A DNA stretch of 64,000 nt from positions 1 through 64,000 of the forward strand of contig JAIVFH010000008.1 of NCBI GenBank assembly GCA_025765595.1. The letters are read 5' to 3'. The translations under genes were made by a program, and so were the position numbers. A model generated the notes under the pieces. That model ran no database searches and was not told the origin of the DNA. It saw only the letters and a program-made list of their open reading frames with translations. Below are positions 1 through 64,000 of the stretch, piece by piece. Every line of letters begins with the position of its first letter. Position 1 is the stretch's first letter. Origin of the DNA: Obelidium mucronatum. Lineage: Eukaryota > Chytridiomycota > Chytridiomycetes > Chytridiales > Chytriomycetaceae.

Positions 1-197
1 ACCCGTAATTTTTAAAGCGAGGAGCCTTTCAACTCCTCTTCAGGTCGCCAAACAAGGTCCCTTGTGGTGGCAACCCGTAATTTTAAAGCGAGGAGCCTTT
101 CAAACTCCTCTTCAGGTCGCCAAACAAGGTCCCTTGTGGTGGCAACCCGTATTTTAAAGTGAGGAGCCTTTCAACTCCTCTTCAGGTCGCCAAACCA
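1..197. repeat. ~72-bp direct tandem repeat, about 2.7 units
   Basis: Three consecutive units begin ACCCGTA and share AGGAGCCTTTCAA, CTCCTCTTCAGGTCGCC and AAGGTCCCTTGTGGTGGCA. The third unit breaks off after GTCGCCAAACCAGC. Units differ by one- or two-base indels in the A/T runs. No coding sense is seen. The array is cut by the window edge, so its true length is unknown. Confidence 0.9.
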
Positions 198-1560
198 GCA
201 AGTTGCCATCAAGGGTGAGGTGTGTGGCCAGGTGGCCAGATCATTTTTGGAGGAAAAGTGAAAAAGAGAAAATATTAAAAATGAAAAGAAAAGATAAGAT
301 GAAGAAAATTAAATTAAAATACACCATTTTCATTTGGAAACACAACACATATTTCATCCAAGAACATCTCAAGTAACCGTTCCAGCCGTTCCAGGTTTAA
401 AGATTCCTTTTTTAACAATACTGTATTATTATCTGCAGGATTAATTTTAATGTAATTAGCAGTAGCTGACTGGCAAAGCTGTGGTCTTGCATGCGGCGGA
501 TGCCTGGATCAAACCACACAATGTGCGTTTTTTAAGAACCATCATAATGATAAAATTTAGTTTTTTTTTGGCACTCAAAGGTATTATGTATTATGGTTGT
601 GTTTAGGTTATAGCAGTTGAACTTGGATTGAAAAATTCAATCCGCAATTTTTTTGTGACGAAAAATAAAAATTCTTCAAGCAGGAAACTCAATAATGAAA
701 TGGATTTGCATTGATGTTGAGTATTACACATAAAAGATCCAATATCACTTACACTACTTTACAGAGATTAGAAATAATCTATAAGTTGTACAGATTGAAT
801 ATTTCAACCCGAATCTTTATACTTAGAATAAAAGCACTTCCGGGGATTCGAACCTGGGGCATAAAGCTCTCAGTTTCAGCGCCTTAACCGCTGCACTAAA
901 CACTTATTAATGCAGTTTAGAATACAATAATACACAATCCGTGTGCTGCCGACATTAGGAGACACCTTTGCTTACATGAGAAAGATGAATACATTTTGTA
1001 AATATTAATTTGTAATTAATTTCCCCTTCATGATTTCCTCCAATCAGAAATCAACACATCAAGTTGATGCACCGCATCAATGGGCAAATAGGCTACAGGG
1101 TTCTCAACCTCAACAGGTCTCAATGGGACCATGTAAAAGAGTAAGGATTGATTCCTGCCAGGAACTTTGGAAATTCAAAATTTCATTTTATCACCTAACA
1201 CAATAAAAATGAAGAGTAGTTTTTACATTTGCTACTACTTACTGTACTTGGCTGCCGGTGGTTTGGTGGTGTTTGTGTAACCTGCATTTGTAATACATTT
1301 TTGGATGTATATCAAAGTCAGTTTAGTACTCAAATATTAATAGTTGGTGTAAAAGTTCTGTTTTTGTATCATCAAATGATTGCAATTAGTGGGTGGTTTA
1401 TGATTTTTTTGATTAATAGATTAATAAAAAGAGAACTTTTCATTTTTAGTTGAAAAATTTTTCATGTAAAATTTTTCATGTACATTAATGTGTTCCGGAT
1501 TAAGAGACTAATTTGATGATTTTCTGGGCTTAAAATTTTCTCAGTGCTTGATTTATAAGC
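198..1560. other. AT-rich stretch without recognisable genes
   Basis: No convincing coding region is seen. The longest open frames are short, AT-rich and lack homology-like motifs. At about 470-525 a degenerate tRNA-like segment can be read, with a box-A-like TGGCAAAGCTGTGG and a box-B-like GGATCAAACC. A better tRNA-like segment lies on the minus strand at 838-905 and is listed separately. Confidence 0.6.
838..905 (-). other. Degenerate tRNA-like sequence (possible SINE head or tRNA relic)
   Basis: On the minus strand there is an A-box-like TAGTGCAGCGGTTAAGGC followed about 40 nt later by a perfect B box, GGTTCGAATCC. The general shape resembles a Leu/Ser-type tRNA. The acceptor arms do not pair (5' side AAGTGTT, 3' side GAAGTGC), the T stem has mismatches, and no clean anticodon loop with T33 is present. 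I read it as a promoter-like tRNA relic or SINE head rather than a working tRNA gene. Confidence 0.35.
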
Positions 1561-1564
1561 ACTT

Positions 1565-1885
1565 GGATGGTCAGTGCTTTCAATTATTTAGCACTTTAAG
1601 TCAGCGTTTAATTATTCAGCGCTTAAACATTCAGCGCTTAAAGTGTCAGCGCTCAATTATTCAGCGCTGAAATATTCAGCGCTTAAATATTCAGCGCTTA
1701 AAGTGTCAGCGCTCAATTATTCAGCGCTGAAATATTCAGCGCTCAATTATTCAGCGCTGAAATATTCAGCGCTCAATTATTCAGCGCTGAAATATTCAGC
1801 GCTTAAAGTGTCAGCGCTGAAATATTCAGCGCTTAAATATTCAGCGCTTAAATATTTTGCGCTGAATTATTCAGCGCTTAAAGTG
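1565..1885. repeat. 15-bp tandem repeat built on the palindrome AGCGCT
   Basis: About 20 units of the type TTCAGCGCT followed by GAA/TAA and an AT-rich spacer (AATAT, AATTAT or AAGTG). The fixed 15-bp spacing keeps one frame open and gives a low-complexity SALKY/SALNY translation, which I do not regard as a gene. Every unit carries the self-complementary hexamer AGCGCT, so the array is a regular ladder of dyad sites. Confidence 0.9.
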
Positions 1886-1931
1886 AATTTATACTCCATG
1901 GCGTCATATATATTTGTGAAACTTTTAGCAG

Positions 1932-1997
1932 TATGGCCGGTTAGTTCAGCTGTGACAATCTCTGCTTCCAAGAGGAAGTCCGGGGTTCGAACCCCGG
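1932..1997 (+). other. Second degenerate tRNA-like sequence
   Basis: Box-A-like TAGTTCAGCTG and a perfect B box GGTTCGAACCC lie about 40 nt apart. CTCT and AGAG could form a short anticodon stem around a loop containing TTC. The T arm is one base short of a regular stem and the acceptor arms (GGCCGGT against AATAGAA) do not pair. It is probably a tRNA-derived relic rather than an active tRNA-Glu gene. It sits between the 15-bp array and the telomere-like repeats. Confidence 0.35.
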
Positions 1998-2025
1998 AAT
2001 AGAATTTTTGAAAATGAAAATTTTC

Positions 2026-2150
2026 ATGAAACCCTAAGTCTAATCCTGAGCTAATGAGTATAAAACCCTAACCCTAACCCCGATAAAAATTTCTGTAGAA
2101 ACCCTAACTCTCCCCAACCTCCCCCATGAGTAAAGAACCCTAAATAGCTA
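2026..2150 (-). repeat. Interstitial telomere-like repeats (TTAGGG type)
   Basis: The plus strand shows AACCCTAA several times, including two adjacent perfect copies at about 2062-2078 and imperfect ones around 2030, 2100 and 2138. This is the complement of TTAGGG, the common fungal telomere repeat. The tract is short and degenerate and has sequence on both sides, so it is internal, not a chromosome end. The decayed LINE begins immediately to the right, with its 3' end facing this tract. Confidence 0.7.
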
Positions 2151-2169
2151 AGTGACGAAATTACATTTT

Positions 2170-5100
2170 TTGTGTGATCGGATTGGTGCGAAAAATTTCA
2201 CAAAGTGAATCACAGTGTGACAGGCAGACGGACGCTCGAAAATGCATCTACAGCTTTATTGGCAAAGCCAAAAAGGAGATTGAAAATAGAAAGCGATCGG
2301 AAAAAAGCGATCGAAATTTTTTTTGTGCAATTGGTGGTTGCTGTTATTGCAGGTGTTTGTTCTAGTTCCCATTTGACTGTTTTGTCACATCGCTCTTTCC
2401 ACATTTCTCTGGCCGATTTAGTCACATTTTTCATTGCGTTGATGATTATTGTTCTTGTTTTTTGGGTAGTTAGGCCACATATTGTTGTGAGGATTTCCTT
2501 GAGTACTTCTGGGACCGCCCCTTCTAATATAGCTTCAGCTCTTAGGTTGTTTACTTTTTTCTGCCATTTCCCCTGGTATTCTCCCTCGGGTTTTGTGTCC
2601 TTGAGGTGGTGATGCCATGGTCTGGCCCATTTTGTGAGGTCGTTTGTCCATCCTTCTTTCTTTTCGTTGCCTCCTCCATTGTCGCATCCACTTGCAATCT
2701 CCTTGATGAAGTTGTTTAGGATTTCTGTCCTTTTTGCCTCAAATGCTTTGCATTTCATGATGTGGGAGTTTGTTTCCTCTTCTTGGTTGTCACAGCACCT
2801 GCAGTTCCCGTTTGGGTATATGTGTGGGTACCTTTGTTTCATTACTGACTGTGTTGGTCTAAGGTGGTGTAGTGCTTGTACATTGTATCTGATTGCGGCA
2901 GATTCCCCTGTGGATGTGTACGGGGTTGTGGGTTTGCGGCCACAAGTTACTGTTGTTATTGTCATATCCAGGTAAATGTTGTTAAGGTAGCCTTTGATGT
3001 GTCTCAATGATTGCTGCTCTTGCCATCCCAGGTATGATTGTATTTTGTTGATGGTCTTGAGGTTTTCCCACACTTGTCCCTCAACGAGGGTGTCTCCGGC
3101 TTTTGCCATGAATCTTATGAGGGATTGAGCTCCTGTTTTAAGGCTTACTACCTCTGCAGAGTTTCCCATGTTTGCGTTCTTGTCTGCTATGTTGTTTCCT
3201 GTTTTGTCCCTCCCGGAGGTTTTGGAGTGGCGTTCTACCTTGGTAAATTGGAAGAGTCTCCCTTCTTTGCTATAGTCTTTTACGATTTGGGCCATCATTG
3301 CCACTTGCAGTATGCATGCTCTTCCCATAAGGTCTCTGGTGCTGATCCTACATCCTTGCCGTCTTTTACTACTGCTGCGTTGTCGATCTTGATAACGGTG
3401 AGTCCCTTTTTTGCTCCTATCATCCCTGTGATTGCCCCCATGGCTTCTGGTAGTTTGGATGAGGACCAACCGGTCACTTTTGCACACCATTCTTGTCCTC
3501 TGTTGGCAAATTATGTGCATATCCCCCCTGTTCCCATGCTGTTAGTGTGTCTAGAACCGTCTGCGTATATTGTGTCTTGCTTTGGGTCTGGGTTTTCCTC
3601 CATTGCGCATGTTCCTATGGCTCTAAGTAGATTTTGGGAGCATTGGAGGTATTTTCCTGCTTTGTTTGTGTTTTCAATGTTCACCTTTTTGAGTGGTGTC
3701 TTTTCCAGCTTCTTAGGCTCAGATGTGTTGTTTCTGGTTGCCATTTCCATTTCAGCCTCAGCTTCTCTTCTTGTCCTGTGTTCCTCTGCTTCTGTTTCTT
3801 CCGTTTCGTTATCTTTTAGTCTTCGCCAGAAGTCTGTAATTGGTTGCTGGGAGGTTTCGGTTGCATATGGGTTTGGGTTGTTTACTTTTGCTCTTTCAAA
3901 GGGTGTTTGGTTTTCTTCACTCTGTCTTGTTTCCATGTGTCTTTTTAGTTCTTCGTACCACCTGTATGAACTGTTGTCTTTTTTGTACCTCCTGATCAGG
4001 TCTTTTCTGTTACGGAGTTTTCTGCCATCCCGGGAAGCTATTTGGTCGACAAACATGACGTTGTCTTTTTTGAGATTCGTCATATATAGCCCAGTTCCCA
4101 AGTGCTTCCCAGATTGTTGTGTTTCCTCCTTCAATTTTTCCAAAGGTTTCTGTTTGTCCATTATCTTCATTTTTGTATTCAATTGGTTTGATTGACAGTT
4201 GGTCTTTTGCCATTCTGCCCAGGAGTTGGCCCATGCTGTGTGTTCCCCTTTTAAGCGAGGGTTGGAAGGGTTCTTGGAGGGGGCAATGGGGTAATGCCAG
4301 GTCTTCTTGTAGGTTTAGTAGCCTGATTCGAGTTATTCTGCCCAGCAGTGTGTTTTTGTTGAGGCTGATAAGGAGGTTGTTTACTTTGTCTGCTGTGTAG
4401 TGTCGGTTCCAGTTCTCCAGGCCATATAGTGTTGGATTTTCTAGGAGCGAGGTGGGTGTGCTTTGAGCCAGCCTTGCCTTCTGTTTTTCTTGTACCACTT
4501 GTCTACACAGCTTCGCTGACTGTCATCGTTTTCCAGATGTATTGTACTTTGGCGAGGAGTACTGTGTTTACTATGGTGATGGCAGTGATTTCTGTTATCT
4601 CCTTCTTGGCAAGGAGGTTGCACATATTTGTGACAATTTGGGTGATGAGTTGCTTTGATTCTTTGTGCTGGTTGTCTGCTGAGAACCAGTTACCGAGGAC
4701 TCTCTCGCTGTTGTTGTTATTGATGATGGTGATTTTGCTGCCGTCTGGCCATTTGAGGTGCTTGTGGTTCTCTTCTGGGTTTATGGCAATCATTGCCATC
4801 TTTTTTGTGTTGGATTTGATTGAGTTCAGTTCTTGGAATTCGTATATTAGTGCAGCCTGCTTTTCGGCCTCTTTCCAGTTTCCAGCAAAAGCACCTGTGT
4901 TGTCTACAAATGCTTCCCCCGTGAGCCGTTCTTGTAGAGTCTGGCCAGTTGTAGTGCCGTCTAGGTTTATGCGGGTTGTGTGTTGGGCTTTTATTGTTAT
5001 CCCTTCTGTTTCTTTGTCTAGCGTGCATAGCAGTGTGTCCCAGAAGCAATACGGCCTACCCTTCTCCACCGTTGTGTCCCCCTTATTCGACCGGGGGGAC

Positions 5101-5350
5101 GTCGGTCTTGTGGTAAGTCCTCCATTCGATTTCTTTCGCCACGTTTCCAGAGTCCAGATCCTGCTGTCGCTGGTGGCGTCGCTGCTGCTGTTGCTGCCGT
5201 TGATGCTGTTGCTGTCTCTCATCTTGTCTCTTTGTGCTCCCTCGCCCGCCCCCACGCCCCCAGCCGCTCCATCCTCTGCTCCACTTTTGACACCTGCAAC
5301 TGGTGCATGGGGGAACCCGCTTGCAAGGGTGGCTTGCAACAGTTGCATTT
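2170..5350 (-). pseudogene. Decayed non-LTR retrotransposon (LINE): RT, RNase H and zinc-knuckle remains
   Basis: Read on the minus strand. About 5,100-4,500 carries the late part of a reverse transcriptase palm (FVDNTGAF at the YADD position, then NSIKSNTKKM and a VLGNWF strand). About 4,450-4,250 carries the following thumb-like region (YGLENWNRHY, LQEDLALPHCPLQ). About 3,560 carries an RNase H core, YADGSRHTNSMGTGG, followed by an IKIDNAAVV strand and the helix with VERHSKTSGRDKTGNNIAD. About 2,840-2,780 has a Cys/His knuckle (CRCCDNQEEETNSHIMKC). These pieces lie in different frames with stops between them, and no endonuclease domain is seen, so the copy is 5'-truncated and dead. The domain order fits an RNase H-bearing LINE (Tad/I-like), but the clade is a guess. 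The 3' end abuts telomere-like repeats. Confidence 0.7.
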
Positions 5351-5875
5351 TGGTTGGTTGGTGCTTGGCCGCTTTTTTATCAAAGTTTTTTTATTGTTGC
5401 AGCTTCTCCAGGGCCTATATCGTCTATCACTTTTTTCAGTGCCGCAGTATGTGCTGGTGTCCAGGCAGTGGCTCCAAGTTTGGTCATTGCAGACGATTTC
5501 GACGTAAAAATCGTTGGAAACGATCAGTGTTGATTCAAATTAACGATTTTCAATAAAACCAGCGTTAACTTTTGTTATGCAAGCGTTATTGTCAGTAACG
5601 CAAGTGCAACTTGTTGGGAAGGCTGCAGCCTATCAGAATCATATACTTAATGATCAGGATGGCTAAAGATAAGGGAGTTATAACATTAAACAGCAAAGGA
5701 GTAATATAGACAGAATCGCGAAAATGAGAACTACCTATGCTCCAAATTTGACGGTGATCAGAGCACCTTCAACATCGTCGCGTTGCGATGAAAACGTTGA
5801 AATCATTGTGAACGATTTCGACGATTTCGACGATTTCCACAATTTCCACAATTTTTGAACACTTGCGAAGACAGC
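5351..5875. other. Gene-free spacer with CGATTTC-type microrepeats
   Basis: No gene is seen. At about 5,500-5,530 and 5,800-5,857 the sequence repeats ACGATTTCG and ATTTCCACA motifs (a 9-bp periodic run CGATTTCGA at 5,815-5,845). It separates the 5' end of the LINE remains from the transposase relic. Confidence 0.5.
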
Positions 5876-6660
5876 AACATGGTTGATTGCGATGCAATCC
5901 CATTCATTCGGCTTGTTTCAACTTATATTGGAATGAAGCAGCGCCAGGCCACTTTGAGTGAGTGGGACAGGAGTTGTCAGTCCTTTTTTGGAGGGGGCCT
6001 GATCCTACTTGTGGATCTATGGAATGAAATCAAACCGGACCTACAAAGAGAAGGACTTCAGTTTCGTTGAGAGCATCTCCTGTGGACGCTATACTTCCTC
6101 AAAGCATATGAGGTGGAGGCTCGGGCTTGTGTGCAACATGCAAAACCTTTTGCAATGGGTGCGAGTAGGATGGACTCTGATTTCCAATCTTGCTAAGCGT
6201 GTGGTGAGTTGCACAGTTTATTCTCTGTTGGTTTAGGTTTGCTGATGTGTAAATGCCTAGATCGACGTGGAGGAGAGATTTGAAAATTGGAACGAAACAA
6301 TGCCATCTATGTACACAGACGGAATTCATTGCTGTGTTCAAGAGCCAAATCCACGAGACACGTCGTTATGGAGTCATAAATTGAACTCGGCAGGATACGC
6401 ATATGAGCTGGTGTCTTTTTTTCGGCCTGCAAACAATGGAAATGTCATTGGCTATGTGGGCGGTGGCTGCCCTGCTGGAAAATACAATGATATCACAATT
6501 GCCTGATCCTGCCTGCTTCCTCTTCTACAAGATAATGAGCGAGTGGCTGCCGATAAAGGCTGCGGTGATGCTGAAAATACCTTCATGACCCCCATCAAGA
6601 ATAATCAAGTCAATCCAGCGGTAGTACTCCACAACAGGGTTCTTGGTGTGATGGCTAATT
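5876..6660 (+). pseudogene. Decayed DDE transposase (Harbinger / DDE_Tnp_4-like)
   Basis: The best block, from about 6,310, has YTDGIHCCVQEP (first acidic residue after a hydrophobic strand), WSHKLNSAGYAYEL, then GGCPAGKYNDITI. The last matches the fungal DDE pattern G-x-C-G-x-x-N-D-x-T. The frame is stopped by TGA at 6,504-6,506 but continues in the same frame with DNERVAADKGCGDAENTF, the expected third acidic block. Upstream, 5,880-6,203 lies in two frames and joins through a plausible 57-nt intron (GTGAGT at 6,204, AG at 6,260). The in-frame stop and frame changes mark a dead copy. No terminal repeats or target duplication were found, so element ends are unknown. Confidence 0.65.
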
Positions 6661-6963
6661 GGCATGAGTCTCTCAATTGATTGTTTAAAGAGTTTGATAT
6701 TTTAGGTGGTAAGGAATATCGTGGGAGCCTAAATGATCACCCAAGAATATTGTCCAGTTAAAGGTTAGACAGGAGCCACTCATGAGCATTCATCCATTGA
6801 TTGAACGTGGAGTTCGAAAGTTCCAATAAAATGATAGTTATCTCATTTTCCCCCATCTTCCCGAGACCCTTTTTTGAGAAAAAAACGATTTCTTTTGGAA
6901 AAAATCATGGACAAAAAAATACCAAAAAATCTAACTTTGAGCCCCCCTATTATTATTCTTTGT
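6661..6963. other. Spacer without recognised features
   Basis: AT-rich, with purine runs near 6,880-6,940. No coding pattern is supported. It lies downstream of the transposase relic (plus) and at the 3' side of the minus-strand Kelch-like gene. Confidence 0.5.
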
Positions 6964-9900
6964 TCATACACTTTCTGAGCTAGATCTCAAAAGCATCAAC
7001 GAAGAGACATTTGTGGTCGCATCACCAATTACCAACTTGTTTGGAAACTGTTCCCAGTATTCTTCAAAACTATCCAACCGATTTTCCTTTCGAGATATAT
7101 CAGCTGTATCTGCGGTTTGTGATGCTGCTGTCTCAGAAGCCTCAGCAATAACCTTTGCGAACAACAAAGGTCCCAACAACTTCACTGTCCTTGCGAATAG
7201 TTGCAACACAACCACTGCATCATCCACACTTCCACATAATAACGTTAAATACTCGTGATATGCCACAATACTGTTGACATCAACTCCAATATTGTGTAAA
7301 TCGACTCGAAAAGCAGGTTTCGTGTAATGAGGCTCAGAATTCTCAAACACAGCTGGAAGAACCATCTCAATTCCAAACGTAGATTCTAGCTTGCGATTCT
7401 GGTCCCTCACTCGCTTGGTAAACTTGCTCAACGCAAATCGACTTGTTCCACTGATCTTTCTCACTTTTTGCATAAATATTTGAACAACTGTTTGAGCTTG
7501 ATCGAATCGAACGTCGGGCTCTTTGCATAATGGATGGAGAGCTCCCAGGAAGACAGCCACGCTTCCCACATCCACCAAACAAGCTTTCAGCTCTTCGAAA
7601 ACCCGCAGGATGGCCAATTCATTCGTTCCCGCCAACGCAATCAGAAGCTCCAACTGCTTCTCGGCACTCACATCGAGTTTCCCTCGGTAAAAGGCTTCAC
7701 TGATTGCAGTCGCGTCCACCGTTTCACCTCGTTTACCAACTTGGAGAATATAGTCCAAGAGCAGCGTTATTTCAAACCCTGGTCTTGCCACGAGCGACAG
7801 AATCTCAAACGTTCGGGCGTCAAACTTTCCACCGTGAGTGGATTTGCAGCTTATGAGGAATCGACGGACACGTTCAAGAACAGTTTCGTTTGTTCGGCTG
7901 GCATAGGTGTATCCTCCAGAATTGGTTGTGGTGGTGGTTTCGAAGGAAGAGGACCGTCGCTTTGCATCCCCACCGCTCCCTGCCACAGCTATGGCTGCTG
8001 CCGTTATTTGCTCCATACGATCATTTCCATTGGTTGACATGGCTACAAGTGCTGAATCAGACGAAGATTCGGATGCCTTAATTATTGTTGTTGTCGTAGT
8101 TGTAATTGTTTCTACTTTCGTAGTCGTCGTGGCTTGTTCTGCTTGTGTTGGTAGGAGATTGCGGTAAGGTGGCGGATGAAGTACTCAACGATTCTCTCGG
8201 TTATAGCCGAAGATATTTGAGCGACAGGTGTTGAAGTTGCAGTTGGTGGTGGCGTCGTCGCTATCGGCGGCGTTGCAGCTGGTGGCGGCGTTGCAGCTGG
8301 TGGCGGCGTTGCGGCTGGTGGCGGTGTTGCAGGCGGTGGTGGAGGTGTTGTAGACGCTGGTCTAATGAACTCGGCTCGAAACTTGTTGTGACCTTTTGGT
8401 TTCGGTTTTACTGCATGACATGGATAAAATAGTTAGCTACAGATCTCAATTCAATCAAGGTAATTTTTTTACCATTTCTGGAAACGGTTGCTGCTGCGAT
8501 CGCAGCTGATGCCGAAGTAGACTCTACGGTTACGGAATTCGTATGTCCAGATATATTAGCATTAATTATTTGTGCGTCAGACAGAGATGCTGGTCGTTGC
8601 GGTGAAGCTGTAGAATGGTACACAAGGGACTGGTTCTGGAGCTTTTGTGTTGCCATATTTTGGCCCTGATACTGGCTTGCTTCAATAGATTCTTTCGCAA
8701 GTCTACTTGAAGTTGAGTCTTGATATTTCGCAGTGGCGATATAACCGGTACCGACCGCCGCCGCTCCCACTACCGCAGCAGCTGCAAGTGGCTCCACATA
8801 ATCCAAGTTATTTGAAGATGGGCGAACAATTGAATCGCTTGGAAAATCGTTTTGTGATATTAGAGGACTTGTGGGCTCAAAAACGGGCAAATGCGAATTT
8901 GGTTGAGTGGAATAAAAACCTGTTCGCCATTAAGTTGGATGTTACATTAAAAAACTCGTAGAAGAAATTACCAGTCGGAGCCTCAGTTGGTGATTCAGAC
9001 AATAAAGGCAACATTGGCAATTGCGAGCTCGTACTTCCTGTCGGCGCTTGATTTCCCATTAACGAATATCCTTCTTCGGGCCGTTTACTCTCCTTCTTCT
9101 TCTTCTTCTTTCGCTGGCATAAACAGCACAGCAACACCAAAAATAGCAATGGAATCAAGATCGCCAATGCAAATAGAATTAATTCCCACATAAGGAACTG
9201 CGACAGACAGGATCGATCGCTTCCCCTAGACCCATGTTCCTTCTTCCTCATTCGATACCAACATAGGCATAAAACCAGGCACATCAAAAGATATAGCGGA
9301 ATACCAATAGCAAGTCCAAGTCTCCAGCCAGACAGCTCAAATCCGCTTTGAATAGTTCCATCAGTTGTAGCATTTACAACTGGCCAGCCGCCTAAAGGGG
9401 GCGTCGTCCATCCAGGAGGAATAATAGGTAACGTTAAATGTTCCACTTGGGCAAGTACGGTTGGCAAAGCAACTGGGCACTGCGGTATTGGGACCGAATG
9501 GCGGAATTCCAAAAAACTCGCCGCTGTTGCCATTTACTTCGAGTGAAGAACAAACAACAGTGTTTTGAGGACTAAGATATGTCGCTATCCCGTTTCCAAT
9601 GGCGGCACCGCCAGCCTTCACAACTGCAGCGGTTCCGCCATTTATGATAGTGACTGTGGCGCCAAAAGTTCCAGCTGGTTGAAATTGATGATTCGAATAC
9701 GAAGGGGGGATTCCCAAATCCGTCCATTGGTTTGATGACAGATTTAAATAGGTCAAATGAGGATTCGGCTGCATGGACGGCGTTTGCCCACCAAAACAGA
9801 ACACACCACCATCTCGATTTGCTGAAGATGACCATGCGGTACAAGAAGCACCATCCAGGGTTTGAGGAAAGTTCACATCTGTGACAGTAGTATTGAAGGG

Positions 9901-10637
9901 AGACCATGTGGCTGTGGATACATTGAAGACAGCAGCTGGCAGCTGTGATATGGTGGGCGCCACGGTCGCCCCAAACAGCAGCAGCAGCGAGCCATGACGG
10001 CAGCGCCTAGCAGCACGTGGCCGTGGCGCGCGGCAGGCGCAGTCGGGTAGTCCGTGGTGACGGCGCCCGTGCGCGCGTCGAACGAAAAGAAGGGCACGGC
10101 GACGTCCTGGCCGGCCAGCGTCACGCCGCCGGACACAAACAGCACGCGGCCGGCGAACGCGCACGCGTGGCCGGTGCGCGCGCCCAGGCCGAGGCCGACG
10201 GCCACGGGCGCCAGCCAGGCGCCGGTCCGGACGTCGAAGCGGAAGATGCGGTCCGGCGCGCCGCCGACGCCGCCGAGACAGTGCATCACTGACGTGTCCG
10301 GCTCGAGCGCGCAGCACTGGAACGCCGACGGCGGCGGCGAGTCTGCGGGCGAGTCAGGGCGCTGTTAGGCCACACCACGCTCAATGGGGAAACACTCACT
10401 GGCAAGGCTTCCGCTGGCGTCAACGTACTCAACTGCCTCGCCGGTGCACGGCTGCGCGCAGATGTAGTTGGATGCTGTTGCAACAGCCGGCTTCGAGGCA
10501 TCAGCACAGGACTCGCCCCCAAAGTACACAGCCTGTCCTGAATACGCATCGTACACAACTGATGCTCCAACTACCGGTTCGTTGCAGCAAAGCACGGCTG
10601 ATGACCCTATTAGCACCGCAACAAGCAGGATCATCAT
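6964..10637 (-). CDS. Kelch-like single-pass membrane protein, short paralogue (two frameshifts)
   Basis: Starts at ATGATG (10,637) with a signal peptide (LLVAVLIGSSAVLCC). The first exon ends at 10,400 and the next starts at 10,342. The ectodomain has Kelch-like blades (VMHCLGG, RTGHACAF, VLFVSGG, GGVFCFGGQ) and closes with PIIPPGW before membrane helices near 9,330 and 9,170. Later exons at 8,972 to 8,919 and 8,473 to 8,410 join in frame. They are followed by a PPPATPPPAA linker and, from 8,040, a 358-residue helical region (LISCKSTHGGKFDARTFEILSLV). The join near 8,170 is uncertain. The reading frame shifts by one base near 9,990 and again near 9,440, so this is either a recent pseudogene or contains sequence errors. 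It is a clear paralogue of the gene at 11,341-22,936, with the same order of parts. Role unknown; a surface adhesion or sensing receptor is an inference. Confidence 0.6.
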
Positions 10638-10739
10638 TTGTTTGGGGCTTGTGATGTATGCAATATGAAAATGAATTATTCGAAACAAGCGTCAGAATAC
10701 TTAAATGCAATTATATTTGTTCTAATTCGAGGAGTTTAT

Positions 10740-11310
10740 CAGGTTTTTTTAAAGTATCAAGAAGGCTGCCACTAGAGTCTAATATTTCGAATTTGCAAGA
10801 ACTGCATCAAGATTCAAACTCTGAATCAGTTATGAAAATGATGGAGAAGCTTTTGGTTTGAGTTCGATATTCTTTGCTTCAAGTATGGCATAATGGCATT
10901 CGATGCGTTCAATCTGGACTCGACCAGTTTGTTGGAGTGTCAGGAGTTCCAAATCGTGGTCCCGATCATGCAGTTAAAACTAGCAAAACTTTTCGAAGTG
11001 ATTTGGGAGTAAAAATGTTGTTTCCAGTTGGATTAAACTCTGGTTCAATTATGGCTGGACTCGTTGGAGATTTAAGTGGCAATACCGTAAATGTTGCTTT
11101 CAGGTCAGCTGTTTACAAAGCTGTGATGATGTGTGTAGTCCAAACAGTTCATTTTTAGAATGGAATCCATGTCTATATCGATACGAATACATTGGCCGTG
11201 AAAGCTACATTCAATCTCATTTCAAACAGAGGATTTTCAATTGAAGGCTCAGAAATCATCGATGTTAAAGGAAAAGGCTTGAGATCGAAAAAAGTACTTT
11301 TTAATTGTAA
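10740..11310 (+). pseudogene. Relic of a class III adenylyl/guanylyl cyclase catalytic domain
   Basis: Around 11,020-11,100 the translation gives FPVGLNSGSIMAGLVGD, then NTVNVAFR. With removal of a putative 58-nt intron (GTCAGC at 11,115, AG at 11,157) it continues MES. This matches the cyclase pattern (R-x-G-x-H-x-G ... G-x-x-V-N-x-A-S-R-M-E-S). A further stretch in another frame, ending IDVKGKGLRSKKVLF, matches the domain end (VKGKG). The frame change after MES, the lost regular catalytic N-terminus and stops upstream show decay. It lies between the two Kelch-like paralogues, on the opposite strand. Confidence 0.55.
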
Positions 11311-11340
11311 TAAAAGAATGTAAAACAAAAAATCAAGGAA

Positions 11341-14300
11341 TCACTGCATAATATCCTCAACAGCCTGGACGGCATTTTCAGCGCCAGTTGCGACAACATG
11401 AACAGCACTCTCAGCACCCGTTGCCACAACACGAACCACTCGACTAAACCACCCTTCTTGGCTGCTCCCTTCTTCACTTACGACAGCACGGTCGGTGCTC
11501 TGAGCTCCCAAAAGGGCGGATACACCAGAAGTACGAGCAGCAAATACCCATTCTCTGAAAACGGTCACAGCATTAGGCCTTGTTCCCGGACAGAGTCCGA
11601 AAGCATATCAACAGCTTCTTCGAACGTAGCTTCTACTCCAGTCGCTTTAAAAGCCTCCTGTACCATTGTAACATTCAACTCTCCACGAGTTTGGACCAAG
11701 AAGCCGACAAACTTTTCGATTTCCCAGTCCGGCTTTTTGACCTTCACTGCAGATACCAAGCGATCCACACTGAATTCAGGGGCTTGAAACTTAATTCGAG
11801 AATTGAATGCCTTGACACTCAGTGGAACATCCACACCCGTCACCTTCCACATACACTCCAAACGCCACAAGAACAAATAATACTTGACAGTACAAGTTCT
11901 CAAGACAAGGACCCACTGGTGCAAGACGTTGAAACTTTCCTCGCCTTCAGCGCCAGTCAACAAACCAACCAAGTTCAACAATTCAGCATCAGTGAGCTCA
12001 ATATGTTGCTCAGCCAAGAGGTCCAAAACAACAGAATGTGTTAAATCAGCAGCAATAATGAGGCCTTCCAAGAAGGGTGCAATTTTGAACCCTCCATATC
12101 TTGTCTCGCAGAACCAAACGAAACTGCGAAGATCGAGAGAGTTGTTTGTGATTGTCAGCGCCAAATCGAGTCGTTCAATTTCCTTGTCGCTTTCTTGAAC
12201 TCGCTCGAAAAAGTTGGTGGACGCTCTTAGGAACCATTGGACGCCCCAAAGGTGGAGGAAACGGATCCAGCAGGTAATCACTGGGATGGCAGTAGTTTCG
12301 AACTTTCCTCCAGTGAGCGTAGTAGTGAGGTCTATGTATTCCTCGGTTGTTGTACGGATACCACTCAACTACAGGGAAAAGTTAGAACTCAGAAGACACA
12401 ACCACACAGTTAAACCGACATACCCTGTAAATAGTCTCCAAACTTGCAAGCGACAACTCGCCTTGAACATTCAAAAGCTCATTAATGAATACTTCAATGT
12501 TGAATGAGGACTCTGAATGCCATGAATTCTCCAGACTCTCGCAGCGCTCAATGAATTGAAGCAAGTCAAATTTGGCTTCTGGACCAAGCTCTCTGACCCG
12601 CAAAATAAACTCCATCATCTCATCTTCATTGCTTTCCTTGTCATCCATTAACGACCACACGATCCACATATTCCACTCGATTCCCCATTTCTTCAAAAAG
12701 TCAATGAGCATCTTGAAAACAACCAAACCGGAAGTATAATCTCCACCGGAAATAGAGCCAATCAAATTCTCGTATTCGTTCACCGTCAAATAGATTCCAC
12801 AAGACTTGAAAACAGAAATCAAATTTCCAGCAATGTCACCTTCACTGGACATTTTGGAAAGTTTCTCCAACAACATTTTGAGATCAAAGCTATCACCGTC
12901 AGTGTGCCATCCACTCTGAGAGTTCTTGCAGCGTTCAATGAAGCTTCGCATTGTGAACTTGAGTGGGGTCGTTTGTCCTCCAATCGCCACTTTGACATCT
13001 TGAATCGAGGCTTTGAATGCCATCACGGATTGCTCCACTTGCTGGCGCTGGTCGACGAGAGCCCACATGTAAATGACAGACCACTCGGATCCAAGTTTCT
13101 TGAGGAGGTAATGGAGTTCTCTGAATGCTGTCATCGAGAGGTGGTAGTCTCCAAAGAGAGTTGTTTGAAGCTCGCTGTACTCGATTGAAGAACGATCCAT
13201 TGTGATCCCAGATGCCTAATATCCCAATTATTATTATTGTTGTGAAGTCCAGAAACAAAGTCAAAAGCTGTAACTTACAACAAAGGCATCATAGAGAGAA
13301 TCTTCCTCCAAACGAGAAATGCTTCGAAGGTTGTCACAGAAGACTTGAAGACTGAATTCGGGGTTATAGGCTTTGCAGCTGGCAACAAACCCACGGAGGT
13401 TAAATTGAACATTTGGACCCAAGGCGTAGATTCTTCCAAGGAATGTTCTGACCAACGCATTCTTGGTGCGCTGTTCCGCGAGAACCCCGTCAATTGTGTC
13501 AAAGTACAACTGAATTCCCCACAGGCGAATGAATTGCCACCAGCTTCGGAAAATGTGAACTTGTGGGCCAAGTGATCCACAGGTTGCAATCATCACATCG
13601 TTATATTCAGCATCAGTCATATTCAATCCGCTCTCCTAAAATTCACATCAACTACAGCAAGGAAAAAATAACGACAAGGGTACCTTGAACACTGCCCGAA
13701 TATCGCTATCGTCGTTGATTTCCTTTGATGTCATCAACTTTACCAAAAATGACTCCAAATTGAAAACCGGATCAATGGCGCGGCACGCATTTTGGAATCC
13801 AACAGGATCGAACTTAGCTTTTGGTCCCATTTCATTCAGACTAGATATCCATGCCTGTTCAATTTAAGTTAGAAACAAGAAATAAGAAGGTTTAAACATC
13901 ACCATTCCCGCATGTTTACACTGCTCCTCTGAAGGAGAGCCAAGCGAAGACAAACTGGCAACAAAGTTGGGAACGCCAATGGAATAAACAACAGAGCCGT
14001 AATCTCTAAGCGCATCCAAACTCCAGAATCCAAGCAAAACTGTCGTCAATCGCTTGTATTCGGAAGCGGGCGCGTCAATGCCTGCATGTTTGAAACAATA
14101 CCCGAGCTTTTCTTCAGTCACTGTTCCTTGAATGGTACTGATAGCATCAAAGAACTTGGTGACATCAAAGACAGGAGATGATTTTTGGCACTGCGTAATA
14201 AAGCCAAAAGCATCCGGTTTAAATTCCGAATGATTAGCTGTGAACTGATCAATGCCTTGCGAAAAGGATACTTCGTCAACGGAATCAGCATTAGACCAAA

Positions 14301-17300
14301 TTGGCAAAATCTTATACAGGAAGCGACGAGATCCGATGTTTCTGATAATTGGCCCCAAGGAGGTGAAAAAGTCAGACGTCACAGATGGAGAGGCGTTAAT
14401 CTTGGATTTCAACTGCTCGAGCTCTTTTTGGGTGACTGGTGCACCTGATTGGGCCAATAACTTCTGTAAAACATCATCACCCATGGGTGCCGGGGCTTCG
14501 TTTTCGGCCAACTTGGACACAAACTCGAATCCGTCAAACCCTGGGTGCAACGATTGAGCATAAGCCATAAAGTTAGCCCACCACCCTTGGGAAACAATCC
14601 CGCTGTACTTCCGAGCTAAGCTCATCGCCAGAATAGTGTCTTCAGGAGATTCCACACGCTTTCTCATTTTTGTATTTCCGGTCAACGAAGAAATTGAGCT
14701 GGAATCCGTCAAGTACTCAAGATAGCTTCTTCGCTTGTCGATTGAAGAATCCATTGATCTGATGGATCCTGAAGCAGTTGACCGACGACGAGTGATTGGT
14801 GTGTCAACGGGAAACAGCTCGTCCAGAGAAACTACAGACTCCGTTCGAACCATGGTGACAACAGGCTCAACAACGGCTTCAGTCTGGCTGAAAGAAACAA
14901 CAGAGCTTTTCGGCTTCACATTTAATTCCTGTGCAATCGTAGGCGGAGACGGGAGTCTTGTGATTTCTGGGACAGAAGGCACACGTTGCTTCACTTCTCT
15001 GGACGATTTTCCTTTGACACCCTTATCTTCGATTCCATGAACTGGGCGAGCAACAATTGGCGCCAAAGATCCGCGCGATGGAGTTCTAACTACCTCTGGT
15101 GTACCAGCGAAAGAAAGACGCTTCACTGGAACTTTGGTAGGTGGCGTATCCTTCACAGAATCCCTTCTGACATTTATTGGCTTAATAATGTCACCAGAAG
15201 TCTTGCTTGAAGAAACAATCTGCAATCAAATTAAATTCAGATGCTTAATTTATAAATAAAATAGTTTTCACTTACCCGCAAAACACGGTTCCTTTTCTTG
15301 ACATTCTTTTCAGCCTTGGCCAAAATTGGCGACACGATATTGGCAAAAGAACCGGGGCCAATCTCTTTAATAGCGGCTCCAACATTCTTGTATGAAGCTA
15401 GAACAAGATCATGTTGCCCAGGAGCCATCTGGTCTTCGATATGTTGCAGCTCGGACTTTGATAGGCGACATTGTGATTCTGACAAGATTTCGTGGATGGA
15501 ACTTGAATCCAAACTTTCTGATGGCATAGTGGCCAACGCATTTGAAAATGCAACCAAGTCAAAAGATGGCGAATAACTCAACACCCCATCCAGGAATCTT
15601 GCCCACCATCCAGTTGGCCCAGATTTCTGAAGCTTTTCCAGAACCCGCAGCTCTTCAGGAGATAAAGTTTGAACCAGGGCGGCAGGAAGAACCTCGCGAG
15701 CAAATGTCTGAGCATCGGATGAATCCCTGTACGCACGACCCAGCGCCTTAAAGGCAAGGAGCCCCTCTTGTGGGCTTTCCGGATTAACAGCTTCAAGAAC
15801 AGTGGCGAATTGAGCGTCAGTAAGATTCGCTCCACAATTTGACATCTCTGTTAAAGCACGATCCTCGGTTAAATCTGAAATTGACGACATCTTGGCAGCA
15901 AACGATGAAACATCAAAAGATGGGCTGAATTTGGTTATTTGAAGCAGGAAGCGACTGAGCCAACCATCAGAAGCGGAGTTCTGTAAGGTCGCAACAGTGA
16001 GGGCCTCACCCTTTTTTTCACCAACCCAGCAACCCAAACTTGGGAGTACACCGCCCAAAACTGGCTTGATTCCAATTTTGTGAACAGCATCGGCCACAGT
16101 TTGAAAGGCCTTGGTTGCAACCAGTGGCTTGCCAGGAACGATTGCTTCTTGAACGTGGTAGTACTGCTTAGGACTCAACTTTGCATTGGATTCAGTCAAA
16201 GCATGAACCACAACCTCGTCAGTAATAATCGGAAGAGAACTCTCTCCCAATTTCGTGACGAACAGCGGCAACTCAAACTCAGGAGAATACTGGCCAATCT
16301 TCTTCAGCATCCTTGACCACCAGTCTCCCGGTGCAGCCCCTCGAATCTTTTTGATCCAGTAAAGCTCATCTTGCGATGGCTTCAAGACTCGTGGGACTAA
16401 ACGATTAATGAATACACTGGGTCCGACGTGATTTGCCTAAGATTATTCACAAGTTAAACCTAATAATTAAAAGCAATAAAACGTACTGCATCAGTAATGG
16501 CTTCGAATGCCAGATGGGCATCTTTTGGGTTTGTCGGGTTAATTGCTGTACAAAGGTTGGCAAATTGTTCGTTTGATAATGGTGCGCCAGCGGCATTCCT
16601 AACTCTTCACGAATTAGATCATCGTTAATTGTGATGAATGAAGGAATTTCGGAAACAGAGGACGCGAATTTGGGTAAATCGAAAGATGGTGACAACTCGG
16701 CAAGCTTTGAAATCAAACGGTAAAGCCACCCTTCAGGAGCGGCTGATGTGATACGAGCTTCAGCGTCCAAGAATTCAGGAGTCAGGCTCAAAGTCATCAA
16801 CAGATACTGAATTTTCGTTAGTCCGTTGATTCATCAATCGTCTGCATTGTAAGTTGCTTGGTTTCTGTCTCCACTGGTGCAACATCCACCGGCGTAGCAT
16901 ACTTTGAATCAACAAGACCCACAACTGCGTCTGTATGCCTCAATATTTGAATCGCTTTCAGCCTGTTCTTTAATCTTGTGGATTTTGAAATGCTTTCTGC
17001 CTTTGGAAACCTCGGTAACTGGCAGTTCGGCACCTGTCTTCCCAACCGGCACTGCAGCCTGTTCTGTAGAGGGTGAACCGGACACAAAAGTCTCGGTTTC
17101 AACAACTTTAGTGATTTTAACGGGTTTGCGAGTCTTGGCTTGTCCTTCGTTAACAGAAGCAGCTGGCAGCAGCCCTGCTGTTTGGGAATTTGAAATAGCA
17201 CTTGACTCCTCGACATTGGCATCGCCTCCCGAAGGGCCAGTCGTGGTTTTGAATCAACTTCTCTTCTGAGGTCTTGTCCTGATAATTGTTTCCGATTCTT

Positions 17301-17820
17301 GGATGGGATGCCCTTTGGGAGAAAGTACCCGAAGCCGAAGCGGCATTTTTCGCAAGGACAGCCTGAATGGAAGATCGGCAAACAGGATCCTCAATACGCA
17401 ATGTCAAATTTTCAAGTCTTAAGGAAGAGAGTCACAATTTGTTTTGCTACGATCATCAGAAATTAACTCACGTCGTATTCCGAGACAGAGCGTCTGCAAA
17501 CGCTTCGTCAACTTCCTTGCCTCCAAATACATCCGCCCCAATAACTAGATCTTTCAGGGATCTGTTTACGCGCAAAGCTCCAGCTAACGACTTCAAACCT
17601 TCGACAGATATGTCCGCCCTTTGGAGAATAAGTCGCTCCAAAGTTGTATTCACTTGTAAGGCCTGACCAAAAGAGAACAAATTATTTCAGCAGTTGGCAA
17701 AATTAAAAGGAAAATATTTACATCCGATACAGCGCAAATATCTTCAGTAGTTAAGGGATCATCAGACAAAGTCCACCTCGATAACGTCATCATTGGCAAC
17801 GATTTGAGCTAGCAACCACT
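11341..17820 (-). CDS. C-terminal half of the giant Kelch-like receptor: leucine-rich stretch and helical repeats
   Basis: Probably the continuation of the gene that starts at 22,936, because the paralogue at 6,964-10,637 has the same order. From about 17,800 it encodes NLRC3-type leucine-rich units (ALQVNTTLERLILQRADIS, then LAGALRVNRSLKDLVI). Next come basic motifs of the VKITKVVETE type and then a long all-helical region of repeating units with GWWARFLDGVLSYSPSFDL or CRAIDPVFNLESFLVKL. Introns of 45-70 nt are clear near 16,440-16,490, 15,226-15,270, 13,865-13,910, 13,630-13,680, 13,205-13,280 and 12,370-12,425. Apparent one-base shifts lie near 17,790, 17,265, 16,935, 16,605 and 11,570. 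The end is at 11,341 after an Ala/Val-rich tail (VVATGAENAVQAVEDI). The helical repeat family is not recognised. Confidence 0.55.
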
Positions 17821-17869
17821 TGATTTCAACCTCGCCTTCCTCAACAATGGGCTCAGTTTCGATTTCTTA

Positions 17870-20800
17870 GCTCATTAACAACAGGAAGGTCAGTATAACT
17901 GTTGCGAGGTTCCGAAATATTGCTTGTGGATCCACTCAAACTAGTTCTGGATCGAGTTACTCGAACGTGCTTCTTAGGCACAGCATAGACTGCATCAGTA
18001 GGCAAACTTGGAGAATCCGTAATTGGATAAGATTCCCCACTCACGACATTTGAGCCCTCTGCAACTTTGGTGATTTTAAAGTGCTTCCGAGGTTTGCTGG
18101 ATGATGGGGAATCTACAATAACTTCCTTCGATGAGACGCTTTCTTCAACAACCGTTGAATCAGAGTTGCTGAGGTTAGAAGATGGTGCTCCATCGGCTGA
18201 ATGGCTAGCAGCATTATAAACAGCCGCCCCTGCAGCAATAACTCCTGCCACAACTGCTGTTCCAGAGGCTTCCACATTCTCCGCCACCTTTTCAGCTTTG
18301 TCAATAATAGTTTCCAACAAAGTCGGTTGATGCGGCCCTTCTCTTACTGTCGGTTCTCCCCAGAAAGAACCAGCAAAGTACTTATCAGCGGAGATATCCG
18401 AAGGCGAAGTAGCTTGCGTTAACCCTTCAGCATCACGCGATATAGCCTCGTCAGGATTAATCCGAACCAAACCTCCAGAATTGCTTGCAGATGCCGTACG
18501 AATTGTAGCAGGAGGTTCCACCTTTCCTTCGAAAATACTTGTCAGAAAAGAAACACGAGAGCCCTGTCGTGTACTCGGAACAGAATATGTAGGAGACGCG
18601 GCTTCAAAGTCAGACGCCTCTTTCGTCACAACTGTTGAGATTGGGCCAACTTTCACTCCAAGCAGGCCAAACGACGGCACTTTTTTTGGGGTTGCCTCCG
18701 CTTGCATCCCCTCTTCAACAACGTCATCCTCTTCATTGACAGCAGAGCCTGCAGTCTCAACAACCTTGGTGATTTTGACGTGCTTGCGGCCTTTGGGGCC
18801 CTGCGCTGCTTCTTCAGCAGCGATAGCAGCGGGAACCACAACAGCGGCAGCGGCCACATATGGCGCAACTTTGTCATCAGTGTTGTCGACAACTGGAACA
18901 TCTCGAGTCTCAACCACAGGCTCCGGAACGCTAGCGACAGGCTGGTCATACTTGACTGGCTCCTGGGCAGCAGCAGGCTTCTTGAAAATGCCCATGAATC
19001 CCTTCTTTCCAGTTGGCGAGACTGGGACAGTCACAACTTCTTCGGCAACGGCCGCAGGAGACTCGTCCGTCTCCGTCTCAACAACCTTGGTGATTTTGAC
19101 GTGCTTGCGGCCTTTGGGGCCCTGCGCTGCTTCTTCAGCAGCGATAGCAGCGGGAACCACAACAGCGGCAGCGGCCACATATGGCGCAACATTGTCATCA
19201 GTGTTGTCGACAACTGGAACATCTCGAGTCTCAACCACAGGCTCCGGAACGCTAGCGACAGGTTGGTCATACTTGACTGGCTCCTGGGCAGCGGCAGGCT
19301 TCTTGAAAATACCCATGAATCCCTTCTTTCCAGTTGGCGAGACTGGGACAGTCACAACTTCTTCGGCAACGGCCGCAGGAGACTCGGCCGTCTCCGTCTC
19401 AACAACCTTGGTGATTTTGACGTGTTTGCGGCCCTTGGGGCCTTGCGTTGCTTCTTCAGCAGCGATAGCAGGCGGGAACCACAACAGCGGCAGCGGCCAC
19501 ATATGGCGCAACATTGTCATCAGTGTTGTCGACAACTGGAACATCTCGAGTCTCAACCACAGGCTCCGGAACGCTAGCGACAGGTTGGTCATACTTGACT
19601 GGCTCCTGGGCAGCAGCAGGCTTCTTGAAAATGCCCATGAATCCCTTCTTTCCAGTTGGTGAGACTGGGACAGTGACAACTTCTTCAGCAACGGCCGCAG
19701 GAGACTCGGCCGTCTCCGTCTCAACAACCTTGGTGATTTTGACGTGCTTGCGGCCCTTGGCGCCTTGCATTGCTTCTTCAGCAGCGATAGCAGCGGGAAC
19801 CACAACAGCGGCAGCCGCCACATATGGCGCAACATTGTCATCAGTCTTCTCGACAACTGGAACATCTCGAGTCTCCACCACAGGCTCCGGAACGCTAGCG
19901 ACAGGCTGGTCAGTACTTGACTGGCTCCTGGGCAGCAGCAGGCTTCTTGAAGATACCCATGAATCCCTTCTTTGCAGTTGGCGAGACTGGGACAGTAACA
20001 AATTCTTCGGCAACGGCCGCAGGAGACTCGGCCGTCTCCGTCTCAACAACCTTAGGTGATTTTGACGTGCTTGCGGCCCTTGGGGCCTTGCGTTGCTTCT
20101 TCCGCAGCGATAGCGGCGGGAATCACAACAGGCTGCAGCGGCCACATATGGCGCAACATTGTCATCAGTGTTCTCGACAACTGGAACATCTCGAGTCTCC
20201 ACGACAGGCTCCGGAACGCTAGCGACCGGTTGGTCATACTTGACTGGCTCCTGGGCAGCAGCAGGCTTCTTGAAAATACCCATGAATCCCTTCTTTCCAG
20301 TTGGCGAGACTGGGGCAGTAACAACTTCTTCGGCAACGGCCGCAGGAGACTCGGCCGTCTCCGTCTCAACAACCTTGGTGATTTTGACGTGCTTGCGGCC
20401 CTTGGGGCCTTGCGTTGCTTCTTCCGCGGCGATTGCGGCGGGAATCACAACAGCGGCAGCCGCCACATATGGCGTGACATTGTCATCGGTGTTCTCGACA
20501 ACTGGAACATCTCGAGTCTCCACGACAGGCTCCGGAACGCTAGCGACAGGCTGGTCGTACTTGACTGGCTCCTGGGCAGCAGCAGGCTTCTTGAAAATGC
20601 CCATGAATCCCTTCTTTGTGGGAGAAGGGGTTTTTTCTTTTTGATCCTGCTGTAATGATGGAGCGGCCAGTACAGCGGCACCAGCGGCACCAGCAACGAT
20701 AGGTGCATAGTCTTCGGGAGACAAATTCTGGTTGAGGGCAGAATCGGTTGTTGTACTGGCAGGGATGTAAACAGGTTCGTCAGAACTGTTGACATTGTAA

Positions 20801-22936
20801 AGTTGGGTGGGAGGAAGCAAAACGGTGTCCTTTGGTGGTTCTGTTGCAAGGGGCTTAGCCACATGTTTCTCAAGAACGACATCTAATGAAGAAACATGGT
20901 ATATATCATGTATTTTGGTTGCGATAAAGGACACACTTACGGCGCTTTTTGGCTTCATTTCCAGGAGCAGCTGTACCCCCTAATACAGCTGCTCCACCAA
21001 GGAGAGCAGAATCGGCGCCAAGCGACCCATAGTCTACTCCATGGATAACTGTGTTGGTAGTGACAATGTTAGAATCCGTGAAGTCAGCGCTTCGACCGTA
21101 TGTATTTGGCGCATAAGCATTGGGAGTAGGAATATCTTGCAATTGAACGGAGGGTGCTCCTCCAGCTGGAGTTGGGCTTGGAGTGTATGGAGAGACACTC
21201 TTGGAAGAAAAGTATGGAATGGCTGCCAAATATCGAAAATTAATTAAAAACCAGAAGAATAACCAGAAGAATAAGATGGTACTTCGACGTACCTGATGCT
21301 CCAGAGGTTGGTCGCAAAGGAGCATTTCTTGGAAGTGTGCCCTTCTCGTTCTTTTTTGAAAAGAACCGCCATCCCAACAAACCACAACACAATAAGAGCA
21401 GCAAAGGCAAAAGAATCGCCAATGCAAGCTTCCACCCACTCAATCCCGACCCGGAATCGCCATCGTTTCCACCTAATGGAGCAGACGTGCTCAGGGGAAG
21501 CGTTGGGAAAATAGTCGACGTCGGAACAACAGTTCCATTAACGATAGGAAATCCAATGCTCGGCGGTGGATTTGTCCATCCTGGTGTAATGACTGGAATG
21601 TTCAAGCCCTTGTTTGATCCATCTGTTCCATTCACTCCGCCAGTCACTCCCGTAGAAGAACAAGTACGCTTGGTCCAGCAATCCGCGACGGCAGTACCTG
21701 GACCAAATGGTGGAATCCCATAGAAAGATCCGCTGCCATCATTAACATCAACAGGAGAGCATGCAACTTCTCCAGAAAGGTATGTCGAAACCCCAGTTCC
21801 AACATTAGCACCTCCAACTTTAATTGCAACGGCGTTTCCACCATCTATAACACTGATTGTTGAGCCAAAAGTGCCTGCTGGAGTGTATGACTTGTTTGCA
21901 TAAGCCGCAGGAATTCCCAAATCAATCCAAGAGTTAGAGGTAAGGTTGAGGTACGAAAGATGTGGGTTTGCTTGAAGTGCCGGTGCTGAAAACCAATGTT
22001 AGAAGATGAAAAAGCCAATAAACATCTTACTTTGTCCACCAAAACAAAAGACTCCTCCCAATGGATTCAGATAAGAAGACCATGAAGTACAAGATGCACC
22101 ATCCAAAATTTGTGGTACCCCAGAGGCACTAGATGACTGATAACTAAACCAAGTTGAAGACTTCGTGTCAAAGACAAATGATTGAAGTTGCGATGAAGGG
22201 ACGGGAGAAATAGCGGTTCCAAATAGTAGCAATAACTGATTAGCCGGAGTGGAAACTAACTGATGACCGTATCTATTCGCCGGCGCTCCCAAGTAGGCTG
22301 TGTTGAACGATCCAGAGACGACGTCATACGAGAAGAACGGCGTAGACACATCCTTTCCTGATGATGAAACTCCTCCAAATACGTAAAAAGTCCTTTGAGA
22401 AAATGCGCAAGAGTGCCCCGTACGAAGAGCCAAGTTGTTTGGCACAGGAATGGCAGAAATCCAAACTCTGTTTCTAACGTTGTAGCGATAAAGGACGGAT
22501 CGTGAGTTCGAACCACTTCCGCCCATACAGTGCATAATTGAAGAAGGAGTGTCGATGGCGCAGCATTGAAACGCAGTGGCAGTAGGGATATCAGATGTGT
22601 CTTTAAATTGCGAAATGGAGTACAAGAGCATGATTAAATACGGTGCCGCATGCCAGCACAAACATCATACCACCACAGCTTACCTGTAAGTTCCCCTGTT
22701 GCCGGCTTCACAAACTCCAGTTCGAGTCCGTTGCACGGCTGTGAGCAGACATAGTTTGAGGCAACAACGGCAGCAAGGTCGTTCTCGTTGGCGCAGATTT
22801 GGCCGGCAAAGTAGATAGCAGCACCTGAATATGGATCATAGACAGCCGAAGATCCAACGACGGGCTCCTTGCAGGCAAGAGATATGTGCCCAAATAAGAC
22901 CAGCCCGGCAAGAAGAAAGGAGATACTCGGCTTCAT
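17870..22936 (-). CDS. Giant Kelch-like receptor, N-terminal half: ectodomain, membrane helix, 107-residue repeats
   Basis: Start at 22,936 with a signal peptide (ISFLLAGLVLFGHISLAC). Exons 22,936-22,684, 22,600-22,031, 21,985-21,293, 21,222-20,941 and from 20,882 join in frame with GT..AG introns. The ectodomain shows Kelch-like blades (IMHCMGGSG, RTGHSCAF, FYVFGGVSS, GGVFCFGGQ), Cys pairs and N-glycosylation sites. Membrane helix: LALAILLPLLLLLCCGLL. The cytoplasmic part begins with a Ser/Pro-rich linker and continues into six 107-residue repeats (own entry), then an acidic and Ser-rich tail. Four one-base insertions fall inside the repeats (near 20,135, 20,055, 19,915 and 19,470). The first three together restore the frame; the fourth breaks it. 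A further shift near 17,870 separates this part from the leucine-rich part. Compared with the short paralogue it has an extra intron after the FCFGGQ blade. Function unknown; cell-surface receptor or adhesin is inference. Confidence 0.6.
18720..20625 (-). repeat. Six tandem copies of a ~321-bp, 107-residue coding repeat
   Basis: Unit starts (minus strand, GKKGFMGIFKKPAAAQEP) recur near 20,610, 20,290, 19,968, 19,646, 19,324 and 19,001, a spacing of 320-323 bp. Each unit then has VPEPVVETRDVPVV, an Ala-rich stretch PYVAAAAVVVPAAIAAEE and GPKGRKHVKITKVVETE. The basic KHVKITKVVE motif recurs outside the array in the same protein. Copies are almost identical at the DNA level, which indicates recent expansion or homogenisation. 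Spacings that are not multiples of three mark the frameshifted copies. Confidence 0.9.
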
Positions 22937-23952
22937 TCTAAGGGATTGTCTATCTATTCTAGGGTGGTATAGTGATCGAGTGCAATGGGCCAGACGTTGA
23001 GTAGTTGGGTCGATTTGGTAATGAATTTTTGTTGCAATGTAACAAGACGGTAAGACGCTTACATTGAACACATGCAGCTGAGAGAGCACTTACCGTCTTT
23101 ATGAGATATTATTTCGCTTTAGATTTCGAGAAGTGCGGGTATGAGGCAGAATGAGCTTCGGTCTATGTTGATGAGGATGATAAAAACAAAAAATTCAAGC
23201 CTTGTAAACGGGTTTCATTAACATGAATAATGTCAGGTTAACTGTTAAATAATTGAACAGATTTTGAATTTTGAATGCATCCAACCGACACACAGTCTTG
23301 CCTCGATTCTGTGGGCTGGGTTTTCAGCTATGGATCAACTTTTTCTTTCCCGAGCACTCTACGTGAACTTTGTGGACCGTTGTTTATCCAATGGACATTA
23401 TCAACTGTCGGAGGTTTTTGCATAGTCTTTTGCGAAGCATAAGAGCCGCCTCTGGTAGAAGCCAGTACGGAATGCCATCGAATATTGTGCATATACAAAA
23501 TACCCGCGACCACTAATACAGTACAGTATTGCACTGACGCAAAGAATTGCGATGAGCATAAGCAAAACAAAGCAAAACAAAGGAAAGACGAAAACTTTCT
23601 CGCGTAAGTCTTTGAGCCTTCTTCTATAATCTTAAGGCAAAGTTGATACTCACTCATTATGCATTTAAAAATATTCTATGCGTTGTTAATATCATAACAG
23701 CTGGAACACATACCGTGCAAATTCTTGACTGGACAGCCAAGTATTATGATGTGAGCAAGGCCCTTTCGCGGACTTTTCGCGCAGCTCATTATTCCAATCA
23801 GTTCGGACAGAGCGCGTCCATTACACAGACAGATTTTCGCAATTGACCAATTCTTTCCCCTGGATTTGTCACATCAGTGTAATTTTCATTTATTATTTAA
23901 TTTATTTTTATTTATTATTTTAAAATAGTTGTTTAAATTCCAAGCAAAACAA
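22937..23952. other. Divergent intergenic region between the giant receptor and the TMEM50-like gene
   Basis: Promoters of both flanking genes (minus at 22,936, plus at 23,953) must lie here. The only sizeable open frame is a 109-codon minus-strand one at 23,328-23,657, listed separately. The 23,870-23,940 stretch just before the plus-strand ATG is a T/A-rich run. No other element is recognised. Confidence 0.5.
23328..23657 (-). CDS. Possible small membrane protein, 109 residues
   Basis: An ATG-started frame (MSEYQLCLKIIEEGSKTY) with a hydrophobic middle (FLCFALFCLCSSQFFA, then TVLVVAGILYM) and a polar C-terminus ending LGKEKVDP. The hydrophobic middle could be a membrane segment or could include an unrecognised intron. 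No family is recognised. It lies in the region shared by two divergent genes, so it may be a chance frame. Confidence 0.3.
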   Translation of the reverse strand: MSEYQLCLKIIEEGSKTYARKFSSFLCFALFCLCSSQFFASVQYCTVLVVAGILYMHNIRWHSVLASTRGGSYASQKTMQKPPTVDNVHWINNGPQSSRRVLGKEKVDP

Positions 23953-24800
23953 ATGGCCAAGACCCGCTACACGCCCCTCCCAGCGCCGGCCGTGGACGCC
24001 AGCGGCAGCACGTACTCGAGCATCAATGCGGCAACGACGACGACGGCGGGCGCGGCCGGCCAGACGCCGAGCCAGGCGCCGAGCCAGGCGCCGAGCCACA
24101 GCCACAGCCACAGCCACAGCCACAGCCAAAGAGGCGGGCGCCGCCGCTTGCGGCCGACCGTGTGTCTGCCGTGGTGCTCGGCGGCGTTCGCGCGGGTTTT
24201 CCCGCAGCGCGCGAAGGCGGTCGGCTACTCGTCCGGGTTTCTGTTTGCGCTCGGCTGGTGGCTGTTTGTCGACGGGCTGTGCTTCGCCGCGACGCGCCCC
24301 GGGGGCGAAAGTCCGCACGTGCGCTTCGAAGACTGGCTGCCCGGGCTGCTGTCGACGCTGTCGCTGGTCATCGTGAATCTGATCGACAAGGACTCGCTCA
24401 ACGCGGACGACTTCTCCTACTCGGGCTCGAACGTCGCGTGCAAGGCGCGCGCGTGCGCTTTCATCGGTATCACAATGGCCATGGGCGCCCTGGGCGGCTC
24501 GTTTGTGCGTATTCCATCTGTCTCTGTGTGTCTCTCTTTCTTTCTAAATGCATTCATTCTGCAGGCAATTTTAGCGTTGAAGTACTTGGTGCCCGGTCTG
24601 TCAGGCGAAGACATTTACTTTGGCATCATGATCACGTTGCAGAATATCTTCATTTTTGTTGGGTACGTCTTTTGTTTTGCACTTTCATACAGCTATTAAT
24701 GTGTTATAATCTTACAATTTCTAACTACATCAGATCCATGACGCTTTGGTTTGGAAGAAATTCGGGAGAAGAAGGGTATGGGGAGTCATACTCCTTCTGA
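23953..24800 (+). CDS. TMEM50 / Vps68-like (UPF0220) membrane protein
   Basis: Exons 23,953-24,504, 24,565-24,662 and 24,734-24,800 join in frame (introns GTGCGT..AG and GTACGT..AG, 60 and 71 nt) to give 238 residues. The family block is clear: GFLFALGWWLFVDGLC, then FEDWLPGLLSTLSLVIVNLI, DKDSLNADDFSYSG, RACAFIGITMAMGALGGSF and a final pair of helices (YFGIMITLQNIFIFVG). That makes four membrane helices, as in yeast Vps68 and animal TMEM50, which act in endosomal/vacuolar trafficking. The N-terminus has a low-complexity Ser-Gln-Ala-Pro and Ser-His run not usual for the family. The first exon is very GC-rich compared with the AT-rich surroundings. I chose ATG 23,953 because the upstream in-frame codons contain no ATG. 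Confidence 0.85.
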
Positions 24801-25342
24801 GTTGAGTGATTAATCACTGAATGTGTCATATATATAAAATAAGATCAATTAATTGTATTTGTGGATGATTCGTTGTTTCCGCATTGCATTGATATGATAT
24901 AGAGATGATGAAAGACTGGCAGAAGAAGTCGCAAGAATTGTCTTGAAACGGTCTGACATTTCACATTCAAAACAGCCATCTCTAGATCAGACAACGTCTC
25001 AACAAACAAGGCTGATCTGATAGAATTCAATAGCTTGCGAAATCAAGAGTCATTCGGGAAACCCATTTTGTCGCTTCTCCACTACTGCACGAAAAACGAA
25101 TCACGATCACAATCAGAGATCAGGTAACAAATGATCGACCAATAAAAATAACCTCCCAGAGACTCAAAAAAAGCGAGCCATATGCTGGAATAAGAGTTTG
25201 GTTGAATAATCGATCATTCTTGGATTCAATTTCATTCCTGCCGCTCAATTTGGATCAACTTCATCACACGACGCATATCCACCGAACTTTACAGCATAAT
25301 TTTAACTGGCTCACTCTAATACTTTTCCATTTCTCTTTTAGC
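24801..25342. other. Intergenic region upstream of the Pumilio gene
   Basis: No gene, repeat or RNA recognised. It holds the 3' flank of the TMEM50-like gene and presumably the promoter and leader of the Pumilio-family gene. Confidence 0.5.
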
Positions 25343-28300
25343 ATGGATAAAGTCGAGCGTCTGACGCGTTTAGATGAGAACCCATCAACTGTGCCTGATC
25401 TGCTAGTCAACGATCAACTGTATCAGATGGGAATACCAAACAACGATCGCTCACTATACTCCAACAGCGAAATAATAAATCCAGTAAGTTCCTGTCCAGT
25501 TGATGTGTTTTTTATTCTTTTTTATTTACACAAAATGATCTCCCAAAACAGACTTATGGATTCTCTCAATTCTATCCACCCTCGTCTGGATACTACTATC
25601 CAATACATGCTATACCTCAAGCCCCACCTCCCGATTTCTTGGATCTCGGTGGAGACGGCGGCCTCATTCAAAGACCTGCTACAATGGGGGATGGACCCCT
25701 GGCCATATCCGATCAGGATACGACAAGTCTGCCTGGAGACCCAGACATGAATATAAATTCAATTCAAAGAATAGACGCTCATCATCAACTAGCATTGAAA
25801 GATTTGGAAATAAGAAAGCTTCGAGAGGAGTTGGAACAATTACGTCAATGGAATATGGCACTCCAGCAACAATTACATCACCAACATTTCGTCATTCAGC
25901 AGCAACAGCAGCAACAGCAGCAACAGCAACAACAACAACAGCAACAGCAGCAGCAGTTGCAACAAAATGAAATCCAGCCAATCGAACCACAAGTAGAAAA
26001 AGTCAACCGTCTCGCAAACAGCATTGCTGTGAACAGCATGTTTGCAGTCCACGTAAAGGGAATGAATCACAACACAGAAAGAAACGGCGCATCAGGCAAT
26101 TCATTAATGATGCCACCGGGATTAAATGTACAGACCACAACTTCAACAGGTGGTCCAGAATCAGCATTACTCCCTCGAGACAATCTCCTTTCCACAACCA
26201 CATCAAGCATGTCCAAACTCCAAATTGAAGTGGACCCCGCCGTCGCTGCAGCCGCCGAAGAGAGCCTGTTCACCACGACTACAGTCTCAACATTGACAAA
26301 TGCAACAACAGAGTCATCTCTTCCGCGCCACCGCATTAAACACCAACTCTCGGATACAACCCTCTTCTCTTCCTCATCTTGCGAAGAGGTTGGAATATCT
26401 CATTTCAATGCATCCAGCACCGCGACCTCTGAAATCGGCCTCCTCAACTCCCCACCGAATATCACAACCGCGGGGAACGCGCTGGAGTTTATGATTTCCG
26501 AACCCTGTTCAAGCAATGGAAGCACCAGCTCATTATCACTTCCTCAGTCATTGGCACCACCGTTACAGCGCCATCAATACCAGCATCACCAACAACAGGA
26601 AGCCCCAGTTTCTTGGGCGGCTTTGAAATCGGTATCCGTAGTACCTGCCCCAGCACCTCTAACCACCGCAACCACAACCGCCACTACCACCGCTACACTA
26701 CGCGGTACAAAGTCGATTTGGAGCCCCCTTCTCGAACCAGCAAAACCAACCTCCGCGCCGGTGCCGCCGCCTCCTCTCCCACCAGCGATTCCAGAATACC
26801 TCAACGAAGCCAAAGAGTTTGTTCCCCTGGGCAGTAGTGGTGGAGGGATCATGTTTGCAAGCACAGTATCCTTGTCAGGGGTGAGTGGTGGCGGCAGCCA
26901 CAGCAACAACCTCAACATCAGCAGCAGCAACGTATTAGATGCTGTACAGTCTAGTGGATCAAATCTCGTTGTGAGCGGGAATCCCACATTGAGTCATTTG
27001 AAATCTATTTGGGAGATGGATGAATCGGTATTACTTTTTTTTGCCTTAAACAGAGGGGAGGTGTTTATTGATTGCTTTTCTTTGTTTTCGGTTTGGATAG
27101 ATGGGTTATTTAGGTGGAAACGAGACGGATTCTTTGGACGAAGAGCTTACGTTAAGACCTTCTGCGAGACACAAGAATGGTGGTGTTAACAGTGCGAGTG
27201 GTGGTGGCGGCGGTGGGTATCGCCCGTCAGGGATATCTGGATCCGGCGGTCAACCCACAACATATCATGTAAAAAAGCGTTGTGTTTTGTCAATTTTGTT
27301 TCGAATGTATCTAAAACTCCCTCCTTGAAAATAGCACCTTGTAGAAAAGATTGTCAGAACGCAAGACCAACCCGCCTCTCTCCTCCTTCAACAGAAACTG
27401 AAAACCAATTCGAGTCCTGAAACGCGGGGATTGATTGTCGATGCGATTCTTCACCAGGCTTTGAATTTGATTCGGAACCGGTTCGGCAACTTTCTCGTTC
27501 AACGGTGTTTGGAAGTGGGAGATGCAGAACAGATTCGATGCTTGACGGCGAGTATGCTGGGGTGTATTGTTATGCTGAGTTGTGATCGATTCGGATGCCA
27601 TGTCGTACAAAAGGTAAATAATAATCGTTTTAAAAAAAAGTTTTTAAAAAAAGAGATTTATGTAAACCTAAATCCTAACCGTCTTCAATATCCCACTCTT
27701 TCTATATCAAGGCCCTTGACGTCTGCGACGACTCTCTCAAAGTCTCCATCGTAAACGAACTCCTCCTTGCGATCCCCGACACAATCACCCACCGCTTCGC
27801 CTGCCACGTCTGGCAACGCGTTTTCGAAACCAAGTGGTCTGGATACCCATTCAGCGCTGCCATCGCTGCTGTCCCGGTCAACAGCATAAACCAACACCTC
27901 CACAACAACAACAACAACAACAGCCAGCACCACCACCACCAACAGCAGCAGCAGTATCCCAATTTCCTTCTCCAGCAGCAACAGCAGCAACAGCAGCAAC
28001 AGCAACGGCATCATCACGACGAACACGATGAATTGAATGGAGAGTTTTCACTTGTCCCAGGAATCCATCCCGTGATAAGCATCGTGAGACGTATGGACAC
28101 TGCCTTGAAGGGGCAATGGCACGGAATCGCGAATGATGAGAGCGGGAGTCTGGTTGTTCAATGCATTTTCGAGAATTGTCCAGAGAGTGAGAAGAGGGGT
28201 ATTATTGGGGAAGTCTTGTTGCACGCTGCGGATATCGCAAGAGGTATGTAAATTCCACACTGATAAAATTGCGGAATTAAAAAGCTTGACGTTTCTAACA

Positions 28301-29083
28301 AAAAAAATTACATGTATATAATAAAATATAGGGCAATGGGGAAACTGGGTGATTCAACACTTGTTGGACCGCGGGTATCCACCAGACAAGGCCCATATTC
28401 TCCAAGTCGTGTCTACACATATTCATGGACTCAGTGTTGATCAGTTTGCATCGAAAGTGGTTGAAAAGGCACTCAAGACTTGTCCGAAGCGAGAATTGTT
28501 TCATATTGTGGAAAGAGTTGTGATGGGGAATCTTGGCGATACAGGGTATTGTTAATTTTTTTTATTTTTTTCTCTTCTGATGTGTGGATGTGCATAGACT
28601 AAAAAATAATGTACCACCAAAAATAAAAATAAAACCAGACAACCAGCTATTATCGACATGATGAACAACCAATACGCAAACTACGTGGTCCAACATATCC
28701 TCACACTTGCTGAACCCCAACAACGTGATAACTGCACGCGTCTGATTGCTCCTCATTTGAATCTGTTGCGTAGCTCAAAATACGGACAGCGTGTAGCTGC
28801 GATTGTTGAAAAGAACTTGCGTAGTCATGGGGGAGGTATTCGCGCCAATACCACCAACAACAACCATAGCAGCAACTTGTTTCAAGGTCCGTCTGTGGGA
28901 TTGAGTGTTGGCCCAGGAGCCGGATCGACTGCTGCCGCCACGGCTGCTGTTTCTACGAGTTCTGGGACTGGAAATCATTCAAATATCAAGAGCAATGAGT
29001 CTTCTTCAATTAGTACTGGACGGGTTTTGAGAACCGGCCAAGGTTCGGAGAAGACAAGTTGCCCTAATAATGTATCGGCTTAA
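25343..29083 (+). CDS. Pumilio (PUF) family RNA-binding protein
   Basis: Seven exons join in frame: 25,343-25,483, 25,552-27,027, 27,101-27,268, 27,335-27,613, 27,712-28,243, 28,332-28,545 and 28,639-29,083, giving 1,084 residues. The N-terminal half is low complexity (a glutamine run near 25,900-25,960, Ser/Thr and His-rich stretches). The C-terminal half has PUF repeats with aromatic and basic base-reading residues: NRFGNFLVQRCLE, DRFGCHVVQKALD, HRFACHVWQRVFE, DESGSLVVQCIFE, GNWVIQHLLD, DQFASKVVEKAL and NQYANYVVQHIL. PUF proteins bind 3' UTRs and repress or localise mRNAs. An Asn/His/Gln-rich insertion (near 27,900-28,030) splits the repeat array, which is unusual. Subfamily (Puf3, Puf4 or Mpt5) cannot be fixed by eye. 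Confidence 0.9.
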
Positions 29084-29756
29084 ATCTCAACTTTTAGAAG
29101 GCAACTCCCCAATCTACTCACAATACTTTGCCTGATTATGGAAAATTTGAACAAGTAATCATTTGGCCAAACCAAAAACTTAAAAAAAAAAAAAAACTGA
29201 CAAAAAACACTTCATCCCCCCCATTCTTGTTGTATTTTTACTTTACTATAAATTTAATTCCCCTGTATTGCAACTGCTATGCGTTCGTGTGTGTGTTTTG
29301 TGTCTGAGTGAGCGTGTCTGTGTGTCTGTCTGTGCTTTTTCGTTTCTTTTTCTTTTTACATCTTTTTTAATTGATTCCACACTAGCCCTCCCATCTAATC
29401 TGTCTCTCTCCCTCTGTTTATCTCACTTTCTTTTTCATAACGCATTTTTTTGGCATTTTTTCCAGGTTTTTGGTTTCCTTTTCTTTCTTCAAATCAATAA
29501 TAATAAATCACCCCCAAGTTTCCAAAGTAAAAAAACAAAAAGAAGCACATATATCTACAAAAATCTACAAAAATTATTGTTTTATACTCAATGGATACAC
29601 AACAAAACAACCCTAACCAAAAAGAAAAGAAAAAAAGACGCGTAAAAATAATAATTCAAAAAGATATATTTAATTTAGTCGATTAATTAATCAAGAATAA
29701 CTGTAGAAAAAAGGTAATTAAGAAATAATAATTAAGAAATAAGAAATATTCCGCCT
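29084..29756. other. Intergenic region with pyrimidine- and GT-rich runs
   Basis: 3' flank of the Pumilio gene and upstream region of the acidic-protein gene. It has an A run at 29,182, a GTGTGTGT/TCTGTC-rich tract at 29,285-29,340 and CT-rich sequence to 29,470. No gene is supported. Confidence 0.5.
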
Positions 29757-31186
29757 ATGTTGTTGGCGTGCATACCCCATCAACCGATACACGCCGATCG
29801 GATACTCGCATGCAAGCACGCGCGACACGCCGCCGCTCTGCCTTTGTCTGCAGCGGCGCCCGTGGACGCAGATGGCGGCGATGAAGACGGAGACGACGGC
29901 TTTGACGAACAGCACCAAGAACAACCAGAGGAAGGCGCACCCGCCAAGACGCCCCGGCGCAGCGGCGGCAAGGGCCCGGGGAAGGGCCGCGGCGTGTCGC
30001 AGGGCGGCGGCGGCGGCGGTGAGTCAGCGTATTCCTTTCTTGTTTCTTTGTTCGTGCTTACCGAACCGACACCGACACGCACACCGCCAGGCGCAAACAA
30101 CGGAGATCAATACTCGGACGACGACGAGGACGAGGACGATGGGGAGGATGACGAGGAGGAGGAAGAGGAGGAGGAGGAGGATGAGGAGGAAGATGCCGAT
30201 GACGACGAGGAAGGCAGGAGCAAGTACGGCGCCGGGCGGGGGAAGGGCAAGGGGAAGGGCACACGGCCGGGGGGCAAAGGCAAAGGAAAAGGAAAAGGAA
30301 AGGGAAAGGGATTTGCACGCATCCCGGAAGGCTCACCAGGTGGGGACGACGATGATGAGGGGGATGAAGAGGATGAACGGGGCGCTGCGGATTTCGAGGA
30401 GTATGATGAAGACGACTATGAAGACGACAGCGAGCACGTGGCTGGCAAATATCTTGCCGCAAAGTCCCGGTCACGAGGTACTTCACAGTAGCTGAAATTT
30501 GCCAACCAGTAATCTGACACAAGAAACTTTTGCGACTATTTAGATGTTGGGGATAATTATGAGTCTGAGGAGGAGGACTACGATGATGAGGATCCAGAAG
30601 AACTTCAGCAATCGCTCCCATTTGGAACGCAAAACTCAAGCTATGGTATGTAATATCACAATTCTTTCGTGCTTCATGTTTCTGTCGTCTTAAAAAAGGA
30701 TTAAATTTGAAGGATCTGTTGATGACGAGGAGGTCGAGGACGACGAAGTGTTGGAGAATCCTGAAAATGACAAACCAGACTCTACAAACAATAATATCTC
30801 TTCTGAATCGGCTGATCTGTTTTCAGTAGCAGGTGCGTTTATTTCTCTCACAAGGGGGTTTTTTTTTGTAGTAATCCCAGAACTTTCTTGAAAAAGACGA
30901 CTTCAATGGATTCGGAAATGAATTCACCAGTACTGATACTGGCGACATGACCAACTACTTTCAGCAGACCGACGACTCATTCAACCCAGAAGCCGCAGTT
31001 ACTGCAGTCGATGATTTCACTGCAGGATTCAATGTCTCAAGCTTTTCTAATGATTTAAGCAACACGCAAATGGGGGGTGCCGGAAGTCTGACCGACTTGA
31101 CAGACGACGCGTTTGTTGATTTAGATGCAGAGCTGGAATTAGAGGAACAGCAGCTGCAACCTGTTAAAAAGAAACAGAGAGTGTAA
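29757..31186 (+). CDS. Highly acidic low-complexity protein with Gly-Lys repeats
   Basis: Five exons join in frame: 29,757-30,018, 30,091-30,477, 30,544-30,645, 30,713-30,832 and 30,897-31,186 (386 residues). It has long Asp/Glu runs, a run of Gly-Lys dipeptides (GKGKGKGKGKG) and an SPGG linker. The last third is more ordinary, acidic and Asn/Ser-rich (TDLTDDAFVDLDAELELEEQ), and ends in a basic PVKKKQRV that resembles a nuclear localisation signal. The last intron acceptor (AAAAAG at 30,896) is weak. A nuclear chaperone-like or chromatin role is possible but not shown. The first 550 bases are very GC-rich compared with the rest. Confidence 0.65.
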
Positions 31187-31247
31187 AAATTTGGGTGTTA
31201 AATAATTTATTAAAGTTCCGTCTATCTCTTCAATTGTCTTACTGAAA

Positions 31248-32610
31248 ATGCCTGACCCATCCACTATCATATGGAACTCCTTCGCAATCACGCGTTTTTC
31301 ATATAACAATGCCGAGATGCATGGAATATCAGCTTTGGACGCGGTCAATGCAACCCAATTGCTGAACTTGGCTGGAATTCAAACGCGTCTGCAACATACC
31401 CAACTGCTAGCGAAAACCGCCAAATGCAAGCTCCCGTTTACGTGGGGACCGCATGATGCCCGGATATTTGATGGTGTCTGGTGAGAGATATGCAGACATA
31501 CCTTCTTTGACAGCACTCTCATCATAGCTTGCAACAGGATATCCGCTTCTGATGCTAGAGTACTTGCATCTACTCTCAATCTCACTGATATCGCATGCGA
31601 TTTTTTCGCCACTTTGAGCCAAGATTCTGATGATGACGAGGAGGCCGACCCGCCGTCAGTATTGACAAAGAACCAACTTCTGAACCTGGATTCAGAAAAC
31701 AACAACGACAACGGCGCTGGTCTCTTGAACGCTGTATTCGCCAAGCGAGAGCATGGATGTGAAATCACTATCAAATCGGAAGAACCCATCGGTTTTGACG
31801 CTGACGTGAAAATAGAATCACCTGACGAGCTTGACAGTAACAGCACAGCCATTTCATTGAATAATTCGAGTCAAAAATATAACCGAAAACGGTCATCAAA
31901 GGATCCGTGGGGAAAGTATCCCACCTGTTTCAGAATACCGGCTGCGAAAGAAGCCCAATCCACTATGGCATGTTGCTCCTACGAATGCCGAAATAATTAA
32001 ACGAACCAAGAAGCCTGATATTCTGGTGTGCGGTGCATCCGGTGTTCCGGAACTGTATCGTGAGTCCTTTTGAATGCAACAACAAAACTGCATTCCTTAC
32101 ACGAATCCACATTCTTGAACAATACATTCCTATAATAATATACAGGAATTACTTTTGTTCGCGATCTTGCCGTCAACGCCGACACAAGGGATCCTTTTGA
32201 ATTGTATGAGAGGCTCGCCGGCAGTGAGATCATTCCATTTTCGCTCCCAAAGGAATATGGAATCGCCGATTGGAAGGAAAACAAGGTTTGTTTTTATCAA
32301 CCAGAAAAAATATAAATGTGGTGTCTTCCAATTGATTGCAAACGAATATAAATAGGATCAAATTGTTTTGGTCACGTCAGGTCGGCTGCAAGTAATATTC
32401 CATGAAACGCGTGTTTGTTTTCATGCCAAAGCAGGTCACTTATTTTTCTTGCCATCTGGTTTGTATTCCATTTGATCACCATTTTTCCCCTTGTCTTCTA
32501 ACTTGGAAATTGCTTCGTCAGGTGTTCGGTATACCCTCCAAAACATACATAACGGAGAAACGCGGTTTTTGTATGAGCAAGGATATCAAAAGAACAAATT
32601 TGACGAATGA
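31248..32610 (+). CDS. CENP-C / Mif2-like centromere protein (cupin C-terminus)
   Basis: Exon 1 is 31,248-31,480 and exon 2 starts at 31,538, followed by an acidic, Ser/Asn-rich middle. A basic motif (RLRKKPNPLWHVAPT, near 31,940) recalls the CENP-C signature (R-x-x-R-x-x-x-x-P-x-x-W). The C-terminal exons form a cupin-like fold: KENKDQIVLVTSGRLQVIFH, then AGHLFFLPSG, then VRYTLQNIHNGETRFLYEQG. That is the strand order of the Mif2/CENP-C dimerisation domain. Introns at about 32,060-32,145, 32,286-32,354 and 32,459-32,521 fit. The junction between the middle region and the basic motif (31,875-31,920) changes frame and is unresolved (small intron or one-base error). In fungi this protein links the Cse4/CENP-A nucleosome to the kinetochore. 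Confidence 0.55.
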
Positions 32611-32721
32611 GAGTTTTGGAAAAATAATGGCTCTAAAAAACACATGACTCATCATCCAAATCCTTGTATTCAACAAACGGTGTTTTACAAACGTTACAAA
32701 AAATAATTAATTAAGAATAGT

Positions 32722-32955
32722 CTAAGAAGTTTTCAAGAATACTGCGTGGAATTTCTCGCGCTCTGTATTCGACTTGAATTCAAGTTTGATCCGACAGCAG
32801 CCTTCGCCATGATTATCTGGGATTGCAAGCAGTAAGCAAGTTTCTGAAATGGTTTGAACTCGGATCAAATCAAGCCGTTCGAATCGTACAGCGAAAGCTG
32901 CTTCCGCATCGATAAACAACAACCATTCTCGGTTCTTGTGTTTCAAATGCGCCAT
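32722..32955 (-). CDS. Small hypothetical protein, 77 residues
   Basis: ATG at 32,955 opens a 77-codon frame of ordinary composition (HLKHKNREWLLFIDAEAAF, then RIKLEFKSNTEREKFHAVF). It resembles a pleckstrin-like strand-helix end but no family is recognised. It may be the last exon of a longer gene, since a short ATG frame with a GTATGG donor lies just upstream (about 32,985). It lies between the converging CENP-C-like and GPCR genes. Confidence 0.4.
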   Translation of the reverse strand: MAHLKHKNREWLLFIDAEAAFAVRFERLDLIRVQTISETCLLLAIPDNHGEGCCRIKLEFKSNTEREKFHAVFLKTS

Positions 32956-33044
32956 ACTTGCGATTTTCCATTTTTGAAAGTAGACATCTTTTTTCTTTTT
33001 AATCGAAACAAGTTGGATTCCCTATAATTTTTTTTTTTCGTTTG

Positions 33045-35845
33045 TTAAGGAAAAAAACAGTTTCCCAGAGAAGAAAAACGTGAGTAATTTACCAACGGTT
33101 TCAATAGTATTTCTGGGCTAATGAATTCTGCTTTGACAATAGCCTGCGGAGACGCGAGACTCTGCAGCGAGTTCAAAGAGCCCCCACTAGCAGGAGAAGG
33201 AAGAGTTCCAGCGCTTGCTGCTCTAGTAGTCTGGTTTTTGCGGTTTGATGAAATCGAAATGTTCAGAAATTGCCTCCGAACTTCCATTTCCTTATATATA
33301 GAGTATGCTTTTGGTCCCATCACAATGATCAACGGGAACACTGCCAAAATCCATAACGCAGTCGCCTGAATTAGCACTGTCGATACTGTATTTGATGAAG
33401 TGGCCGTCAATGTGAGGAGAACAGCCACTACTCCAACAGACGCAAAGAGGCCAACAATCGCTGATGCAAACGATGATTCTTTAGTGATGACTTCACTCCC
33501 ACTCGTCATAATCGCCATCACAATTGCAGCACAGAGAATCGCTCCGTTATAGACAAGGATCAAACCATCCAACACGACAGTGCTGTTATACGGACAGTAT
33601 AGAATATAACTGAAAGAGTGTGGATCAAACTCATTCATTTGAAAGTAATCCGATGCAACTGGCTTATGAACTGCAATTTTTGCCCACAAGACCCCAATCA
33701 CAATCTCGCCTGCAATCAGAAGCCCCGAATAATAGAAAATGAACCTCCTTGCGCTGAATCCGCGGGCTATTTTTTCACTTCGAAGTACTAGGATATAGTT
33801 TAAACTCATTTTAACCAAAATGCCACCCAACAGACAGCAAGTGCCAATCAGAATCAGAATATGCCGGCTTTGGCATACTTGAATACTTGCGCTTCCGATA
33901 TTAAGATAAATTGAACCAATGTAGAGCGCGGCGCCTGCTATAGTGATTCCCAGATATGTGGGTGAAGAGCGAATCACAGTCTTGTCCTTGATCTTGAGGA
34001 TAAGAAAGGAAAGGCATACAATACAGACAAGCAATCCAGATACTACATAGAATATTAAAATAATACCAGCCGTATTGGATGGCCCGGGCACAAATTCTTT
34101 GATTTTGGTTGGAATTGGACCGTCTGGTGGTGGAATCGTGGAGCCAAAAAATAGTGGCGGACGAGTACCGTTACGATACTTGAAAATTTTCGCTTCTCGG
34201 TCCGTTTGACCAAACGCTTTCAATTCAAAGAAATTTCCTGTAAAGTACATGGCCTGTTGGGGGCTGGAGACGCGGATTTTAGCTTGAAAGGACCAAACTA
34301 CCAATAGATCACTAACGAGCTCAAGTCCCCTTTATCAGTCAATTCAATTGGCCCTGCTGTTAAGCCATAGTATTCGAGATTCCTGAACAGCGAATGGTTC
34401 AACTGTGATTGATGTTTGCGATTTGAAAATTCATCCAAAGGAACGCCCGACTTCACCACCTAAATGGATTCATTAAACGATAAAAATAAAGCTATTTAGA
34501 ATGGCGTTTTTTGGCTGTTGAAGCCTACTCTGTCAAAACCGTATAGCATCATCATCACGCAATCAAAAGCCTTATAAACGCCTGTATCCAATGCAATATT
34601 TGGAGACGGTTCGAGATTATACGTTTTAATTGGCAAATCGAATTCGCTATTTACAAGGCCGTATAACGGGTTGCTTCCATCGGAATCTATTTCAGAGATG
34701 AGAACAAATCCCTTCAAATACTTGAGAAAGTCTTGGGTAAACGCTACAAAGCCAAAGTATTTATGTAAATAATAAAATCCACGAGATTTTTAAAAAATGT
34801 ATATGGGGCAGATACTAACGAGAATTTATGGGTTCCGAACTCGCAGCAGGATAATTCTTGCTGATCCAAACATACCCTGGACCAACCAAACCACGCCGTC
34901 CTAAACCAACCAACAATTTCCCGACAAAATCAGGTACTCCAGAAACTATAATGTACTTGACATGATTCAATTTTAGCGTTGTGCTGGCTGTGTTGAGCAT
35001 ATTCTCATTCAATGATTGAGGAAGTGAGATTTTGGAGACAACTTTGACTCCGTTCAGACCAAGGGCATCGATAATATTCAACCCCACTGAAAAAGCATCC
35101 ATTAAATTCCATGAGAGCAGAGATTCACGAGCGTATACTCACAAATGCGGCCAGCGTCATGATCTGATTGAAGAATAACTCCCACACGCGCCACATCCCA
35201 CTCTTTCAAAAGCACTAAAAAATGCTTCCCAATATCATTCGACGGCATGGGCCGAAAAAAGTAAGGATAGTTGTTCTTGTCCGAGAATCGAGGAGACAAA
35301 ACACTCGAAGAACAAAACGGAATTTGAGCAATCGACAACCCTTCTCCAGGATTACGGTTCGTGGTACTGGTCCCATATCCAACTACTCCAAGAACATCTT
35401 GATGCTTTTCAACTATATCGCTGACCATAATGGATCCTGCGAAACCTGCCGAACTAGTGATTCTTATGTCCTTGTCTGGAGAATAACCACCACAGTCACT
35501 GAATCTCTTGATATTTACGCGAACTCCAGGAAGTATTGAGGAATCGTTGTTAATCATATCAACGGCAATTGCCATGGCGAGGTCTTGAAAGAAGCTCATT
35601 ACTCCAGTCATCGAACCTGACATATTCAAGTTGGAATGGTCCAAATTCAAGATTGAGTAGTTTGTTACAACCGAAGAGTCATATGATAGGCCGCTAAATA
35701 CACAGAAGGTGTTGATGAAGCCAATCGTTATACTTTGCTCGCTTTGCTTTGGGGACGGTAAGGGGGTTAAAGAGGGTGTCATGGCCGCCTGCGCCCGATA
35801 CACCAGCGCAAAGAGAGAGAGTAATTTTTTCAGTGATCGTGTCAT
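33045..35845 (-). CDS. Class C (GABA-B-receptor-like) G-protein-coupled receptor
   Basis: Starts at 35,845 with a signal peptide (LLSLFALVYRAQA). The ectodomain is a periplasmic-binding-like Venus flytrap: ITIGFINTFCVFSG, LAMAIAVDMINND, VVGYGTSTTNRNPG, IPFCSSSVLSPRFSD and YPYFFRPMPSNDIG. It is spread over exons with introns near 35,140, 34,810, 34,500 and 34,460. The C-terminal exon (33,045-34,304) has the PPPDGP hinge and seven membrane helices of the 7tm_3 type (GIILIFYVVSGLLVCIVCL, ILILIGTCCLLGGILV, ALWILAVFPLIIVMGPKAY), then a Ser-rich cytoplasmic tail. Such receptors are abundant in chytrids; ligand unknown. Between ectodomain and membrane part (near 34,305) the frame shifts by one base (a TAG follows VIYW), so either a small unrecognised intron or an indel is present. 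Confidence 0.8.
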
Positions 35846-36102
35846 TGGATTGCTGTGATTTTCTAGTATTCAAGTTGGTCTTGCTTTCAACGGACGCGAC
35901 TCATTGTCTTTGAGCACAAAGAAGTTATTGTAAATCCATCTACTCTCAGATAGTTTATTTCGAGCTATAATCATCACAAAACTTTGTGCATTTTGTATCA
36001 TTTTCAAATGAGACTCTTAGGGTGCTCTTAAAAACGGACTCGCCTATCAACTTGTCCATCTACCCTGTTGAATATTGCAAAACTATGAGTGTTTATTGCA
36101 GT

Positions 36103-37209
36103 TCAACCAAACAAACGGTTCAAAATCTCAGAAAATACAGAGTTTTGGTTTGGAAGCAAAGCATAGCTCAACGAGAAGTAAACTATGAGGCAGCCTTCGT
36201 ACAAAGAAAAGGATCCAGTCAACTGATCGCTGACCGAATTTGGAACGCTGTCGTACACGATTGGAACAAAACGCTTCTTGTTCTGAGAGCAAATTTCTAG
36301 AGCCGCAGAAAAAAATATCATCTTGTAAGGGACAGTACATTAGACATAGGCAAGGCATTCTTTACCTTTCAGGCGATGGACAATTTTCCCTTCTCGATAG
36401 ATTAGAAACCGATCCACCTTGTGGACTGCGACAAGAACACAATCAAAGCGATCCAATTCGGAACGCGCAATCTCAATTTCTTCAGGAAGACCAGCGATTC
36501 CAACCGTTTCTACTGAAACCTTGTACCGCGACGAGAGACTTGATGAGATTGTTTGTTCAATTTGTTGAGTTACAGAGAGTGACGGTCCGAAATCAGTGTC
36601 ATGGAGAAACAAGAGAGAAAGAGGTGGCTTGGGCAACGAAGCTGCTGGTGACAGAGGCAGAGAATCTTTGCCGCGAGTGTCCAGAATGATACTATGGGGC
36701 ACTTTTATAACATCAGCATTATGGTAATTAACATTAGAAAAACAAAGTACGAATTACCTTCAACATTCGATTGAGCACCAATCTTGGCTTTCCGCTTTCT
36801 AATCATAACACAGGTAATTATGGCTCCAAGCAAGAGCACAATCGACGAGATTCCCACGCCAAGACCAATTGCTAAACGGTTGTCTGTCGGACGAGTTGTT
36901 GTGGGTGCAGCGATGTCAATGTTTGCAGCCATCGCTGATGATAGCGAGGAAACAGTGGTAGTTGCAGCTCTTCCTGACAAAGAGACCACCTCAGAAGGGA
37001 CGATCGGTTTTTGTTTGCATTCCATCCCTGGAGCCATAGGAAAGCACGTCCCAATGTCGCACCTTACAACAAAACCTGCTGGTCTGCAAGCAACCACCTG
37101 CCCGCCATCAATGCAGGTTTGTTTTGCCGCGTCGTAGTTTGTGCCGCAAAGCTAGACAGAAGCGTCAGCTTGGAGAAAGAGCAGCGGATAGACTTACAAG
37201 TAGAGACAT
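36103..37209 (-). CDS. Single-pass receptor with Cys-rich ectodomain and TIR/SEFIR-like cytoplasmic domain
   Basis: Exons 37,209-37,198, 37,151-36,758, 36,701-36,366 and 36,296-36,103 join in frame (311 residues). The ectodomain is short and Cys-rich (LCGTNYDAAKQTCIDGGQVV), like a CBM52/chitin-binding motif. After a Ser/Thr-rich stalk comes one helix (LGVGISSIVLLLGAIITCVM) followed by RKRK. The cytoplasmic domain alternates strands and helices: LSLLFLHDTDFGPSLSV, YKVSVETVGI, FDCVLVAVHKVDRF and KKRFVPIVYD. This matches the TIR/SEFIR order, in which the last strand reads R-F-V-P-V. The 12-nt first exon is too short to give a proper signal peptide, so an upstream exon may be missed. The domain call is by pattern only; the function (signalling adaptor) is inference. 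Confidence 0.5.
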
Positions 37210-37400
37210 CAATTTTGGAGAAAAAATATATAGAACCTTTTTTTGCCACCCAGGGCTCCTTAAATCTTTGTGAAGGGCTGGCCAGTCTCGACTTCTGCCG
37301 GTGTCACGCCGGAGTCAGTCAATTCAGCGCAGGTGTTTCACTTTGTTCTGTTAATCGTGACTGCATGTTCGCTCAACTGCTAGAAAGGTATTATTCAAAT
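37210..37400. other. Target region of the Mutator-like insertion
   Basis: Short spacer ending in the left copy of the 9-bp target duplication TATTCAAAT (37,392-37,400). The sequence resumes at 42,121. No gene is recognised across the reconstructed empty site. Confidence 0.5.
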
Positions 37401-37536
37401 GGAAAATTCTATTTGACCCCCATCCCGGTCAGTCTTATTTGACCCCCATCCCGGTCAAATAAGACCAACCCCCACCCCTGTCAAATAGTCCCAGTGCCTA
37501 TTTGACCCCGAGGTGAAACCATCGATGACCCCCCAC
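37401..37536. repeat. MULE left terminal inverted repeat
   Basis: Inverted match to 41,986-42,120. It contains the phrase TTTGACCCCCATCCCGGTCA two times in tandem and partly inverted copies (GGTCAAATAAGACC), then CCATCGATGACCCCCCA at the inner edge. The repeated phrases are probable transposase-binding sites. Confidence 0.9.
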
Positions 37537-37642
37537 TTTGATGGTCCCTACGTGTTGTATACGTGTCAAAATGTCCAAGTTTGATATTCGGAGTTTGAAA
37601 TAAAATCATTGCGACGTTGTCCTGTCACTTTTAGCACCAAAA

Positions 37643-39543
37643 ATGAATCATCGAAACCTGCGCAGTCGTCCGCCGCTGTTAGTGAAGCATCTTCAGAATC
37701 ATACCAACATTCAGGAAGAACACAATGATGCCGTGTACTCTGATTTAAGCCGGATTGCAGCTTCGAAAACCAACCTGTCAATTAGTAAAGTCAGGATCAG
37801 GAAAGAAAGGACGGACTACTCGCCAGCTGAAACGGCAATGAAAAAATGGACAGTCAATGATCTTTTGGAAGCAGCAGGGGATTTTATACCTTCGACGTTG
37901 ACACTTGCGTTGTATAAACCCAGGTACTACGAATCTCTGGATTCAGTCCCGAATTTAGATGAAGTAGTAGTGAGTAAAAGTTGTAGCTGTAATGTCATAT
38001 TTGACTCTGATGGGAGTCGCAATGAATTGCGCCGACTCTTGCCGGAATCAATTCTGCAGGACGAATCAAACAAACTTGCAAAAAGCAAGAAAAAACTGGT
38101 TTTAATCAGGGACACTCTGTACGACGAAGATGAATTTGATGAACAAAAACGAATGCATGTGCTTAAGAAACTACGAGAGACTATTAAGTCAGCAATCAGA
38201 AGTATTGAAAAAAATTCGTCTCTGTTGTTTGTTGCTGATTTAGTTGGGAATCTGAAGGCCTTAAAGCTGTACAATATTCATAGTGTCATTGATTTGGAAG
38301 ACGTGCTCAGTTTGGCAGGAGAGCGGTGGATGAGTGGGACTATCATTGATTTTATTCTTGGTACTGTAGCAACTAATGCTCAAAATGTCTTGGCTCTAAA
38401 TTGCGGTGACATCACTCTCTTTATGACGCGCCTGAAAAGGGGTGACACCGGTGTCAACATAATCGACACATCAACCGTTTACAGCAATGTATCGCCGAAT
38501 TTTGATTGGCTCACTGGAACTGTCCTAATACCCACTAACATTGACAACATACATTGGGTTGGTGGTGTTCTATACCTTTCGCGTAAGCGCTTCAGATTTG
38601 GGGACTCAATGTGGGAGAAGTCTGGAACCCGAAGCAGTGACCGTGTTCCACTGGAACATTGGCGAACAGCAGTTAGCCTTCTTCTTTGCCGATTAGGTTG
38701 TCCATACTCTGTTGCAAAATTCCCGTGAGTCGCACATATGAAAAAAGATTTGACACTAAACTTACTGACTATAGAGTCGAACCAATTTTGGATTATCCGC
38801 AGCAGCCAGACCTCCACAACTGCGGTCCTTGCACTGTTGCGGCTCTTGTCAGTTTATCAATGTCGGATAGCATCACATGGAACTGCAAATCAGCCCCTGA
38901 AACTCGAGTGTTGCTGATGCACATTACAGTATGTTCATTAAGGGGCTTGAATCCATACATCAACAAGGACATTGGGGGGTGTTTCAAGGTTCTCCTACCG
39001 CCAACAATTTCCACCAACAAAAACAACAAAATCTCCACTGCCACTACCACAACACCCACAACAACTGCAAATCTTGCAGTCGCCGACTGTTACCAACATA
39101 TAGAGGAAATCTGCTGCAGTGAAGAAGCTATACCCTGCGGTGAATCAACACCTCCTGATCCTACATCAACAAATCTTGCCATGTTAACAGCTGCAGCTAC
39201 TGTAACTCTTCAAACCGCAGCAGTCTCTGTGATGGAACCTTCAAGTGAAGATCCACCTACCATGGAAAGGGAAGCTCAAGAAGCTGGTGTCGAAACTGGT
39301 GTCGAAACGGGAGTCAAGACATTAGATGAATGGGGGGAGTCACTGCTGTTGCTTTCGGCAGCAACGAATGCTGATTTTAAAGCATTGGTCCTTGACCACT
39401 TTGGAGCGGTGAACCATCCAATCAAAGTTCTTGATGTTGAACTTCGAGACGTCAAGCAAACAGATGGCACAACAAGAAGGGAAATTGCACGAGGTCAGTA
39501 TCGCAATTTACAATTTCAACTGTATGGCATAATTTTTAAATGA
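37643..39543 (+). CDS. MULE-encoded protein with Ulp1/C48-like cysteine protease domain
   Basis: Exons 37,643-38,724 and 38,775 onward join through a 50-nt intron (GTGAGT..TAG). The middle has a C48 peptidase order of catalytic motifs: IDNIHWVGGVLYLSRKR (His-Trp), FGDSMW (Asp), then YPQQPDLHNCGPCTVAAL with Gln before Asn-Cys-Gly. The N-terminal 200 residues are basic and unrecognised, and the C-terminal part is Thr/Ala-rich. If not spliced again the frame ends at 39,543, overlapping the next ATG in ATGATG (39,540). A 62-nt intron (39,494-39,555) would instead fuse it to the transposase in frame, giving 1,352 residues. Ulp1-like proteins remove SUMO-type modifiers; in MULEs their role is not settled. 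Confidence 0.7.
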
Positions 39544-41813
39544 TGAATGGAATAGCAATATTTTCTTGTGATCGCGCTGGGAAACCAAAACCCAAGCATT
39601 CAGTGGATCCAACCAAATACCGACAATCAAAAAGCAAAAAAATTGATTGCCATTTTAAGCTAACTGCAAGTCAGACAGCAGGGAAACAGTGGGGATTTAC
39701 TGAGCCAGCAAAGAAACAATTTCAGGAGATGTGGGGCAGTCACTGGAAGGGACACAATCACAACCCCGAAGTGGATAATAAATGGGTTGCTAGGTTTGGG
39801 GCCAGAAGAGGGATCGACAGTGAAGACTTGCCTTTTGTGACTGCTTTGGCGAAGGAGGGAATGGAAGTAGTGAAAATTCGAGAAGCTGCCATGGCATTGG
39901 GAAAAAGTCGTGCTCTTGAACGTGGAGAAACTTTTGCAGGAGTAGCCCCTTACAAGGACTTCGCCAATGCTGTGCTGAAGATCCGTCAGGAATTCTCCAT
40001 TGCAACACACCAACTCGCAAAACCAACTGAAGCTATTGACTACCTCTCCAACCAAAACAATCGCGCGGTATTATTTAGAACCAAGCACGACAGTGAAATG
40101 CGATTAGTTGGGCTCTTCTGGTGTTATGCTGACGAAATGAAAAATTTTCAACTGTACGGAGATGTTGCTGTCCAAGATATAACAGCCAATGCCATTCACG
40201 GAATGTCATCCTCCAGCATTATCGGAGTGAACTCTGAGTTCGAGACCATTCCATTCGCCCATGCCGCCCTTTCGTTTCAAGACACCCCCTCCCATGTATG
40301 GCAATGGACCACTTTTCTGGAGTTTTTTGGAAAGTTACCAACTGTTCTGATTACCGATGAAGATCTGGCTGTTTGTGCTGCTATGGAAAATCCCAGTTTC
40401 TCAAACACGACACATATCATCTGTTTGTATCACCTGGCTATGCAGAATATTCCGAAAAATCTTCGATCTAAACTGGGTCATAGTTTCGATGAATTCTTTG
40501 CAATGTGGTGGAAAGGCCAGCGGTGCATCACAGAGGCGTCATTTGAAAAGTGCTGGAACCAATGTGTTTCAATTGTTACAGCGGCAGCAATATCCGAAGA
40601 TACAAAAACAAAAGCCATGAATTACCTGGATCGTCTGTATTCATCTCGTTCGAAATGGGCTCGGCCGTGGACGGCAAAGATTTTCACACTTGGCATGCAA
40701 GCCAGCGGTCGTGTCGAAAAGTATCAGGATTTAATCAAAAGAGGAAGAGTTGGATCTCTCCTGCATCACATAAAACAAGTGGAATTAGTTGCGAAATCAA
40801 TGGACGAAAAGCAGGATTTTATCGAGAGCCAGGCTGCAACACGACTTCCAAACAAACAATCACAAATAATGTTTCGTACATTCAATACTGTTTTGGAACA
40901 AATTGAAAAGTATTGCAGTGTTTGGTACAAGTCTACCATTCAAGAGAAAATAGTCCTATCTTTCACAATGGAAGCCACCCAGATCTCTCAAGACGAAATT
41001 AATCTACAAATTGAAGAGTTCGAAGATGAAAAAGAGCCTGACGTCTTCAATCCTGGTGAAAGGCTTCCCTCAGACATTCGAAGCACACACCTGAAGCTTA
41101 TTTCACTCAAGGATCTACTTGAAAATCTACAAATTGGGATTCGGGATGTTTATGAAGTGAAGTCCCGAATTGGATACACAAGTCACAGACAATATGTGGC
41201 TCTTCTGGAAAATGGTTCTCATTTATGTACGGATTTGCTCCTTTGCCGTGCCGGTATCATTTGTGAACACTTTTGGGCTGTGCAGCTGAAGGCACAAGGA
41301 ACAAGCCCTTTATTTCATGTCGACTTGATTCCACGACGGTTTTGGAAAGAAGAACATCAATCTGCCACGCTTGAGTCTAATTGGATCGGAGTTGCTCGGC
41401 AGGAGGCTTTTGCTTGGATCCCTCCACCACCTATTCATCAAGGACTTGGCACAGCAGCGGTACAAGCGAGCCTATCTGCTACCACATTGAAGCTGCCACC
41501 TTCCACGGCAAATGAAACAAGTCAAAAAATGAGCTATGCAAATTACATGGCATATTGTCAAAAACGGTATGAAATTGGGCTTCTTCAAAACAATCTGGAT
41601 TCGACATTCGTAGCCAGTGAAGTAAGGTCGGAGGACATTCGTGAGCCTCCCGCTGTTCGAGGAAAAGGGCGACCCAAAAAAAACCGGATTCCTAATGCGT
41701 GTGAGCCTCAAAAGGGAAAGAAGCGGAAGGCCAATGAGACTGCCTTGGTATCATCATCACCTCGTCAAAACATGACAAAACAGAATGATAAAAAGGCAAA
41801 AAAGTGTTTGTGA
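39540..41813 (+). CDS. MULE transposase
   Basis: 757 codons, or the C-terminal part of a fusion (see the preceding entry). The N-terminus has a FAR1/FLYWCH-like basic region (SCDRAGKPKPKHS ... KKIDCHFKLTA). The catalytic core shows YGDVAVQDITANAIHG, VLITDEDLAVCAAM with Asp, and the following THIICLYHLAMQNI helix, typical of MULE transposases. Near the C-terminus is a SWIM-type zinc motif (CTDLLLCRAGIICEHFWAV: Cys, Cys, Cys and His). After that come an AT hook (RGKGRPKKNR) and a lysine-rich tail. It catalyses cut-and-paste transposition through binding the inverted repeats. The frame has no defects. Confidence 0.85.
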   Translation: MMNGIAIFSCDRAGKPKPKHSVDPTKYRQSKSKKIDCHFKLTASQTAGKQWGFTEPAKKQFQEMWGSHWKGHNHNPEVDNKWVARFGARRGIDSEDLPFVTALAKEGMEVVKIREAAMALGKSRALERGETFAGVAPYKDFANAVLKIRQEFSIATHQLAKPTEAIDYLSNQNNRAVLFRTKHDSEMRLVGLFWCYADEMKNFQLYGDVAVQDITANAIHGMSSSSIIGVNSEFETIPFAHAALSFQDTPSHVWQWTTFLEFFGKLPTVLITDEDLAVCAAMENPSFSNTTHIICLYHLAMQNIPKNLRSKLGHSFDEFFAMWWKGQRCITEASFEKCWNQCVSIVTAAAISEDTKTKAMNYLDRLYSSRSKWARPWTAKIFTLGMQASGRVEKYQDLIKRGRVGSLLHHIKQVELVAKSMDEKQDFIESQAATRLPNKQSQIMFRTFNTVLEQIEKYCSVWYKSTIQEKIVLSFTMEATQISQDEINLQIEEFEDEKEPDVFNPGERLPSDIRSTHLKLISLKDLLENLQIGIRDVYEVKSRIGYTSHRQYVALLENGSHLCTDLLLCRAGIICEHFWAVQLKAQGTSPLFHVDLIPRRFWKEEHQSATLESNWIGVARQEAFAWIPPPPIHQGLGTAAVQASLSATTLKLPPSTANETSQKMSYANYMAYCQKRYEIGLLQNNLDSTFVASEVRSEDIREPPAVRGKGRPKKNRIPNACEPQKGKKRKANETALVSSSPRQNMTKQNDKKAKKCL

Positions 41814-41985
41814 AATGATAAAAATGCGAAAACGCGAGTGTTTGTGTTGGTTTTATAAAAAGGAGAGTTTGTGTTAGTTTGTGTACAAATAAATGGTGGA
41901 TATTGAATGCTCCCGATTTTTGCGGGCCTTTTCCTTCATCACAGCACACTATTATACAACTACAAGTACGTTGACAGTCTTTTAT

Positions 41986-42120
41986 TGGGGGGTCATCGAT
42001 GGTTTCACCTCGGGGTCAAATAGGCACTGGGACTATTTGACAGGGGTGGGGGTTGGTCTTATTTGACCGGGATGGGGGTCAAATAAGACTGACCGGGATG
42101 GGGGTCAAATAGATTTTTCC
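41986..42120. repeat. MULE right terminal inverted repeat
   Basis: Reverse-complement partner of 37,401-37,536. The outer end reads GGGGTCAAATAGATTTTTCC and is followed directly by the second TATTCAAAT target copy. Confidence 0.9.
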
Positions 42121-42275
42121 TATTCAAATATTCCGACACTCACGCTGAATTAAGGAGTTATGTATGAAGACCAGTTTCATAAAATAGTAGAACGGTAATT
42201 ATGAATTCTCCATCGTATTTCGTTCTGCTTTTGGCTGGGTGCGAGTAACAAAGGCAAAACAGTCCGCTTGTGCCT

Positions 42276-42487
42276 TGTTGTGTCTGGACGCGTCGCCGGA
42301 CCGCGGCCTCGGGCTTACTAACCTCAGGCTTACTAGCATCGGCTGCGCGGGACGCAGCCCTAATTATTATCTATACTACACCTTATTTGTATATCATGTG
42401 ATGAGATATATTATCCAATAAACGTCAAGGTTCCAAAGGACCCGCTTGCACCCTTGACGCCGCCCCCGCACGAGCGGGGACACATCA
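42276..42487 (+). repeat. 5' LTR of the Ty3/Gypsy element
   Basis: 212 bp, TG...CA ends. It contains a GC-rich first third (CGCCGGACCGCGGCC) and an AT-rich centre with TATATTATCCAATAAACGTC, which may serve as polyadenylation or promoter region. Confidence 0.9.
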
Positions 42488-42627
42488 TTTTTTCCTTTGA
42501 GTTCCTTCTTAGGGAGGTCCCCCAACATCGAGAGGACCATCTGAACACTAGCTCGGCACTATAAAGACCGAAACTCTTCAGCAACTACTGACCCAACGCC
42601 GTACACCAACAAAGCGGCCGCCCACCG

Positions 42628-42835
42628 TGGATAACATGAGCAACCACACAAACACCGTGGATAACATGAGCAACCACACAACACCGTGGATAACATGAGC
42701 AACCACATAATCACCGTGGATAACATGAGCAACCACACAAACACCGTGGATAACATGAGCAACCACACAAACACCGTGGATAACATGAGCAACCACATAA
42801 TCACCGTGGATAACATGAGCAACCACACAATCACC
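42628..42835. repeat. Minisatellite in the retrotransposon leader, ~30-bp units
   Basis: About seven units of CCGTGGATAACATGAGCAAC followed by CACACAAACA or CACATAATCA, 29-30 bp each. It lies between the LTR and gag. The units are nearly identical. A minus-strand open frame across them (VWLLMLST repeats) is a by-product. Confidence 0.9.
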
Positions 42836-43012
42836 ACAAAACACGCCGTTTCATTTATTTAACCGAGACAACCATCGTATCGCTTTAACCTCTGCCTCTT
42901 TCCCCACATACCCTTCACTAGCACCAACCGTCAAGCAAGCAGCTCGCATTTTCAACACACCGCGTTCTTTTCTTTTTATCTTTTTTTCTTTTCTTTTTCT
43001 TTTCTTTTCAGT

Positions 43013-43840
43013 TTGATGTCAGAAACCCCTCCAGCAACACCGCAAACACAACCACCCGAAAAGAACTATAGAAAAATGACCGACATCGAAGGTATCGCCA
43101 CCGACGATCCACGCTTGCTCGCAGCAATCAGAGCACTCAAAGCCGACGACGCAGAAAGAGCGGCCAGAACTGCCCGCGAAAATGCAGCGCAATCAGCCAA
43201 AGACGCCTCCAGCGAATTCACCGAGAAACTCACAGAATTCAGAAACCAGCTCCAATCAAAGCGCGGAGACCGTATCAGGAAGCTTATCGCCAGTGGGGAC
43301 ACAACTGAAATCGACAAAGAAATTAAGAACCTCGAAGCTATCGTTTCAGATATCGAAGAGCTGACCAAAGCAGCAACCGGTACAATTGCAGCAGTCAAAC
43401 CCATGCCGACAGAAAAAGCGAGACCGGTCCCAAGACAGATAACTGACGCCGCGAAAAACCGCTCCTTTACAATGGAAAGAACTTACCCACTCATCTCCTA
43501 CCTTATTGAAATGCGAGAGCTCTTGGACGAGGCAAGACCAAACAAATTAGAGACGTGGATCAGAGCATGCGCCGGACCGGACTGGGCCGCAATCAACAAG
43601 CCCAACCTCACTGAGAACCTCTCACCAGACAACTTCTGCAAGGCCATGATTGACTTATACTTCGTCGGAACCCAAGGAAGAGGCCGCCTCCTTGCAGCCA
43701 ACAACTTCAACATGCAGCCAGGCCAACACATTGCAGCATACAACACCCGCTACACATGGTTCCTCGTATGGACTGGCGCCGTAGACGATGCAGCCTCCTA
43801 CTTAGCGCGGCTCCCCGCCCCAGTTTATCTCGCAATATAA
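43013..43840 (+). CDS. Gag-like protein of the chromovirus (275 codons)
   Basis: The first long frame after the leader, rich in Ala, Glu, Lys and Arg. A helical N-terminal half (ALKADDAERAARTARENA) is followed by a capsid-like part (WIRACAGPDWAAINKPN, GRGRLLAANNFNMQPGQ). No zinc knuckle is present. It ends at 43,840 and overlaps the start of the pol frame (+1 relative) by about 35 bases. The abrupt end in LPAPVYLAI next to an RT-like start suggests an internal deletion. Confidence 0.65.
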   Translation: MMSETPPATPQTQPPEKNYRKMTDIEGIATDDPRLLAAIRALKADDAERAARTARENAAQSAKDASSEFTEKLTEFRNQLQSKRGDRIRKLIASGDTTEIDKEIKNLEAIVSDIEELTKAATGTIAAVKPMPTEKARPVPRQITDAAKNRSFTMERTYPLISYLIEMRELLDEARPNKLETWIRACAGPDWAAINKPNLTENLSPDNFCKAMIDLYFVGTQGRGRLLAANNFNMQPGQHIAAYNTRYTWFLVWTGAVDDAASYLARLPAPVYLAI

Positions 43841-46603
43841 ACTACCATTCCACAAAAAGCCCATCGTAGAAGCGAAGATCAAGGACTGGGAAGACAGAAA
43901 AGTTATCTCCCGAGTAACAGGGGCCTCACCATACAACTCGTCTCTCATAGCACCAGCTCGAGTCATCAACGGAGTAGTAGTAAAGCATCGGATATGCGCG
44001 GACGTCAGACACATCAACTCCCAGACGGTGGACTACAAAAGGATGCCACAAACCTGCAACGACGTCCTAGAAGACGGATGCGGATCAACCATCTTCTCAA
44101 CCGCCGACCTAGACGGAGCCTACGAACAATGTGTCCTAGAAGAAGGATCTCGCCACCTCACGTCGTTCTTCTGGAACAGCCAACGCTACGTCTTCAACAC
44201 ACCCCCCTTTGGCCTCAAGGTAAGCAAACACAAGCAACCGCCAACACTCACAAAAAGATAAATAAATAAAATATACAGAACATCCCCCTATGGTTTCAAG
44301 AGCAGATGGAAGAAGTTTTCAAAGACGTTAAATTCGTAAGGGTGTACATGGACGACCTATTTGTCCACTCAAAGTCGTGGGCCGAACACACAGACCACTG
44401 TATCCAGATGATAAAGCGCCTAACAGCGGCCAACCTCCGACTCAGCCCAGGAAAATGTCATTGGGGGCACCGAGAAGTCCGGTTGCTAGGATTTGCCAAG
44501 AGCGCCCAAGGAGTCTGCATCGACGACGGCCGCTTTAAAGAAATAGGGCTGTGGCGAACCCCAGACGACCACCCGACCAACTTCACATCACTACCCCACA
44601 TGCTAGGATTCCTGAACTACCTACGAGACTTCATACCGAACTACTCCACTCTTGCCGCACCTCTTGAAGAAGTCCGCACCAAGCCCAACCTTACCAAACA
44701 CTGGGGACCCCAACAAGCCGCGTTGTTCAAGGCACTTTGTGAAGCCGCGAGTAATGCCCCGATGCTCAGCAACCCAAACTTTGACAAAAAGTTTTTTGTG
44801 GCCACAGACACCTCAAACTTTGGCGTCGGCGCCATGCTGTACCAAGAAGAAGAGGACGGCACTCGGCGCTACATCAAATTTGCAGCAAAGACGTTCTCAT
44901 CCAGCCAAAAGAACTACTCAGCTACACATCGAGAGCTCCTTGGGATAGTCTTCGCACTCAACAAATTCCACCCGTACCTCTACGGAACCCCGTTCCACCT
45001 ATATACGGATCACAAAGCCCTTACATACTTATTTCAACAGACGGATCTCAATGTACTGCTACAGGGATTCATCGACAAAATCCTCTCATACAACTTCACG
45101 ATTTCACACGTACAAGGCCTGGCCAATTTCCTCCCGGACGCACTGAGTCGGATACTGAAAACGTTCGAATCCAGTGTCCCAGAATCCCGACTTCCGCCAC
45201 CTGCCAATCCAGACCCGCTCCCAGTATCAGCCATTCACGCCTTCCACTTCGACTCAACAGAAGAGCCAACACACCTGGAAGAGAAGACCCTACGACTAGC
45301 GGACCCAATCCTGAGGAAAGAGCCAAAAACAGACCAAGAGAAAAAAGATCTCATCGACAACTGCCACGCAGCAGGACACTTCGGTGCAGGAAAAATAGCA
45401 GCAAAGCTATCCCGCGACGGATGGTTCTGGGAATCCATGAAACAGGACGCAGTAGACGCAGTCGGTTCCTGCACTGCATGCCAGCGTTGGAACATCCACA
45501 AGCGGGGATTCCACCCAATGCAGCCGATAGCCGCAGCCTTACCATTTGATCACGTAGCAATTGACCTCGCACAAGTCAAATCATCCAACGCAGGATACGT
45601 ATACATCCTAGTAGTGGTAGACGTCGCCACCAAATTTGTCATCCTGAGACCACTACAAACAAAATCCCAAACAGAGATGGCCACAACCCTCACTCAAATC
45701 TTCTGCGACTTTGGGTTCCCTAGAATCATCCAATCGGACAACGGCAAAGAGTTCGTGAACGGTCTAGTCAGAGAGCTCCTCGCCACATCAAAAACGGCCC
45801 ACTGCCTCACAACACCCTACAACCCCCAAGCAAACGGACTAGCAGAAAGCGCAGTGAAGAACGCAAAGAACACACTCTTCAAACACCTAGAAGACAACTT
45901 CGACCACTGGGAATCCCTTCTTCCTTGGATCCAGATGTTCATCAACGCCAGTATCTCAAGGGCACACAAGTCCAGCCCATTCTCACTAATGTTTGGAAGA
46001 GTGCTAAATACCTTCTCCGATTACTCCTACAACACAGCAGCACAACTCTCAATAGAAGAACTACAAGAGCGAGCAGACCGCATGCACAACATGGTATTCC
46101 CTACCGTCCAAGGCAACTTACAGCGATACCAACGAGCCATGGCTACAAGCTACAACGAAAGGAAGAGAGTGAAAGCGGAACTATTCCCCATCGATTCCTA
46201 CGTAATGGCACGACCAGATATTCGCAACTCAAAAGACGAGCCGCGCTACGAGGGTCCCTACCGCGTAGTGAAACGTACCACCAACGGGACTTACCAGCTT
46301 CTCGACCCAGACGGCCACCTCCTTGCTCGCAACTACGCACCACACCAGCTCAAAGACATATCACCCAATACATCCTTCTTACCAACGACAGAGATCGAGA
46401 AGATCCTGGAACACCGCCAAAGAAAAGGCCTCGAAGACGAATACCTGGTGAAATGGAAGAACTTCCCACCTTCACATAACGAATGGGTACCCCACTCAGC
46501 ATTCCATGATACGGCGATCATCAGAGAATTTCTCCAGCACCGCCGGAAAGGAGCAAAGCGCAAGGCCCCGATCGACGCGACGCCTCAGCCACCACGAACG
46601 TAG
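43806..46603 (+). CDS. Chromovirus Pol: reverse transcriptase, RNase H, integrase, chromodomain (with intron)
   Basis: RT begins near 43,850 (KDWEDRKVISRVTGASPYNS, ICADVRHINSQTVD, FSTADLDGAYEQCVL, FNTPPFGLK). A 59-nt GTAAGC..ACAG intron (44,220-44,278) follows, and RT resumes with NIPLWFQEQMEEVF and the catalytic VYMDDLFVHS. RNase H: VATDTSNFGVGAMLYQ, TYLFQ. Integrase: zinc HHCC (CHAAGHFGAGK ... CTACQRW), then AIDLAQVKSS, IIQSDNGKEFVNG and a NPQANGLAESAVKN helix with catalytic D, D and E. The C-terminus is a chromodomain (EYLVKWKNFPPSHNEWVPHS). Without removing the intron the frame stops within it. Protease is absent. Chromodomains steer integration toward heterochromatin. Confidence 0.9.
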
Positions 46604-46612
46604 ACCCTCCGC

Positions 46613-46627
46613 GTCTAGGGGGGGTGA
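46613..46627 (+). promoter_or_regulatory. Polypurine tract preceding the 3' LTR
   Basis: CTAGGGGGGGTGA just upstream of the right LTR start (46,628) is in the expected place for plus-strand priming. Confidence 0.6.
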
Positions 46628-46850
46628 TGTTGTGTCTGGACGCGTCGCCGGACCGCGGCCCCGCCGCGGCCTCGGGCTTACTAACCTCAGGCTTACTAGC
46701 ATCGGCTGCGCGGGACGCAGCCCTAATTATTATCTATACTACACCTTATTTGTATATCATGTGATGAGATATATTATCCAATAAACGTCAAGGTTCCAAA
46801 GGACCCGCTTGCACCCTTGACGCCGCCCCCGCACGAGCGGGGACACATCA
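46628..46850 (+). repeat. 3' LTR of the Ty3/Gypsy element
   Basis: 223 bp. Same as the 5' LTR except for an extra CCGCGGCCCCG-type 11-bp duplication near the left edge. Followed by the second TGCCT target copy. Confidence 0.9.
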
Positions 46851-47037
46851 TGCCTCGTGCTGAGCGTAAGCAGCGGTGGAGCCGTGTTGTCCTTTCCAAG
46901 TCCTCCGTCCTGGCTAACCCCTCCCTCGCTGGCACTGCCGCGTCGATTTTTTTTGTGGCTTTTGCAGAATTTTTTGTAGTGTCTGTCTATTCAATATTAA
47001 TTCTTCCAATACTAAATAACATTACATATTTTTTCAG
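46851..47037. other. Sequence between the retrotransposon and the lectin array
   Basis: The first 90 bases have coding-like GC composition (a possible exon interrupted by the retrotransposon). They are followed by a T-rich intron-like stretch that ends TTTTTTCAG at 47,037 before the exon remnant below. The frame of the possible upstream exon could not be linked across the LTR element. Confidence 0.4.
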
Positions 47038-47199
47038 GGGGGAAACATTCACTTCAACCAAATTCTTCCATGGGAACGAGACATTGCGTTTGATCGCAAC
47101 TCATGGTCTATCATTCAGATTGAGAAAGTTGTGTCGATTTACGAGTTGTTTGGTGATGAATTGAAGGCGATGCTGTCAAAGAGCTGGTGCCATTCTTGA
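47038..47199 (+). pseudogene. Terminal exon of an unidentified gene (best preserved copy)
   Basis: After a good acceptor (TTTTTTCAG) the frame reads GGNIHFNQILPWERDIAF, then SIIQIEKVVSIYELF and stops at 47,199. The same exon recurs, shortened and with a TGG-to-TAA change, in every unit of the array to the right. The G-x-I ... PW-x-R-D-I pattern recalls LicD/fukutin-type proteins (PWD-x-D-x-D), but this is weak. The upstream exons are not found here, possibly because of the retrotransposon insertion, so I treat it as a remnant. Confidence 0.4.
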
Positions 47200-47944
47200 C
47201 TAGATAAGATCGTTGTGTACAAACGGAATAGTTCAAGTGATCTCCGGGGGTGAAGTAGTTTGGTCATTGCAAACTGCCGGCTCCAATGGCGCTTTTTGTG
47301 TGGACCCTAATAATGGCCAAGTGGCGCTGTACGTCCTCGAAAACGAAATAATTTGGGACTCGACCACAGAAATGTATGGCGCTGGCTATCCCAAATATCT
47401 AGGGCAAACAACAACTGTCAAGAGCTCTACTGCTACGTCTACGGTTCTAGGAACCACACAACCAAGTCCTTCCCCGTCTCCTTCACCGTCTCCGTCTCCG
47501 TCTGCTATCTCAGAATTTAATACCCAAGCTCCACCAGAGCCTAGCGGGTTGGGTGTTGGCGCAATCGCGGGTATATGTGTTGGAGCTGTTGCTGTTGTTG
47601 CCTTTGCTGCGTTCTTGCTTTTCCGTCGCCGAGCTCAGGAACCAAAACATCCCAATGAACAACTCCAGCCCCCCAGCGCCTTCATTCAGACTGTACATGT
47701 ACAATCATCATCCAGCGGTCCACCCCCTTCATCATCTGAAGCTATTGGGGTGGCATTCCCCACTACTCCGGAATTTTTCAAGGCAAACGTCAGTTATTCC
47801 GCCCAATACGAAGGGGAGCTCACAGTAGAGATAGGAGACCGTGTTGAAGTGATTCAAAAGAGGGACGATGGGTGGTGCCGTGGACGGGTTGGAAGTGGTG
47901 CGTTTAGTTGGATCCATATTTCGAAATTGGATCTGGTCGGATAG
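47200..47944 (+). pseudogene. Lectin-TM-SH3 gene copy 0 (5'-truncated)
   Basis: Diverged member of the array family. It keeps the second half of the bulb-type lectin domain (GGEVVWSLQTAGSNGAFCVD, LYVLENEIIWD), a Ser-Pro stalk (SPSPSPSPSPSP), a membrane helix (IAGICVGAVAVVAFAAFLLF) and a C-terminal SH3 domain (VSYSAQYEGELTVEIGDRVE, DDGWCRGRVG). The signal peptide, first exon and half of the lectin are missing. Sequence jumps from the exon remnant directly to the middle of the lectin, so an internal deletion of about 400 bp is likely. Unlike copies 1-4 it retains the linker before the stalk and stays in frame into SH3, so the 47-bp deletion arose after this copy split off. Confidence 0.65.
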
Positions 47945-48050
47945 GAAACAATTGCAACTCGAAAAAGAAGAAAGTAAATAATCATCTTTCTATTGGGCAA
48001 TCGCGGATATTCGAGTTTTGCAAGATTTTTGAAGAAATATAACAGTGCTT

Positions 48051-48557
48051 ATGGGTGATTCTGCTATCCAACCAAATTTCTCCGCTTCCGGATTTCCGCT
48101 CTGCCCGCAAAAAAAAAAATTCAAATCGTTGCCTTTAAAGAAAGACCAAAGCTGCATCTTGCATTTACACAAACAGGTTTATATTAATTTATCCCTATTT
48201 CCCCATCATTCCAATGTCTACCCACTTTACGTCGGAATTGAGGGGCCGAGATCGGATCCAGACGTCTCAGGGAAGAAGGTGGTAATTACCATTGGGTGTC
48301 TAATGTGGCTTGATTTAATCATTGCATTCGCAACCGGAACGGATATATTCCACTTGAAATACGTACCAATCCCACGGAGCGGTATTGGTATCTACACTAA
48401 ATGGTCAGGGGCGACTGGGAGAAGGTATGGCACGAATCGAGGCACTAATAATTTGGATGTCTTTGAAGAGCTCCATTTTTTTGACTTCGTGCAAAAAAGA
48501 CAAAAGCTTTGCTGCTGGCTTTGCGGGACTCTTTTTTTTTCAGGGAGGAAAATTCTC
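48051..48557 (+). CDS. Conserved ORF of the array unit, copy 0 (interrupted by an insertion)
   Basis: Same frame as at 56,645-57,172 (MGDSAIQPNFSASGF). Native sequence ends at 48,557, where the 6.7-kb element begins; the frame then runs by chance into the element to 48,653. No family is recognised. See the copy at 56,645 for description. Confidence 0.35.
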
Positions 48558-48709
48558 CACACTGTTCTCACAAATGTGCTAACAATTTTTCCGGCAGTCA
48601 ATGTGCTGGAGGCAGCACACACACTCATTTTCGACCAAAAAAGGCAGTCATAGCACACAAGTACACTCAACCTGCCGCCACCACCGCCACTGTCACTGAA
48701 ACACCACCA

Positions 48710-51700
48710 ATGGGTCTTGAAGTTGCTACCACTACCGTTTCCAGAGCCTCAGTTGAAGTGTGGCTCGCAGCGACGCAAAAGGCCAACGGTCTGTTCTTCG
48801 AGAAACTCCAACAGTACCTGAAGGGCTGCACGCTGCCTCAGGACAAGTTCAATGCGCTGGTTCAAGCAATCTACTATACACAGAGCCAGTTTGTGAGTTC
48901 GTGTACCATTGCTATTGTGGTCTTTGTTTTTAATCACTCAACAGGTTGCCGACAAGTTTGGCGAATATGAGCATTTGAAACATATGCTTGGGCCGTTGTT
49001 CGCTCCTCCAAATGCTCTTGTTACGGACAAGCCAGTGCCAAATCCAACTTTGAATCTCGAGTGGTTTCCGCTTCAGCCGAGTGAATACACAGCGTGTTTC
49101 CGTGTCTATGTCCACGATCCCGCTTCTCTGTACGATTTGGTGCCGCTTTGTCTCTGTGGCTGTGGGAAATCTATTGGCACACAAGGGCTTGGCGATGTGA
49201 GGTGAGTTCCAACGTTCCTATTTTTGCTAACACCACTTCCATGCTGCTAACACCCGATCTATTATATTAGGCTCGTTCAAGATTGGGCCAACAAATACTA
49301 TTTGATGTCTCAACGCTATAAAATCGTTAGCAATCGTGGGAGCCGCTCAAGCTGTGTCAATTTCATCAAGAATTTGAAGAAGGGTGATGGTGACTGGATG
49401 ACCGAGCGTGCAAAAGACTTGGGAGTCGATGAAGACGATCTTCTACTGGATGAGGCGTCGGAAAACGGCAAGAAAGAAAAAGACAACGGTGGCAAGGATC
49501 AGGTCACGATAACTTACAGTGCTGCTAGCGCTGTGGGGCTTCGGCATCTTACTCCCAATCAACGTGATGGTATTTTTAATCCCAGTTTCACGTTGTACTT
49601 ACTTTCAATAGATCTTCCGTTTCGGCTCATTGGTGCTGCAACAGCCGTCGATGCTGATTTCTACAATGCTGTGTTGAAGCTCGGAAAGTCTGTTTCATTC
49701 AGAAGCATTGAGCTCAACTATCGCGGTAAGCGTATGTGCTATTTAAAAGAAAAAAAATGAATCAGTGTCCAAACAGAGCTTCAGGAAGAAGAGATGATGC
49801 GTAAAGTCGTAAAGCAAAGTGCTATTAGCGACGGAGTAGAAAAGGCACCGTACTTACTGGACTTGATGCCTGGAATGTATGTTCGTTGATTCATTTATTG
49901 CTGTCGAAATACTGCTAAAGCCACACGTTAATTAGTCCCAAGGGTTCCAAGTCGCCTTTTGTGGACTCTACACGTTTGATGTCAAGCAGCACCTTCTCTT
50001 TGATGTTTGTGAAAGATGCGATGCTCAAGGAAACAGTTCTCTTGGATTCAATCAAGACGGTGCTCTCAAAGCATATGATGCTGGATGAAACCTTCAGAAG
50101 TGCCAAAGCTTTGACAGTTAACGATCTTCAGACAGTATTTAATACAGTTTTTACAATCTGTGCGTCGGATGGCCGTATTGCGCAAATGTCCGTTCAAGGA
50201 AAAAAGTCATTTGAAGAATCCATTGCCGCTTTGCGTTTTGTTGACCGCCGCCACTTGGAAAACTTGGTCCAGATCCTCGATTTCTCCAGTGACAATGCTA
50301 CCTATGACTCTCTTGTTGCGCTTGGAATTGTTGCCAGCGATCCAGACCATGTATTGGACATCTGGCATAAGGTTATGAAAGTGGTTTCTGACCTGCCAAA
50401 GGACTCTATTATATATACTGAGGTGAAAAAAGAAGTCTTCAACGCGATTCTGCTTCCTAGGGACTCAAATGGTTTGTTCTATTCTTTGATTTTCATGTAA
50501 CTAAATTGATTTCGAAAGGGTTTCGAAAACTTCGAGATTTGGATGAGAGTGTAGAACTGCTCCAAGCCATTCTTACCAAAAACGAAACAGTCCCTTCTTT
50601 CAACGCAAACGCCCAGAAGGCACTAAAACAGCTCATTATCTATGCCAAAGAAGGGTGTGTGTTGTTATTAGAACGTTTTTTGAATGTCGCTTATTTGTTA
50701 TTAGGCGGTTTACTCGTTTGGAATCTGTTGAAATCACCGATTCCTTTGGGAATGTTGTTTCTGGACGTGCAGGGATCGAGAATTTGTTTCACCACCTGAA
50801 TGCATTACGGCGTGAGGGTCAAATGGGGCCACTGCTTTGGTATTGCTTGGTACTGCAATTTTCATCTTCGTGAGTTTGGTTTTTTGATTATTTGATGGGA
50901 TTGCCCTCATTACTTCATACTTTTTACAGCTGGAACTTGAATATATCAAGGAAACTATCGTCTCCACACCCAATCAAAAACGCTGGGTTCTCTACAAAGG
51001 TGGACCTGATAAACAAAGCCGTGGGATCCCGAGTCGGCAGCTCTTGTCCGTTATCCAAAGAAGAGCAAACAAATCTACACGCTCTGGATACAATTGTTCG
51101 AACCGATGAAGATTTTCTTTTCTACTCTGAAAGGAAGGTTCAGGAAAATCGAGTCTGGGCTGACCAATTCAAAGGTTTGCATTTATTTCAGTATAAGTTA
51201 CAGTCCCTCATTGACAGTTATCAGAATCTAGAGACACAGCATCATCAGCAACACTTACAAAAACCCCTCCAAGAGCGTCGCATCCGCTCCGCCGCGACAT
51301 CCCGTTAAAAGGGTGGGTTGTTACGCCAGTTTCCGACTCTTCCAAAAGAACACCGCCATCGAAACGGCAACTGCCTTCAGTCACATTGTCGGAATCCCCA
51401 TCCAAACGCCTTCATACCATGCCAAACAGTACATCCGTTGACACTGTTTCGAGCCACCTCCAATCAAGTCCAACCGTTTCCACAATATGCTCAATTGCTT
51501 CTGCTGCCTCGTCACTTCCTGGGAATGTGGTCAAGGCAATTAAGTCCAAGGGACAGGCCACGTTGAATTCATTTTTCTCCAAGGTTCCAGCGAAGAAGTC
51601 TGAAACTCAAGGAAAAAAGTGGCAAGCCAGTCATGTCCTTTTGAAACCCTCAAAGAATCTGAACACTGTCTTCCTCAATGATAAACAAGAGCAGAATACA

Positions 51701-52628
51701 GAGTCATTACACAAGCTCACTGCCTTTGAGCTCCATGTCTTTTGGCGGTTTCGTGTTTTTCATCAGCTTGACGCCAAGGATTTGGATAGCATCCAAAAAT
51801 TTGGAAACTTTTGGAACGACGTACTAACCGAGTATCCCCAAGACGTTGAGTATTCTCAGAAAAGCCGTGAATTGTATCGGATTCCTGTTGCCAAAGAGAG
51901 TGGTGGTGAGTATTTCTGATTTATTGTTCCATCATTCCTTGCTGATTCAAATTTCAGTTGTATCTCGGAAGGATCCTGCAATTTTTCGAAAATTGGCTGC
52001 TGCACTGGAGGATACGTGGAGCTCTAAGTTCTTACTGGAGCCCTCTGAGTTCCATTTTAACAATATAGCCTCAAAACGCAGGAAGATTGAGGCTTTCAAC
52101 ATTGCCATGACTCAAACGTCGGCAATTAAATTTGTACCAACAGCGGCAATGCGTGGCTTTATGGATTCAGCAACAAAAGGTTTGTTTACTCACCTCATTC
52201 ATTAACTGTTAAACCATGACAACAAAAATCAATCAGGAAAAGCTGAGGATGCGCCTATGCTTTCTATTGGAAGAAGTAGTGTGGCCGTCCCTTTCTCAGT
52301 TGCAACTGAAGCTCAAGTTTCGGAATCTGTCCCTGAAGAAATTCCAACCCTTACTCCAGTCCTGGTTTCAAAAAAAAGTCCTCGGGCACCACGACTGCCA
52401 AAAGGAAAGCATTCGGAGGCAGCCAGTTGCCATCGTTGCCATCTTCCAAAAAATGGATCTGGCCATCCAAAGGCACATTGCCGCGATGGTTTCCACAGTT
52501 TGTTTAAGACTGTTACATACTTTGCTGACGACGATGTCGTCAATCAACATAGTGGTCATACTTTTGTTCATCCCAATGGCAGTTCTGTTCCTTGTTTTAG
52601 TTCTAGTATTCGAAACAAATTTAAATAA
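48710..52628 (+). CDS. DDE-type transposase-like protein of the 6.7-kb element, 1,109 residues
   Basis: Twelve exons join in frame without a defect: 48,710-48,892; 48,945-49,201; 49,271-49,569; 49,612-49,725; 49,777-49,876; 49,936-50,471; 50,519-50,654; 50,705-50,869; 50,930-51,174; 51,225-51,905; 51,958-52,179; 52,237-52,628. An early Cys pair (CLCGCGKS) lies near residue 115. The core, in exon 6, reads KHMMLDETFRSAKAL, then TVFTICASDGRIAQM, then ILDFSSDNATYDSL and DHVLDIWHKVMKVV. That is the order found in fungal RNase H-fold transposases (first Asp in LDETF, second in SSDN, followed by a LDxWH helix). The third acidic residue is not identified with certainty (candidates in exon 9, near DTIVRTDEDF). 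The C-terminus has a zinc-knuckle-like CHRCHLPKNGSGHPKAHC. No named family is assigned. Start ATG 48,710 is the first in frame inside the element. Confidence 0.6.
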
Positions 52629-53412
52629 AGTAGAATATTCAATAGTAGACCTGGTAATCCTTCTTGTGGCAGGTGTTGTTCAAAAATGCCGAATCATTGG
52701 AGCTTCCAGTGAGTCCACGTTGATGCCATTCAACACAGTTACTAGAACACAAAGAAAGATAGCATTTGCGGTGGAGATTGTTTTATTTTCATCTGGTTGA
52801 CTGTGTTATTAGCCTCAGAAACCCAAAATAAAAAGTTGCTAACCACTCAAAATCGACACCTGAAACTTTCAGAAATCAATCAATAATATATTTCGATGAG
52901 TAGCTGAAAGTTTGAGAGTTCTAGCTTTAACTATTCTGTGTGAGGAGCGTGATGTTTGATATGCACAGTTGATCATGTCCATAAATATTGGTCCCAGAAC
53001 GCTAATACTGCGGCAGTCAACTCTTTTGATGGTATATAAATAACTGGTAAGATTTGTTTTAGCTGTGTTAATGTTGCCGTTGATTGGCTATCTTACTTCA
53101 ACAGTCAACCAACAAGACTCTCATCGAAGTATTGAGACAACTAAAGTGATAAAACAAAATGCCAGATCGTGATTATATATGTTATAATAAGTCATCAATG
53201 TAAGGATTGGACAATTATTATCACCGTCTCAAGCAGAACGTGGGAGAATAGTCTTCAAGTTGGGCTCAGTGCCCCTTTTGAGTGACTTACAATTGCAACC
53301 CAACAAGGCAACGGTCGGTATTGCAATATTATCAGTACGTTTCATCTGTTTGAGCGCGTAACTTAGCCGGAAACGGTTTTTTAGACAAGTATTCCCTGGG
53401 GTTTCGGATAAT
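52629..53412. other. Spacer between the two genes of the 6.7-kb element
   Basis: AT-rich, no gene seen. It presumably holds the transposase-like gene's terminator and the promoter of the recombinase gene. No repeat is recognised. Confidence 0.5.
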
Positions 53413-54945
53413 ATGAGACAAGGGATTTACAAAGGACAGCAGATTGCAAAAAACAAACAAAGGCCTATTTTTCTATCTCCCTGGCGGTTAATATTCGCTT
53501 TTGTTCTTCTGTTAGTCTTTTCGGTGGTTTCTTATCTGTTTCTGGAAGACGGTGGAAAGGAAAAAGAAAAAAAAAGATTCAAAAAAACAACATCCGCTCG
53601 CCAGCCACCCATCACCAATGAGCCACCCAAGGCCCCAATGGGAACCCATACGGGCCTCAAATCGCTTCCGCTTGTTCCGGTTTGTTTCATATTAAATTCT
53701 GTTTCACTCCCTCCTCCCGCAATAATTACGTTTCACTTGCCTTCCATAAAATTCATTCTTCCTCTTATCACACAGGGTGGCTCTCTTAAACGAGTGACTC
53801 TTGCTTCTCTGTTGAAGTCGCAATGGTCAATGTTGGCAGGTGCGGCGTGGAACTGTTTTTCGTTTTTCACTTCCCAATTACCAACACAATATTTCCACCC
53901 ACCCCCACTATCCGCTGCAGCGCCTCTCTAGAAAAGTTCCTTGCGTTACACGGCTGTGGCAGCGAAAGCCTCGAGTGCGGCGCTGCCCTGGTTCTCTATG
54001 TCCGCAAATCTGTTGAGAGCACAAGCCACTCTTGCCAACAGCAGCAGGACTTTGTCAAGGACTGGGCCGCATCGAAGGGATTCCACATCACTGCCGTGTT
54101 TGAGGAGGTCGAATCAGGCGCCAAGTCGGACCGGCTCCAGCTCGAGGCTGCCTTGAAACGTGTTTTGGGGGACTCTTCGATTTCCGGACTAGTCACTTAC
54201 AAGGTCGACCGGCTCTCTCGCGACGGCGGCTTCACCAAGGCGGTTCTTGCTCGGCTGAGCTCCGGCGGCAAGTTCTACATCTCGGCAGCGGAGCCTGATC
54301 TCTTCTTTGCTCCGGGTCAGTCTGAGGTTAGCATTTTTAGTATTTTACGTTCGGACATTGCTAAATCTGATTGATTCAAGGCAAACCCGCAATTGGCTCT
54401 CCTTCTGCGGTCAACCCTAGCTGAAGCCGAACGTATCAACATCTCCAAAACCACGGCCCATCATATGCTCATGAAGAAAAACGCTGGATGCCCCGTTAGC
54501 AACAAGTCTCCTTATGGGACCCAGTTCTGCGCTCGCTACAGCAACGGACGGACTATTCATGGGTATTTCCTCAACAGTTTCAGCAAAGACGGTCTCATTG
54601 AAGTATCCACAGTGCCTTGTCCCAAAGAGAGCTCGCTTGCTCTTGCTGCGCTTGCGTTCTCTTGGAATCGATTTTCCAGTAATCGACGTCTATCTCATAC
54701 GGAAATCTTCAATTACGTTGCTGCGTTGGGAATGGAGATGGAAACAAGGCCGTCTGCGAAACCAAGTGAGTTGTTCACTTTTTCTTTCGTAAATTGACGT
54801 TAATTCTTTGTTTTATTTAGGACCAATCAAACGTCAAGTCTACAACTTCTCTCGTAATGTCCAAAGCTACTTGAAGCAAGCCAAGGAGAAGCGGCTCTTG
54901 GATCAACTCGTGGAATCTCTTGGAGCACCTCATCATAGTCAATAG
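53413..54945 (+). CDS. Serine recombinase (resolvase-type) with N-terminal membrane anchor, 411 residues
   Basis: Exons 53,413-53,679; 53,776-53,839; 53,932-54,326; 54,381-54,765; 54,821-54,945 join in frame. A single hydrophobic segment lies at residues 26-44 (LIFAFVLLLVFSVVSYLFL). The catalytic domain starts near 128: ALVLYVRKS with the nucleophile Ser at about 137 and an Arg two before it, then a DWAASKGFH helix, SGAKSDRLQLEAAL, and GLVTYKVDRLSRD with the DRLSR active-site arginines at 203-207. The long helix that follows (LLRSTLAEAERINISKTT) and a downstream YGTQF element match resolvases that continue into a DNA-binding region; no large zinc ribbon or coiled coil is evident. Serine recombinases make 2-bp staggered double-strand exchanges via a covalent phosphoserine. 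The introns argue for a genuinely eukaryotic gene. A membrane anchor on such an enzyme is odd: exons 1-2 could be wrongly joined, or the anchor could place the protein at the nuclear envelope (inference). Confidence 0.75.
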
Positions 54946-55272
54946 ACGTTTTCTGGAATGTGGTTTGGGACGGTAGCGCAGGGGCTGGAAACGGAATTGG
55001 TCAGTGGCTGGAAAGTGGTTGTAGTTGCGAGGGTCTGGAGACTGGGATGGTGCGGGACGGATCGGGTGGTATGGTCGGGGAGGGGTCGGGGCTGGCCGGG
55101 AGGGTCTGGAAGGGGTCGTTTTCGGTGGGTATTATTTGGTCAATATATGATTTGATTTTGGTCGGGATTGAATAAAGGATCGGTTGGGGAATGGAAGGTT
55201 TTGACCAAATTTGACCAAAAAATCAATTTTGGTCGGGCCTGCGGCCAGCAGCACAAATTTGACCAAATTCGC
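54946..55272. promoter_or_regulatory. Right subterminal region of the 6.7-kb element
   Basis: A G-rich plus strand (repeated GGGxCGG, GGTCTGG) is followed by repeated (T)TTTGACCAAA and TTTTGGTCGGG motifs and a dyad GGGCCTGCGGCC at 55,235-55,250. Repeated short motifs near the element end are expected binding sites for a mobility enzyme. No coding sense. Confidence 0.5.
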
Positions 55273-55480
55273 AAATTCTCTCCAACCAAAGTCGCATTTA
55301 ATCACAACTCGTAATCCATCATTCAGATTGAAAAAGTTGTGTCGATTTACGAGTTGTTTGATGAAGAATTGAAGGCGATGCTGCCAAGGAGCTGGCGCCA
55401 TTCTAGATAAGGTCGTTGCGTTGCAATATGAGAGTTGATGCGTCTAGAAATTGAGATTAAAAACAACAAAAAAGGAAAAA

Positions 55481-56535
55481 ATGCTCATTGTGCTGATCCT
55501 TCTTATCGCCGCGAGTGGTTGGGCACAAACGACGAAGTTCTGTTCAGGGTATGGTTTACCTTCGGCATCGGGTCATTTTACAAAAAAAGATGCTTGTATT
55601 GGTCGAGGTGAAACTATTTCTGCCTGCAATGCATTGAGAACGGAGGGTGGAACTTACGAGCTCGCTATTCAGGTATTCCTCCTTTCTCTTACTCTTCTCG
55701 CCGCTAAATCCTTCTTCTGAATGTTCTATTGACTCTGTTTGGATGTAGAATGACGGAAACCTTGTTGTGTATGACGCAAATTTGAATGTCAAATGGACTT
55801 CCCACAGTAACGGTCGGGTATCTTCCGATACAAGGCTGCAATACAACACAAATGGGGTGATTGAAATGTTCTCTGAGGGCTATGTAGTTTGGTCATTGCG
55901 AACAGCCGGTTCCGATGGCCTTTTTTGTGTAAACACTGAAACTGGCAAAGTAACAATGTACAACAATGGGTGGTATGTGGGGAACTTCCCAATTTGGGAC
56001 TCGAACAACGGTCAAGATCTCTGCTACTACGATCCCACCAAGTCCTTCCCCGTCTCCTTCTCCGTCTCCTTCTCCGTCTCCTTCTCCGTCTGCTATCCCA
56101 GAATTAAAATCTCAGGCTCCACCAGAGCCGAGCGGGTTGGGTGTTGGCGCAATCGCGGGTATATGTGTTGGAGCTGTCGCTCTTGTTGCCTTTGCTGCAT
56201 TCTTGCTTTCCCGTCGCCGAGCTCAGGAACCAAAACAGCCCAATGAAGAACTCCAGCCCCCCAGCGCCTTCCTTCAGACTGTACATGTACAATCATCATC
56301 CAGCGGTGCACCCCCTTCATCACCTGAATCTATTGAGATGCCGGCGTTCCCCACTGCTCCGGAATATTTCCAGGCAAACGTCAGTTATTCCGCCCAATAC
56401 GACGGGGAGCTCACAGTAGAGATGGGAGACCGTGTTGAAGTGATTCAAAAGAGGGAAAATGGGTGGTGCCGTGGACGGGTTGGAAGTGGTGCGTTTAGTT
56501 GGATCCATAGTTCGAAATTGGATCTGGTCGGATAG
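55481..56535 (+). pseudogene. Lectin-TM-SH3 gene copy 1 (47-bp deletion before the stalk)
   Basis: Exon 1 55,481-55,672 encodes a signal peptide (LIVLILLIAASGWAQ) and a Cys-containing start. A 76-nt intron leads to exon 2 at 55,749 (NDGNLVVYDANLNVKW, GYVVWSLRTAGSDG), a bulb-type (GNA-like) lectin that binds mannose-type sugars in other lineages. Relative to copy 5, 47 bp are missing after IWDS, so the frame shifts to a Cys/Ser-rich tail and stops at 56,246, giving about 229 residues without membrane helix or SH3. The original frame with helix and SH3 is intact downstream (to 56,535, ending WIHSSKLDLVG). The gene may therefore make a short secreted lectin, or be inactive. Confidence 0.7.
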
Positions 56536-56644
56536 GAAACAATTGCAACCCGAAAAAGAAGAAAGTAAATGATGATCATCTTTCTATTGGACAATCGCGG
56601 ATATTCGAGTTTTGCAAGATTTTTGAAGAAATATAACAGTGCTT

Positions 56645-57172
56645 ATGGGTGATTCTGCTATCCAACCAAATTTCTCCGCTTCCGGATTTCCGCTCTGCCC
56701 GCAAAAAAAAAAATTCAAATCGTTGCCTTTAAAGAAAGACCAAAGCTGCATCTTGCATTTACACAAACAGGTTTATATTAATTTATCCCTATTTCCCCAT
56801 CATTCCAATGTCTACCCACTTTACGTCGGAATTGAGGGGCCGAGATCGGATCCAGACGTCTCAGGGAAGAAGGTGGTAATTACCATTGGGTGTCTAATGT
56901 GGCTTGATTTAATCATTGCATTCGCAACCGGAACGGATATATTCCACTTGAAATACGTACCAATCCCACGGAGCGGTATTGGTATCTACACTAAATGGTC
57001 AGGGGCGACTGGGAGAAGGTATGGCACGAATCGAGGCACTAATAATTTGGATGTCTTTGAAGAGCTCCATTTTTTTGACTTCGTGCAAAAAAGACAAAAG
57101 CTTTGCTGCTGGCTTTGCGGGACTCTTTTTTTTTCAGGGAGGAAAATTCTCTCCAACCAAAGTCGCATTTAA
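56645..57172 (+). CDS. Conserved ORF of the array unit (176 codons), first uninterrupted copy
   Basis: Starts MGDSAIQPNFSASGF and has a more hydrophobic middle (VVITIGCLMWLDLIIAFATG) and an RRYGTNRGTNN stretch. It overlaps the T-rich acceptor upstream of the next terminal exon remnant, so it may be noncoding leader or intron of that other gene rather than a protein. Its only support is that it is kept open in five near-identical copies, which is weak since the DNA is nearly identical. No family is recognised. Other copies: 48,051, 58,519, 60,393 and 62,232. Confidence 0.35.
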   Translation: MGDSAIQPNFSASGFPLCPQKKKFKSLPLKKDQSCILHLHKQVYINLSLFPHHSNVYPLYVGIEGPRSDPDVSGKKVVITIGCLMWLDLIIAFATGTDIFHLKYVPIPRSGIGIYTKWSGATGRRYGTNRGTNNLDVFEELHFFDFVQKRQKLCCWLCGTLFFSGRKILSNQSRI

Positions 57173-57277
57173 TCACAACTCGTAATCCATCATTCAGATT
57201 GAAAAAGTTGTGTCGATTTACGAGTTGTTTGATGAAGAATTGAAGGCGATGCTGCCAAGGAGCTGGCGCCATTCTAG
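57138..57277 (+). pseudogene. Remnant terminal exon of the unidentified upstream gene, repeated in each unit
   Basis: After TTTTTTTTTCAG the sequence GGAGGAAAATTCTCTCC leads to SIIQIEKVVSIYELF and ends at TAG (57,275-57,277). Compared with 47,038-47,199 it lacks about 30 bp and has TAA in place of the TGG before SIIQ, so the exon cannot be read through. Further copies: 59,012-59,151, 60,886-61,025, 62,725-62,864. In the first unit the exon is split by the 6.7-kb element (left piece at 48,544-48,557, right piece 55,273-55,406). The change is shared by all, so it preceded amplification. Confidence 0.5.
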
Positions 57278-57351
57278 ATAAGGTCGTTGCGTTGCAATAT
57301 GAGAGTTGATGCGTCTAGAAATTGAGATTAAAAACAACAAAAAAGGAAAAA

Positions 57352-58409
57352 ATGCTCATTGTGCTGATCCTTCTTATCGCCGCGAGTGGTTGGGCACAAA
57401 CGACGAAGTTCTGTTCAGGGTATGGTTTACCTTCGGCATCGGGTCATTTTACAAAAAAAGATGCTTGTATTGGTCGAGGTGAAACTATTTCTGCCTGCAA
57501 TGCATTGAGAACGGAGGGTGGAACTTACGAGCTCGCTATTCAGGTATTCCTCCTTTCTCTTACTCTTCTCGCCGCTAAATCCTTCTTCTGAATGTTCTAT
57601 TGACTCTGTTTGGATGTAGAATGACGGAAACCTTGTTGTGTATGACGCAAATTTGAATGTCAAATGGACTTCCCACAGTAACGGTCGGGTATCTTCCGAT
57701 ACAAGGCTGCAATACAACACAAATGGGGTGATTGAAATGTTCTCTGAGGGCTATGTAGTTTGGTCATTGCGAACAGCCGGTTCCGATGGCCTTTTTTGTG
57801 TAAACACTGAAACTGGCAAAGTAACAATGTACAACAATGGGTGGTATGTGGGGAACTTCCCAATTTGGGACTCGAACAACGGTCAAGATCTCTGCTACTA
57901 CGATCCCACCAAGTCCTTCCCCGTCTCCTTCTCCGTCTCCTTCTCCGTCTCCTTCTCCGTCTGCTATCCCAGAATTAAAATCTCAGGCTCCACCAGAGCC
58001 GAGCGGGTTGGGTGTTGGCGCAATCGCGGGTATATGTGTTGGAGCTGTCGCTCTTGTTGCCTTTGCTGCATTCTTGCTTTCCCGTCGCCGAGCTCAGGAA
58101 CCAAAACAGCCCAATGAAGAACTCCAGCCCCCCAGCGCCTTCCTTCAGACTGTACATGTACAATCATCATCCAGCGGTGCACCCCCTTCATCACCTGAAT
58201 CTATTGAGATGCCGGCGTTCCCCACTGCTCCGGAATATTTCCAGGCAAACGTCAGTTATTCCGCCCAATACGACGGGGAGCTCACAGTAGAGATGGGAGA
58301 CCGTGTTGAAGTGATTCAAAAGAGGGAAAATGGGTGGTGCCGTGGACGCGTTGGAGATGGAGCGGTGGTTGGTTGGATCCATATTTCGAAATTGGATCTG
58401 GTCGGATAG
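57352..58409 (+). pseudogene. Lectin-TM-SH3 gene copy 2 (47-bp deletion)
   Basis: Same structure as copy 1: exon 1 57,352-57,543, exon 2 from 57,620, deletion-shifted frame stopping at 58,117, helix and SH3 in the old frame to 58,409. The SH3 end differs from copy 1: after RGRVG it reads DGAVVGWIHISKLDLVG instead of SGAFSWIHSSKLDLVG, a local replacement of about 25 bp. Confidence 0.7.
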
Positions 58410-58518
58410 GAAACAATTGCAACCCGAAAAAGAAGAAAGTAAATGATGATCATCTTTCTATTGGACAATCGCGGATATTCGAGTTTTGCAAGATTTTTGA
58501 AGAAATATAACAGTGCTT

Positions 58519-59046
58519 ATGGGTGATTCTGCTATCCAACCAAATTTCTCCGCTTCCGGATTTCCGCTCTGCCCGCAAAAAAAAAAATTCAAATCGTTGC
58601 CTTTAAAGAAAGACCAAAGCTGCATCTTGCATTTACACAAACAGGTTTATATTAATTTATCCCTATTTCCCCATCATTCCAATGTCTACCCACTTTACGT
58701 CGGAATTGAGGGGCCGAGATCGGATCCAGACGTCTCAGGGAAGAAGGTGGTAATTACCATTGGGTGTCTAATGTGGCTTGATTTAATCATTGCATTCGCA
58801 ACCGGAACGGATATATTCCACTTGAAATACGTACCAATCCCACGGAGCGGTATTGGTATCTACACTAAATGGTCAGGGGCGACTGGGAGAAGGTATGGCA
58901 CGAATCGAGGCACTAATAATTTGGATGTCTTTGAAGAGCTCCATTTTTTTGACTTCGTGCAAAAAAGACAAAAGCTTTGCTGCTGGCTTTGCGGGACTCT
59001 TTTTTTTTCAGGGAGGAAAATTCTCTCCAACCAAAGTCGCATTTAA
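58519..59046 (+). CDS. Conserved ORF of the array unit, copy 2
   Basis: Identical in reading to 56,645-57,172; same caveats. Confidence 0.3.
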   Translation: MGDSAIQPNFSASGFPLCPQKKKFKSLPLKKDQSCILHLHKQVYINLSLFPHHSNVYPLYVGIEGPRSDPDVSGKKVVITIGCLMWLDLIIAFATGTDIFHLKYVPIPRSGIGIYTKWSGATGRRYGTNRGTNNLDVFEELHFFDFVQKRQKLCCWLCGTLFFSGRKILSNQSRI

Positions 59047-59225
59047 TCACAACTCGTAATCCATCATTCAGATTGAAAAAGTTGTGTCGATTTACGAGTT
59101 GTTTGATGAAGAATTGAAGGCGATGCTGCCAAGGAGCTGGCGCCATTCTAGATAAGGTCGTTGCGTTGCAATATGAGAGTTGATGCGTCTAGAAATTGAG
59201 ATTAAAAACAACAAAAAAGGAAAAA

Positions 59226-60283
59226 ATGCTCATTGTGCTGATCCTTCTTATCGCCGCGAGTGGTTGGGCACAAACGACGAAGTTCTGTTCAGGGTATGGT
59301 TTACCTTCGGCATCGGGTCATTTTACAAAAAAAGATGCTTGTATTGGTCGAGGTGAAACTATTTCTGCCTGCAATGCATTGAGAACGGAGGGTGGAACTT
59401 ACGAGCTCGCTATTCAGGTATTCCTCCTTTCTCTTACTCTTCTCGCCGCTAAATCCTTCTTCTGAATGTTCTATTGACTCTGTTTGGATGTAGAATGACG
59501 GAAACCTTGTTGTGTATGACGCAAATTTGAATGTCAAATGGACTTCCCACAGTAACGGTCGGGTATCTTCCGATACAAGGCTGCAATACAACACAAATGG
59601 GGTGATTGAAATGTTCTCTGAGGGCTATGTAGTTTGGTCATTGCGAACAGCCGGTTCCGATGGCCTTTTTTGTGTAAACACTGAAACTGGCAAAGTAACA
59701 ATGTACAACAATGGGTGGTATGTGGGGAACTTCCCAATTTGGGACTCGAACAACGGTCAAGATCTCTGCTACTACGATCCCACCAAGTCCTTCCCCGTCT
59801 CCTTCTCCGTCTCCTTCTCCGTCTCCTTCTCCGTCTGCTATCCCAGAATTAAAATCTCAGGCTCCACCAGAGCCGAGCGGGTTGGGTGTTGGCGCAATCG
59901 CGGGTATATGTGTTGGAGCTGTCGCTCTTGTTGCCTTTGCTGCATTCTTGCTTTCCCGTCGCCGAGCTCAGGAACCAAAACAGCCCAATGAAGAACTCCA
60001 GCCCCCCAGCGCCTTCCTTCAGACTGTACATGTACAATCATCATCCAGCGGTGCACCCCCTTCATCACCTGAATCTATTGAGATGCCGGCGTTCCCCACT
60101 GCTCCGGAATATTTCCAGGCAAACGTCAGTTATTCCGCCCAATACGACGGGGAGCTCACAGTAGAGATGGGAGACCGTGTTGAAGTGATTCAAAAGAGGG
60201 AAAATGGGTGGTGCCGTGGACGCGTTGGAGATGGAGCGGTGGTTGGTTGGATCCATATTTCGAAATTGGATCTGGTCGGATAG
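59226..60283 (+). pseudogene. Lectin-TM-SH3 gene copy 3 (47-bp deletion)
   Basis: Exon 1 59,226-59,417 and exon 2 from 59,494. The frame stops at 59,991 after the shared 47-bp deletion; TM and SH3 remain open in the old frame to 60,283. SH3 end of the DGAVVGWIHIS type, as in copies 2 and 4. Confidence 0.7.
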
Positions 60284-60392
60284 GAAACAATTGCAACCCG
60301 AAAAAGAAGAAAGTAAATGATGATCATCTTTCTATTGGACAATCGCGGATATTCGAGTTTTGCAAGATTTTTGAAGAAATATAACAGTGCTT

Positions 60393-60920
60393 ATGGGTGA
60401 TTCTGCTATCCAACCAAATTTCTCCGCTTCCGGATTTCCGCTCTGCCCGCAAAAAAAAAAATTCAAATCGTTGCCTTTAAAGAAAGACCAAAGCTGCATC
60501 TTGCATTTACACAAACAGGTTTATATTAATTTATCCCTATTTCCCCATCATTCCAATGTCTACCCACTTTACGTCGGAATTGAGGGGCCGAGATCGGATC
60601 CAGACGTCTCAGGGAAGAAGGTGGTAATTACCATTGGGTGTCTAATGTGGCTTGATTTAATCATTGCATTCGCAACCGGAACGGATATATTCCACTTGAA
60701 ATACGTACCAATCCCACGGAGCGGTATTGGTATCTACACTAAATGGTCAGGGGCGACTGGGAGAAGGTATGGCACGAATCGAGGCACTAATAATTTGGAT
60801 GTCTTTGAAGAGCTCCATTTTTTTGACTTCGTGCAAAAAAGACAAAAGCTTTGCTGCTGGCTTTGCGGGACTCTTTTTTTTTCAGGGAGGAAAATTCTCT
60901 CCAACCAAAGTCGCATTTAA
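60393..60920 (+). CDS. Conserved ORF of the array unit, copy 3
   Basis: Identical in reading to 56,645-57,172; same caveats. Confidence 0.3.
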   Translation: MGDSAIQPNFSASGFPLCPQKKKFKSLPLKKDQSCILHLHKQVYINLSLFPHHSNVYPLYVGIEGPRSDPDVSGKKVVITIGCLMWLDLIIAFATGTDIFHLKYVPIPRSGIGIYTKWSGATGRRYGTNRGTNNLDVFEELHFFDFVQKRQKLCCWLCGTLFFSGRKILSNQSRI

Positions 60921-61099
60921 TCACAACTCGTAATCCATCATTCAGATTGAAAAAGTTGTGTCGATTTACGAGTTGTTTGATGAAGAATTGAAGGCGATGC
61001 TGCCAAGGAGCTGGCGCCATTCTAGATAAGGTCGTTGCGTTGCAATATGAGAGTTGATGCGTCTAGAAATTGAGATTAAAAACAACAAAAAAGGAAAAA

Positions 61100-62122
61100 A
61101 TGCTCATTGTGCTGATCCTTCTTATCGCCGCGAGTGGTTGGGCACAAACGACGAAGTTCTGTTCAGGGTATGGTTTACCTTCGGCATCGGGTCATTTTAC
61201 AAAAAAAGATGCTTGTATTGGTCACGGAGGGTGGAACTTACGAGCTCGCTATTCAGGTATTCCTCCTTTCTCTTACTCTTCTCGCCGCTAAATCCTTCTT
61301 CTGAATGTTCTATTGACTCTGTTTGGATGTAGAATGACGGAAACCTTGTTGTGTATGACGCAAATTTGAATGTCAAATGGACTTCCCACAGTAACGGTCG
61401 GGTATCTTCCGATACAAGGCTGCAATACAACACAAATGGGGTGATTGAAATGTTCTCTGAGGGCTATGTAGTTTGGTCATTGCGAACAGCCGGTTCCGAT
61501 GGCCTTTTTTGTGTAAACACTGAAACTGGCAAAGTAACAATGTACAACAATGGGTGGTATGTGGGGAACTTCCCAATTTGGGACTCGAACAACGGTCAAG
61601 ATCTCTGCTACTACGATCCCACCAAGTCCTTCCCCGTCTCCTTCTCCGTCTCCTTCTCCGTCTCCTTCTCCGTCTGCTATCCCAGAATTAAAATCTCAGG
61701 CTCCACCAGAGCCGAGCGGGTTGGGTGTTGGCGCAATCGCGGGTATATGTGTTGGAGCTGTCGCTCTTGTTGCCTTTGCTGCATTCTTGCTTTCCCGTCG
61801 CCGAGCTCAGGAACCAAAACAGCCCAATGAAGAACTCCAGCCCCCCAGCGCCTTCCTTCAGACTGTACATGTACAATCATCATCCAGCGGTGCACCCCCT
61901 TCATCACCTGAATCTATTGAGATGCCGGCGTTCCCCACTGCTCCGGAATATTTCCAGGCAAACGTCAGTTATTCCGCCCAATACGACGGGGAGCTCACAG
62001 TAGAGATGGGAGACCGTGTTGAAGTGATTCAAAAGAGGGAAAATGGGTGGTGCCGTGGACGCGTTGGAGATGGAGCGGTGGTTGGTTGGATCCATATTTC
62101 GAAATTGGATCTGGTCGGATAG
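61100..62122 (+). pseudogene. Lectin-TM-SH3 gene copy 4 (35-bp and 47-bp deletions)
   Basis: Exon 1 (from 61,100) has lost 35 bp after ACIG, so the first exon runs out of frame (HGGWNLRARYSG) and no longer joins the lectin exon (from 61,333) in frame. It also carries the 47-bp deletion before the stalk (stop at 61,830). The SH3 end is of the DGAVVGWIHIS type (to 62,122). This is the most damaged copy and cannot make a normal product. Confidence 0.75.
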
Positions 62123-62231
62123 GAAACAATTGCAACCCGAAAAAGAAGAAAGTAAATGATGATCATCTTTCTATTGGACAATCGCGGATATTCGAGTTTT
62201 GCAAGATTTTTGAAGAAATATAACAGTGCTT

Positions 62232-62759
62232 ATGGGTGATTCTGCTATCCAACCAAATTTCTCCGCTTCCGGATTTCCGCTCTGCCCGCAAAAAAAAAAA
62301 TTCAAATCGTTGCCTTTAAAGAAAGACCAAAGCTGCATCTTGCATTTACACAAACAGGTTTATATTAATTTATCCCTATTTCCCCATCATTCCAATGTCT
62401 ACCCACTTTACGTCGGAATTGAGGGGCCGAGATCGGATCCAGACGTCTCAGGGAAGAAGGTGGTAATTACCATTGGGTGTCTAATGTGGCTTGATTTAAT
62501 CATTGCATTCGCAACCGGAACGGATATATTCCACTTGAAATACGTACCAATCCCACGGAGCGGTATTGGTATCTACACTAAATGGTCAGGGGCGACTGGG
62601 AGAAGGTATGGCACGAATCGAGGCACTAATAATTTGGATGTCTTTGAAGAGCTCCATTTTTTTGACTTCGTGCAAAAAAGACAAAAGCTTTGCTGCTGGC
62701 TTTGCGGGACTCTTTTTTTTTCAGGGAGGAAAATTCTCTCCAACCAAAGTCGCATTTAA
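62232..62759 (+). CDS. Conserved ORF of the array unit, copy 4
   Basis: Identical in reading to 56,645-57,172; same caveats. Confidence 0.3.
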   Translation: MGDSAIQPNFSASGFPLCPQKKKFKSLPLKKDQSCILHLHKQVYINLSLFPHHSNVYPLYVGIEGPRSDPDVSGKKVVITIGCLMWLDLIIAFATGTDIFHLKYVPIPRSGIGIYTKWSGATGRRYGTNRGTNNLDVFEELHFFDFVQKRQKLCCWLCGTLFFSGRKILSNQSRI

Positions 62760-62938
62760 TCACAACTCGTAATCCATCATTCAGATTGAAAAAGTTGTGT
62801 CGATTTACGAGTTGTTTGATGAAGAATTGAAGGCGATGCTGCCAAGGAGCTGGCGCCATTCTAGATAAGGTCGTTGCGTTGCAATATGAGAGTTGATGCG
62901 TCTAGAAATTGAGATTAAAAACAACAAAAAAGGAAAAA

Positions 62939-63996
62939 ATGCTCATTGTGCTGATCCTTCTTATCGCCGCGAGTGGTTGGGCACAAACGACGAAGTTCTG
63001 TTCAGGGTATGGTTTACCTTCGGCATCGGGTCATTTTACAAAAAAAGATGCTTGTATTGGTCACGGAGGGTGGAACTTACGAGCTCGCTATTCAGGTATT
63101 CCTCCTTTCTCTTACTCTTCTCGCCGCTAAATCCTTCTTCTGAATGTTCTATTGACTCTGTTTGGATGTAGAATGACGGAAACCTTGTTGTGTATGACGC
63201 ATATTTGAATGTCAAATGGGCTTCCGACAGTAATAACGGTCGGGTATCTTCCGATACAAGGCTGCAATACAACACAAATGGGGTAATTGAAATGTTCCAT
63301 GAGGGCTATGTAGTTTGGTCATTGCGAACAGCCGGTTCCGATGGCCTTTTTTGTGTAAACACTGAAACTGGCAAAGTAACAATGTACAACAATGGGTGGT
63401 ATGTGGGGAACTTCCCAATTTGGGACTCGAGCTCAAAGTCGTATGGCGCTGGCTTTCCCCAATATCCAGGGCAAACAACAACGGTCAAGATCTCTGCTAC
63501 TACGATCCCACCAAGTCCTTCCCCGTCTCCTTCTCCGTCTCCTTCTCCGTCTGCTATCCCAGAATTAAAATCTCAGGCTCCACCAGAGCCGAGCGGGTTG
63601 GGTGTTGGCGCAATCGCGGGTATATGTGTTGGAGCTGTTGCTCTTGTTGCCTTTGCTGCATTCTTGCTTTCCCGTCGCCGAGCTCAGGAACCAAAACAGT
63701 CCAATGAACAACTCCAGCCTCCCAGCGCTTTCCTTCAGACTGTACATGTACAATCATCATCCAGCGGTGCACCCCCTTCATCACCTGAATCTATTGAGAT
63801 GCCGGCGTTCCCCACTGCTCCGGAATATTTCCAGGCAAACGTCAGTTATTCCGCCCAATACGACGGGGAGCTCACAGTAGAGATGGGAGACCGTGTTGAA
63901 GTGATTCAAAAGAGGGAAAATGGGTGGTGCCGTGGACGGGTTGGAAGTGGTGCGTTTAGTTGGATCCATAGTTCGAAATTGGATCTGGTCGGATAG
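62939..63996 (+). pseudogene. Lectin-TM-SH3 gene copy 5: full lectin-to-SH3 frame but damaged exon 1
   Basis: Exon 2 (63,172-63,996) is one open frame of 275 codons. It contains bulb-type lectin (NDGNLVVYDAYLNVKW, GYVVWSLRTAGSDG, WYVGNFPIWDSSSKSYGAGF), Thr/Ser-Pro stalk (IPPSPSPSPSP), membrane helix (IAGICVGAVALVAFAAFLL), LSRRRAQEP, Ser-rich spacer and SH3 (SYSAQYDGELTVEMGDRVEV, ENGWCRGRVGSGAFSW). It shows what the family protein should be: secreted lectin ectodomain, one helix, cytoplasmic SH3 that would bind Pro-rich partners. Exon 1 (62,939) has the same 35-bp deletion as copy 4, so the signal peptide does not join in frame. Confidence 0.75.
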
Positions 63997-64000
63997 GAAA

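Follow-up and report, generated by a model that had tools for sequence, protein, structure and literature searches.

The window, a 64,000-nucleotide stretch of DNA from the chytrid Obelidium mucronatum (Chytridiomycota), holds a 6715-bp element (48558-55272) with AAATTCTC on both sides. Its genes and features are the following:

48550-48557, plus strand: left 8-bp target-site duplication AAATTCTC, from flank comparison
48558-48580, plus strand: left end, from end comparison; its tip CACACTGTTC differs from the right tip
48568-48580, plus strand: left half of a subterminal inverted repeat (positions 11-23), matching the right end at 10 of 13 positions in the window copy, from end comparison
48710-52628, plus strand: transposase gene of 12 exons encoding 1109 aa, from the gene model and alignment; catalytic role putative
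52629-53822, plus strand: noncoding region between the genes, from copy comparison
52865-52894, plus strand: site A, the best-scoring short 30-bp block common to three subfamilies (C8, C61 and C82/C69), from cross-subfamily comparison
53631-53656, plus strand: site B, an imperfect palindrome GGCCCCAATGGG-AA-CCCATACGGGCC with 10 of 12 pairs and a candidate crossover site, from a palindrome scan and overlap with an ancestry switch
53823-54945, plus strand: serine recombinase gene encoding 310 aa in four exons (53823-53839, 53921-54326, 54381-54765 and 54821-54945), from PF00239 and a P0003-guided model
55250-55262, minus strand: right subterminal inverted repeat, positions 11-23 counted from the right tip, from end comparison
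55263-55272, minus strand: right tip, GCGAATTTGG as read on this strand, from end comparison
55273-55280, plus strand: right 8-bp target-site duplication AAATTCTC, from flank comparison

The initial annotation had described a precise insertion with an 8-bp duplication, and this is borne out by the empty site: the flanks fused over a single AAATTCTC (250 + 250 bp) were 100% identical over 500 bp to four neighbouring array units (56902-57401, 58776-59275, 60650-61149 and 62489-62988). We refer to the window copy as C8 and to other loci in the same genome as C40, C184, C155, C61, C19, C82, C69 and C42. A check for further copies with the same ends yielded three, C40, C184 and C155, whose first and last bases are identical to those of C8 and which are each flanked by their own 8-bp repeat (AAAATTTC, AAATAAAC and AAAAAAAC, respectively). 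These three copies make it very unlikely that the repeat arose by chance or through an assembly artefact. Both ends are kept in five copies, four of which have a clear duplication of their own, 8 bp long in each of the four where it is readable; the fifth, C82, has a run of nine A on each side, which permits an 8-bp duplication and makes its reading ambiguous. The four copies with clear duplications occupy four different A-rich spots, which speaks against the earlier suggestion of insertion at one specific site. C184 and C155 are internally deleted relatives that have three large gaps in common and lie at different loci with different duplications.

The left and right ends match at 13 of 23 positions in C8 and at 16 of 23 in C82. 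The matches are concentrated at positions 11-23, where the inverted repeat is perfect (13/13) in C82. The right tip GCGAATTTGG is also found in C40, C184, C155, C61 and C19, and C82 has CGGAATTTGG there. With its own ends, its 8-bp duplications and several subfamilies, this is a mobile element carrying both genes, as had been proposed.

The larger gene had been called a defect-free multi-exon transposase gene, and its 12-exon, 1109-aa model does splice, with GT-AG introns. The predicted acidic residues D368, D437 and E567, together with D459-x2-H462, are invariant in the four family members aligned. Since these motifs are accompanied by an 8-bp duplication, DDE chemistry is suggested, and the protein is likely a DDE-type transposase. 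We did not find homology to any DDE family by Pfam, PDB profile search or local MULE comparison. No Pfam family matched at E up to 10, hAT transposase domains included, and a profile of the protein found nothing among PDB sequences under the same E limit. The KDZ domain PF18758 has 16 matches in the genome and the MULE domain PF10551 has six, none of them at element loci, and PF18758 gave no match in the protein scan. Alignment to local MULE transposases with hhalign gave a probability of 0.1, from a thin alignment in which two of the six frames were short. A structure model built on a two-row alignment had a pLDDT of 30.5. Transposase identity between subfamilies is only 31-41%, and the gene is under purifying selection (dN/dS 0.19, C8-C40).

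The serine-recombinase domain of the second protein is genuine (PF00239, E 9.6e-16). The 411-residue length originally given for it does not hold: the start at 53413 is not conserved, C40 being without an ATG there, and the deposited models P0003 and P0004 begin downstream of it, the P0003-guided model of the window copy giving 310 aa from 53823. The C-terminal part is unrecognised, and C82 has a Cys where the other copies have a conserved Arg after Asp. This gene is also under purifying selection (dN/dS 0.17 for C8-C61, with a dS of 1.5 that is near saturation). Its structure model, again built on a two-row alignment, had a pLDDT of 38.7. The similarity of the domain to the IS607 catalytic domain raises the question of whether the recombinase mobilises the element in the IS607 manner, with the large protein as an accessory. 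We regard this as extremely improbable: an 8-bp duplication is present and is not expected from serine recombinases, and the N-terminal part of IS607 is not seen in the recombinase because the model match starts at position 55 of 187. Pfam scans found no TnpB/Fanzor domain in either protein.

How closely are the two genes associated? All five PF00239 matches in the genome lie within this element family. Recombinase sequence was also present at nine of the ten transposase loci found (at least ten; the exception is C42), and transposase sequence at all nine recombinase loci (at least nine), these counts being lower bounds. The two genes have been paired long-term, and both are under purifying selection. 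It could be argued that the recombinase is passenger cargo, acquired once by a DDE transposon, since it is broken in both C184 and C155, which occupy separate loci and are flanked by different duplications; an intact recombinase in cis therefore seems dispensable. Yet its sequence has stayed at nine of at least ten loci despite transposases that differ so widely between subfamilies, and its dN/dS of 0.17 likewise counts against cargo, which we consider improbable.

In the region between the genes, blocks at 52793-53242 show 91-100% identity across four copies, exceeding most of the transposase coding sequence in this respect. In some pairs the site A match is weak (E 0.022 for C8-C69, 0.064 for C61-C82), and apart from site A an A-rich stretch also matches across subfamilies. 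Site B, which was picked after the breakpoint had been seen, pairs at 10 of 12 positions in both C8 and C184, a threshold that C40 and C61 do not reach; the same scan returned one equally good palindrome inside the C8 transposase coding region. There is one site B per element copy, about 740 bp from site A. An inverted-repeat scan between the genes allowing at most one mismatch returned nothing in C8, C40, C184, C155 or C61, and a palindrome score with 28-bp arms, computed for seven copies, was not above that of shuffles in any of them and did not single out site B. In C82, an inverted repeat at 5989-6024 is the strongest in its 1.8-kb region, its 14-bp arm being reached by none of 60 mononucleotide shuffles; it is unlike site B in sequence and spacing. 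As a separate observation, the palindrome pattern with at most two mismatches occurs at 41 places, 29 of which carry one repeat sequence; the two of these that were fetched are a GC-rich repeat, and the one compared had no BLAST match to the element.

We then compared the ancestry of the copies on either side of this region. Between C8 and C40, synonymous divergence differs roughly 30-fold, with a dS of 1.0 for the transposase against 0.033 for the recombinase. Their identity to the right of the switch, introns and 3' noncoding DNA included, is 97-100%, and immediately to its left it is 73-86%. One ancestry switch, at 52895|52902 (support 52858-52929), adjoins site A, and another, at 53616|53643 (support 53616-53688), overlaps site B. 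C8 is closer to C82 by its transposase and to C61 by its recombinase, with 95% bootstrap ranges of opposite sign. C82 and C69 are about 97% identical up to 6023-6036, at the edge of the C82 inverted repeat, and about 50% identical beyond it. The copies are of mixed ancestry, and their switches coincide with or adjoin candidate sites preceding the recombinase gene. For this reason, the resolvase-like action that the initial annotation had envisaged gains indirect support.

The same mosaic might have arisen in the intergenic region through gene conversion or ordinary homologous recombination, or for C82-C69 reflect the end of a constrained region, and would then be uninformative about the recombinase. 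General recombination would tend to place crossovers in the intergenic region, since few parts of the copies match one another as well. In C82-C69 the noncoding DNA to the right of the break is hardly alignable, which is why this break could be no more than the point where constraint ends. Such an origin nevertheless appears rather unlikely to us, given that in each of two subfamilies the breaks coincide with candidate sites and are narrowly supported, and that the near-identity of C8 and C40 right of the switch runs on through introns and 3' noncoding DNA from 73-86% just left of it.

A further possibility is a cut-and-paste DDE transposon in which the recombinase is integral but has another job, for example the removal of tandem or nested copies, the inversion of a segment or the control of expression from the intergenic region. 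Most known eukaryotic DDE elements that duplicate 8 bp of target move by cut-and-paste; the recombinase is under purifying selection and in this genome always accompanies this transposase, and a regulatory role is conceivable for the long stretch of conserved noncoding DNA. However, the switches between elements at or beside palindromes resemble the exchange reported at Tn3 res sites, and a single site B per copy fits resolution between two copies. We judge another job for the recombinase to be rather unlikely.

Protein searches with the transposase and the recombinase returned only Obelidium proteins among the approximately 8000 candidates sharing most short words that were scored. This absence is weak evidence, both because of that scoring and because the recombinase search missed serine recombinases on plasmids: tblastn against plasmids found weak matches to bacterial serine recombinases in 57 records, with 30-37% identity among the ten matches listed. 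Viral contigs contained no relatives of either protein, and neither phages nor prokaryote genomes scanned by peptide patterns contained a recombinase relative. Rfam gave nothing over 48300-55600. In the accessible parts of the literature on this pairing, no eukaryotic DDE element with a serine recombinase was found, which agrees with its initial description as new to eukaryotes.

Formation of a cointegrate followed by its resolution is a hallmark of bacterial replicative transposons. The chytrid element is predicted to work like Tn3 because ancestries change at or near palindromes before the recombinase gene. In this view, insertion with an 8-bp stagger would be the task of the likely DDE transposase. 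For the serine recombinase, the prediction is recombination between two element copies at a site immediately upstream of the recombinase gene itself, by which it would resolve copy-and-paste intermediates in the manner of a bacterial Tn3 resolvase. The ancestry switches would then be its work, and its job the resolution of cointegrates arising from replicative transposition. That this is a two-recombinase DNA transposon whose recombinase resolves such intermediates in the Tn3 manner seems to us about evenly poised. Our best reading is a new eukaryotic element type, predicted to be Tn3-like in its working and not a member of Tn3. More tentatively, and somewhat short of an even chance, it may be the first case in eukaryotes of a copy-and-paste DNA transposon that encodes a resolvase of its own. 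A serine recombinase together with an unrelated transposase would then have converged, in a chytrid, on the lifestyle of Tn3, with elements trading their transposase and resolvase halves through a res-like region between the genes. Should the recombinase work in this way, the element would offer a direct means of asking whether eukaryotic DNA transposons can copy themselves without excision. It would also provide a serine recombinase that has introns and natural target sites, and an example of transposon evolution by module swapping at a recombination site.

Among known systems, the 8-bp duplication is also found in Zisupton (KDZ) elements (PMC12730594) and usually in hAT elements, and MULEs duplicate 8-10 bp (PMC12730594, PMC5225508). 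The chytrid element differs from all three in having a serine recombinase and no long terminal inverted repeats, and from KDZ and MULE elements in that its transposase matches neither PF18758 nor PF10551. It shares a serine recombinase catalytic domain with the IS607-like elements of bacteria and eukaryotes, which are reported to make no target duplication (PMC6188088). It differs from them in its 8-bp duplication, in an N-terminal DNA-binding part that is not seen and in having no TnpB/Fanzor domain in Pfam scans. Tn3 elements duplicate 5 bp of target and have terminal inverted repeats of 38-40 bp, whereas the chytrid element duplicates 8 bp and has asymmetric tips with a 13-bp subterminal repeat. 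It also has eukaryotic genes with introns, a transposase that matches no Pfam model, TnpA-type ones included, and a 310-aa recombinase with an unrecognised C-terminal part. About 740 bp separate its site A from its site B, whereas the Tn3 res segment spans 100-150 bp (PMC7157771). The same source describes the Tn3 family as combining a transposase of about 1000 aa with a serine resolvase and a recombination site adjoining the resolvase gene, and places the homology breaks of exchanged elements at the res site I dinucleotide (PMC7157771). The chytrid element resembles this arrangement in its transposase of about 1000 aa, its serine resolvase gene (PF00239) and its candidate site beside the recombinase gene, where modules appear to have been exchanged.

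The element occupies 48558-55272 of the window as a 6715-bp insertion with AAATTCTC on both flanks, in a fungal assembly of 48.3 Mb whose matching protein records belong to Obelidium mucronatum (Chytridiomycota). Joined without the element, the flanks are identical (100%) to four neighbouring array units across 500 bp, which points to a precise and apparently recent insertion. This bears out the 6.7-kb insertion with an 8-bp flanking repeat proposed in the initial annotation. The array units at 56902-62988 have a spacing of ~1.9 kb and are 100% identical across the 500 bp compared; a more diverged array stretch (85%) lies at 47086-47218. A match to PF10551 (MULE transposase) at 40212-40442, inside a 757-aa open frame, likely marks a second transposon in the window.

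The same annotation had called for a check for other copies with matching ends and 8-bp duplications, and whole-genome searches, whose counts are lower bounds, recovered three that carry the first and last bases of the window copy (C8). These and the remaining copies, named by contig, are as follows.

Copies and fragments of the element elsewhere in the genome
C40: 8-bp duplication AAAATTTC; both ends as in the window copy
C184: 8-bp duplication AAATAAAC; both ends as in the window copy
C155: 8-bp duplication AAAAAAAC; both ends as in the window copy
C82: 7605 bp, diverged; nine-A runs on either side permit an 8-bp duplication, which cannot be fixed
C61:210120-217480 and C19:48803-54939: 6137 bp in common at 99.97%, both with the exact right tip
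C69 and C166: decayed copies
C42: decayed transposase stretch lacking the recombinase
C74:99542-99658 (L044) and C52:1294-1355 (L045): isolated left ends at 88-89% identity, followed by unrelated sequence

The C184 and C155 copies are deletion derivatives with three large internal gaps in common. Most of their blocks are 94-100% identical, whereas identity is only 49-72% in three blocks within the 3′ part of the old transposase. They lie at two separate loci with different duplications, as expected if they are non-autonomous relatives that were moved in trans. The left side of the C61 copy meets CTAACCC telomere-type repeats ~60 bp ahead of where the transposase is presumed to begin, and that of C19 ends within the transposase gene; one-ended movement or breakage could explain the difference. 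By eye, a P-loop-like reading frame lies behind the solo left end on C74.

The tips of the element are unlike (left CACACTGTTC, right GCGAATTTGG), and an inverted repeat is found 11-23 positions from them, with 10/13 matches in C8 and 13/13 in C82. The transposase gene has 12 exons and encodes 1109 aa; D368, D437, D459-x2-H462 and E567 are kept in four members that are 31-89% identical. No Pfam family matched up to E 10 (a shorter core gave two chance-level matches only), no PDB sequence matched, and two protein searches returned no homologue outside Obelidium; the probable DDE chemistry is therefore read from the motifs and the 8-bp duplication.

The recombinase gene has four exons and encodes 310 aa, not the 411 first predicted, but the serine-recombinase signature reported with it holds: there is a PF00239 domain and, in an alignment read by eye, the expected catalytic residues of the deposited model P0003 (Arg34, Ser36, Arg77, Asp102, Arg103, Arg106), which we take to occupy the gamma-delta positions. 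The equivalent of Arg77 is Cys in the C82 recombinase. No Pfam family matched the C-terminal part. The two genes are paired: recombinase sequence was present at 9 of the 10 loci bearing transposase sequence, transposase sequence at all nine recombinase loci, and the five PF00239 matches genome-wide all fell in this element family. Both are under selection, with dN/dS of 0.19 for the C8-C40 transposases (1115 codons compared, the C8 model in this run being 1128 rather than 1109 aa) and 0.17 for the C8-C61 recombinases, where dS is near saturation.

Two candidate recombination sites lie between the genes.

52865-52894: site A, 30 bp, the best short match across subfamilies
53631-53656: site B, an imperfect palindrome ahead of the recombinase gene

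Site A matched with E values of 2.7e-5 (C8-C82), 0.022 (C8-C69) and 0.064 (C61-C82), and in C8-C61 it falls inside a long 60% alignment; an A-rich stretch closer to the recombinase also matches weakly across subfamilies. The site B pattern, allowing ≤2 mismatches, occurred at 41 places in the genome versus 0 for a reversed control. Six are element copies (C8, C40, C184, C155, C19, C61), 29 belong to one further repeat sequence, and six (L029-L034; contigs C655, C578, C165 (two), C157 and C125) belong to another repeat, 80% identical to the element across 95 bp around the site. These six are 91-99% identical pairwise over the stretches compared and adjoin a gene assigned by eye alone to a P-loop (Crinkler-like) type; their palindrome lies near a short, weak left-end-like piece. 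At 10/12 pairs, a palindrome scan also picked up one equally good palindrome within the transposase coding sequence of C8; under stricter criteria, no inverted repeat turned up between the genes in C8, C40, C184, C155 or C61. The centre of site B (53643-53644) is AA in C8 and C40 and TT in C184, C155 and C61, which looks like a flip of the dinucleotide.

Ancestry is mixed within the copies and changes at or next to candidate sites. The pattern of sharing among C8, C40 and C184 changes at 52895|52902 (support 52858-52929), beside site A, and at 53616|53643 (support 53616-53688), across site B. C8 and C40 have 97-100% identity to the right of 53676; dS between the two is 1.0 in the transposase but 0.033 in the recombinase. 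In the other subfamily, C82-C69 identity drops from ~97% to ~50% at 6023-6036, bordering an inverted repeat (5989-6024). No other inverted repeat in that 1.8-kb region is as strong, and none of 60 mononucleotide shuffles equalled it. Alternatively, a constrained region may end at this break. Across subfamilies, the C8 transposase is closer to C82 (40.6%) than to C61 (32.8%), whereas the recombinase, represented by that of C40 in place of C8, is closer to C61 (64.2%) than to C82 (45.4%), with bootstrap ranges opposite in sign. The noncoding blocks at 52793-53242 are 91-100% identical among four copies, compared with 63-88% in most C8-C40 transposase blocks, and general recombination within this conserved region is a plausible, if less likely, source of the switches.

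We favour a scheme in which the transposase would cut and join with an 8-bp stagger and the recombinase would cross over between the genes; this crossover may serve to separate two copies that replicative transposition has left joined. A plausible but less likely alternative is that the element moves by cut-and-paste, its paired and selected recombinase having another use.

The initial annotation had also proposed an undescribed element type. Among the papers listed in searches of an open-access library for this pairing, no title or abstract opening describes a serine recombinase in a DDE element of a eukaryote, which agrees with that proposal; the replicative transposition suggested alongside it is a prediction. 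The element lacks tested defining features of each of the Tn3, KDZ, MULE, hAT and IS607 groups. In PMC7157771, Tn3 elements are described as having a break at res site I that is attributed to resolvase, and the chytrid element has the same kind of break at or beside its candidate sites. As far as its mechanism can be inferred, it works most like Tn3.
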